A stretch of DNA of 40,397 nt from a virus. The stretch is from positions 1 through 40,397 of the IMG/VR virus record IMGVR_UViG_3300038421_000080. One strand, 5' to 3'. Shown here in pieces: positions 1-40,397 of this stretch. Positions within the stretch are counted from its first letter, which is position 1; each line of letters starts with the position of its first letter. The notes under the pieces are model-generated. The model was not told where the DNA came from, searched no databases, and was given only the letters and a program-made list of their open reading frames with translations. Made by a program: the position numbers and the translations under genes.

Positions 1-183
1 AGGAAGGCGAGCGAGAAGGCGCCCTTGTAGGTCGTCGCCGCCATCGTCACGGTCGTGTTCCCGAAGGAGCCAGTTCCCGAGTAGGTCCCCGTCTCGACAC
101 AATGGCCGCCACCGAGGCCCGAAGTGTCCGAGGAATCGAACCGCTCGGTGAGCGACGCGAGGTTCGCGTTGGTCCATGCCGAG
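1..183. repeat. Contig-end overlap, left copy
   Basis: These 183 bases recur at 40215-40397. The copies differ at four positions, 128, 142, 153 and 165, always C here and T in the right copy (G versus A on the coding strand). The overlap lies inside one long reading frame, and joining the ends at an offset of 40,214 keeps that frame open. The simplest reading is the overlap of a circular or terminally redundant assembly built from a mixed population. A true terminal repeat is possible but would split a coding sequence. Confidence 0.85.
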
Positions 184-716
184 CAGTTAGCCGTGCCAGT
201 CGAGTTCACCGAAGTGCCCTGGACGAGGACGACGAGCGCATTGGCGACGCCGGTGGTGCAGCCCGGAACCACACCGGAGGTGTCGTTGGCCGCGGAGTCG
301 TTGCCGCTGCCGATGCAGACTGCCGGACTGTCAGTGTACCGCGCGTCCGAGATTCGGTGCAGCGCGCAGGTCGTGTGGTCACCCGAGTCGGCCACGACAG
401 GTGCCGCAGTCCAGCTGGACCCGCGCACCCAGAACACGGCTGTCCGCTGACCGGGGTCGGTGGCCGCCGTGCCGGCACTCTGGGGGCTTCCCGTGACTTC
501 TGTGAAGCCGTTGGCCGTCGAGAGGCTGATGGCCTGATTCTCGCTCGTCGCCACCAGCAGGATGATGTCGTTCTTCCCAATGGTCCCGAGGCTCGTGGTG
601 GAGGGCGTGCAGGTGCCAGTGCTGGCGGTGACGGTGCTGGAGCCGTTCGCACCCCAGGCGACCGCCAGGGCGCGCAGCGGCGTCAGGAGCGCCAGGAGAA
701 GCGCGAGCCGGCGCAT
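1..716 (-). CDS. Secreted tail-like/adhesin protein, N-terminal part (continues at 40397)
   Basis: This frame starts with ATG at 716-714 and runs off the left edge. It joins in frame to the frame ending at 39191, giving about 579 residues. The N-terminus MRRLALLLALLTPLRALA is a textbook Sec signal peptide: two arginines, a leucine-rich core and an ALA cleavage site before VAWG. The rest is rich in Ser, Thr, Gly and Asn with several cysteines and looks like a beta-rich surface domain. The start shares one base with the upstream stop (TGATG), so the two genes are probably coupled. The family is not recognised. Its position after the portal and tail-like genes suggests an adhesin or host-surface function, but a signal peptide is odd for a virion protein assembled in the cytoplasm. 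Confidence 0.75.
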   Translation of the reverse strand, partial: MRRLALLLALLTPLRALAVAWGANGSSTVTASTGTCTPSTTSLGTIGKNDIILLVATSENQAISLSTANGFTEVTGSPQSAGTAATDPGQRTAVFWVRGSSWTAAPVVADSGDHTTCALHRISDARYTDSPAVCIGSGNDSAANDTSGVVPGCTTGVANALVVLVQGTSVNSTGTANCSAWTNANLASLTERFDSSDTSGLGGGHCVETGTYSGTGSFGNTTVTMAATTYKGAFSLAF

Positions 717-2722
717 CACTCGGAGTAACCCGCCAACGTGCAGGAGAAGGCTGACGAGCCCGAAGGCTTGCAGCACACCGCGTTGGCCGAGGCCGGCGCC
801 AGCGGCGAGGAGTCGAGCGGGATGACCGCTCCTCCATTCACCCCGAGGTAGATGGTGCTGGTGAGCGCTGTCTGCCCGGTCCCGCAGTTCGTGCCGGTGC
901 CGTAGACCACCTGGAGCGTCTGGGCAGTGGGGCCATTCGAGAGGACGATGTGCGTGACGTAGTGGACGGTGGAAGCCGTCAACGCCTTGCACTCGGTCAG
1001 GGCCGTGATTCCACTCTGCGCGCAGGACCAGGTGGTCGGGTGCGTGGCGCGTGTGTAGAGCCGCCCCTTGCCGTCTACGACGAGTGCGGCCCGGTTGCCG
1101 TCCGTCCGGGTCGGCATCGTCGAGCTGGTCTCCACCACCGCCGGCAGCACGTTCACATTGTTGGAAGCAGCGGCGGCATTGTCGGCGCTCGCGCCCACCA
1201 CCGTCGCGTTGAGGCTGGAAGCCGTGGCCTGAGAGACCGCCACGTTCGCCTGGTCCGATGCGATGGTCACCCGCATCGAGCCGGTGCCGGTGTTGCCCGC
1301 GCCCATCAGCGGAGTCACCCCGTTGATTTGGGCGACGTTGGTGCTCTGGTTTGCCGCCAGCGACCAGCTTCCGCTCTGAGTCACGGCCAGCGTCGAGAGG
1401 AAAGCCGAGCCATCGGAGAGCCTGCAGGCGAGAGGCGCTGCAGCTGTGGTGTGTGAATCCGACGTGTTCACTGTTGCGGCAATCGAGACAGGCTGGGTGG
1501 CCTGCCAGAAGGTGCCGCTCACCGGCTGCGTCGCCTGCCAGAAGGTGCCGCTCACTGGCTGGGTGACCGCCGAGCCATCCACCTTCAGCCCGTTCGCGGT
1601 CCCGGTCATCCCGGTGAGGTTGCCGCCGACGTTCATTCCCACGTAGTCGGCCTTCGCCGGCACGGCGGCGCCGGTCGCGCTGACGCTGGTCGGGTCGGAG
1701 GCCGAGCCCCCTGCGATGCGCACCACGAGCCCGGGGTCACTGGCTCCAGGTGCGGTCGTCATTACCTTGCCGGGCACCATGTTGGTGCCGTCCGTGAAGC
1801 CCGCCGCGGTGCCCGACGCGGGGAAGGCCGAGCTGAAGCTGGAGCTGGTGCCGCCCGCAGCTGCGCCTCCCCGGATGTACACGTCCAGTGCGTTGTGGTC
1901 TGCGTCGATGCTGGACCCGGTGATGTCCATCGCGGAGGTTCCGCCCTTCGCGCCTCCCCGATTGATGGCCTTCGTGGTGCCCCCGGTCAGCGTCGAGTCC
2001 TGCGCCGCGCCGGTCGGCAGGGGCAAGGAGGCTGCACTCACCGGCTGGGTGGCCTGCCAGAAGGTGCCCGAGACGGGCACCGCGCTCTGGTTCGAGGCGA
2101 TGACCACGGGCGAGGAGTTCGCCATCGTGGCTTGCCCCAGCGCCGGGGTCTTGGTGTTGAGCGTCGAGAGAGTGCTCTCGGTGGCAGCGCCCGTTGGGAG
2201 GGGCAGGGAGGAGGCCGACACGGGCAGCGTCGAGATGAACGCCGCTCCGTCCGAGAGCCGGCACGCCAGTGGTGCCGCAGCGGTGGTGTGGAGGCTCCGG
2301 GTGCGGAGCCATCCCGCGAGGTCCTGGCTGAAGGGGTTGTCCGTTCCTTCCGAGTAGCTGGGCGCGCTCGCGGTAGCCTTGGCCGAGCTGGAGGCATTGA
2401 TGGTGCCCCCGATGCGCAGGTTCCCGGACAGGTCTTGGGAGAGCGGCTGGTCGGTGCCCTCGGAGTAGCTGGGCGCGCTCGCGGTGGCCTTGGCCGTGGT
2501 CGAGGCGCTGATGGTGCCCGAGATGTCGAGCCCCTTCTTCCCTCCTCCCAGGTCGGTGACCGTGGCGCAGCGACCGTTCGCGTTGCACGCCTGGGTCTTC
2601 CCGATGACCTGGGCGCGAGCGCAGAAGGGCACGAGGAAGGCCCCGAGCACCAGGCCCAGCACGAGAGCCAGGCTCCACCTGTCGAGGCGCGGTGTCAGCT
2701 CCCACTCTTGCTTCAGGTTCAT
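716..2722 (-). CDS. Repeat-rich tail-like structural protein with signal peptide or anchor
   Basis: This encodes 668 residues from ATG at 2722, which overlaps the upstream stop as ATGA. Residues 20-42 form a hydrophobic segment (WSLALVLGLVLGAFLVPFCARAQ) with an AxA-like site, preceded by charged residues, so it looks like a signal peptide or membrane anchor. The body is low-complexity and Ser/Thr/Ala/Gly-rich, with internal repeats: PVSGTFWQATQ occurs three times, HTTAAAPLACRLSDG twice, and SAPSYSEGTD twice. Short VSGTFWQ-type repeats are common in phage tail and virion surface proteins. The C-terminus is cysteine-bearing. The role is inferred to be an appendage or surface protein; no enzymatic motif is visible. 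Confidence 0.75.
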   Translation of the reverse strand: MNLKQEWELTPRLDRWSLALVLGLVLGAFLVPFCARAQVIGKTQACNANGRCATVTDLGGGKKGLDISGTISASTTAKATASAPSYSEGTDQPLSQDLSGNLRIGGTINASSSAKATASAPSYSEGTDNPFSQDLAGWLRTRSLHTTAAAPLACRLSDGAAFISTLPVSASSLPLPTGAATESTLSTLNTKTPALGQATMANSSPVVIASNQSAVPVSGTFWQATQPVSAASLPLPTGAAQDSTLTGGTTKAINRGGAKGGTSAMDITGSSIDADHNALDVYIRGGAAAGGTSSSFSSAFPASGTAAGFTDGTNMVPGKVMTTAPGASDPGLVVRIAGGSASDPTSVSATGAAVPAKADYVGMNVGGNLTGMTGTANGLKVDGSAVTQPVSGTFWQATQPVSGTFWQATQPVSIAATVNTSDSHTTAAAPLACRLSDGSAFLSTLAVTQSGSWSLAANQSTNVAQINGVTPLMGAGNTGTGSMRVTIASDQANVAVSQATASSLNATVVGASADNAAAASNNVNVLPAVVETSSTMPTRTDGNRAALVVDGKGRLYTRATHPTTWSCAQSGITALTECKALTASTVHYVTHIVLSNGPTAQTLQVVYGTGTNCGTGQTALTSTIYLGVNGGAVIPLDSSPLAPASANAVCCKPSGSSAFSCTLAGYSE
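1491..1556 (-). repeat. 33-bp tandem coding repeat (VSGTFWQATQP)
   Basis: Two adjacent 33-base units (1491-1523 and 1524-1556) differ at three positions and encode the 11-residue unit VSGTFWQATQP twice. A third partial unit starts at 1557, and a related copy lies near 2041-2072. The length is a multiple of three, so expansion or contraction keeps the frame. This is a likely hotspot for length variation in the encoded surface protein. Confidence 0.85.
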
Positions 2723-3123
2723 CGCAGGCTCCCATCGACTCGGACGGCCACCAGGTCCACGGTGATGCTCCCCGACGAGACACCGACCCCCTTGCACGCC
2801 ATCGTGAAGCGCCCTCGGCGCCCCTGCACTTCGATGACGCCGATGCAGGCTCGCTGCTTCCCGGCCACGTCCTCGGGCACTCCGAGGCTGCCCAGCGGGG
2901 CGTAGCTCCAGGCGGCGTGAATCGGCTCGTAGCGGAAGCCGGCGAGCGCTCCGGTGCCGTTCAGCGTCTCCCCGTCCGCCGCGGAGAGGAAGACGATGAT
3001 GGCCTCCGTCCCTTCGAGCGGCAGGCCCTCGGTGGCAGCGGAAGGGTCCGCCTCGGTGCTGCTCTGCGTGCTCCGCACCGAGCCGATGTGCGGCGCGTTG
3101 AAGAGCGCGTTCCAGGTGGTCAT
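2719..3123 (-). CDS. Conserved-looking virion-associated hypothetical protein
   Basis: This encodes 134 residues from ATG at 3123, three bases after the previous stop. Its own stop overlaps the next start (ATGA at 2722-2719). The sequence looks beta-rich and soluble with no transmembrane segment or signal peptide. It has a region around GFRYEPIHAAWSYAPLGSLG and a C-terminal strand-like stretch ending in VDLVAVRVDGSLR. It lies between a small membrane protein and the repeat-rich tail-like protein, so a small structural or appendage-base role is plausible. The family is not recognised. Confidence 0.7.
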   Translation of the reverse strand: MTTWNALFNAPHIGSVRSTQSSTEADPSAATEGLPLEGTEAIIVFLSAADGETLNGTGALAGFRYEPIHAAWSYAPLGSLGVPEDVAGKQRACIGVIEVQGRRGRFTMACKGVGVSSGSITVDLVAVRVDGSLR

Positions 3124-3126
3124 GGC

Positions 3127-3378
3127 CTACACCCGGCCACTCGGAAGGATGGGTGAAGGCGCCGCCGCCTGCGCCTTCACCCTGGAGCGGTTGCGGGTGT
3201 AGGTGACGAGCGAGACGATGATGATGGCGCAGCCCGAGAAGACCAGGGCCAGCCCGATGTAGACGTGCAGCGCGCGTCCTAGCGCGCCCACCGCCATCAC
3301 CGCCATCCCGATGAACAGCCCGGCGATAGCGAGCTGGAACTCGGTGCTGTTCTTCCCTTTCGTGATTTCGCGTGGCAT
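3127..3378 (-). CDS. Small two-helix membrane protein (possible holin)
   Basis: This encodes 83 residues from ATG at 3378, preceded by a strong GGGGAGG ribosome site. A charged N-terminus (about residues 1-13) is followed by two hydrophobic helices, roughly residues 16-34 and 39-60, then a basic, Ala/Pro-rich tail. The topology fits a class II holin, but the gene lies between the portal and tail genes, not beside the endolysin, and another two-helix protein sits in the lysis cassette at 37428-37673. A membrane-anchored virion accessory is the alternative. Confidence 0.65.
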   Translation of the reverse strand: MPREITKGKNSTEFQLAIAGLFIGMAVMAVGALGRALHVYIGLALVFSGCAIIIVSLVTYTRNRSRVKAQAAAPSPILPSGRV

Positions 3379-3381
3379 GGA

Positions 3382-3426
3382 CTACCTCCCCTTGCCCTTC
3401 CGCTTGCCCTTGCACGGCATCAGCAT
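3382..3426 (-). CDS. Possible 14-residue lysine-rich micro-ORF
   Basis: ATG at 3426 shares its A with the portal stop (TGATG). The frame encodes MLMPCKGKRKGKGR and ends at 3382. Its last codons contain the GGGGAGG ribosome site of the next gene, so even a non-functional peptide could couple portal translation to the downstream membrane protein. The very basic content with one cysteine is striking for such a short frame, but nothing independent shows that it is expressed. Confidence 0.3.
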   Translation of the reverse strand: MLMPCKGKRKGKGR

Positions 3427-5138
3427 CACCCCGCTTTCTGGAACGGTGGCACCACCACGGGCGGCGGCGAAGCCGGCTGCTGCACCGAGGGCGGCACCGC
3501 GGCAGCCGCCTGGGCGGCCTCCGCGCCCTGCTGCACCGCCTCGCCGGTCGCGCGCATCGCCTCGGCCTTCGCCATCTGTGCCATCAGCACCCTGCGCTCC
3601 TTCGAGCGCTGCTTCACTTCTGCCTCAGAGAGCAGGGTGTCCGCCGGCACGCCGAGCCGCTTCGCGATGTTCCGCACCGACATCACCGCGTCGAAGATGT
3701 CGTCCACCTCGCGGAACTCCATCTTCTTCAGGGCGGCCACGTAGGACGCGAGCCGTTCGATGGCCGCCACCTCGTCGGTGCGCTGCGCGCGGGAGAGCGG
3801 ACCCTGGTACTCGATGCTGAAGGCGCCTCCCTTGCTCCTCACCTGGGGAGGCATCACCGGCAGCTGGTTCGCCCGGAACAGGATGGCGACCACCCCGAGA
3901 ATCATCGGGGAGAGGCAGTCGCTCGTGAGCCGGGCCAGCGTGGACCCCAGCACCCGGTTCATCAGCTCGTAGCGGACCTGCACCTCGGTGGCCGTCATCT
4001 GCGGGCTGTCCTTCAGCTGCAGCTCGTCGGTCTTGAAGATGGAGCGCACCTGGTTGCGCAGGTCGTTGATGTCGAGCTGGGCCACGTCGAAGCGGTAGTG
4101 GTTCGCCGGGGTCAGCGGAAAGATGTCGTCCTTGGACAGCGCCACCGTCTGCTTCCCGGGCCGCATGTCGAGGTCGGAGAGGATGCCCCGCTGCGTCACC
4201 CCGAGCGGCGGGTCCACCGCCTTCGCCATCGCGTTCTTCACCAGCTGCATCACCGCGTTCAGGTACTTCACGGTGGGCAGCGCGATGATGCCCGGCCCGT
4301 GGCCCCACTTCGAGTTCGCGGTCTTCTCCCACGGCACCACGAAGACCGGCATCTCGTAGAAGCCTCCCTCCTCGCCCAGCCGGTCCGCGGTTTCCATCAG
4401 GAAGTAGGTCGAACCGTAGGGCCGGCGGTCGGGAGGGAGCGGGGCTTCCTTCTTCATCCCCTTGTACTCGTCGCGGCACCAGATGGCGTAAACGACCTCC
4501 ATCTTGTCCACCGCGCCGCTCGGGAGCATCGCCTTCGCCTTGATGTGCTCGGGCACCTTGTCCTTGAACCGCTCGACGATTTGCACCGGGGTCCACCACA
4601 GCGAGCGATACCAGCGGTAGACGCCGCCACGGGAGTCGGGCTCGTAGAAGACCTCGCGGATGGGCACCCCGGTGAAGTCGAGGCCCTTCCACGTGGCCTC
4701 GTCCAGCGGCTCGACCGCGATGCACATCGTCCCCGCGCCGGTCAGCTCCTGGTAGCTCACTGCAATCTCGGTGTTGAAGTCCGAGTCCTGCAGGGCGTCG
4801 AACACGATGTCGCCCACCTTGTCGAGCCAGGCCTGTGCGTCGTTGTCGTTCTGCAGGTCCTTGTCCCGGAAGGTGAGCCGGAACCAGCGAATCGCGGGAC
4901 TGGTCACGCTGCCGTGGATGTTGGCCGCCAGCTTCTGGTTGCCGTCGATGGCCGTGAAGTCCCAGACCTCGTACCGCTTCCACTCGACCGCGTGCTCGTC
5001 GTCGGCTGCGCGCGAGGTCCGCGCCCCGCCGAGCGGCAGGATGAAGCGGTCCACCTGGTCCCAGACCTCTTCGATGGAACTGCGCTCGGAGCGAAGAGCC
5101 TCCACCCTCCGCTTCAGGAACTGCAGGTCCATCGGCAT
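3426..5138 (-). CDS. Portal (head-tail connector) protein
   Basis: This encodes 570 residues, the usual size for the podovirus head-tail connector family. The N-terminus (about 1-60) has the typical helical start with VWDQVDRFILP, followed by WDFTAIDGNQKLAANIHG and SPAIRWFRL, which are characteristic of these portals. A central wing/stem region contains AVDPPLGV near residue 310. The C-terminus is Ala/Gln-rich and ends in a Pro/Val-rich tail. The dodecameric portal forms the DNA channel and docks the terminase. The gene follows terL directly, with an AGGAGGG ribosome site before ATG 5138. A second in-frame ATG at 5132 could also serve. Confidence 0.95.
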   Translation of the reverse strand: MPMDLQFLKRRVEALRSERSSIEEVWDQVDRFILPLGGARTSRAADDEHAVEWKRYEVWDFTAIDGNQKLAANIHGSVTSPAIRWFRLTFRDKDLQNDNDAQAWLDKVGDIVFDALQDSDFNTEIAVSYQELTGAGTMCIAVEPLDEATWKGLDFTGVPIREVFYEPDSRGGVYRWYRSLWWTPVQIVERFKDKVPEHIKAKAMLPSGAVDKMEVVYAIWCRDEYKGMKKEAPLPPDRRPYGSTYFLMETADRLGEEGGFYEMPVFVVPWEKTANSKWGHGPGIIALPTVKYLNAVMQLVKNAMAKAVDPPLGVTQRGILSDLDMRPGKQTVALSKDDIFPLTPANHYRFDVAQLDINDLRNQVRSIFKTDELQLKDSPQMTATEVQVRYELMNRVLGSTLARLTSDCLSPMILGVVAILFRANQLPVMPPQVRSKGGAFSIEYQGPLSRAQRTDEVAAIERLASYVAALKKMEFREVDDIFDAVMSVRNIAKRLGVPADTLLSEAEVKQRSKERRVLMAQMAKAEAMRATGEAVQQGAEAAQAAAAVPPSVQQPASPPPVVVPPFQKAG

Positions 5139-5146
5139 GTGCCCTC

Positions 5147-6559
5147 CTAGAAGCCGCTGCGGATGGTCTTGAACCTCGGAGTCACCTTCTGCGGCGACAT
5201 CCCTTCCACGGCTCTCCGGTCCTCGCCCATCCCGACAGCTGCGTACTGCAGTGCTTCAGCGACGTGAGAGTACTTGTTCTTCTCGGGCTGGTCGTGAAAG
5301 CGGTCCTCACCCGAAACCTGCAGCCGGCGATAGCAATACCCGCCCTGCATCGCTTTCCGCAAGACCTTGCAGCGAGGATGGATGACGAGAGCCGGCCGCC
5401 CCAGCATCGTGAGCCTGGTCAGGAGCCCGGCCACCGCTTCCCGACGAAGCGTGAAATCGTTGGTGGGAGCGGGGCTCACGGGCAGCCCGGCCGCCCGAAC
5501 GATGTCAAAGGGCGTCCGCTCGTCCGTCTGCGCCCGCTGCTCCCCGGCAGGGTCTCCATGCCCGTCCACCGAGAAGGTGCGGAAGCTGGTCTTCAGCACC
5601 CGGCCCACTTCCTGGGCGAAGCGCACCGCGCCCATGTCCTCGGTCGTGGTCTCGTCCACCACCTGCACCTGCCCGTCCCGCTCGTCGCGCTGCACGTAGA
5701 CCGCGGCCGGCGTGAGCCCGAAGTCCATCCCCAGCGTGAGGTGCCCGCGCGGCTGCGTCTGGAACTCGCTCACGTGAAGGTGGTCGCGGAACTCAGGGTA
5801 GATGGGGCGTCCGTCCACCACGAAGCCGTACTCGCCATCCACCATCACCTTCACCCACAGTGGGTCCTTGCCGGCCACGAGCTGCTGGTAGTAGCCCTCG
5901 CGCAGGTTCTTCAGGTTCTCTGCCAGTGGAGTGCGCCCGCCTGGCTGCCGGAACAGCTCGAAGCCCTCGGGCGCCTCCTCCTCGAAGAGCCGATAGAGCC
6001 AGTGGTCGGCATCCGGCGGGTTGGTGTCTCCCCACACGCCGGCCCAGGCTTTCGTGCCTGGAGGCAGGTCCTTCACCGCGGGGTAGCGCCCGACGCGCGT
6101 CTGCAGCATGTCGAAGACGCCCTTCGGCACCTCCTTCATCTCGTTGATGTATGCCCCGGTCAGCTCCAGCGAGAGCAGCTTCTTCACATCCTGGGGCTGG
6201 TCGAGGGCGCGGAACAGCAGCTCGCTCTCGACATCGTTGAAGCGCACCACGCAGGTCTTCTCGCTCTCCTGCCAGCGGTAGAGGACGGGCGGCACCCAGC
6301 TCTCGAAGGTCTTCCGGGTGGTGTCCTCCAGCTCGCGGTAGGTATTGCGGATGACGGCAAAGCGGGAGCGGCGCAGCCGCGTCTTCCCCAGCGGCAGCCC
6401 CAGCGGCGTGAGCTGCGCGCGGAGCAGCAGGTCCACGCAGCAGGCGCTCGACTTGCCCGAGCCCACCGGGCCCATCACCAGGCGGACGAAGGCATCGGAC
6501 GAGAGGAACTTGCCCAGCGTGGGCGAGTCCTGCACGTCGTAGGGTATCTCCAGGTTCAA
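5147..6559 (-). CDS. terL: Terminase large subunit (DNA-packaging ATPase/nuclease)
   Basis: This encodes 470 residues. The N-terminal ATPase has Walker A GPVGSGKS at 30-37 and a Walker B-like segment GAYINEMKEV with Glu140; the Asn before the Glu is usual in several podovirus terminases. The C-terminal RNase H-like nuclease shows LTLGMDFGLTPA (Asp279), VDGHGDP (Asp332) and a distal KYSHVAEALQY segment. It cuts and pumps DNA through the portal encoded just downstream. The start appears to be TTG at 6559, seven bases after the terS stop and close behind a TGAGG ribosome site; no better ATG or GTG is available upstream. Confidence 0.95.
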   Translation of the reverse strand: MNLEIPYDVQDSPTLGKFLSSDAFVRLVMGPVGSGKSSACCVDLLLRAQLTPLGLPLGKTRLRRSRFAVIRNTYRELEDTTRKTFESWVPPVLYRWQESEKTCVVRFNDVESELLFRALDQPQDVKKLLSLELTGAYINEMKEVPKGVFDMLQTRVGRYPAVKDLPPGTKAWAGVWGDTNPPDADHWLYRLFEEEAPEGFELFRQPGGRTPLAENLKNLREGYYQQLVAGKDPLWVKVMVDGEYGFVVDGRPIYPEFRDHLHVSEFQTQPRGHLTLGMDFGLTPAAVYVQRDERDGQVQVVDETTTEDMGAVRFAQEVGRVLKTSFRTFSVDGHGDPAGEQRAQTDERTPFDIVRAAGLPVSPAPTNDFTLRREAVAGLLTRLTMLGRPALVIHPRCKVLRKAMQGGYCYRRLQVSGEDRFHDQPEKNKYSHVAEALQYAAVGMGEDRRAVEGMSPQKVTPRFKTIRSGF

Positions 6560-6566
6560 GGCGGCC

Positions 6567-7070
6567 TCATCTCTTCACCCCGTTCACGATGAAGGTGACC
6601 GCAGTGGGCGCGTTGCTCTCCAGCTCCACCTTGTCGGTGAACAGCTTGTAGTGCTTGCCCAGCAGCTCCAGCGCCTTCTCCTTGCTCCAGCGCTTCAGCT
6701 TCAGCACCTTGGCCGTCATCGGCAGACCGATTTCATCCGTCCCGATGTAGTGCGTCTCGTGCTCCAGCGAGGCGATGACCCGCCGCGCGGCTGGCGGCAT
6801 CTTCGAGAGCGGCTTCAGCTCTCCCGTCTCCTCGTAGAAGTCGAGCAGGTCTGTGCGCGCCATCGCAGTCAGCTCACGCAGCACTTCCTCGGCGCGCATG
6901 ATGGCCGAGTCGTTGCGGGACTGCTCCACTGCGTCGAGCGCGGCGCGCACCTCGTCCTTCTTCATCCAGCGCCGAGCCACGGCTGCAGAAACCCCGACCC
7001 GAGCCGCCGCCGCCGGCACGTCCAGGTCCACTCGGTACTCGTTCACGAACAAGCGCTGCTTCGGCGTCAT
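6567..7070 (-). CDS. terS: Terminase small subunit
   Basis: This encodes 167 residues beginning MTPKQRLFVNEYRVDLD, the typical opening of Terminase_2-type small subunits. An HTH-like segment follows (VPAAAARVGVSAAVARRWMKK, about 18-39), then a helical oligomerisation region. The C-terminal part (about 110-167) contains LKLKRWSKEKALELLGKHYKLF, also usual for the family. TerS recognises the packaging site and regulates TerL, whose gene begins seven bases downstream. The repeat-rich noncoding stretch at 7215-7468 lies just upstream and is a candidate binding site. The ribosome site before ATG 7070 is weak. Confidence 0.9.
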   Translation of the reverse strand: MTPKQRLFVNEYRVDLDVPAAAARVGVSAAVARRWMKKDEVRAALDAVEQSRNDSAIMRAEEVLRELTAMARTDLLDFYEETGELKPLSKMPPAARRVIASLEHETHYIGTDEIGLPMTAKVLKLKRWSKEKALELLGKHYKLFTDKVELESNAPTAVTFIVNGVKR

Positions 7071-7267
7071 CGCGTCCCAGAGAATAGGCGATGTGCAGCG
7101 CGGAGAGAACCTGGTCGCGGAGTACCTGGTCCACTTCCTCCTCCCCGCGCCAGAACCAGCGCCAGGTGCGCTGAAGCCTGCACAGGACCGATGTCAGGGC
7201 AGGGCTTGGCCCAGCTGTCCATACCTGTCCACACCTGTTTGGGGGTATGGACACCTGTTTCTCCAAT

Positions 7268-7291
7268 GATTTCATGTCTGAGGCACACCTG
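7268..7291. repeat. Left arm of a 24-bp inverted repeat
   Basis: This arm begins GATTTCATG and ends GAGGCACACCTG. Its reverse complement lies at 7407-7430 with 22 of 24 bases matching; the two mismatches are an adjacent TC/CT swap. The arms are 115 bases apart and enclose the AT-richer segment. Confidence 0.85.
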
Positions 7292-7308
7292 GCACACCTG
7301 GCACACCT
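7283..7308 (+). repeat. Tandem 9-bp repeats GCACACCTG
   Basis: GCACACCTG occurs at 7283-7291 and 7292-7300, followed by a near copy GCACACCTC at 7301-7309. The first unit is the distal end of the inverted-repeat arm, so the tandem repeats extend inward from it. The regular 9-base period would place successive units on shifting faces of the helix. Confidence 0.85.
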
Positions 7309-7406
7309 CCCGCCAACACTTGGGCCATCCAGAAATTACGCACTGATAGTGAAGGCATCTTCTTCTCTTCCTAGCGCATACGGAAAAAGGTATGGACAGG
7401 TATAGA

Positions 7407-7430
7407 CAGGTGTGCCTCAAGCATGAAATC
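7407..7430. repeat. Right arm of the 24-bp inverted repeat
   Basis: This is the inverted partner of 7268-7291 and ends one base before the primase stop codon (7433-7431). Immediately on its low-coordinate side are inverted copies of the TCCATACCTG-type decamer (7389-7411). Confidence 0.85.
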
Positions 7431-9626
7431 TCAAGACTTTTTGTCCTGTCCATACCTGTCCACACCTGAGACTCCCGGTGCGGGGTCTGCCAGGATTTCT
7501 TCGAGGCTGGGGTTCGACACCACGAGCGCGGGCACGCCACTTCGCGACCACATCATCACACGCTTGCCGTCGATGGTGATTTTCCGCTTCGCGTAACCCT
7601 CTCTCTTCAGCACGTCCGCCACGCGCATCGCGAGGTCCTTCCGCTCCACGGGCATCCCGATGCGCTCCATCACCTGCGGGATGGTGAAGGCAGCTGCAGC
7701 CCCTGCTTCCTGCAGGAACATTCCCACCCGGTCCTTCATCGAGTCGTCCACGAAGCGCAGGTCGTGAGCCTCCACCAGCTCCTCGGGCATCTCGTCGAAC
7801 CACCAGGGCTCGCCGTCCTTGTACGCCTTCACCGCTTCAGCGAAGAGCTGGTCTCGCTCCGCAGGCATCTGCAGCCGGCGCACCACGCGCACGGGCCAGA
7901 AGCGGCGGGCGCCGCTCGGGTCGGTCAGGTACTCCGTGTCGTTCGTCGAGCCGACGATGACGAAGTGCCGGGGCTGGGTGACCACCGTGCGTCCGTAGGG
8001 CGGGCGATAGCTGTCTTCCTGCGCTGCCAGGAACTGCTTCACCACGTCGCGCTCGGCTCGCTTGAAGATGGCGAGTTCTGCCAGCTCCACTATCCACCGG
8101 CCGTGGACCAGCATCATTCCGTCCTTGTCCACGCCGACGTGGGTGTCGGTGAAGTACTCGGTGCCGCCGGCCAGCTGGCGGAAGAGCGTGCTCTTCAGCG
8201 TGCCTTGCCCGCCCTCCAGGATGAGCACCGTGTCCACCTTGCAGCCAGGCTCCATCGCCCGAGCCACGAGCGAGATGAGCCACTTCCGCCCTATCAGCTC
8301 ATTCAGCTTCGAGTCTTCGCACCCCGCATCCACGAGCCAGCGCCCCAGGCGCGAAGTGCCGTCCCACGTGAGCCCTTCGAGCCAGCTCTTCACCGGGTTG
8401 AAGCGGTTCGCGCGGCACACCGCCTCGATGGCCCTCCACACCAGGTCGAGCTGGGGCTCGCGCTCCCACTGCAGCACCCGGCGCAGGGCCTCGGCCACCC
8501 CGGCGATGCCGCCATCCTCGAAGCCCTTCTCGTCCAGCTCCAGACGGTCCTTGAACTCGTTCAGGCGGAAGCGCCCTTTCCAGCTCGGATGCCTGGTGAG
8601 CACCTGCACCATGTTGTGCATCCCGTAGACCGCGGAGGTCACGGGCCCGGCCTTGGTCATCTGCACGGTCACCGAGATGCCCAGCTCCTTCCAGTTCTGG
8701 GACTCCCGGGCCCCTTCCTCCTTCACGGCCTCGAACATCTGTTCGCTGGCCCGCAGCTTCGCCACCGCGCGGGAGATGTCCGCCCAGGTGTGGTCGCGCC
8801 CCTTCTCTTCCGCGCCGCTCTGCTTGTACCACTCGCTGGACAGCACCACCGAGAAGATTTCCTCGGCGTTGAGCCCCGCTCTTGCGGCTTCACAGTAGAA
8901 CTTGAACCGCGCCGAGCTGCGGTCCGGGGCGTCCATCACCGAGCACTTCTTCAGCTCGGCCATCACCGCCTTCGGCACTCGCTCCACCGACACCAGCTCC
9001 GCGTCTGTCGGAGCCTTGGTCGTCCCTTCCCCACTCGACCCGACAGCGCTGATGCCCGCCGCTGCCCAGACGCCCGCCGCTTCCTGCGTTGCATCCTTCA
9101 TCCGCTTCTGCTGCTTCCACACGTCCCCGGTGATGGTCGTGTATTTCCCCGAGGTGAACATCGCGACCTCGGGAACCCGCCCGTCCGCTTGCGCGTGCTG
9201 GGGGAACTTGGCGGTGCCGCCCTCTTTCGGCAGCGTGCCCTTGCAGAGGATGTGTAGCCCCCGTCCGCTGGGGCTCCTCTCGATGTAGGCCTTGCCGATG
9301 AAGGGCTCGATGAACTTCCGCGCCCACTCCCGCGGTTCACCGCTTTCATCCAGGGCGCAGTCGATGTCCACGTAAATCAGGGAACCCGTGAGCACGTAGC
9401 CGATGCCCACCTTCCCCGGCTCACCGTACTTCTGCAGGAAGAGCAGCGCCCGGTCGAAGTTCCCCCAGGTCTCGGGCTTGCGCGTCGAGGCTCGCCGCTG
9501 CCGCGCGTGCAGCACCACCGGGCACTTCGGCCGACCGTTGTCCGGGTCGGGCGCCCAGCCCACCCAATGCCGCTCGCGCTTCAGCTCTTCGGGAAGGTTG
9601 CGTTCCAAGTCTGCTGCAGGTATCAT
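7431..9626 (-). CDS. Primase-helicase: PrimPol-like domain plus VapE/VirE-type P-loop ATPase
   Basis: This encodes 731 residues from ATG at 9626, preceded by GGAGCGAGG. The N-terminal part resembles archaeo-eukaryotic PrimPol: YVDIDC (Asp87, Asp89) and SPSGRGLHI at 118-126. The C-terminal half is a virulence-associated-E type ATPase with Walker A GGQGTLKST at about 472-480. It is followed by WIVELAELAIFKRAERDVVKQF, then FVIVGSTNDTEYL and ARRFWPV, all typical of the VirE family. A helical region near 640-731 may be a winged helix. It probably primes and unwinds at the origin. It lies last in the replication operon, downstream of a strong terminator and next to the repeat cluster. An earlier in-frame start would lie inside the terminator and is rejected. 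Confidence 0.9.
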   Translation of the reverse strand: MIPAADLERNLPEELKRERHWVGWAPDPDNGRPKCPVVLHARQRRASTRKPETWGNFDRALLFLQKYGEPGKVGIGYVLTGSLIYVDIDCALDESGEPREWARKFIEPFIGKAYIERSPSGRGLHILCKGTLPKEGGTAKFPQHAQADGRVPEVAMFTSGKYTTITGDVWKQQKRMKDATQEAAGVWAAAGISAVGSSGEGTTKAPTDAELVSVERVPKAVMAELKKCSVMDAPDRSSARFKFYCEAARAGLNAEEIFSVVLSSEWYKQSGAEEKGRDHTWADISRAVAKLRASEQMFEAVKEEGARESQNWKELGISVTVQMTKAGPVTSAVYGMHNMVQVLTRHPSWKGRFRLNEFKDRLELDEKGFEDGGIAGVAEALRRVLQWEREPQLDLVWRAIEAVCRANRFNPVKSWLEGLTWDGTSRLGRWLVDAGCEDSKLNELIGRKWLISLVARAMEPGCKVDTVLILEGGQGTLKSTLFRQLAGGTEYFTDTHVGVDKDGMMLVHGRWIVELAELAIFKRAERDVVKQFLAAQEDSYRPPYGRTVVTQPRHFVIVGSTNDTEYLTDPSGARRFWPVRVVRRLQMPAERDQLFAEAVKAYKDGEPWWFDEMPEELVEAHDLRFVDDSMKDRVGMFLQEAGAAAAFTIPQVMERIGMPVERKDLAMRVADVLKREGYAKRKITIDGKRVMMWSRSGVPALVVSNPSLEEILADPAPGVSGVDRYGQDKKS

Positions 9627-9670
9627 CCTCGCTCCTTCTGGGTGTCCGGCCCTGTTGGAACAAAGCGGTG

Positions 9671-9711
9671 GAAAAGAAAGCCCCCGGTGCCTCACGGCCC
9701 CGGGGGCTTTC
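9671..9711 (-). terminator. Intrinsic terminator inside the replication operon
   Basis: A perfect 12-bp stem (9676-9687 with 9700-9711, GAAAGCCCCCGG/CCGGGGGCTTTC) with a 12-base loop is followed on the minus strand by TTTT (9675-9672). It begins just after the TAA of the 58-residue gene and precedes the primase-helicase by about 45 bases. No clear sigma70 promoter is visible in that gap, so some read-through or antitermination is implied. Confidence 0.9.
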
Positions 9712-9714
9712 TCC

Positions 9715-9891
9715 TTACAGCTTCTCGCCGTTCGGCTTCACCAGTTCGAGCTGCACGATGGGCGTCTCCGTGATGCTGAGCCCCTGCGCCTCCAGGGCTC
9801 GCAGGAACGTGCGGATGAAGACCGCCATCCCCGCATCGTTGGCCTGCTTGAATGCGGCGCCCACCTTACCAGCTCTCTCGACCTCCGTCAC
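9715..9891 (-). CDS. Small hypothetical protein in the replication operon
   Basis: This encodes 58 residues starting VTEVERAGKVGAAF. GTG at 9891 was chosen because it overlaps the preceding stop as GTGA and has TGGAGG five bases upstream; a longer frame from 9966 would only add an Ala-rich shadow of the upstream membrane protein. The protein is helical at first, then shows a C-terminal strand pair (TPIVQLELVKPNGEKL). It has no membrane segment or catalytic motif. It may be a small replication accessory; the family is not recognised. Confidence 0.6.
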   Translation of the reverse strand: MTEVERAGKVGAAFKQANDAGMAVFIRTFLRALEAQGLSITETPIVQLELVKPNGEKL

Positions 9892-10031
9892 GGCAGCCTC
9901 CAGCGCAGCGAGTCGCAGGCCGTCGCCCCGCGGGACAGCAGCCGCTGCAGCCGCCCCGTGGCCCACATCCAGAGCAGCAGCACGTCCGAGGCAATCCAGA
10001 GAAACAACACCACCAGTGCAATCGTCAGCAT
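9888..10031 (-). CDS. 47-residue single-pass membrane protein
   Basis: ATG at 10031 lies inside the end of the SNF2 gene (7-base overlap), and the stop overlaps the next start as GTGA. Residues 2-23 (LTIALVVLFLWIASDVLLLWMW) form one long hydrophobic helix, followed by a basic cytoplasmic-type tail (GRLQRLLSRG). The tight coupling on both sides supports a real gene even though it is short. A membrane micro-protein in a replication operon may tether replication to the membrane or act on the host; neither is shown by the sequence. Confidence 0.6.
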   Translation of the reverse strand: MLTIALVVLFLWIASDVLLLWMWATGRLQRLLSRGATACDSLRWRLP

Positions 10032-11437
10032 GTCCGGCCCCTTTCGAGTTCCAGCTCCACCATCAACCTCGACTCCACTCTCTCCTTCTGTCGCAGCACT
10101 TCGAGCACAGCTCTGTCCATCTCTCCCGCGAGCAGCACGCTTGCCATCACGTAGGGCGCCTTCTGCCCCAGCCTGGCGAGCCGGCCGTTCGACTGGTTCC
10201 ACAGCTCTAGTGACCAGGGCAGGGTGTACCACAGGATTTCGTTCCCCCCGCTCTGCAGGTTGAGCCCGTGTCCCACGGACGCGGGATGCGCCAGCAGCAG
10301 CTCCACCTTCCCCTTGCACCAGTCCTGCAGGGCTGTCGAGTCGTCGCCCACGCGGGCGAAGGGGAAGCGCTTCTGCATCCTGTCCAGCTCGTGACGGAAC
10401 CAGTAGAAGCCGAGCAGCGGACGCCCCTGCTGCTCGGCCACCACCGTCTCCATCGCCTCCAGCTTCGCGTCGTGGACCTCTTCCCACTCCCCGTCGATGC
10501 CGCAGTAGACCGCCCCGCTCGCGAGCTGGCGCACCTTCATCGCCAGGGCCGAAGCCGAGCACGCCTGCAGCTCCAGCGTGTTCAGCACCGCCTTCGCCTT
10601 CGTGGCGAGGTCGTGCTCCAGCTGGAGAGCTGCCGCCGGCAGGGGCACGTCCAGCTCGTTCACATGGACCGGCGGGATGCGCTGCGCGGCGAACTCACGG
10701 CTGAGCGAGATGGCGTAGGGACGGATGCGCTCGTGCAGGGCTTCCTCCGTGCCGTGCTTCGGCACCCAGACTCGCTGCTCGTAGTCGGTTGCCATGAAGT
10801 ACTGGTTCCTGAAATCCACGAAGCGCGGTCCCAGCGCATTCTCGCCGGTCACCATGAACATCTCGCCCCACAGGTCCAGCAGGTGGTTGCCGACCGGCGT
10901 GCCCGTGAGCCCGAAACGATAGGGGACCCCCTGGACCGCGCGGCGCAGGCGCTTGAATCGCGTGGTTCCGGGGTGCTTCATCCTCGACAGCTCGTCGAAG
11001 ACGATGGCCTGGTAGCGTTCCCCGAGCACGATGTCCTGGTCGAGCAGCCAGGGCAGTAGCTCGTAGCTGATGACATCCACGTCCGCCGGGTGGAAAAGCC
11101 GGATGAGCCGCTGCTCGGGGGTGCCGGCGATGGACTGCACGCGCAGGCCTTGCAGGTGCTCCCACTTCTCGACTTCATGCCCCCACACGTCCATCTTCAC
11201 CACCATCGCCGGGGCCACCACCAGGACGTGGAACTTCTGCACCTGGCGCTTCAGCTCGACCAGGGCGGTCTCGGTGATGACGGTCTTCCCGAGCCCCATC
11301 GGCAGGAAGAGCGCGAGCTGGCCCTCCCTGACCATGCGGTCAATCGCCTGGAGCTGGTACTCCTTCAGCTCAGCGGCTGTTCGCACGACGGAACTCTCGG
11401 ATGTGCGCGGGGAGGGCGTCAGCGTCGTCGAGGACAT
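10025..11437 (-). CDS. SNF2-type DEAD/H helicase-translocase
   Basis: This encodes 470 residues, a compact phage SNF2 protein. It has a Q-like LKEYQLQAI near 24-32, Walker A MGLGKT at 47-52, DELS at 148-151 in place of DEAH, and LTGTP at 177-181. The C-terminal RecA-like lobe carries HPASVGHGLNLQ and QSNGRLARLGQ (motifs V and VI, about 375-440). Such proteins accompany VRR-NUC, DUF2815 and PolA in many phage replication modules and probably remodel DNA-protein complexes or forks. The start ATG 11437 has AGGAG seven to eight bases upstream and overlaps the VRR-NUC gene by 68 bases. A later GTG at 11386 is possible but has no better ribosome site. Confidence 0.93.
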   Translation of the reverse strand: MSSTTLTPSPRTSESSVVRTAAELKEYQLQAIDRMVREGQLALFLPMGLGKTVITETALVELKRQVQKFHVLVVAPAMVVKMDVWGHEVEKWEHLQGLRVQSIAGTPEQRLIRLFHPADVDVISYELLPWLLDQDIVLGERYQAIVFDELSRMKHPGTTRFKRLRRAVQGVPYRFGLTGTPVGNHLLDLWGEMFMVTGENALGPRFVDFRNQYFMATDYEQRVWVPKHGTEEALHERIRPYAISLSREFAAQRIPPVHVNELDVPLPAAALQLEHDLATKAKAVLNTLELQACSASALAMKVRQLASGAVYCGIDGEWEEVHDAKLEAMETVVAEQQGRPLLGFYWFRHELDRMQKRFPFARVGDDSTALQDWCKGKVELLLAHPASVGHGLNLQSGGNEILWYTLPWSLELWNQSNGRLARLGQKAPYVMASVLLAGEMDRAVLEVLRQKERVESRLMVELELERGRTC

Positions 11438-11651
11438 GCACCGTATCTCCTGCCTGGCGAAGACCTTCGATGCGCACCACCTGGTTCGGCCGCAGCCTTC
11501 CTCCAGGCGCCTTCCACTCCACCCAGAAGTGCAGCCCGTTTCCCAGCAGCATCAGGTGGTCGGGCCAGCCGTCGTACCCGACCTTCACGGGCACGACGGC
11601 TTCCCGGAGCGCGAGCAGCCTTCCGCGGGTCTGGATGCTCGCCTCGCGCAT
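11370..11651 (-). CDS. VRR-NUC domain nuclease
   Basis: This encodes 93 residues, the short stand-alone VRR-NUC form. Catalytic candidates of the PD-(D/E)XK fold are Asp31 (GWPDHLML), Glu45 and Lys47 (FWVEWKAP), and Gln57 (LRPNQ). VRR-NUC proteins are structure-selective nucleases thought to cut branched intermediates. The start abuts the upstream stop without a gap, and the 3' end overlaps the SNF2 helicase by 68 bases, so production of the two is probably linked. Confidence 0.92.
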   Translation of the reverse strand: MREASIQTRGRLLALREAVVPVKVGYDGWPDHLMLLGNGLHFWVEWKAPGGRLRPNQVVRIEGLRQAGDTVHVLDDADALPAHIREFRRANSR

Positions 11652-11909
11652 CTACTTCCTCTTCCCGGCGAGGGCGCGGAGCGCCACGCCCTCGACCTCC
11701 ATCGCGGTCGCCTCCTTCAGCCGCGCCACGATGCGCTGGAACATCGAGAGCCGGGGCTGGGGCTTGTAGGCCAGCTCGGCCACCAGGGCCTTCTTCAGCT
11801 CCGCGGAGTTCATCTTGCGGAGCGTGCTCCCCAGGTTCGGACCGAACTCCAGGGTGTACTTCGTGCGCTCGCTGTCCGACAGCTTCACTCCCACCAGGGT
11901 GATGCTCAT
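11652..11909 (-). CDS. Small hypothetical protein between polymerase and VRR-NUC
   Basis: This encodes 85 residues starting MSITLVGVKLSDSERTKYTLEFG. ATG 11909 overlaps the polymerase stop as ATGA and is preferred over the longer frame from 11936. The N-terminal third is beta-like; the rest is basic and helical (LKKALVAELAYKPQPRLSMFQRIVARLKEA) and ends in GKRK. The composition and position suggest a DNA-binding or polymerase-associated accessory. The family is not recognised. Confidence 0.7.
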   Translation of the reverse strand: MSITLVGVKLSDSERTKYTLEFGPNLGSTLRKMNSAELKKALVAELAYKPQPRLSMFQRIVARLKEATAMEVEGVALRALAGKRK

Positions 11910-13828
11910 TTTCTGTACCTCTCGGTGATGAAGCACTCCGCTTCGATGGGCAGACCACCTGCCCAGGACGGGGCCTCGGTCATCAGTCTCGCGAACTCGT
12001 CGAGCCTGTCTTTCCCTTCAGCTACTACCTCATCGTGGACTGTCGCGACAAGCGGAAACCCAGCCTTGTCGAGACGCAGCATCGCAGCAGCCAGGAGGTC
12101 CCGGCTCACCGCCTGGGTCACGTTCTCTGCCAGCTTCCCGCCGTAGGTCTTGACCTCTCCCCAGGCGCCCCCGCGGTACAGGTCGCGCCCGAAGTAGTGC
12201 AGGGTCCCGTCTGCGGACACGCGCGGGTTGGCGTAGAACATCCGCCGGCCGCTCGGCAGCTCGATGAAAGTGTAGAGCACCCCGCCCACCTGCCCGACCC
12301 CCATGAAGAGCTGCGGGGTCTCGTTGTCGGCCATCACCTGGATGCGCTTCGAGCGGTTGGTGGTGGCGAAACGGAAGGCGCGTTCGAGCCGGCCCCAGAA
12401 GCCGACGATGAAGGGGTTCGCGCGGCGGTAGGTCGTCACCACACGCCGGGCGAAGGGCTCGTCGATGGCGATGTCGTACACCTCGTCGAGCATCCCGCGG
12501 AACTTCCGCGCCCCGAGCCCGTAGCCGGCGCCCAGCACCACCTGCTTCCCCATGAACCGCTCGGCCTTGTCCTGCTTGGTGATGTCCCGTCCGTAGATGC
12601 GGCTCGCCATCGTGCAGTAGGGGTCGCCGTGCGCGCGGAAGAGCTGCACCAGGTCGCGCTCCCGCGCCAGCCACGCCAGGGCCCGGGCCTCGATTTGGGC
12701 GAGGTCTCCCACCAGGAAGGGCCCGCGGAGGAAGCCCCGCAGCATCTCAGCCACCGTGCCCACCGCGTCGAGCGGGCGCTCCGGGTGGGGCCGCTCCATC
12801 CCGGTGAAGACCTCGCCCAGCACCCCCGCGTCGAGGGCCTGGAAGGCGGTCTCGGTCAGGGGCCCCAGCCCCCGGGGGAAGTTCTGGAGCTGGACGCCCC
12901 AGCTGGACCACCGGCCGGTGCGCTCGGCCCCGCAGTAGACCAGGGCGCCCCGCAGGCGGCCATCGCCGCTGGTACGCCGCGCCAGCGCTTGCAGCTTGGC
13001 CGTGCTGGAGCGCGCCAGGGTCTGGTAGATGCGCAGGGCCTCCTGCTTCTCTGGCGGCGTTCCTGGGGCCCGCAGCGCGTTCCGCACGGTGGGCTTACGA
13101 ACATCAGTCAATCCAAGGGCTTGCGCGACCCTGGCGTAGCTCTTCACCGGGTGCCCGGTAAGCTCGCGGAATCGCTGGGCAAGGTGAACGCTGGCGTCGT
13201 GGATGACGCGCTGCGCCTTGGGGATGGCCTCCAGGTCCACCCGGATGCCCCTCCGGTTCATGGACTCGGTGAGTCGATGAACCTCGGCCTCCATCGGGTC
13301 GAGCGGCAGCAGCCGCTCGAAGAGGAGGCGCAGCACCACCACGTCCTGCCGGCAGTACTTGTACAGCCGCACGAACGCCTCGGGCTTCGTCTCCGGGGTC
13401 CACCACTTCGCCGGGTTGTCGCGCGAGGGCCGGCGCGGCTTCGCGAGCTGCTGCATCACGCGGGCGCCCTCGACATCCTTCGGCTGGCCGAAGAAGTCCC
13501 CCAGCGACTCCAGGTCGCGCGGCAGGCCCATCCGCGCGGCCAGCGCCGCCGTGTCGAGCCAGGACGCGCTCCCGAAGAAGGGGTTCACCTTCGCCGCCAG
13601 CACCTCGCGCTCGAAGTCGGCATTGTGGGCGACGAAGGTGAGCCCCGGGGTCTGCGGCAGCGCCGCCGCGTCATTCACCCCCGGGACCCAGACTCCGATA
13701 CCGTTCTGGTTCAGGGCCCAGGCGGCGCACAGCAGCTCCGTGGACGGATGCTCGGCGTAGACGTAGGGCCCCACCTTCTTCACGTCCAGCTCGGAGCGGG
13801 TCTCCAGGTCCACGAAGAGGTAGTTCAC
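11906..13828 (-). CDS. polA: Family A DNA polymerase with 3'-5' exonuclease
   Basis: This encodes 640 residues. The DEDDy exonuclease spans about 1-175: FVDLET (Asp7, Glu9), AHNADFE (Asp71) and YCRQD (Tyr158, Asp162). The polymerase domain spans about 290-640: motif A GDLAQIEAR (Asp375), an O-helix region with Lys428 and Tyr436 (GKQVVLGAGYG), and motif C ATVHDEV (His598, Asp599, Glu600). There is no 5' nuclease domain, as is usual for phage PolA. It is the replicative polymerase. GTG at 13828 overlaps the preceding stop as GTGA and gives the canonical N-terminus; the longer frame from 14038 adds only out-of-frame shadow sequence of the upstream gene. Confidence 0.95.
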   Translation of the reverse strand: MNYLFVDLETRSELDVKKVGPYVYAEHPSTELLCAAWALNQNGIGVWVPGVNDAAALPQTPGLTFVAHNADFEREVLAAKVNPFFGSASWLDTAALAARMGLPRDLESLGDFFGQPKDVEGARVMQQLAKPRRPSRDNPAKWWTPETKPEAFVRLYKYCRQDVVVLRLLFERLLPLDPMEAEVHRLTESMNRRGIRVDLEAIPKAQRVIHDASVHLAQRFRELTGHPVKSYARVAQALGLTDVRKPTVRNALRAPGTPPEKQEALRIYQTLARSSTAKLQALARRTSGDGRLRGALVYCGAERTGRWSSWGVQLQNFPRGLGPLTETAFQALDAGVLGEVFTGMERPHPERPLDAVGTVAEMLRGFLRGPFLVGDLAQIEARALAWLARERDLVQLFRAHGDPYCTMASRIYGRDITKQDKAERFMGKQVVLGAGYGLGARKFRGMLDEVYDIAIDEPFARRVVTTYRRANPFIVGFWGRLERAFRFATTNRSKRIQVMADNETPQLFMGVGQVGGVLYTFIELPSGRRMFYANPRVSADGTLHYFGRDLYRGGAWGEVKTYGGKLAENVTQAVSRDLLAAAMLRLDKAGFPLVATVHDEVVAEGKDRLDEFARLMTEAPSWAGGLPIEAECFITERYRK

Positions 13829-14277
13829 GGATGCACCGGGGAGAGGGTGATTTCGCCATCTTCCAGGCGCAGCATCGTCATGTCCTTTGCCACCTGGATG
13901 ATGGTCTTGCCCTGGCACTGCGGGCGCTTCGCCAGCTGCTGCAGCACGCAGCGGCACTGCTCCGGGGAAAGCGGGGCTGGCCGCGGATTGATGAGCAGTC
14001 CCCCGGCGTTCACGCGCTGAAGCATCATCGCATTCCACCAGAAAGAGATTGCCATGTTATCTTCGTCCTGCTCGTTTCGCTGGCTCTCTTTTTCAGCGGT
14101 AATGCGATGCGCATGATACACGTCGTCGGCTTCGATGAACTCGTACAACACGAAAAACTGCGTCTCGGCATCACGGATGATGTCTTCGAATTCGAAGGGG
14201 CCCGCATCGAGGATGTAGGTTGTCCCGGGGTCGCCCTGCCCGGGCGGCGGATAGGCAGTCAGTCGGAGGATTCGCAT
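13825..14277 (-). CDS. Hypothetical protein before the polymerase
   Basis: This encodes 150 residues from ATG at 14277; the stop overlaps the polymerase start. The first 60 residues are acidic and aromatic (DAGPFEFEDIIRD, FVLYEFIEADD). The second half is helical with two close cysteines (QCRCVLQQLAKRPQCQ). The DNA at about 14040-14200 is noticeably less GC-rich than its surroundings, which hints at a different origin. No motif is recognised. The nearest Shine-Dalgarno lies beyond a hairpin (14287-14314), so translation may depend on RNA folding. Confidence 0.65.
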   Translation of the reverse strand: MRILRLTAYPPPGQGDPGTTYILDAGPFEFEDIIRDAETQFFVLYEFIEADDVYHAHRITAEKESQRNEQDEDNMAISFWWNAMMLQRVNAGGLLINPRPAPLSPEQCRCVLQQLAKRPQCQGKTIIQVAKDMTMLRLEDGEITLSPVHP

Positions 14278-14320
14278 GGTAGACGAAGCGGGGCCCCGCG
14301 CAGGCAGCCCCGCTCCTCCT
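14278..14320 (-). promoter_or_regulatory. Hairpin-bridged ribosome binding site
   Basis: In transcript order the stretch reads AGGAGG (14320-14315), a perfect 8-bp stem AGCGGGGC/GCCCCGCT (14314-14307 with 14294-14287) around a 12-base loop, then nine bases and ATG 14277. Unfolded, the Shine-Dalgarno is 37 bases from the start, too far to work. With the hairpin folded the spacing becomes nine bases. There is no T-tract, so it is not an intrinsic terminator. No other ribosome site stands next to this ATG. Confidence 0.6.
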
Positions 14321-14324
14321 GTTC

Positions 14325-14915
14325 CTAGCCCACCACGTCGTCCAGGTTGTCGTCGCTCTTCTCGCCGGTCTCCGCGAAGTCGGAGAACTCCTTGTCCGCG
14401 GCCAGCCGCCCGTCGATGCGCGGGCCCTTCTTCACCACCTGCAGGTTGTTCAGCCCGCAGCCCACCCCCTTGTTCCCCGCCTTGTCGTAGGGGAAGAAGG
14501 TGACGGAGGCGCGGAAGGAGCAGCCCGAGTACGCTTCCGCCTCGTCGAGGATGGGCTGCAGCTTCGCGTCCACGAGCCCCGGCTGCCGAGTGCTGCTGGC
14601 GTTGAGGAACATCTTGCCGGCGTACACCTCGTCGTCCGGGCGGTCCACGTCCCCGTCGCGGAGGGGGCTCTTCAGCTTGCCCTGCTTCAGCATCTCCAGG
14701 GCCTTCGGGCCGAACTTGTCCACCGCGGCGGCGGCCACCAGGTCCTCCATCGCCTTGTAGCGCTGCGCCTCCAGCTTGTCGTCGAACTTCTTCGGGAAGA
14801 GCAGCGAGATGCTGTACTTCGGGTCTCCCGTGCTGCCGTCCGGCGGCGGCCGAGCCTCGAACACGTGGACGTAGCTGCCGAGCGCGACGGGAGTGATGGT
14901 CTTCTTGCTTGCCAT
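14325..14915 (-). CDS. DUF2815-type single-stranded DNA-binding protein
   Basis: This encodes 196 residues beginning MASKKTITPVALGSYVHVFEA. It matches the layout of DUF2815 phage ssDNA-binding proteins: a first strand region with an early aromatic-containing GSYVHVFEARPP, KYSISLLFPKK near 34-44, an LKSPLRDGD segment, YAGKMFLNASS, YSGCSFRASVTFFPYDKAGNKGVGCGLNNLQVV near 135-170, and an acidic tail ending DDNLDDVVG. It coats ssDNA at the fork. The acidic C-terminus is typical of SSB proteins and usually contacts partners. ATG 14915 with CGGAG upstream is preferred over the GTG at 14957, which lacks a ribosome site. Confidence 0.9.
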   Translation of the reverse strand: MASKKTITPVALGSYVHVFEARPPPDGSTGDPKYSISLLFPKKFDDKLEAQRYKAMEDLVAAAAVDKFGPKALEMLKQGKLKSPLRDGDVDRPDDEVYAGKMFLNASSTRQPGLVDAKLQPILDEAEAYSGCSFRASVTFFPYDKAGNKGVGCGLNNLQVVKKGPRIDGRLAADKEFSDFAETGEKSDDNLDDVVG

Positions 14916-14979
14916 TTGACGGTTTCTCCGGTTTACGGGTTTGCGCTGCTGCTGCACTTACGACACTACCAAGCCTCCT

Positions 14980-16089
14980 TCACTCTAGCAAGGTGAACTC
15001 CGGGGGAAGCGCGGGTCGCTTGTCCGACGACCGGACCAGCGTGGGCTCTCCCGGCGGCTTGTGAGCCAGGTTCTGCACCACCTCCTTTCCGACCAGCTTC
15101 TCCGCTTGGGCCGGGGACACCAGCACGCGCGGGGCTATCGCGTTTTCGTCCTTGGTCAGCTTCTTCAGCGCGGTGTAGGCCACCTTCTCGTCCTTCCAGG
15201 CGCGATGCTTGTTCCCGGCGACCACCTTCCAGCCAGGAATCTCCTGCCCCAGCGTCAGCAGTTTCTTCGCGTGCAGCTCCACCGCCTGCAGGAACGCCCG
15301 GATGCCGTCCGCGCGGTCCAGGAGCAGGAGCAGCTGGTCCCGCTGGAGCGTGTGGACCGGGGCGAACTCCTGCTGCGCCACGGCCAGGGCGTGCTTCTGC
15401 AGCTCGGGACACATCGCGGCGGCCGGGCACCAGGCGCACTGGTCGTCCCCCGGAATGAGCGGCGCGTCCGGGTCGAGCGCCAGCTTCGCGCGGATGGAGT
15501 AGTCGGAGGCCTTTGCCGCGAGGTCGCGGGTCGGCATCACGAACTCCTTCGCGCCACCGGCCCGGGGCTGGTGGATGACGAAGCGCACCTGGTCGTAGAT
15601 GCCGCCGAGCTGGTGGTGGAACCCGAGCCCGTACAGCTCCAGCTGCGGGTTACTCTCCACCTCGACGGGCACGTAGCCCAGCTTCAGGTCGAAGACCACC
15701 AGCTCCGTCTTCGTGAGGATGAAGAGGTCCGCGGTCCCCCACAGCGCGTCGCCCGGGATGTCGAGAGCGGGGCCGATGTTCACCTTCTCCTCGGTGTAGA
15801 GGATGCAGCTGGGGTTCTTCGCGCGATACGCCTTCACCCAGGTCACCGCCTCCTCGACCATCTCCACCATCTCCTGGGTCACGGGCACGTCGTTGAACCG
15901 CTCCCCGAGCCAGAAGCGCGGTCTCTTCCCGAGGCGCAGTGAGCGCTCGAAGAGCGTGTGCCCCGCGGTCCCGTTGTCGGCAGCCGTGCTGCTCGCCTCC
16001 ACTACCTCGGAGGCGAGCTGCACGCTGCCCGGGCACGCGAGCCAGCGCTTCGCTTGGGAGGGCGACAGCTTCGCGTGCTCGCCCATCAC
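14980..16089 (-). CDS. DUF2800 PD-(D/E)XK nuclease, Cas4/AddB-like
   Basis: This encodes 369 residues. The N-terminal LSPSQAKRWLACPGSVQL and the core GTADLFI...LVVFDLKLG (Asp121, Asp134, Lys136), followed by a QLELYGLG helix, define the RecB/Cas4-type nuclease fold. Cys19 together with Cys218, Cys221 and Cys227 (QCAWCPAAAMC) could hold an iron-sulfur cluster, as in Cas4 and AddB. DUF2800 genes typically sit beside DUF2815 and PolA genes, as here. It is probably a recombination or end-processing exonuclease. The start is GTG 16089 (GTGA overlap with the upstream stop) or the adjacent ATG 16086. Confidence 0.9.
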   Translation of the reverse strand: MMGEHAKLSPSQAKRWLACPGSVQLASEVVEASSTAADNGTAGHTLFERSLRLGKRPRFWLGERFNDVPVTQEMVEMVEEAVTWVKAYRAKNPSCILYTEEKVNIGPALDIPGDALWGTADLFILTKTELVVFDLKLGYVPVEVESNPQLELYGLGFHHQLGGIYDQVRFVIHQPRAGGAKEFVMPTRDLAAKASDYSIRAKLALDPDAPLIPGDDQCAWCPAAAMCPELQKHALAVAQQEFAPVHTLQRDQLLLLLDRADGIRAFLQAVELHAKKLLTLGQEIPGWKVVAGNKHRAWKDEKVAYTALKKLTKDENAIAPRVLVSPAQAEKLVGKEVVQNLAHKPPGEPTLVRSSDKRPALPPEFTLLE

Positions 16090-16517
16090 TGCGCTCCCAG
16101 CTTCAGCTGCACGTACAGCTCGGAGACCTTCTCCGGGGGCACGCTGCTCAGCGCCACGGGGGTGTTGTCGGGGAGGTACTTCTGCAGCATCTCGACGAGC
16201 GCGGCCTTCGAGGTCTTCGCGGCGTAGGCCACCGCCATCGCCTTCAGCTCTTCCGGCGTCACCTTCAGCGGCTCGGCCGGCGGTGGCGGGGTTTCCGACT
16301 TCTTCTCCTTCTTCGGCGGGTGCTCCAGCTTCGGCGCCTGGGGCGCTGGGCCAGCGACCACGCGCTCGGCGGCGGTGGCGATGACGGACAGCTTCGCGTC
16401 GATGGACTGCAGCAGCGTCACGAAGCCCTTCAGCAGCTCGGCGTGGACGTTGACGGCTTCGGCCTCGATGCGCTTCACGGTCTTCCTGCTCACGTTGCGG
16501 ATTCCGGGTTTCGGCAT
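16086..16517 (-). CDS. Hypothetical two-domain helical early protein
   Basis: This encodes 143 residues from ATG 16517 with a strong AGGAGAGAGG site. An N-terminal helical segment with basic residues (about 1-50) is joined by a flexible Pro/Lys/Glu linker (about 56-84) to a C-terminal helical domain (about 85-143). The linker suggests tethering of two binding functions. No catalytic motif is present and the family is not recognised. It directly precedes the DUF2800 nuclease with a 4-base overlap. Confidence 0.7.
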   Translation of the reverse strand: MPKPGIRNVSRKTVKRIEAEAVNVHAELLKGFVTLLQSIDAKLSVIATAAERVVAGPAPQAPKLEHPPKKEKKSETPPPPAEPLKVTPEELKAMAVAYAAKTSKAALVEMLQKYLPDNTPVALSSVPPEKVSELYVQLKLGAQ

Positions 16518-16570
16518 TTCCTCTCTCCTGTCGTTTCGGGTTTAGGGGACGGCCCTACCAGCGGCTACCA

Positions 16571-16798
16571 CTACGGAGTGCCGCGTTCCGACTTCTCCTT
16601 CTCTTCCAGCGCCTTCATCATCGACTTCCGGTACACGGTCTCATAGTCCAGGTGCTTGTCGAGGAAGAGGTTCGCCCAGCGATACCCGCAGCTCAGTCCG
16701 CAGAAGCGTCCGTCGCCGTAGCCTCCGAAAACGGAGCGGTACGTCGGCTGGGGGAACCTCGTCCGGCGCAGCATCCTTCCGCAATAGAGGCAGTGCAT
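16571..16798 (-). CDS. Small zinc-finger-like early protein
   Basis: This encodes 75 residues beginning MHCLYCGRML. CxxC (Cys3, Cys6) pairs with FCGLSC (about Cys33, Cys37) to make a likely four-cysteine zinc ribbon. A basic helical tail (VYRKSMMKALEEKEKSERGTP) follows. Such proteins can bind nucleic acid or host factors. It starts one base after the end of the upstream DUF6011 gene, so the early genes form one transcript. Confidence 0.7.
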   Translation of the reverse strand: MHCLYCGRMLRRTRFPQPTYRSVFGGYGDGRFCGLSCGYRWANLFLDKHLDYETVYRKSMMKALEEKEKSERGTP

Positions 16799-16799
16799 G

Positions 16800-17243
16800 T
16801 CACATCCTCCCTGCGCAGACCGGGCCGATGCCGGCTGCGATGGACTCCGGGGTGGTCAGGTCGCGCCCGCAGCGGCAGCAGGTGCCCAGGTGCCAGAACT
16901 CCACCTGGTCGAGGCTCGACACGGCCGGGGACTGCAGCTGCTTCAGCAGCCAGGCGATGACCGCCCCGGCCTCCGCGCCCCACCCGGTCTTGTTCAGCTT
17001 GAAGCCCCAGGTGCCGGCGCGCTCGTAGAGGAAGCCCAGGTACTTGTAGTCGGAGGTGTTGTCGGGGCCGACGAGCATCTTCACGAAGAAGCCCTTGCGC
17101 TCGTCGAGGTTCCGCGGCGGGGCCTCGGTCACCTGGAAGGTCTTGCGTGCGCCGGTCTTCTTCGAGACCAGTGTGAAGGTTGCGTAGCCGCCGAAGAGGA
17201 ACTGCTTCATCGCCGCGGACGTGGTGAGCTGAGCGGAGGTCAT
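16800..17243 (-). CDS. Early protein with C-terminal DUF6011 zinc-binding motif
   Basis: This encodes 147 residues. The last 27 carry CCRCGRDLTTPESIAAGIGP followed by Cys143, the hallmark of the DUF6011 domain found in many phage and actinobacterial proteins, presumed to bind zinc. The N-terminal about 110 residues look like a mixed alpha/beta domain (FGGYATFTLVSKKTGARKTF, FFVKMLVGPDNTSDYKYLGF), which in known DUF6011 proteins is an uncharacterised companion region. Its function is unknown. It sits second in the leftward early transcript. Confidence 0.8.
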   Translation of the reverse strand: MTSAQLTTSAAMKQFLFGGYATFTLVSKKTGARKTFQVTEAPPRNLDERKGFFVKMLVGPDNTSDYKYLGFLYERAGTWGFKLNKTGWGAEAGAVIAWLLKQLQSPAVSSLDQVEFWHLGTCCRCGRDLTTPESIAAGIGPVCAGRM

Positions 17244-17245
17244 GG

Positions 17246-17746
17246 CTAGCGCCCCTTCTTCAGCTGCCGGATGGCTTCGGCGGGCCCGCCGATGTAGCCT
17301 GCGCTCTTCCCGCCCCGCCGATGGTACTCGTCGTTTGCCGCGGAAATGAAGTTCCAGCTGCGCAGGTCCACGTGCGACGGAACCTCGCTCGCCATCCGAA
17401 CGATGATGGGGTCCTTCGTCAGGGATGCCGCCTCGTCGTACCAGGTGCCCGCGGGCGGCAGGTCATTGGGGACCAGCACCTCGACGACGCCCCACCGCGG
17501 TGCGCAGACCATGCAGTGGTCGATGAAGGGATTCCGGTGCGCCTCGCCGTTGCAGGGCTTCTCGACGATGTGGAAGTGCGCGCGCAGGATGGACTGGACG
17601 CGGCGGGCCAGCGCTCCGCGCTCCTTGCAGAGAGGAGCGTTCTTCCCGTGGAGGAGGATGTGGCCGCTCGGGAAACGGCAGGCGCTGCGGGGGGAGACCT
17701 TGCACTTCGGGCAGGGGACATCGCGGTGCTTCACGGTGACGGTCAC
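17246..17746 (-). CDS. First leftward early gene, cysteine/histidine-rich protein
   Basis: This encodes 166 residues from GTG 17746, preceded by AAAGGAA. The N-terminus holds CPKC (Cys12, Cys15), Cys23, His29, His33 and Cys40, and a second cluster Cys65, His70, His77, Cys78 and Cys81, so two metal sites are likely. The C-terminal half (VPNDLPPAGTWYDEAASLTKDPIIVRM) is not recognised. As the promoter-proximal gene it should be made at once after infection, a position where phages often place proteins that act on the host. No specific function can be read from the sequence. Confidence 0.75.
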   Translation of the reverse strand: MTVTVKHRDVPCPKCKVSPRSACRFPSGHILLHGKNAPLCKERGALARRVQSILRAHFHIVEKPCNGEAHRNPFIDHCMVCAPRWGVVEVLVPNDLPPAGTWYDEAASLTKDPIIVRMASEVPSHVDLRSWNFISAANDEYHRRGGKSAGYIGGPAEAIRQLKKGR

Positions 17747-17788
17747 GGTTCGGTTCCTTTCCGGTCAGGGTGGGTGCTTCGGCCTTGC

Positions 17789-17817
17789 ATTATAGGGACT
17801 TGACCACAATGCGTCAA
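17789..17817 (-). promoter_or_regulatory. Leftward early sigma70 promoter
   Basis: On the minus strand TTGACG (17817-17812), a 17-base spacer and a perfect TATAAT (17794-17789) form a strong sigma70 promoter. Transcription should start near 17782 and reach GTG 17746 after about 36 bases. Its -35 box lies within the spacer of the opposing promoter. Confidence 0.9.
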
Positions 17818-17828
17818 CCCCGTAAAAT
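17800..17828 (+). promoter_or_regulatory. Rightward sigma70 promoter for the helicase
   Basis: TTGACC (17800-17805), a 17-base spacer and TAAAAT (17823-17828) precede the helicase ATG at 17865. Transcription should start near 17835. It overlaps the leftward promoter, so two polymerases cannot occupy both at once. Its -10 is one base weaker than that of the leftward promoter. Confidence 0.88.
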
Positions 17829-17864
17829 GCCTGCCCGAAGCACCTACCCTAACGGAGACCATAC

Positions 17865-19202
17865 ATGACCACTCTGACAGCAGACCAGGAACAGGCGAAA
17901 GCGAAGTTCCAGGAGTTCCTGAAGAACGACGAGGCCACTGCCTTCCTCCTGGAGGGCGGGGCCGGCGTGGGGAAGACCTTCCTCGTCGGGCAGCTGCTCC
18001 TGGACTTCGACGGCTCCCTGTGCGTCTGCACTCCCACGCACAAGGCGACCAATGTCATCAGGAGGAAGCTGGACGCCTTCGGCATCGACTGGACCCGCGG
18101 GTATGACCCGTATTCCTACCACGGGGAGTGCGTCACCGGGACCACCGCGCAGCTGCTCGGCATCGGGCCCGTGGTGACGGAAGACCAGGACTCGAAGAAG
18201 GTGAAGTTCGGACGGGCGAACAAGGGCATCCTCTCGAAGTTCACCCCGCGGCTGCTGGTCATCGACGAGGTGTCGATGCTCGGATGGAACGACTTCCGTG
18301 AGCTGATGAAGCACGGGAAGGCCAGCGGCATGAAGATTCTAGCGGTCGGAGACGCCGGCCAGCTCCCGCCCGTCCAGGCCGAGCGCATCCCCTTCGAGAA
18401 GTTCGTCCACAAGGCGACGCTGCGCCAGGTGGTCCGGCAGGCCGAAGGCTCGGCCATCATCCAGGTCGGCTGGGCCATCCGGGAAGACCAGTCCTGGAGA
18501 GACATCCACGGCCCCGGCGTGCGCGTCGAGTCCCGGCTGCAGGATGCCTTCCTGGAGGCAGTGCAGGCGCCTGGCGAGCGCCCCGAGGAAGAGCGCGAGG
18601 TTTTCATCGCTTACCGCAACGTCGTCGTGAACACCGTGCAGGAAGCCGCTTGCCAGAAACTCTACGGGCACGGACGGAAGGAGTTCGCCCCGGGCGAGCT
18701 GGTGCTCTCCGAGACCAACCTCTACCGGGCGAAGACCCTGCTGTGCGCCAACCAGGACGAGCTGGTGGTGGTCGAGTTCCACGAAGACGAGCGCGACGAG
18801 CAGATGGGCGTGCCCGTCACCCTGCGCCACCGTCGTAGCTCGACCAGCATCACGGGCTCCTTCCGCGCGCACTACCTCTCGCCGGAAGAGCTGGCCGACC
18901 CCAAGCACCCGTACAACGTCGAGCTGAAGCGCCTGGAGGCGGAAGCGCAGGAGCTGCAGGCCCAGGTGAAGGCTGGCGCGAAGCATCTCGATTCCCAGCG
19001 TCGGCAGGCGTGGGTGAACTTCTTCAGCTGGCGCGACACCACGGTCATCAGCTTCCGCCACCCCTTCGCCATCACCAGCCACAAGTCGCAGGGCTCAACC
19101 TATCGCGCGGTCTTCGTCGCGGCGAACGACTTCGCGAAGTTCGGGAAGCACGGGCTCTATGTGGCCGTCACCCGGCCGAAGGAAGAGCTGGTCTACTGCT
19201 AA
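17865..19202 (+). CDS. SF1 helicase, Dda/RecD-like
   Basis: This encodes 445 residues and is the only plus-strand gene. Motif I is GGAGVGKT (about 31-38), motif II VIDEVSML (about 133-140), motif III GDAGQLPPV (about 162-170), with QVVRQAEGSAI resembling motif IV. Motif V is AITSHKSQGSTY (about 406-417) and motif VI LYVAVTRPKEEL. The UvrD_C_2-type C-terminus matches T4 Dda and the RecD family, which move 5' to 3' on ssDNA. A coiled region (about 345-385) interrupts the C-terminal half. It probably helps replication start or recombination. Its stop overlaps the stop of the convergent late gene by two bases. Confidence 0.95.
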   Translation: MTTLTADQEQAKAKFQEFLKNDEATAFLLEGGAGVGKTFLVGQLLLDFDGSLCVCTPTHKATNVIRRKLDAFGIDWTRGYDPYSYHGECVTGTTAQLLGIGPVVTEDQDSKKVKFGRANKGILSKFTPRLLVIDEVSMLGWNDFRELMKHGKASGMKILAVGDAGQLPPVQAERIPFEKFVHKATLRQVVRQAEGSAIIQVGWAIREDQSWRDIHGPGVRVESRLQDAFLEAVQAPGERPEEEREVFIAYRNVVVNTVQEAACQKLYGHGRKEFAPGELVLSETNLYRAKTLLCANQDELVVVEFHEDERDEQMGVPVTLRHRRSSTSITGSFRAHYLSPEELADPKHPYNVELKRLEAEAQELQAQVKAGAKHLDSQRRQAWVNFFSWRDTTVISFRHPFAITSHKSQGSTYRAVFVAANDFAKFGKHGLYVAVTRPKEELVYC

Positions 19203-19423
19203 ACCACCACGGTGTTCGAGGGCGGGGAGGAGACTCCCCGCCCGTCTTCTGTGTGTGCCACGTAGGCCCGGGCCACGTAGAGGCGGAAGCCGATGCCGCC
19301 CAGGAACTCGGGCACCACCTGGTTGTCCGCCTGCTCGTTCTTCAGCTGGCCCGTCCACCGACCACTCCCGGCCGGCACGCCGGGTGGGTTGGCATAGTCG
19401 GTCATCAGAACGATGTCGGCCAT
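19199..19423 (-). CDS. Last late gene, small tail-appendage-like protein
   Basis: This encodes 74 residues from ATG 19423, four bases after the upstream stop, with only a weak GAG ribosome site. The C-terminal half (FRLYVARAYVAHTEDGRGVSS then PPSNTVVV) resembles the closing strands of a fibronectin type III-like domain, so a small beta-sandwich appendage is likely. No terminator follows. The stop lies inside the 3' end of the opposing helicase gene. Confidence 0.6.
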   Translation of the reverse strand: MADIVLMTDYANPPGVPAGSGRWTGQLKNEQADNQVVPEFLGGIGFRLYVARAYVAHTEDGRGVSSPPSNTVVV

Positions 19424-19427
19424 TTCG

Positions 19428-20417
19428 TTAGCTCATGTTCACGGTAGTGTTGAAAGGGATGATGAGCGAGCCCACGGTGATGTAGGCGATATTGTTCTCG
19501 CTGTCGCGAATCGTGGACCCGGTGACGCAGGGAGAAGTTCCCGTGCTGGTCTGCATCACCGTCGTGCCCAGGTCCGGGACCCGACCTCGCCCGTAGAGGG
19601 AGCTGCTGTAGGAGATGAAAATCCAGGAAGGGAAGGAGGCGTAGGTTCCTCGAATCGGGTCCACGGATGGCGCACCGGGCTGTGCGACGCCCAGGTACTG
19701 AATCGCCGCGGTGTTCACCGGGGACCTTGTGTTATTCGAGGAAGACTGAAGATTGACTGGAGTCGTAACATTGACCCCACCAGAATGCACGCTGAAGGTC
19801 CACACCGGAACCGCATCCGAAGCGTGATGGCCGACTGTTGCCATACACGCCAGCGCGAACTCCGCGAAACCGCCGCCCCCGGAACGCGCGCTGAAGATGA
19901 AGAAGTCTCCCGTGGAAGACAGAATTCCGTGCAGTCGATGCAGTGTGGCAGTGGAGGAATGGCTGAATGCAGAAGCCGTTCCTCCCCACATCCAGCTGTC
20001 CGAGGAGGTGGGGTTGGCGGTGGTGGAGCCCCCGGAGAACGCGGTCTTCGCGAAGATGAAGCTTCCGCTGTAGTCGTTCGACCCATCGAAGGTGATGAGC
20101 AGCTGCACCTTGATGCCGGACGACAGGGTGGGAGACTCCAGCACCATCCAGGAATGCGGGTTCGAGGCGCTGCCCCGGACGATTTTTGCCGGGGTGTACG
20201 TGGTGGTCCAGCGGTCCACCCCGTCGAGCCCGGCAGCCGAGCCGTCCGAGCTGCCCTTCACGGTCCAGTGCCCGTTGGCCCCGGGAGAGCCAGCCCCGCC
20301 GGTCAGGAACTCCTTGATGGCCCACAGCCGCTGGCGCGCCTGGTCGAGCACGTCTGCCGGGGTGTAGACGTTGAAGCTTGAACCGAACTGCCAGCCGGCC
20401 TTTTCGTAGGAAGCCAC
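19428..20417 (-). CDS. Tail appendage protein, probable receptor-binding
   Basis: This encodes 329 residues from GTG 20417, with AGGTGACGA upstream. The N-terminus (1-40) contains a helical YTPADVLDQARQRLWAIKEFL. The remainder is a large beta-rich domain with HWTVKGSSDGSAAGLDGVD, HSWMVLESPTLSSGIKVQLL and many Ser, Thr and Gly residues, like uncharacterised phage tail proteins. Such domains are often at fibre or spike tips. DNA around 19730-19960 is less GC-rich than its surroundings, a common feature of swapped host-range modules. Confidence 0.75.
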   Translation of the reverse strand: MASYEKAGWQFGSSFNVYTPADVLDQARQRLWAIKEFLTGGAGSPGANGHWTVKGSSDGSAAGLDGVDRWTTTYTPAKIVRGSASNPHSWMVLESPTLSSGIKVQLLITFDGSNDYSGSFIFAKTAFSGGSTTANPTSSDSWMWGGTASAFSHSSTATLHRLHGILSSTGDFFIFSARSGGGGFAEFALACMATVGHHASDAVPVWTFSVHSGGVNVTTPVNLQSSSNNTRSPVNTAAIQYLGVAQPGAPSVDPIRGTYASFPSWIFISYSSSLYGRGRVPDLGTTVMQTSTGTSPCVTGSTIRDSENNIAYITVGSLIIPFNTTVNMS

Positions 20418-20420
20418 TCG

Positions 20421-20849
20421 TCACCTCGTCAGCACGTAGGGGATGGACCAGGAGCCGTCGCCCAGCGACTCCGTGACACCGATGAGAACTCCCTCTCGGT
20501 ACAGCTTCACAGTCTGTCGGGGAGGAGCGGTTCCTCGGAAGGTCTCGACCTCACCCACCGTGGACTCGGTGAGCGGGTAGTCGATGGTGGGGGCAGCCGG
20601 CGCGTCCATCACCCGGCGCTGGTAGCCCAGCAGGTGCGCCAGAATCTTGTGCCCCGAGGGCACCGCATCGACCAGGTGGATGCCGCTCCCGTCCACGGTG
20701 TAGTCCGCCACGGGTGCGAGCAGCACCCCATCCACCGCCACCAGCCAGCAGTCCGCCGGGTAGAGCGCGGCAAAGGCTGCCGGCTCGGCCAGCAGCGAAG
20801 TGCTGCCCGTGGTCGTCCAGCCCCAGCTGAGAATCGGGTGGAAGGGCAC
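20421..20849 (-). CDS. Tail appendage protein with module shared with the upstream fibre gene
   Basis: This encodes 142 residues from GTG 20849 with AGGAG upstream. Residues 10-75 carry WLVAVDGVLLAPVADYTVDG ... LLGYQ, which parallels the C-terminal module of the preceding gene (YIVTVNGVVLSPTTDFVV ... CFGYQ). The C-terminal half (from about 85) has an Ig-like look (STVGEVETFRGTAPPRQTVKL, WSIPYVLTR). It is likely a fibre segment or adaptor. Confidence 0.75.
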   Translation of the reverse strand: MPFHPILSWGWTTTGSTSLLAEPAAFAALYPADCWLVAVDGVLLAPVADYTVDGSGIHLVDAVPSGHKILAHLLGYQRRVMDAPAAPTIDYPLTESTVGEVETFRGTAPPRQTVKLYREGVLIGVTESLGDGSWSIPYVLTR

Positions 20850-20858
20850 GGAGCGCTC

Positions 20859-21434
20859 CTACTGCTGGTAGCCGAAGCAGCGCACCACCACCTTCGCGGA
20901 GACCGCGGGCGGGGTCGTGAACGTGATGGTCCAGGGGTCACCCGGCGCCACCACGAAGTCGGTCGTCGGGGACAGCACCACCCCGTTCACCGTGACGATG
21001 TAGAAGTCATTGTTCTGCAGCGTGGCTCCGTCGATGTCGAAGGTGTCGGTGCTCCCGTCCCCGAGCACATCCCACCGCTGGGGCACGAAGGAGACCTTCT
21101 CGTCGAGCTGCTGTGCGAGCATCGTCAGCTTGTCCAGGGCGCGCTCGTGGACCTCGGCGCTGAAGGCCCCGCCGGCCTGGTAGTCCACCTCCTGGGTTGC
21201 CGGCACGTCGCGCACCACCTCGACCGCAGCTCCGTTTGCCGGGGCGGTGGTGAAGGTGAAGGTCCCGCCAGGAGAGCTGTCCTGGTCAGCGTTCAGGGCG
21301 ACCGTGCCCCCGGCCTCCGCGCCATTCACCAGGCCCTTCACCCAGCTCTGGTCGTAGCACTTGAAGGTGAAGGTGTAGATGGTGGTCGAGCCATTCCCGG
21401 TGAACGTGTTCCTGACCGTGGTCGAGGTGAGCAT
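20859..21434 (-). CDS. Tail fibre, T7-type N-terminal attachment domain
   Basis: This encodes 191 residues with ATG 21434 immediately after the stop of the giant gene and AAGGAG nine bases upstream. Residues 1-120 follow the T7-like fibre N-terminal pattern: NTFTGNGSTTIYTFTFKCYD, TFTFTTAPANGAAVEVVRDVP, QEVDYQAGGAFSAEVHERALD and KLTMLAQQLDEKV. That domain docks the fibre to the tail. The last 70 residues form a module ending CFGYQQ. The fibre is short, so the distal parts are probably supplied by the next genes. Confidence 0.88.
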   Translation of the reverse strand: MLTSTTVRNTFTGNGSTTIYTFTFKCYDQSWVKGLVNGAEAGGTVALNADQDSSPGGTFTFTTAPANGAAVEVVRDVPATQEVDYQAGGAFSAEVHERALDKLTMLAQQLDEKVSFVPQRWDVLGDGSTDTFDIDGATLQNNDFYIVTVNGVVLSPTTDFVVAPGDPWTITFTTPPAVSAKVVVRCFGYQQ

Positions 21435-24400
21435 TTACTTGAACTCCTTCGGGCTACGGAAGAGGAGGTCCTGCACCGGCTCGTCCATCTTTCCAGAAGT
21501 GAAGTCTTCGAGGAACCGTGAAGCGTTCCACGCCGCCAGCGTTGGGGTGTGGGTGAGCGTTCCCAGCGCCTCGACGAACAGGGCCTTCTTCTCCGAGTCG
21601 GACATCCGGTCCCCGGAGACCTCCTTGCCCGCCAGCGCCGCCCCGCGGAGCACGGCGGTCAGCCACGGTGCTGTGCGGGCCTCCCTCTCGTTCAGGAAGG
21701 CTTCGGCCAGGGCGCCTGCGAGGGGCACTGTGCGGCTGACGTAGATGAGCTGTTCCACCGCCAGCCAGTGCAGCCAGTCTCCTTCATCGCGCTTCCGGTC
21801 CGGCTCCTTCCCGCGCATGAGCCCTTCGAGCATGACCGGCAGGAGCACGGCCCACCACCAGCGGGCGGCGTAGTCCCCGACCTTCGCGAGCGTGGTGGTC
21901 TTGCTCGACTTCTCGGCCAGCTGATTGAAGAGCACGGAGAAGTAGGTGTACATGACCACGAAGATTCGAGCGCCCTCGGAGACCCGCTGGACGGCGGCGG
22001 TGTTCAGGATGCCGCCCCCGGTCTGGGAGAGCCGGACCGTCGAGTTCGCGAAAGCCACCGGGTCCGCGTGCCCCTCGTCGAGCGCCTTCTGCCGGGCAGC
22101 GTACCAGGTGATGGCATTCACGGCTTTCTGCACCAGCATCATTCCGCCGAGAGCGAAATGCGCGAGCTGCGACTTCAGATGTCCGTATTCCGAGAAGACC
22201 GAAGTCATCCGCTCGAAGTACTGCGTGATGTCCCGGTCCACCTGGCGGTCGATGTTCTTCAGCTCGCTCGACAGCTCGTTCACCTCCTGGAAGGGATTCC
22301 CTTTCGCGAATTGGGCCATGAACTCCCCGATGCCCTTCGCGGTGTTGACGAGCCCGACCTCTTTCGCGGTGACGGTGAGCCCGAGGGTCTGCATCAGGGC
22401 GGTGGTCACCTTCCCGCCGAGCAGCACGATGGATGAGCCGAAGCGCAGGTGCCGCAGCACGCTCTCGATGAAGGTGGTGTTCTGGTGGATGTTGCCATCC
22501 GCCGCGATGGCCTGCAGCCAGGGGCGGAACATCTTCCAGACCTCGTGCCCGAGGGCCCCCTCGATGGCGGCCTTCATCCGCTTGTCGTTGGTGAGCCGGT
22601 CCACAGCCCGCACCGCCTCGTAGTGCGTGAGGTAGTGGATGACCTCGTTCAGGTGCGCCGGCACCACGTCGAGCGACAGCAGCAGCGGGCTCATGTCGTT
22701 GCCGCGCGCCTTGGTGAATCCTGACTCGACGACGGGCCGCAGGAAGTGGTTCTCGAACACCTCGCCGGTCTTCCGCTCCGCGGTCTGCAGCCCAAGCGTG
22801 CTGGCCTTCGGGTCCTTCACGATGGGGTAGTAGCCGCCGGTCAGCTCCAGCTCCCCCAGCTTGAAGGGGGTGGCCTCCACCTGCTCGGGCGCCACGCCGA
22901 TGACCCGCTCCGACAGCGCCTTGATTTGCGGCCAGAGCGACCCGACCGTCTTCCAGATGTGGTTCAGCAGGGCCACGTCCTTCGCGTTCAGCAGCTCGGA
23001 CAGCCGCTGCTTCACGGCTTCCTCGCTCCAGCCGTACCCGGTGAGCAGGCGGACCATGTTCCCGTCGTTGCCCATGTTGAGGGCGACGGCCAGGACATCC
23101 CGCAGGAGGAGGCTGTGCCCCAGGAAGTCCACCCGGGTGTCGTAGCGCAGCCGGTCCTGCAGGCTCATCTCGTCGAAGGGCCGGCGCAGCTCCATGAGCA
23201 CCTGCTCCGAGAGCTGGGCCTTGTCCGCCTGGGCCAGCACCAGCGGCTGGAAGAGCAGGCTGTGGATGAACCCCGCGGTCTTCCCGCCATCCAGCTCCCG
23301 GCAGACGAACTCCACCTTCTTCAGCTGCACGTAGCCCTTGTCCAGCCACTCCTTCTTCTTCGCCCACCAGGTTGGCGTGCCCGGCTTGTGCGAGTAGTTC
23401 ACGCCTTGCGTGGACTCGATGTGCGCTGTTGCTTGATTCACGGTATCGTTGAAGGACCGAAGCTCTCGCCCCAGCCGAATCTTGTTCTTCAGCTGGGCCA
23501 GGTGCGCCAGGTTCTCGACGGCCGCCTTCACGGCAGACAGCTCATCCACGGACAGCTCCCGCCAGTTCTTCAGCGTGAGGTCCGGGGGAATGGCGACGGG
23601 CTCCCCCGCGTCCTGCAAGTTCTGCAGGTACGAGAGATACGACGCCCGTCGCTCCATCGACTTCAGCCCGCGAGTGCGGAAGTCGAGCCCTTCGATGATG
23701 GCGTCGATGGCGCCCAGGTAGTCCTGGCCCGCCATCCCGATGCGCTTGCGCACCGAGAGGTCCTGGAAGGAAGACAGGTACTCCCGGGTCTTCGCCGCGT
23801 TCTCCGCTTCCCGGGATACCAGCTTCCACATCTCGCGGGCCCAGAGCTGCCGGCGCTTCTGGGAGTAGGCCTCCTGGAAGTCCTTCGCGGCGTAGGCCTC
23901 CTGGGCGAGCCGGGCGGCCTGCTCCTCGGCGCGGAGGAACCGGCCGGGCTGCAGCTCCAGGACGGTCATCTTCGCCACAGCTTCCCGGGCCGCGAGCTGG
24001 ATGGCTGCCCGCGCGGACTTCGGGTTCTCCGCAGTCACCTGCTTTCCCAGCGCCTCCAGCTCCGTCTGCAGCGCGAGCCCCACCTCGTTCGAGTGCAGCT
24101 CCTTCAGCGCGGTCTCTTCGAGCCAGGCCGGCGTGGCGCCGTACCCGGGGTACTTCTCGACCATCCGCTGCTCGAACTTCGCCTGGATGGCCTGCCGCCG
24201 GGCCGGTGCGGCCGACAGGGCGTCCAGCAGCTGATGGCCGGTGATGAAGCCGAAGTAGGGGGCCAGCACGTCCGGGTGGATGCCCTTCTCCTCCGAGAGA
24301 ACGCGCAGCTTGCGGAGGTTGTAGTCCGCCATCCCGGGGATGCCGAGCGTGCCCTTCATGTTCTTCACCGTCTCCCAATCCAGCTTCTTTCCGGTGAAGT

Positions 24401-27400
24401 CCTCGGCAGCTCCCTCCAGGCCCTTGCCCGTGCGCAGGAAGGCGATGGCCCGTTGCGCCGGGTCCGCGTCCACCTCCTCGGTCACCTCCGCGCGCACCCT
24501 GTCCGCCTCTTCGCCCACGCCTCGCCGCAGCTCCGCGATGGCCTCCCGCTCCAGCCGGTCCCGCGCCTCCTTCAGCCCCTTCTCGAAGCGGGAGCGGTAC
24601 GCCTCGTAGGCCTGCTTCGGCATCGACTCGGGGCCGAGCACTGGCAGCAGCCGCAGCTTCTGGGTCTGGAAGGCAATCTCGTCGTCGGAGGCCAGCATCC
24701 GGTCCATCACCTGGCGCACCTCATCGGTCAGCTCCACGTCGAGCTGGAAGAGGTGCCGGTAGACGAACCGCAGCCACGCCTTGAACTGCTGGAAGGCGCC
24801 CACCAGCTGCTCGCTCGGAGCCTTCCCTTCCCGCAGGTACGCCTCGAAACCACGGGCAAACTGCTCCAGCTGCTCCCGCGTGTACTCCTCGCCGGCCTTG
24901 CGCCCGAGCCACTGGTCCAGCACCAGGAGGTCCGCCTGCGTCTCCGTGTGCCCGGCTTCGGCGTCTCGCCGCATCATCTCCAGGAAGGCGTGGCCCGACT
25001 CGTGGAGGAAGGTGGAGAGGTTGGCCTTCCCTGTCAGCGTGACGCGGAAGTAGTCCCGCTGCGGGCTGAAGGAGATGGAGCCCCGCGGAGTGCCGGCAGT
25101 CGTCTTCTGGTAAAGAGGGACCCCGACCTGCGCGATTTCCTGCATCCGCTCGGGAGCGATGTCCGCCACCCAGACCTTCTCCCCCTCGGCTTGTGCATCG
25201 AACATTTCCAGCGTGTCTTGTACTTCTGAAGCGGTGAGGCTGACATCTGCCAGAGCCGTGCGGATTTGCGCTGATGTCACACCAGCGGCATTGTCGTCTT
25301 CCGCGAAGAGCAAGTGCTCCTGCCCGGGCGGGGTATGCCCCAGCGTCTCGCGCAGCCGCTTCAGCTCATCCAATTCTGACATCTGAGAGCCGGCCCCCGA
25401 GGCGATGAGTTCGAACTCGGCCTGGAGGTCCAGCAGCTTGTCACGGAGTGCCTTCTCGGTGGCGTCCAGCTCGGTCGAGGAACGCATCCGATGCTCTCCG
25501 GGCTGCTCTACGGTGCCGAAGAGGTCCGGGTGCTCCACCAGCTTCAGCTCCTCTTCTATCCTCTTCGCTTCTGCTCGCAGCTCCAGGAGGCGAGCCGCTG
25601 CGCGCGGCTGCTCCATCATCCAGTCTTCTTGGGAATTGGTGTCCGGCTCCCCCAGGAGTTCCCGGGGAACCCGCACGGAGGAGGCCCCTTCGTCCTTGTC
25701 GTACTTCTCGGCCAGCACGCGGTCGCGGATGGTCTCCTTGCGAATGGCTGCATCGAGCAGCTTCTGGAGCGCGGAACGGGTGTCCGGTCCAGCCCGCCAC
25801 ATCGTCTCCTGCTCCGCGAGCCCCGGATGCGCGACGAGCTGCGGCTTGGCCTTCCCCACCGACTCGACCACGGAGGGCAGTTCCCGGTCCATCATCCGGC
25901 GGAAAGCTGACCCACCCACGGTCAGCTCTTTGCCCTGCACCTTGGCGGCTTCGCCGGGGGCCGCATCCAGCTTCTGCAGCAGCTTCTCCGCGATGTTCGA
26001 GCCCAGCCAGTCGGCCAGGTCCGCGGGGCTCTTCACCGTCTTCTTCTGCACCGAGGAATCGTTCTGCCGGGCGTCGAAGGTATAGCCTTCCGCGTCCTTC
26101 GTCAGGGTGATGGTGTCCACGCGCTCCAGCAGCGCGTTGTCCCAGCGCTCCAGGGTCTGGGTCCCGGTCACCCACCCGATGCTCGTGTAGCCTTCCTCCG
26201 CGGCCCAGAACAGCAGCCGGCGCATCATGGCTTCGGGCCAGGCCCCGTGGAGCGGGGCTTCCGGGACCAACCCGCGGTCGGAGATAGCGTCCCGGTTCAG
26301 CTCCTCGGCCGCGGCGTGCCGGTCCGTCTCGGCGGATTCGTAGCCGGTGGCCGGGTCCTTCCACTTCATATCGGTCCCGGTGACCGGAACCAGGCGAGCC
26401 TCGGTGCTCGCCACGCTCGTCATCCCGCCCGCCTTGATGATGGCCTTGTACTTGGCCTCCACATCCGCGTTCGGCACAGCATCTTCTCGCTCCTGGAGAG
26501 TCTTCAAGCTGTTCCGGGCAGCCGCCACCTTCTTGTACGCGGACTGGAAGCGGTCGCTCTGAATTTCCTCGATGAAGAGGACCTTCTTTCCATTGATGAT
26601 GTGTTCCGCGAAACGCGCATGGGCGAGATAGCCCGGGATGCCTTGGTAGTGCCCGGTGGACTCCCACTTGTCCAGGGGAGTCGTCAGGATGATGTTCCGG
26701 TAGCTTCCGGGTGTTGCCAGCTTGCCCGACTTCAGCTGATAGGAGGACCACGGCACTTCCTTCCTCAACGTGCTGGGGCTGCCATCTATCAGCCCCGCGG
26801 CAGCCAGCTCCTCCACGATGGCGTCGAATTCGTGGGCCGCCCGAGAGCCTTCGGTGTCGCGCAAGTAGCCCGAGACCTCATCGGGCCCTGAGTACTCCTC
26901 GGTCGTGAAGGCGAAACCGGAGTAGCGGGTTACTCCGCGGCTGGTGACACGCACGCTCACGTTTTCGTCTTCGCCTACGGAATTGAAATCCTCCACTGCG
27001 CTTTCGAGCGCGCCCTCCCGGAGGCTTTGCAGGAAGGCTTTCCGGCTGTCCTTCCACTCCGTCAGGTCGTCGCGCCTTCGCGGCTTGGGGTTGTCCTCTT
27101 CCCACTGCGCCACCGCGTCCGGGTCCACTTCCTCCATGTCCACGCTCTCGTCCGCGAAGTTCTCCACTATGGCGGACAGGCGTTCCAGTTCACGAGCAGT
27201 CCTTGAGCTGGATGTTTCGCTGACATATTCAAGGATTGAATCAATGTTATCACTTTCCTCCGTGGTCTGTCCTTCTGCGGCGAAGGTGAACTGCCCGTCG
27301 CTGTCCTCGTTCCAGCTGATGGGGAAGTCGTTCAAGTCCGACCGGATTTCATCGAGCCGGTCTTCCGTGATGGACCCGGGTGCGCTGGATGGCGCCCCTG

Positions 27401-30119
27401 CTGTGCGCTTGGAGGGCGTGGACTCCAGAACAGTCTCTCGCACGTCTACCTTGTGCGACTGGATGAAGTTCCCCACCTGCTCCTTCGTCAGCGTTCCACG
27501 GAAGGTGGAGCGGAACTTCTCTGCCTCGGCGTCCTGCACGCCGAGCAGGGTCATCACTTCCCCGATGTCCTTCCGCTTCCAGGCAGCCTCGATGTCGTCG
27601 AGCCACTTCTTCAGCCCGATGTACTCCAGCTCCTCCTTCTTCACGCCGGGGGCCTTCGAGACAACAGCCCACCAGCTCTTCGGGTCGCCCTTCTCCTGCT
27701 TCACCAGGTCCAGGGCATTCTCCACCGCGGACCAGAACGGCGGGGTGAACTCCTGCTGCTGCCCGCCCTCCTGGAAGAGCGTGACACCCTTCTCGCGCAG
27801 CTGACTCTTGTACTTTTCCCACAGCGACTCGACGGGGACCCGCCGCAGCACCCGGTACGGCAGCCGGTACACCGGCAGGTCCAGGGCGTTGCGCAGCTGC
27901 TGGATAGGAAGGCCCATCTCCTGCAGCCGGGCGTACATGCGCATGGACGCTGGCAGGAGTATCTGGTCGGACTCGAACGAGAGGTCCTGGTTCTTCGCGA
28001 ACTGCAGCGCGCGGATGTAGAGCGCAGTCGCAACGCCCTTCCCGCCCCAGGTGCTGCGCATCCGCTGGCTTTCCGGGGTTTCGTTGGCGAAGGATAGGGG
28101 CCCCAGCGTCGAGACGATGAAGGTGCCCTCCTCGATTTTGCCTTCCAGGTAAAGCGGTGACCCAGGAATGCTGAACCTGTACCAGGGATACGGGCTCGCC
28201 GGGTTCAGCTCCTCGATGGTCACCTCGTTCGGGTCCGCCTGCTCCAGGGCCGTGAAGTCCCGGGCGACCATCAGCGACGTGACCTGGTGCTTCAGCTGCT
28301 GGTTGGACGGGTCCTTCGCCAGCGCTGCTTCCGCCGACTGCAGCTCGGTCGTGATGTCCTGGTGAGTGATGTCGAGCTGCTGCTTCTGGTAGTAGGCCCA
28401 GGCATCCTTGGCCGCGCCACGCTTCGCCCGGCTCTCGGTGAAGGCTGCCCAGAGCGACGCCTCCTGCCGAGCCTGTGCGGCGGGGGTGCCCAGCACCTCC
28501 CGCTTCTGCACCACATCCTGGAAGACACGCCGGGCCGGGGTGGGCTCTTCCCCCTCGGCCAGGGGCTTCTCCATCTCCTTCATCACGCCGGCCACGTCCT
28601 TGCGGACCTGGGCCGCCTCTCGCGTCGTGAACCCGTCTCCCACCCGGATGTCCGGGATGATGGACTCGAAGCCCTTCAGCCCGGCGACCTTGGAAGCCAC
28701 GTCCTCGGTCGAGACCACCACCTCGTCGGCCCCGGAGGCGGCTTGCCGCTGCACCCCGGGCAGCTCGGTGGCGAGGTCGCGGCCGGCTTCCTGGAACAGG
28801 GTCTGCAGCTTCTCCAGGGGCATCTTCACTTCCGGGACTACCCCGTAGCGCTGCTGCAGCTCGCGGACGTAGGCTGCCCGCTCGTCGGAGAGCGTGGCGA
28901 GGGTCTTCGAGTCCAGGGCGGTCTGCGCGAGCCCCTTCCAGAAGTTCACCCGGTCCTCGGCCAGCTTCGCTTCCTGCAGGTCGAGGCGCAGCCCGATGAG
29001 CGCGCGGGGCCCGGAGAAGGCGAAGGTGGCGTAGGCCCCACCCTTGCCAGCGTCCAGGGTCCGCTGCAGCGCGTCCCCGAAGGACGGCAGCTGCGCTCCT
29101 GCCACCGAGCGGTTCAGGATGGTGGACATCTCCTGCAGGGCCTCGGTGACCCCTTCGGAGACGGCGCCCTCCGCGACGTGCTTCAGGAAGGAGGCCACCG
29201 CCGCCTTCTTCGTGGGGTCCTTCAGCAGCTCCAGCATCAGCTTCCGGCCCACGGCCCTCTGCATCGCCTTCACCGGGAAGAGCCGCAGCACCGATTCGAG
29301 GCCGATGGACTCCAGGCTTCCGTTGATGTAGCGAACGATGGTCGAGGCCAGCGCCGCGTCTTCCGGCTTGACCCCAGGCTCCTTGATGTACTCGCGGTAA
29401 GCCAAGCCCTCTTCGAGCATCCCGGCGCGTTCCGTCGCCCCGACGAGATGCCCAGCCTTGGCCCCGGCGGCGGCGGCTCCGAGGAGCACGGGGGCCGCGA
29501 CGGGCGCCCCGGCGACGAGGGCCGCCCCGCCGGCCAGCACCGCGCCGACTGCCGCGCCCTGGTACACCCGGTTCGGGTTCAGGGAGAAGAGCATGTTCGG
29601 CGCCTGCTCGGCCGAAGCAGGAACCAGCCCGGAGATGTAGCCCATGTCGGGCTCGCGGGCGGTCTCCTTCTCCAGCAGGTCCATCCGGGAAAGGTCCGCG
29701 GGGGTGGCCTTCCCTTCCTTCTGCTTCAGCGCCAGGGTCGCCAGCTCGACGGTCTTGGACCCCTTCTCCCAGCCCTGCGAGGCCTCCCAGGCGATGTCGC
29801 GCCAGCCCCGGAACAGCTTCTCCAGGGTGCCCATCGGCTTCACGTCCGCCTGCAGCGCGGCGGCCTTCCCCTGGTCCGTGAGCGTCTTCGCCAGAACCGG
29901 GTGGTCCTGGGCCAGCGTGTTCCAGTCCAGCTCGGGCGGCTTCGGCTCGGGCAGCGCCTCGGCGGTCTCGAACCCGAGTCCCTGGTCGTTGGCAACCCGC
30001 AGGGTGCGGGCGGCCTTGTCAGGAGCACGGAGGCGCGCGAAGTCCTGCGCGCTCTTCAGCTCCTGGGCCTGGTCCGCCTCCCCGGGGCCGATGACCGGGA
30101 TGTCGTCGAACTCGCTCAC
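21435..30119 (-). CDS. Giant polyvalent-type internal virion protein (2,894 residues)
   Basis: GTG 30119 overlaps the upstream stop as GTGA. Modules in order: a hydrophobic Ala/Gly-rich segment (about 187-225); a GNAT-like acetyltransferase region (about 645-735) with TWGGKGVATALYIRALQFA; and an acidic section (about 900-1080). Next is the pair of motifs typical of large polyvalent proteins, PGYLAHARFAEH...LFIEEIQSD (about 1165-1189) and APLHGAWPEAMMRRLLFWAA (about 1285-1305). A zincin-like HESGH follows at 1706-1710. Long helical regions come next, then hydrophobic C-terminal segments (about 2715-2735 and 2750-2765). By position it is the largest ejected core protein, like T7 gp16, and likely enters the cell with the DNA. 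The acetyltransferase and protease assignments rest on short motifs only. Confidence 0.85.
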   Translation of the reverse strand: MSEFDDIPVIGPGEADQAQELKSAQDFARLRAPDKAARTLRVANDQGLGFETAEALPEPKPPELDWNTLAQDHPVLAKTLTDQGKAAALQADVKPMGTLEKLFRGWRDIAWEASQGWEKGSKTVELATLALKQKEGKATPADLSRMDLLEKETAREPDMGYISGLVPASAEQAPNMLFSLNPNRVYQGAAVGAVLAGGAALVAGAPVAAPVLLGAAAAGAKAGHLVGATERAGMLEEGLAYREYIKEPGVKPEDAALASTIVRYINGSLESIGLESVLRLFPVKAMQRAVGRKLMLELLKDPTKKAAVASFLKHVAEGAVSEGVTEALQEMSTILNRSVAGAQLPSFGDALQRTLDAGKGGAYATFAFSGPRALIGLRLDLQEAKLAEDRVNFWKGLAQTALDSKTLATLSDERAAYVRELQQRYGVVPEVKMPLEKLQTLFQEAGRDLATELPGVQRQAASGADEVVVSTEDVASKVAGLKGFESIIPDIRVGDGFTTREAAQVRKDVAGVMKEMEKPLAEGEEPTPARRVFQDVVQKREVLGTPAAQARQEASLWAAFTESRAKRGAAKDAWAYYQKQQLDITHQDITTELQSAEAALAKDPSNQQLKHQVTSLMVARDFTALEQADPNEVTIEELNPASPYPWYRFSIPGSPLYLEGKIEEGTFIVSTLGPLSFANETPESQRMRSTWGGKGVATALYIRALQFAKNQDLSFESDQILLPASMRMYARLQEMGLPIQQLRNALDLPVYRLPYRVLRRVPVESLWEKYKSQLREKGVTLFQEGGQQQEFTPPFWSAVENALDLVKQEKGDPKSWWAVVSKAPGVKKEELEYIGLKKWLDDIEAAWKRKDIGEVMTLLGVQDAEAEKFRSTFRGTLTKEQVGNFIQSHKVDVRETVLESTPSKRTAGAPSSAPGSITEDRLDEIRSDLNDFPISWNEDSDGQFTFAAEGQTTEESDNIDSILEYVSETSSSRTARELERLSAIVENFADESVDMEEVDPDAVAQWEEDNPKPRRRDDLTEWKDSRKAFLQSLREGALESAVEDFNSVGEDENVSVRVTSRGVTRYSGFAFTTEEYSGPDEVSGYLRDTEGSRAAHEFDAIVEELAAAGLIDGSPSTLRKEVPWSSYQLKSGKLATPGSYRNIILTTPLDKWESTGHYQGIPGYLAHARFAEHIINGKKVLFIEEIQSDRFQSAYKKVAAARNSLKTLQEREDAVPNADVEAKYKAIIKAGGMTSVASTEARLVPVTGTDMKWKDPATGYESAETDRHAAAEELNRDAISDRGLVPEAPLHGAWPEAMMRRLLFWAAEEGYTSIGWVTGTQTLERWDNALLERVDTITLTKDAEGYTFDARQNDSSVQKKTVKSPADLADWLGSNIAEKLLQKLDAAPGEAAKVQGKELTVGGSAFRRMMDRELPSVVESVGKAKPQLVAHPGLAEQETMWRAGPDTRSALQKLLDAAIRKETIRDRVLAEKYDKDEGASSVRVPRELLGEPDTNSQEDWMMEQPRAAARLLELRAEAKRIEEELKLVEHPDLFGTVEQPGEHRMRSSTELDATEKALRDKLLDLQAEFELIASGAGSQMSELDELKRLRETLGHTPPGQEHLLFAEDDNAAGVTSAQIRTALADVSLTASEVQDTLEMFDAQAEGEKVWVADIAPERMQEIAQVGVPLYQKTTAGTPRGSISFSPQRDYFRVTLTGKANLSTFLHESGHAFLEMMRRDAEAGHTETQADLLVLDQWLGRKAGEEYTREQLEQFARGFEAYLREGKAPSEQLVGAFQQFKAWLRFVYRHLFQLDVELTDEVRQVMDRMLASDDEIAFQTQKLRLLPVLGPESMPKQAYEAYRSRFEKGLKEARDRLEREAIAELRRGVGEEADRVRAEVTEEVDADPAQRAIAFLRTGKGLEGAAEDFTGKKLDWETVKNMKGTLGIPGMADYNLRKLRVLSEEKGIHPDVLAPYFGFITGHQLLDALSAAPARRQAIQAKFEQRMVEKYPGYGATPAWLEETALKELHSNEVGLALQTELEALGKQVTAENPKSARAAIQLAAREAVAKMTVLELQPGRFLRAEEQAARLAQEAYAAKDFQEAYSQKRRQLWAREMWKLVSREAENAAKTREYLSSFQDLSVRKRIGMAGQDYLGAIDAIIEGLDFRTRGLKSMERRASYLSYLQNLQDAGEPVAIPPDLTLKNWRELSVDELSAVKAAVENLAHLAQLKNKIRLGRELRSFNDTVNQATAHIESTQGVNYSHKPGTPTWWAKKKEWLDKGYVQLKKVEFVCRELDGGKTAGFIHSLLFQPLVLAQADKAQLSEQVLMELRRPFDEMSLQDRLRYDTRVDFLGHSLLLRDVLAVALNMGNDGNMVRLLTGYGWSEEAVKQRLSELLNAKDVALLNHIWKTVGSLWPQIKALSERVIGVAPEQVEATPFKLGELELTGGYYPIVKDPKASTLGLQTAERKTGEVFENHFLRPVVESGFTKARGNDMSPLLLSLDVVPAHLNEVIHYLTHYEAVRAVDRLTNDKRMKAAIEGALGHEVWKMFRPWLQAIAADGNIHQNTTFIESVLRHLRFGSSIVLLGGKVTTALMQTLGLTVTAKEVGLVNTAKGIGEFMAQFAKGNPFQEVNELSSELKNIDRQVDRDITQYFERMTSVFSEYGHLKSQLAHFALGGMMLVQKAVNAITWYAARQKALDEGHADPVAFANSTVRLSQTGGGILNTAAVQRVSEGARIFVVMYTYFSVLFNQLAEKSSKTTTLAKVGDYAARWWWAVLLPVMLEGLMRGKEPDRKRDEGDWLHWLAVEQLIYVSRTVPLAGALAEAFLNEREARTAPWLTAVLRGAALAGKEVSGDRMSDSEKKALFVEALGTLTHTPTLAAWNASRFLEDFTSGKMDEPVQDLLFRSPKEFK

Positions 30120-31927
30120 TGAGCCTTCCTGAAGTAGTACCCCACGGCCAGGCCAGCCCGGAGCGGGTCATTCTCCGCGTCCGTCTTGCCCAGCTTCCCG
30201 GCGGAAGTGAGCCGGGCGTCGATGTCCTTCTGCTTCGACATGATGATGGCGAGGATGTTCGCAGCGTCCTGCGCCTGAAGAGGCTGCCGGGTGTACGACC
30301 TCCAGGCGGTGGCGATGCCGGTCTCGAAGCGCTGGTATACCTCGTAGGTCCGCTTCACGGAATCGGCCGACAGCTCCTTCCCGCCCTGCGCCCGCGCGAG
30401 GCTCTGGAAGGCGACCACCATCTCGGGCGGCACCCCGAGGGTCACCGCCTCGGGGCCCTTCGTCACCCACCACTTGCGGACGATGGGCAGCTCTCGGGCC
30501 ACGGTGTTGCGGATGATGGTGTCGCGCTCGTCCACCTGCAGCTTGCCGTTTTTGTCCCGGATGGCCTTCGCCAGCTCGTGCTCCACCACTCGCTGGATGT
30601 GCCCCATCTCCTTCTGCTTCTGCACGTTGGTGGTCTTCGGGTCGTACCCGTTCTCGACGAGCAGGCGGGTCACCTCCTGCATCGGCGTGATGAAGAGGTC
30701 GTTCAGCGCCTGCTCGTTCCCGGTGCGAAGCGCCACCTGCTTGTCGGAGAAGTGCTTGAAGTCGGCGGGCGAGAGCGCGCCCATGAAGGACAGCAGGGAC
30801 ACGGACTTCCCGCGGAACGGAATCCGGTCATCCTTGAAGAGGCTGGGCTCGTCCTGGGCCACCGAGTTCAGGAAGTGGTAGACCGAGAGGTCGGATTCCT
30901 GCTTTTGCTCTTTCTGCAGTGACGACAGGAAGAGGTTCGTGAAATGCTCGAACGCTTCCGGGGACACGGTGCCCACCTTAGGCAGCAGCGAGAAGGGGAT
31001 GGCCTGGCCCGGATGGCGAAGCCGGTAGTCGTTGATGCTGTTCCGGGCGGCTGCGTCGGCCTCCTTGAAGATGTCCTTGTCCTCTCGCTTCTGCTCCAGG
31101 TCGTACTGCTTCACCCGCGCCCGCAGGCCGGTGGCGAGGGCTTCCCGCTCCCGGACGGGAACGCTCGACACCTCGCGGCCCGCGATGAGGTCATCCACCA
31201 TCTTCAGCGCCTGGACTCGCTCCTCTTCGGAGGTCACCCCGGCGACGAGCTGCTGCACGAAGGGTTGGGACTCCCGGGCGTGAGCAATCTTGCCCAGCAG
31301 CGTCTCCTTCTCCCCCTCGGACAGCACGGTGGCGCCCTCCACCACCGAGGCTGCCAGCGGGAAGCTGCCAGCGGTCACCGCGGAGTCCACCGAGGCCAAG
31401 GTGCGGTTGCGGAGGTCGGCGTGCATCATCCGCAGCTCGTCCTTCAGCAGGTCAGCCCGCTGCGCGTCGATGTGCTCTTCCGCCTTCCACAGGAACTCCG
31501 AGCGCCACCCCTCCGCGCCGATGCCCTCGGCCGCCTGCTGCGCCAGCTTCTTCGCCTGGTGATGGAAGAGCGCCCCGGCCACCTCCCAGGTCGGGATTTC
31601 CGGCCGGTCCACCTCCACCATCTGCCCGGTCGCGATGTCGAACTGCTTCTCCGTCAGCTTCACGCCGCGGGGAGACTCCCCGCCGAAGCCCTCGCGCACC
31701 TTGTCCGCGGACATGGATGGCGCGGAGAGCAGCCGGGTCTTCAGGTCCGTGAGGTCGCTGGCGAGCCGCACCGCCGCTTCCTGCCCCTGTGTGCGGATGA
31801 CCTCCATCCCGTAGTTCTGCAGGCCCTTTGCCAGCTCCTCGCTCATCTGGCGAAAAGCAGCGTAGGGCTTCTCGGTGGTCTGACTGGAGGTCTGGACCGG
31901 CCCGTAGGTGATTTGCGGGAGTTCCAC
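30116..31927 (-). CDS. Internal virion (core) protein, gp15-like
   Basis: This encodes 603 residues from GTG 31927, directly after the upstream stop. It begins MELPQITYGPVQT, a start seen in podovirus internal core proteins. It is almost entirely helical and charged (QNYGMEVIRTQGQEAAVRLA, KKLAQQAAEGIGAEGWRSEF) with no membrane segment. By order (nozzle, small hydrophobic protein, mid-size helical protein, giant) it corresponds to T7 gp15, part of the core stack that is ejected to form the trans-envelope channel. Family assignment is mainly by position and composition. Confidence 0.82.
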   Translation of the reverse strand: MELPQITYGPVQTSSQTTEKPYAAFRQMSEELAKGLQNYGMEVIRTQGQEAAVRLASDLTDLKTRLLSAPSMSADKVREGFGGESPRGVKLTEKQFDIATGQMVEVDRPEIPTWEVAGALFHHQAKKLAQQAAEGIGAEGWRSEFLWKAEEHIDAQRADLLKDELRMMHADLRNRTLASVDSAVTAGSFPLAASVVEGATVLSEGEKETLLGKIAHARESQPFVQQLVAGVTSEEERVQALKMVDDLIAGREVSSVPVREREALATGLRARVKQYDLEQKREDKDIFKEADAAARNSINDYRLRHPGQAIPFSLLPKVGTVSPEAFEHFTNLFLSSLQKEQKQESDLSVYHFLNSVAQDEPSLFKDDRIPFRGKSVSLLSFMGALSPADFKHFSDKQVALRTGNEQALNDLFITPMQEVTRLLVENGYDPKTTNVQKQKEMGHIQRVVEHELAKAIRDKNGKLQVDERDTIIRNTVARELPIVRKWWVTKGPEAVTLGVPPEMVVAFQSLARAQGGKELSADSVKRTYEVYQRFETGIATAWRSYTRQPLQAQDAANILAIIMSKQKDIDARLTSAGKLGKTDAENDPLRAGLAVGYYFRKAQ

Positions 31928-32329
31928 TTACCCTCCCCCGGGCGGCGTCCGCCACCAGTTATTCGCCTGTCCGTACATATTCATCGCGCTACCCAGCCCG
32001 GAGATGCCGCTGAAGAGGCCCGCCCATTCCTCGTTTGCAGCATTCTTGTATCCCGTCTTCACCGCCCACTCCGACTGCCGCTGGAACTCCGAAGCCATGT
32101 TTGCCAGGTAGGCTGTGAGCGAGCCCGAGTCCCGGTTCACGTCGAACTCGAACCCACTGCCTGCAGCTCGCGCGGTGGTGGTCGAGAGCGTCTGCGCCTG
32201 CTCGGCGCGCATCCGGCGAACCTGCTCGTCGGTCTCGGCCCGCATCTGCCGGGCCTTGGAGCTGGCCCCGAAAACGCTGGCAATCGAGCCCACTGCCGAC
32301 ATCGCTGCAGGTATCGCCATCCACCACAT
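31928..32329 (-). CDS. Small internal virion protein, gp14-like
   Basis: This encodes 133 residues beginning MWWMAIPAAMSAVGSIASVFG, a hydrophobic N-terminal segment as in podovirus gp14-type proteins that insert in the outer membrane during ejection. A helical coiled region follows (SKARQMRAETDEQVRRMRAEQ). The C-terminus contains Gly-rich hydrophobic SGISGLGSAMNMYGQANNWW. It lies between the nozzle and the core proteins, the expected order. ATG 32329 comes one base after the nozzle stop. Confidence 0.82.
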   Translation of the reverse strand: MWWMAIPAAMSAVGSIASVFGASSKARQMRAETDEQVRRMRAEQAQTLSTTTARAAGSGFEFDVNRDSGSLTAYLANMASEFQRQSEWAVKTGYKNAANEEWAGLFSGISGLGSAMNMYGQANNWWRTPPGGG

Positions 32330-32330
32330 C

Positions 32331-34415
32331 TCACACCTCGTTCGCCGCGACCACCCCGAAGAGCGCCAGCACCTCGGTGCGGAATGGCAAATCCTGCTCG
32401 ATGGTCAGTGCGCCGCGGTCCTCCCAGCCCAGCACCTCGGTCATCACGTCGCCCGAGTAGGCTGGCTCCACCGCGTCGAGAGGCGTCCCCACCGAACGGT
32501 CGGGCCGAGACCTGACTCCGTTCACCAGAGGATAGGCCGAATTGTTCACGCGAAGGGCCGCCTTCACGTGCCGGCGACGAGTGCTTTGCGCGGTGCCCCG
32601 GGGGTTTCCGCCCTCGGGGGGAAGCGTGATTGCCTTGGCCCGGAACTTCCGGCCGACGAGCGCGAGGCTGCCGGTGGCTCCGAGGGTGATGGCCCCGGAG
32701 GTCACCGTCTTGTCCGGGACCACTGCGCCGTCCACGAGCACCTGCACGGTCAGCCCCTCCAGGTGGTCGAGGCCGCTCACCGTGGTGCCCACGGGCACTC
32801 GCTCGACCCAATCGTCGAGGTAGCGCCGACTGGTGTTGTCCGCGAGCTGCAGCAGCTCCAGGCTGACCGAGGTCTCCCTCTGCACGCCCAGCCAGAGATA
32901 GGAGCCCTCGGGTCCGTCGATGGCCGCGAGCGCCGTGATTTCGCCGCCCATGTCGAAGCGGTGCCAGCCAAGCACGCTCTCCAGCCGGTCGTAGGTGCAG
33001 GCCCGCAGCCCGCCGTCCCCCAGCCGGATGAACAGGGTGTCCTTGGGGTCCCGGGCGAACACCACCTCCTTCACATCACCCTCGGTGATGTGCTCGGAGG
33101 TGAAGGTGAGGTCCCGGGACACCCAGCCATTCACGTCGAGGGCGTAGTTCAGCGTTCGCAGCTTGCGCCGGTCCCCGGAGAGGAAGACCACCTGGTCGCC
33201 CACCGACAGCGCCTGGTGCGTCGCGGAGCCGTAGGCCGATTCGGCCCGGGTCTGCATGTCGCTGGTGGTGATTGTGCCCTTGCTCGAAATGATGGAATGC
33301 GTCTCGAAGTCGGTGCCCACCAGCAGGCTCTTCTGCCCGTGCATCCAGCGAATCGCCCCGCGGGTGCGGAGAGCGGCCTTGATGGCGTCCGCGTCTCCCG
33401 AACCTGTGGTGAAATTGAAGATGTCGCCGGACTTCGACGCCCAGATGGTGTTCCCCATCGCCGCCCAGAGCCGTCCCTGGTAGAGCAGCACCACCCCCGG
33501 GTAACTGGAGCCGGTCCACTCGGCCGGCTGCGACGTGAAGGTGATGGTGGTGAAGCTCCAGGTGTTGGCTCCGGCGTCGTAGGTCAGCACCCGGGGCGAG
33601 ACGTTGGGGTGGAAGAAGAAGACCCTCGCTCCCGCGGTCTCGTACTCCACCTGCACGTCCGGCAGCTGCTCCTCGGTGTACGGGGTGGTCAGCTCGATGG
33701 CGCCCGACGAGGCATCCACCAGCACGTCGTCCACCGTGCGGTTCCCCTGCGGGAAGTCGCTCCCGAGGTCGAATCGGACCGTGTGCGTTCCGGTGGAGAC
33801 CGGCGTGAACAGCAGCTCGAAGGTCCCCGCGCTCGGATAGGTGTCGGCGGCGTAGAGGCTGGGCCCGCTGACGGACACTTCCATCGTCGGAGAGCCGGAC
33901 CCGAGCGTGAACCGGACCCGATGCTGCACGCCGGCTGTGGCGACCGTGAAGGTCTGGTACATCCACCCGTGGTCGTAGTCGTATTCTCCACCACCGATGG
34001 AGTAGGTGACCGCTTTCAGCAGCGCCTTCCCCGAGGACCAGACCGTGGTGCTGTGGTTGGTGTTGACCGTCCAGCTGCCCAGATTGGTCGGGAAGTCTCC
34101 GTTCGTGATGAGCGTGGAGCCGTAACCCGCGACCGCTCCCTGCCGGGAGTAGACGCGAGCCTTGGTCTCGAACAGCTCAATGGCGAAATCTTGCAAGGTG
34201 TTGGCCCGGAATTGGAGGAGCCGGGACTTGTTCGATTGCAGCGTGCCGATGTGCTTCGTGCCCCCGCGCATCAGCATCGACCCCTGCGGCCACTCCTCCC
34301 AATTCAGGCAGTAGGCCAGGGCCTTTTTGTAGATGTCGGAGTCCACGCGCCCCTGCAGCCGCCGGGACAGCTCGCCAGCGTTAAAGGCGGTCTGTACCGG
34401 GTCGAACAGCGGCAC
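32331..34415 (-). CDS. Tail nozzle / tail tubular protein B
   Basis: This encodes 694 residues from GTG 34415, preceded by AGGAGA; the longer frame from 34511 only shadows the gatekeeper gene. The N-terminus FDPVQTAFNAGELSRRLQGR with LNWEEWPQGSMLMRGGTKHI is characteristic of gp12-type nozzle proteins. Later segments such as GRLWAAMGNTIWASKSGDIFNF and GTDFETHSI, and the VFLSGDRRKLR region, fit the beta-propeller part. The protein forms the hexameric nozzle beneath the gatekeeper ring and carries the fibre attachment surface. Confidence 0.93.
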   Translation of the reverse strand: MPLFDPVQTAFNAGELSRRLQGRVDSDIYKKALAYCLNWEEWPQGSMLMRGGTKHIGTLQSNKSRLLQFRANTLQDFAIELFETKARVYSRQGAVAGYGSTLITNGDFPTNLGSWTVNTNHSTTVWSSGKALLKAVTYSIGGGEYDYDHGWMYQTFTVATAGVQHRVRFTLGSGSPTMEVSVSGPSLYAADTYPSAGTFELLFTPVSTGTHTVRFDLGSDFPQGNRTVDDVLVDASSGAIELTTPYTEEQLPDVQVEYETAGARVFFFHPNVSPRVLTYDAGANTWSFTTITFTSQPAEWTGSSYPGVVLLYQGRLWAAMGNTIWASKSGDIFNFTTGSGDADAIKAALRTRGAIRWMHGQKSLLVGTDFETHSIISSKGTITTSDMQTRAESAYGSATHQALSVGDQVVFLSGDRRKLRTLNYALDVNGWVSRDLTFTSEHITEGDVKEVVFARDPKDTLFIRLGDGGLRACTYDRLESVLGWHRFDMGGEITALAAIDGPEGSYLWLGVQRETSVSLELLQLADNTSRRYLDDWVERVPVGTTVSGLDHLEGLTVQVLVDGAVVPDKTVTSGAITLGATGSLALVGRKFRAKAITLPPEGGNPRGTAQSTRRRHVKAALRVNNSAYPLVNGVRSRPDRSVGTPLDAVEPAYSGDVMTEVLGWEDRGALTIEQDLPFRTEVLALFGVVAANEV

Positions 34416-34416
34416 G

Positions 34417-34992
34417 CTATCTCCTGACGGCTTCGAGGTCTGACGGTCCCCTACGCTGCTCTCCCCGCCCCTGCATCCCGTCCAGCGTGCCCGCGGCCCG
34501 CAGGGTCGCACGGTAGAGCTGGAAGTGGTCGGCCTGCAGCGAGCGGTTCTCGGTCAGGGGCACGGCCAGCACGGAGGCCAGCCGATGTGCGAGCGCTATC
34601 ACGAACTCCGGGGAGAACCGCGTCGGGTCCTCGACGCGGTGAATGGCCCGCAGGTTCACACCGTCGTCCGCGTCGCAGAGAACTTCGCGGCCCTCCACCA
34701 CGAAGTCGATGTCTCCACTCTCCGTCACGTACACGTCCACCACGCGAAGCACGGTCGAGGGCAGCACGTAGCGGGAGGTCCAGCCGAATGCCGGGGGCGG
34801 CGTGGCCGGGGTCTCCAGGAGGCTGCGCTGGACCGCGAAGGACCAGTTCGCTTCCTCCATCACCGCGTCTCGCAGCATCGGGTAGTTCGTCTTGCAGAGC
34901 CGCCCAGCCACCGAGGCTTCATCGAGGCTGGCGATGCTGTCGGCCCCACACCACCCGAGGGCGAGATTGCAAATCTCGACCGCGCTCGGCAT
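34417..34992 (-). CDS. Tail gatekeeper / tail tubular protein A
   Basis: This encodes 191 residues, the normal size for gp11-type proteins. The opening MPSAVEICNLALGWCGADSIASL, with RLCKTNYPMLRDAVMEEANWSFAV after it, is characteristic of the family. It forms the dodecameric adaptor between portal and nozzle. The start follows a GGAGGTAGCCC ribosome site. The nozzle gene begins two bases after its stop. Confidence 0.93.
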   Translation of the reverse strand: MPSAVEICNLALGWCGADSIASLDEASVAGRLCKTNYPMLRDAVMEEANWSFAVQRSLLETPATPPPAFGWTSRYVLPSTVLRVVDVYVTESGDIDFVVEGREVLCDADDGVNLRAIHRVEDPTRFSPEFVIALAHRLASVLAVPLTENRSLQADHFQLYRATLRAAGTLDGMQGRGEQRRGPSDLEAVRR

Positions 34993-34995
34993 GGG

Positions 34996-35277
34996 CTACC
35001 TCCGGTCCTTCCTCCGCTTCGCCGGCTCCTCCAGCGTCTCCTGCTCGTCGAAGTGCTGGCGCAGCGCGGGGAGGTCCACTGCCGGCTCGGCTGCCGCAGC
35101 CACGCGCTCGGCCGCCTTGTCGGTCAGGAAGTCCTTGTTCCGCTCGATGGCGTCCTCCTCGACGATGGCCCGCAGAGGCTCGGTGGCCTCCTCCCAGGTC
35201 TGCCCTGCCACCAGGCGCTCGACCACCTGGAGCATCTGCGCCTCGTGCATCCCGACCTGCTTCGTGTTCGCCACCAT
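34996..35277 (-). CDS. Small hypothetical late protein after the capsid terminator
   Basis: This encodes 93 residues starting MVANTKQVGMHEAQML, with GGAGGAAAAC directly before ATG 35277. A longer frame from 35340 would translate the terminator hairpin and is rejected. The protein is helical and acidic in the middle and ends in a basic PAKRRKDRR tail. It may be a head-completion or small decoration protein from its place between capsid and gatekeeper, but the family is not recognised. Confidence 0.75.
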   Translation of the reverse strand: MVANTKQVGMHEAQMLQVVERLVAGQTWEEATEPLRAIVEEDAIERNKDFLTDKAAERVAAAAEPAVDLPALRQHFDEQETLEEPAKRRKDRR

Positions 35278-35294
35278 GTTTTCCTCCATTCGTG

Positions 35295-35332
35295 AAAAGG
35301 AGCTGCTGGAGGACAGGAACTCCAGCAGCTCC
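35295..35332 (-). terminator. Intrinsic terminator after the major capsid gene
   Basis: A perfect 13-bp stem (GGAGCTGCTGGAG at 35299-35311 with its complement at 35320-35332) and an 8-base loop are followed on the minus strand by TTTT (35298-35295). It lies 16 bases past the capsid stop and about 18 bases before the next gene. It should cut transcription so that capsid mRNA exceeds tail mRNA. Confidence 0.93.
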
Positions 35333-35347
35333 CCTGTCACGTGCTGG

Positions 35348-36205
35348 TTAGCTCTCCAGGACGTGGCACCGGATGGCGTGCGCGTCCTCGACCCGGACGG
35401 CGCCCGCCGTGAACGCGGCGTAGACCCGCACGTCGAAGCTGTAGGTCGGGTCCTCCGCGATGCGCACCCAGATGTCCTTCGTGACGTGGAGGCCGATGGC
35501 CCGGCGGGTCATCGCCAGGTAGTAGTACTGCAGGCCGGTCACGTTGGGCAGCAGGTTCGACACCACCCAGGTGAAGCCCATCCACTTCTCCACGTAGCCG
35601 GTCGTCGCGAGCGCCTTCGCGTTCACGTAGTCCGAGCTGGTTGCCTGGGTGAGGTTGAGCAGCTTCTTCGCGCCGTTGGGGCGGATGACGAAGACCTTCT
35701 CCTCCTCGGGGAAGATTTCCGCCGTCATGAACTTCTCCTGCACGGAGGTGATGAACGCGAAGTCGAACGCCTGGGTGGCGCCGCCGAGCCCCTGGCCGAC
35801 GGGGAAGCCGGTCGAGGTGCCGTCCTCGGCCTCCGTCGCGCCGAGGGCCGCCGAGATGATGAGGTCGTCGTACTTCCGGCGGATGGCGTTGCTCATCGCG
35901 ATTGCGATGGAGGAGGTGGGGTCGTTGAGCACCATCGCGATGCTCTCGGGCTCCAGGGTGTCGCCCACGTGCCAGGTCGTCGGGGTGGACCGGCGCCGGG
36001 CCAGCGTGGAGGCGTTGTTCGGGGTGGCGGTGCGGGTGCCGTTCGTCTTCTGCGACACGCTCTGCTGCGCGATGGTGTCCCAGAGGTGCATCTTCGGAGC
36101 GTTGCGCTCCATGCACCAGTTCCGCAGCCGGGACTCGCCCTGCTGCGAGAGGTGACGGAGCGTCGCCTCGTAGTTCCTGATGTCCAGCGGTGAGATGTCG
36201 GCCAT
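35348..36205 (-). CDS. Major capsid protein
   Basis: This encodes 285 residues. Its features are those of a family of podovirus major capsid proteins: an N-terminal helical LSQQGESRLRNWCMERN, then GDTLEPESIAMVLNDPTSSI, a P-domain-like run NAIRRKYDDLIISAALG, FVIRPNGAKKLLN and a C-terminal DAHAIRCHVLES. The HK97 fold is expected. It is placed after the lysis cassette and flanked by a leader hairpin (36219-36234) and a strong terminator. AGGAGA stands seven to eight bases before ATG 36205. Confidence 0.92.
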   Translation of the reverse strand: MADISPLDIRNYEATLRHLSQQGESRLRNWCMERNAPKMHLWDTIAQQSVSQKTNGTRTATPNNASTLARRRSTPTTWHVGDTLEPESIAMVLNDPTSSIAIAMSNAIRRKYDDLIISAALGATEAEDGTSTGFPVGQGLGGATQAFDFAFITSVQEKFMTAEIFPEEEKVFVIRPNGAKKLLNLTQATSSDYVNAKALATTGYVEKWMGFTWVVSNLLPNVTGLQYYYLAMTRRAIGLHVTKDIWVRIAEDPTYSFDVRVYAAFTAGAVRVEDAHAIRCHVLES

Positions 36206-36360
36206 CGAAGCTTCTCCTGCCCGCGCTCGCGGGCGATGGTTTTACGAACCGTCGCCGCGAGTAGTCCAGGAGAACCCGGGCCCGCTGCTTGTGGCCTGTG
36301 CCCCCAGCCACCGAAGGACCGGGAGTAGTGGGGTGAGCCCCGCCCCCGGTAGAACGCAGG
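36206..36360 (-). promoter_or_regulatory. Capsid gene leader with hairpin
   Basis: This 155-base gap between endolysin and capsid contains no gene. A perfect 7-bp hairpin GCCCGCG/CGCGGGC (36219-36234) sits just upstream of the AGGAGA ribosome site and could protect the mRNA 5' end or expose the site. Nearer the endolysin, ACCGGG...CCCGGT with an inner GGGG/CCCC forms an imperfect second hairpin (about 36312-36345) without a T-tract. I find no convincing sigma70 promoter. Confidence 0.5.
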
Positions 36361-36771
36361 CTAGCCGGTCTTCATCATGGCTGCAAGCCTCTGCGCCCGT
36401 TCCCCCACCTGCTCTGCCCACTTCGACTGGCGCATCGCCTCGGAGGCTTCCGCGTACCGGCCTTCCTGGATGTAGCGAAGGGTATTCACGAAGGTCAGCA
36501 GCTTCCTCGGCCCCAGGTTGAAGGTCATGTTCACGAGCACACGCTGCCGGGCTTCAGAAAGCTGCGTCCACCAGGGAAGGGTCGTGTTCAGCCAGTGGAC
36601 GGCCCGCTCGATGTCGTTCTGCAGGAGCAGCAGGGCCTCGGACTCGGAGATGCCTACATCCGCCAGGTTTCGCCCGACTCCGATGGTCAGCTTGCCCACG
36701 GAGTCCAGGTAAGGCTTCTTCCGCAGAGCCTCGTCTCGAAGCAGCTCGGAAACCATCAGCTCCAGGTTCAC
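36361..36771 (-). CDS. Endolysin, T4-type lysozyme (GH24)
   Basis: This encodes 136 residues from GTG 36771 (GTGA overlap with the upstream stop). The catalytic triad is Glu14 (LLRDEALR), Asp23 (PYLDSVG) and Thr29 (LTIGVG), with the same 9/6 spacing as T4 lysozyme. RQRVLVNMTFNLG and the later YAEASEAMRQSKWAEQ match the C-terminal lobe. It cuts the glycan backbone of peptidoglycan. It has no signal peptide or SAR segment, so it needs a holin to reach the wall. Confidence 0.95.
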   Translation of the reverse strand: MNLELMVSELLRDEALRKKPYLDSVGKLTIGVGRNLADVGISESEALLLLQNDIERAVHWLNTTLPWWTQLSEARQRVLVNMTFNLGPRKLLTFVNTLRYIQEGRYAEASEAMRQSKWAEQVGERAQRLAAMMKTG

Positions 36772-37100
36772 TTCGACTTCTCCCGCTCTGCCCTCCGCAT
36801 CCGCAGGGTCTTGGGCCGGATGTCCACGTTCTCACCAGCCTGCGCCCGAACCACTGCGATGAGCGCATCCATCTGGTCGGAGGTCGTCTCGTGCAGCAGC
36901 ATCATGTCCTCGTGCTGCTTGGTTCTCAGTATCCGCTCCGCGTTCTGCTGTCGCTCGTCCTTTTCGAGCATGTACCGCACGGTGAGGTAGTTCCCGCCCT
37001 GAAAGAGCGCGCCTATCACCAGGACCCAGACCGAGACGGTCTTTCCCTTGTCCCAGGAGCGTCGGCCCAAGGAGCGAGGAGGCAGCTCTTCAGTGTTCAC
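36768..37100 (-). CDS. Membrane/coiled-coil lysis protein (i-spanin or holin candidate)
   Basis: This encodes 110 residues from GTG 37100, which overlaps the lipoprotein stop as GTGA. A hydrophobic helix at about 21-41 (VSVWVLVIGALFQGGNYL) precedes a charged coiled-coil-like region (about 45-95) and a basic tail REKSK. One membrane segment followed by a coiled coil is the plan of inner-membrane spanins. The adjoining lipoprotein would be the partner. Unlike classical Rz/Rz1, the lipoprotein gene comes first. Confidence 0.65.
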   Translation of the reverse strand: MNTEELPPRSLGRRSWDKGKTVSVWVLVIGALFQGGNYLTVRYMLEKDERQQNAERILRTKQHEDMMLLHETTSDQMDALIAVVRAQAGENVDIRPKTLRMRRAEREKSK

Positions 37101-37321
37101 TGGATGTCCGGGTCCACCACGGGCGGTCCGGCAATCCACCAGCCGGGGAGCACGCGCACGGTCTGCTTCTGGAGGGAGCCATCAGGGAGGCGCACCCACA
37201 CCACCACTTCCACCTCCTTCGCCACCCGGTGGGGCACGGTCGGGTCCGGTATCACCGGCTGGGCCGCGCACCCGACCGACAGCATCGTGGATGCGACGAG
37301 CAGCTTCACGGTCATGCGCAT
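37097..37321 (-). CDS. Outer-membrane lipoprotein (o-spanin candidate)
   Basis: This encodes 74 residues from ATG 37321, with GGAGGA eight bases upstream. MRMTVKLLVASTMLSVGC is a signal peptide ending in a lipobox (LSVGC, Cys18), giving a mature protein of about 57 residues beginning CAAQPVIPDP. The mature part (HRVAKEVEVVVWVRLPDGSL, LPGWWIAGPPVVDPDIQ) is short and proline-bearing, in keeping with an Rz1-like outer-membrane spanin. It overlaps the next gene by four bases and most of it lies inside the 3' end of the preceding frame. Confidence 0.75.
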   Translation of the reverse strand: MRMTVKLLVASTMLSVGCAAQPVIPDPTVPHRVAKEVEVVVWVRLPDGSLQKQTVRVLPGWWIAGPPVVDPDIQ

Positions 37322-37427
37322 TGGGAGATTCCTCCAGTGCAGTAGCACGGAGATGTAGCTCGTCAAGCATCGCCCGGGCAAACACCCGGGCGATGGCCTC
37401 GACGAAGGCTGTGAGCCAGCCTGGCAC
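37182..37427 (-). CDS. Small amphipathic protein overlapping the lipoprotein gene
   Basis: GTG 37427 directly abuts the stop of the two-helix protein. The first about 55 residues (MPGWLTAFVEAIARVFARAM...) look like an authentic amphipathic helix and helical domain. The last 26 are Gly/Pro-rich and could merely shadow the lipoprotein, which starts at 37321 in another frame. Without this gene the 106 bases before the lipoprotein would be empty. Expression is plausible but unproven. Confidence 0.5.
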   Translation of the reverse strand: MPGWLTAFVEAIARVFARAMLDELHLRATALEESPNAHDREAARRIHDAVGRVRGPAGDTGPDRAPPGGEGGGSGGVGAPP

Positions 37428-37673
37428 CTACTTCACCACCAGCTTCTCGACGCGAGCCGCCGCCTCGGGCGTCTCGGGCACGGTGCCGCCCGTGCTCTTC
37501 GCGCCCTTCGACAGGATGAAGCCGATGCCGATGACGAAGGACCCGATGAGCGCTTCGATGTTGACGCCCGTGGCGGGGTCTCCGTCGAAGAGCGCGATGG
37601 CCGCGGTGGAAAGCCCTGCGAGGATGGTGGCGATGCCAAGGAGGGTGAGGTTCTTCGAGGTTGCGAGCGTCAT
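37428..37673 (-). CDS. Two-helix membrane protein, holin candidate
   Basis: This encodes 81 residues with AGGAGA before ATG 37673; the longer frame from 37943 shadows the scaffold gene. Hydrophobic helices at about 9-28 (LTLLGIATILAGLSTAAIAL) and 40-55 (EALIGSFVIGIGFILS) are joined by an acidic loop and followed by a charged tail. The size, the two membrane segments and the position before spanin and endolysin genes fit a class II holin. Confidence 0.7.
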   Translation of the reverse strand: MTLATSKNLTLLGIATILAGLSTAAIALFDGDPATGVNIEALIGSFVIGIGFILSKGAKSTGGTVPETPEAAARVEKLVVK

Positions 37674-37684
37674 GCGGTTCTCCT

Positions 37685-38533
37685 TCAGGGGATGCGGACG
37701 GGCGACTTCGCCGCGTCCTCGGGATACGCCAGCGGCAGCAGCTCCTGCACCTTCGCCTTCAGCGCCTCGTGCAGCTCGGGGTTCTTTCCCCGGTTGAAGT
37801 AAACCGGATTGGAACGAATCTCGGCCAGCTTCAGCTGGGCCTCGGCAGGCGTCATCTTGCCGTTCCCGCCGCCGCCCTGGTTGCCGATGCCGCCGCTTCC
37901 GGCGTCGAGCAGCCCCATCTTCCGGGCCAGGCCCTCCATCCACTTCGCGCTCGCCGGGTCGATGGTGCCGTCCGCGATGGCCTTCTTCAACCCGTCCGGC
38001 GCCCCGGTCTGCTCCGCGAGCGCGCGGAACACGCCCAGGCGCTCGTCGTAGGCCGAGCCGAAGGTCTGCTTCAGCTGGTTCCGCGCCTCGTGCTGGGCCT
38101 TCTGCCGGGCCAGCTTCTCCGCGGCAGCGTCCTTCACCAGGGCAGAGAACTGCTTCTTCGTGTAGCCCCGCCGGGTGGCGATGCCGCGCAGGGTCTCCTC
38201 CTCCTCGGGGGAGAGGGCCACGTCGTCCAGCTTGGGGACCTCGTAGCCCTTCGCGTCCTTGGGCTTGCCCAGCTTCGCGAAGATGGTCTCCTCGACCTCC
38301 GCGCGCTTCGCCTCGTCCTCGGGCACGAGCACCAGCTCGGGCACTCGCTCCTGCAGCTTCGTGACGAACTCCTTCCGCGCGTCCGCGCCCGCCTCGGCGC
38401 TCGGGATGCGGATGGACTGCCCGACGTAGGTCTTCGTCTCGATGAACGACTTCGCGAGCGAGGCCACGTCCTTGATGTCCTTCAGGCTGGCGTCGTTCTT
38501 CAGCTCGTCCGGCAGTGTGTCCTTCCAGTCCAT
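37685..38533 (-). CDS. Capsid scaffolding protein
   Basis: This encodes 282 residues. The N-terminus MDWKDTLPDELKNDASLKDI with DVASLAKSFIETKTYVGQSI is characteristic of podovirus scaffolding proteins. A long charged helical middle is followed by a Gly-rich linker (GSGGIGNQGGGGNGK, about 216-231) and a C-terminal helical capsid-binding domain (TPAEAQLKLAEIRSNPVYFN). It directs procapsid assembly and is then lost. The capsid gene lies about 1.5 kb downstream, separated by the lysis cassette. Confidence 0.93.
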   Translation of the reverse strand: MDWKDTLPDELKNDASLKDIKDVASLAKSFIETKTYVGQSIRIPSAEAGADARKEFVTKLQERVPELVLVPEDEAKRAEVEETIFAKLGKPKDAKGYEVPKLDDVALSPEEEETLRGIATRRGYTKKQFSALVKDAAAEKLARQKAQHEARNQLKQTFGSAYDERLGVFRALAEQTGAPDGLKKAIADGTIDPASAKWMEGLARKMGLLDAGSGGIGNQGGGGNGKMTPAEAQLKLAEIRSNPVYFNRGKNPELHEALKAKVQELLPLAYPEDAAKSPVRIP

Positions 38534-38534
38534 G

Positions 38535-38777
38535 TCACTCTCCTGTCCTGTGCCCCATGTCCCGGAGGTCGCACAAGTAGTTCATCACAGCCTGGGCGCC
38601 CACCGATAGCGCCATCAGGTACGGGTCGATTGGGGCATCGGCGCTCGCCCGCACCTGAATCGTCCGGTACTTCTCCTCCAGGAGACGGAGCAGCATCTGC
38701 CCGTCCGGGGTGGCAAGACACCGAGCCACCGCCGCAGCCTTCGCTCTCGTCTCCCGCTTCACCGCTTCCGCATCCAT
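38535..38777 (-). CDS. Bbp19-like small virion-region protein
   Basis: This encodes 80 residues, all helical. The segment LATPDGQMLLRLLEEKY resembles the signature of the Bbp19 family of small phage proteins usually found between portal and scaffold genes, and it has the same position before the scaffold here. PIDPYLMALSVGAQAVMNYL forms the second helix. Its function is unknown. The stop is one base from the scaffold start. Confidence 0.65.
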   Translation of the reverse strand: MDAEAVKRETRAKAAAVARCLATPDGQMLLRLLEEKYRTIQVRASADAPIDPYLMALSVGAQAVMNYLCDLRDMGHRTGE

Positions 38778-38780
38778 CGA

Positions 38781-39194
38781 CTACTCCCCCAGCCTGTCTT
38801 TGCTTTCCAGTCGCTCCACTCTTTCCCTAATCAGGGACATCTGCAGCGCCAGGTCTTCCACCCTCCTCGCCAGTATCTCTACCCCGGATAGCTTCTGCAC
38901 CAAGGCGTGGAGCTGCTTCTCCATCTTTCCCACGGAGGTGCTGATGGGTCCGTAGATGTTGGCGACCTGCGCCGGGTACTTGCGGCTCTCGGCCACCGCT
39001 TCCAGCATCTTTGTTTCACGGATGCCGGTCTCTTCCTTCCACGAATCCCTCCATTCCTTGTCTTCAGCAGCTTGTGCCTTGATGACGTATTTGAAGGCGT
39101 AGAACGCCGCCACCACGGCCACCGCGGTGCCCAGCCCGAATCCCAGCAGCAGCAGGGCCAAGTGTTCCGCCTTGTGCAAGATGTCCAGGCTCAT
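38781..39194 (-). CDS. Membrane-anchored coiled-coil protein
   Basis: This encodes 137 residues from ATG 39194 (ATGA overlap with the upstream stop); the longer frame from 39557 shadows the adhesin-like gene. One long hydrophobic helix (about 12-36, LALLLLGFGLGTAVAVVAAFYAF) is followed by a charged helical, coiled-coil-like region (about 42-137) with VEDLALQMSLIRERVERLESK. It could be a second i-spanin candidate or a membrane-tethered accessory of the preceding secreted protein. Confidence 0.7.
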   Translation of the reverse strand: MSLDILHKAEHLALLLLGFGLGTAVAVVAAFYAFKYVIKAQAAEDKEWRDSWKEETGIRETKMLEAVAESRKYPAQVANIYGPISTSVGKMEKQLHALVQKLSGVEILARRVEDLALQMSLIRERVERLESKDRLGE

Positions 39195-40397
39195 GGTTGC
39201 TGCTGAACCTCCAGGGAGGCCACGCTCCACTTGTTGAGCGACGTGGTGGAGCACCCCGAGGTGTAGGTGCCAGCGCCGATGCTGCCGTCGTAGCGCGTTG
39301 CCCAGACCTGGTTGCCCGAGCCGTCTGCCGCCTGCGCCAGGACGGTGTTCGAGGTGGCTGCCGTCATGGTGGTGGCGTTCCAGCCCACGCCGCCGCCGAT
39401 GACGATGGAGGCCGAGCCGGACGTGGTGATGGAGCAGTTCGCCGCCGTGCCGGTGCTGCTGGCGCTGTTTCCGCAGGTCGGCCAGGAGCCGGGCGCTGAG
39501 TTCGCCCCCTCGAAGGAGAAGACGGTGATGGCGCCGGCCTGCCCGGACGCGCTCCACGGGCAGGTGATGGTGAATCCTGAAGCCCCGGAGCTGGTGTACG
39601 CGGTCCAGATTTCCGTCACGTTGTCGCTGGTGCCCGTCTCGGTGCGCCGGATGCGCTGAGTCCAGCTGCCGATGGCCCCACCCGCGGTGTCGGTGAGCCC
39701 CGAGATGGTGGGTATGCTGCCGGCCGCGGCGGCGCAGACGACGGCCAGGAGGCGATTCGTGCCCACGGTGAGGGAGTTCGAGACGAAGTTCTGCGCGCCG
39801 TTGTAGGTCTTCTGGTTGGGGAAGCTGGCGTCGATGGCGAGCGTCGGAGCCCCGCCGCCACCGCCGCCATCCTCGACGAGGAATCCCATCATTCCGCTAT
39901 TCGCGGAAGCACCACCTCCGCAGGCGCTCGTCGCCTGGGAAGCGGCGGTGTCGTAGCTGCCGTCACCGGCGGTGTTGGTGGCCCGGACCCTATACCAGTA
40001 GGTCGTACCACAGCTGACGGTGGTGTCGGACCAGGAGAGCGCCGTCACGCCGGTCTGGACCTCGGCGTAGGTGCCCGGCGAGCCGCCCGAGTCCGGGGCC
40101 CGCTCGACCTTGTAGCTCTCCGCGCCGCTGGCCGCGGTCCAGTTCACGGTGATGTTGGTGCCGGTGACCCCGGTGAAGGTGGGATTCCCTGGTGTCCCCG
40201 GGGTGGTCTGCGGGAGGAAGGCGAGCGAGAAGGCGCCCTTGTAGGTCGTCGCCGCCATCGTCACGGTCGTGTTCCCGAAGGAGCCAGTTCCCGAGTAGGT
40301 CCCCGTCTCGACACAATGGCCGCCACCGAGGCCCGAAGTGTTCGAGGAATCGAACTGCTCGGTGAGTGACGCGAGGTTTGCGTTGGTCCATGCCGAG
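39191..40397 (-). CDS. Secreted tail-like/adhesin protein, C-terminal part (begins at 716)
   Basis: The frame is open to the right edge and continues in frame from 1-716, so its true start is ATG 716, not the internal ATG at 40264. After the N-terminal domain comes a fibronectin type III domain (NPTFTGVTGTNITVNWTAAS to YWYRVRATNTAGDGSYD, about 235-330 of the joined protein). A Gly-rich linker and a C-terminal beta-rich domain with TIYG-type Ser/Thr/Gly composition and four cysteines follow. FN3 domains are common on phage surfaces and help carbohydrate binding. The stop overlaps the next start as ATGA. Confidence 0.75.
   Translation of the reverse strand, partial: SAWTNANLASLTEQFDSSNTSGLGGGHCVETGTYSGTGSFGNTTVTMAATTYKGAFSLAFLPQTTPGTPGNPTFTGVTGTNITVNWTAASGAESYKVERAPDSGGSPGTYAEVQTGVTALSWSDTTVSCGTTYWYRVRATNTAGDGSYDTAASQATSACGGGASANSGMMGFLVEDGGGGGGAPTLAIDASFPNQKTYNGAQNFVSNSLTVGTNRLLAVVCAAAAGSIPTISGLTDTAGGAIGSWTQRIRRTETGTSDNVTEIWTAYTSSGASGFTITCPWSASGQAGAITVFSFEGANSAPGSWPTCGNSASSTGTAANCSITTSGSASIVIGGGVGWNATTMTAATSNTVLAQAADGSGNQVWATRYDGSIGAGTYTSGCSTTSLNKWSVASLEVQQQP
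40215..40397. repeat. Contig-end overlap, right copy
   Basis: This matches bases 1-183 except at four positions, all within the last 56 bases. Two of the four differences change residues (Asp/Asn and Arg/Gln) and two are silent, so they are not simply third-position drift. Confidence 0.85.

Follow-up and report, generated by a model that had tools for sequence, protein, structure and literature searches.

Gene organization around the divergent site

The window analyzed here, that is, the whole 40,397-base record of a virus known only from a metagenome (66% G+C), carries a podovirus-type gene set with a terminase, a portal-like head-tail adaptor, T7-type tail tubular proteins and a major head protein. 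Its replication genes encode a family A polymerase, a primase-helicase, a ssDNA-binding protein and an exonuclease. The terminal 183 bases are repeated at both ends, the copies differing at four C/T positions, and a frame of 671 aa spans the end-to-start junction; the map is therefore circular. Nearly all genes run leftward, and a divergent start at 17746/17865 splits the circular map into a Dda-like helicase on the rightward side and the replication and late genes on the leftward side.

The first rightward gene (17865..19202, + strand) encodes the Dda/RecD-like helicase of 445 aa (phrog_325, E=2.5e-67; AAA_30, UvrD_C_2) and is directly followed by a terminator-like hairpin with a weak T tract (19220..19243, + strand). 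On the other side, the first leftward gene (17246..17746, - strand) encodes a candidate regulator of 166 aa with a zinc-finger-like N terminus (CPKC...C) and a C-terminal phrog_2223 match. This protein matches PF24623 (Phage_zn_bind_8), described as a "putative DNA-binding phage zinc finger domain," below threshold (E=0.0046; 17.1 bits, under the Pfam cut-off of 24), and none of the proteins searched was recognisable as a repressor. The second leftward gene (16800..17243, - strand) belongs to phrog_20259/DUF6011, and the leftward replication operon (10025..16517, - strand) comprises an unknown gene, a PD-(D/E)XK exonuclease, a ssDNA-binding protein, a family A DNA polymerase and a SNF2-like helicase. 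Elsewhere in the window, a 2894-aa protein (21435-30119) is almost without family match (LPD22 under cut-off) and shows 46% identity over 1249 aa with the close relative G001 described below.

Interlocked promoters and mirrored leaders

Between the two divergent genes lie two sigma70-type promoters. The leftward one combines a -35 box TTGACG (17812..17817, - strand) with a -10 box TATAAT (17789..17794, - strand) over a 17-bp spacer and scored 11/12 in the promoter scan; the rightward one, likewise with a 17-bp spacer, combines TTGACC (17800..17805, + strand) with TAAAAT (17823..17828, + strand) and scored 10/12. Each -35 box sits within the spacer of the opposite promoter, on a common axis at 17808.5, so that the locus holds two overlapping opposite-strand -35/-10 pairs within the 16-18 bp spacing range of divergent sigma70 promoters. 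Each predicted promoter leads to a gene with a ribosome-binding site: a Shine-Dalgarno-like GGAAAGGA (17755..17762, - strand) was read 8 nt upstream of the GTG at 17746 (-), and a GGAG (17854..17857, + strand) 7 nt upstream of the ATG at 17865 (+). This pair gave the sole matches in a sigma70-like scan of the whole 40 kb. Because shuffled sequence yields about one chance match per 20 kb, the count of two promoters alone is not significant; what is significant is the quality, position and symmetry of the pair.

Judged by position, transcription would start 7 nt beyond each -10 box, at 17782 leftward and at 17835 rightward, with 53 bp between the two predicted +1 sites. RNA polymerase covers roughly -50 to +20 of a promoter, and the two footprints would therefore overlap by about 48 bp and be mutually exclusive. 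This geometry suggests that one RNA polymerase at a time would bind each DNA molecule. Such mutual exclusion does not equal the alternate firing that the initial annotation had proposed.

The symmetry extends beyond the promoter boxes. An imperfect dyad about 17808.5 covers 17765..17852 (repeat search arms 17764-17804 and 17813-17853, 78%), with 33/49 half-positions in palindromic match. This was the top value of the window, with a runner-up of 28, and compares with a palindrome maximum averaging 27.6 (sd 1.1, highest 31) in 150 Markov-1 simulated windows. Across the axis, the -35 boxes are complementary at 5/5 and the -10 boxes at 5/6 positions, as is expected of any two sigma70 promoters so arranged. 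The stretches between the functional parts stay at chance level (5/15: inner core 0/4, spacer 2/5, discriminator 3/6). The leaders, in contrast, match at 16/18 positions (Fisher p = 0.0014 against the other non-box positions), and it is this match that needs an extra explanation. A palindromic operator over both -35 boxes was rejected on the 0/4 core, and symmetry inside the boxes (TTGACAA-N4-TTGTCAA), found in two of the contigs described below, is absent here.

The mirrored leader elements are CCGAAGCACCCACCCTGA on the leftward side (17765..17782, - strand) and CCGAAGCACCTACCCTAA on the rightward side (17835..17852, + strand), each spanning predicted +1..+18. The two predicted transcripts thus share 16 of their 18 leading bases (P about 2e-8); as the leader was delimited post hoc, starting at the predicted +1 and stopping where the rightward Shine-Dalgarno region begins, these P values are somewhat favourable. 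The 10-mer CCGAAGCACC begins precisely at the predicted +1 in both directions, and the arms end, on either side, just ahead of the Shine-Dalgarno. The leaders are C/A-rich and short, with almost no folding (-1 to -3 kcal/mol); they had no Rfam match, and neither boxA/boxB nor put-like stems were seen in them. No third exact copy of CCGAAGCACC occurs within the window. As for a third leader copy, only the pieces GAAGCACC (17725-17732) and CCTGCCCGAAG (17705-17715) were found and judged weak. Both leader/discriminator pieces lie within the start of the first leftward gene (window 17700-17735), and CCTGCCCGAAG is an 11-bp exact inverted match to 17830-17840.

Overall, the observation made in the initial annotation is correct and statistically sound. 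The overlapping promoters that it had described (TTGACG-17-TATAAT and TTGACC-17-TAAAAT) are present, the -35 boxes, -10 boxes and arms do share the axis at 17808.5, and profile matches support the helicase and the replication operon that it had named, the former rightward and the latter leftward. Its arms turn out to be longer than the 10 bp proposed. The overlap geometry supports its claim that polymerase would be unable to occupy both promoters together, and the predicted starts support that of a near-identical leader on both mRNAs.

Relatives of the phage and other viral contigs

Helicase and terminase profile searches recovered a single close relative, G001 (L009, 40,037 bp), with 61% helicase identity. 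Other terminase-profile relatives had no helicase match, several of them being fragments; no relatives were found in bacterial genomes, and an exonuclease query retrieved no further ones. Manatee Spring phage MW202489 was discarded as an uninformative comparison, its helicase being co-directional with its neighbours. G001 has the same early left operon, with the helicase divergent from it over about 143 bp, and a leftward promoter read by eye as TTGACG-17-TATCTA. The dyad was not found at the matching locus. The initial annotation had held that its reading would fail if related phages conserved the genes without the dyad, and this is partly the case, as G001 keeps the divergent pair and the leftward promoter while the dyad is absent. 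The only word common to the two G001 leaders is the 8-mer CGCAACAC in similar placement (p about 0.05), which may be a hint at most. G001 is also without the first leftward gene of the window: its own first leftward gene is the homologue of the second one (phrog_20259/DUF6011). At the same place after the helicase, it carries a stronger terminator-like hairpin.

The two genomes also differ in the orientation of a large block. Both keep the order primase-terminase-portal-capsid-tail-giant protein, but with respect to the leftward early operon the block is flipped between them (window 1-9695 and 21435-40397; G001 [L082/L083] 20338-40000 and 65-6955). In the window the late genes come after the replication operon, and in G001 they go with the helicase direction.

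Of the distant relatives (about 40%), five retain a divergent pair. Two of them, L005 and L006, carry the ribosome-binding-site leader word AGCTAGAC on both sides, and this word also stands ahead of other early genes in G002 and G003, whose genomes were largely read. The distant relatives have a conserved GCTAGA leader, which is absent upstream of the window helicase. A leader word, GGAGCTAGACA, lies directly before the start codons of several early genes on both strands in G002/G003 (contig coordinates 7547, 15492, 17640 and 17729 in L084 of G003; 8410, 39768 and neighbours in L086/L087 of G002). The repeated leader word of these genomes resembles the start-associated sequences of Cluster K mycobacteriophages (PMC3203893).

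Scanning viral contigs for the exact geometry gave 7 other loci, most of them between divergent genes, against an estimated chance expectation of <1 locus in ~5e10 bases (collection size likewise estimated). L098, which is unrelated to the window phage, shows the whole design with different letters: its leaders GAACACAACGAAAG and GGACACAACGAAAG match at 14/18 positions with a run of 12, and its first leftward gene is of the excisionase/HTH_17 DNA-binding type. The site itself (L098 7629-7718) has interlocked promoters, mirrored 12-bp leader words and a -35 core TTGACAATCGTTTGTCAA. L094 shares the geometry; its leaders match less well (9/18), and its HTH_17 gene lies on the rightward side. It is in L094 and L098 that the symmetry runs inside the -35 boxes.

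A control geometry, with the -35 boxes 6 bp apart, gave 33 matches in viral contigs, nearly all without mirrored leaders. Many of these loci resemble T4-like cyanophage sequence upstream of gp55 and have co-directional flanking genes; a symmetric double promoter alone is therefore no proof of a divergent switch. L117 (1394-1435) and L145-L147 (cyanophages P-SSM4, Syn19 and P-SSM3) carry a symmetric TTGAC-N6-GTCAA upstream of gp55, the late sigma factor gene, with outward -10-like boxes; this site may serve as an operator or as a promoter for antisense transcription. The exact dyad GGTGCTTCGG-N40-60-CCGAAGCACC had one match in viral contigs, in the unrelated L092, which is about the estimated chance expectation. 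There, the exact GGTGCTTCGG/CCGAAGCACC arms (1399-1466; 12 bp with neighbours) lie just upstream of a small ORF that runs leftward. On the whole, interlocked promoters recur, and mirrored leaders are rare.

Interpretation and comparison with known systems

The reading that we favour, if tentatively, is that one factor may read the +1..+18 element of both units, making the site the place from which a podovirus-type phage of lytic appearance controls its early genes in both directions. Its two promoters, of the host sigma70 type, would face apart with interlocked -35 boxes, a single polymerase being bound at once. Either transcript, from its predicted start, would open with a common element of ~18 nt ahead of the ribosome-binding site, and a single factor recognising this element on both sides would switch both units jointly. 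The element would more probably be an asymmetric DNA operator or roadblock at +1 to +18 than an RNA element. The likeliest factor may be the small zinc-finger-like product of the first leftward gene, acting as an autoregulator. We favour a shared reader because the mirrored identity is confined to the functional parts (-35, -10 and leader), because the leader begins at the predicted +1 in both directions, and because the unrelated L098 repeats the design beside an excisionase/HTH_17 gene; the recurrence of the geometry in 7 other contigs and the sub-threshold zinc-finger match point the same way. Several points speak against it: G001, the nearest relative, has the divergent pair but no dyad, operators without a third clear copy or internal symmetry are unusual, the zinc-finger match of the candidate regulator lies under the Pfam cut-off, no protein searched was recognisable as a repressor, and the leader could just as well function as RNA.

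Recognition at the RNA level is the main rival of the DNA operator. Here, a phage or host factor would bind both early transcripts and act on antitermination, stability or translation. The identity indeed lies in the sense strand of both transcripts, from +1 to just before the Shine-Dalgarno; putL and putR of HK022 are similar RNA elements of both early transcripts (PMC9378689), and GGAGCTAGACA is repeated before early genes in the distant G002 and G003. However, the leaders are short and nearly unfolded, without boxA/boxB, put-like stems or an Rfam match, and, as would fit a DNA site, the element includes +1 itself. We consider recognition as RNA possible but doubtful. The initial annotation had suggested an inverted duplication of promoter and leader. 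As a rival to the regulatory readings, this duplication would be old or recent, and the likeness would have no regulatory role beyond supplying two promoters. The similarity of promoter and leader on one exact axis agrees with it, and the absence of the dyad in G001 is expected for a lineage-specific event. A neutral copy fares less well, since drift should not leave 16/18 matches in the leader but 5/15 between the promoter boxes, and since the same pattern occurs in the unrelated L098. The duplication, if any, would therefore be old, with the leader kept alike, and a simple neutral one is disfavoured and, in our estimate, improbable.

Two further explanations need no specific factor or invoke the DNA structure itself. 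The leaders could have converged on a 5' end favouring promoter escape, mRNA stability or translation in the host, in line with their C/A-rich, nearly unstructured sequence ending just before the ribosome-binding sites. Yet an exact 10-mer identity on one axis, with a word found nowhere else in the phage, exceeds what composition needs, and convergence seems quite improbable. The dyad could also serve as a cruciform or replication origin: the single-strand DNA fold reaches -28.6 kcal/mol versus -12.5 in shuffles (z = -6.9). This energy is automatic given the symmetry, however, the centre is poorly paired and the same locus of G001 has no dyad, which leaves a structural role very improbable.

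If the leader is a shared recognition site, the start of all recognisable transcription of the phage fits within about 90 bp, with strict single-polymerase binding and joint control of the helicase and the replication/late units; the site would then be a simple, testable promoter-competition system. If mere duplication accounts for it, this is a neat yet ordinary divergent promoter. A broader proposal, unlikely but worth stating, is that of a recurrent phage design in which interlocked promoters carry leaders of ~18 nt, alike within a phage and differing between phages, both read by one factor encoded in one arm; CCGAAGCACC in the window and ACACAACGAAAG in L098 would be examples of such phage-specific pairs. 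Both directions would then be equivalent and could tolerate the late-block inversion between the window phage and G001. With the layout recurring in different letters, paired leaders could lead to undiscovered phage regulators.

Lambda nutL and nutR are 5' elements on both divergent early transcripts, bound by one factor. HK022 putL/putR (PMC9378689) likewise place a similar 5' element on both outward-running early transcripts, but put is ~70 nt long with two stem-loops, whereas the window element is 18 nt, unstructured and starts at +1. With folds of -1 to -3 kcal/mol and no Rfam match, the leaders do not group with such structured put/nut RNA elements.

For an operator or roadblock in the DNA, there are precedents for the pieces. 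In the conjugative plasmid pLS20 (PMC4207663), the overlapping divergent promoters Pc and Pr are controlled by the autoregulator Rco through two operators. As there, one spot with overlapping divergent promoters would control two units, with a regulator gene in first place, in the window a putative one. In pLS20, however, the promoters differ in strength, each operator is an array of several motifs and experiments have demonstrated looping, whereas the window promoters are near equal by sequence and the mirrored elements at +1..+18 are themselves the candidate operators. At Kpn2I (PMC6237814), an operator downstream of the start serves as a roadblock. The repressor sites of phages L5 and L1 (PMC1934351) are asymmetric operators, short and tied to early promoters like the candidate in the window; L5 has ~thirty genomic copies, the window only two clear ones of different sequence.

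Warman et al. 2026 (PMC12825309) described E. coli bidirectional promoters, of which weak ones barely compete and strong ones do; the weight of polymerase exclusion at the window site would likewise depend on promoter strength. The E. coli promoters share with the window a pseudo-symmetric sequence and the binding of polymerase in one orientation at once. Their -10 region is shared by both directions and their starts are 10-23 bp apart, while the window has separate -10 boxes, interlocked -35 boxes and predicted starts 53 bp apart, and therefore falls outside this class. Unlike these promoters, it also has mirrored leaders. The layout is already known; the matching predicted transcript starts are its unusual part.
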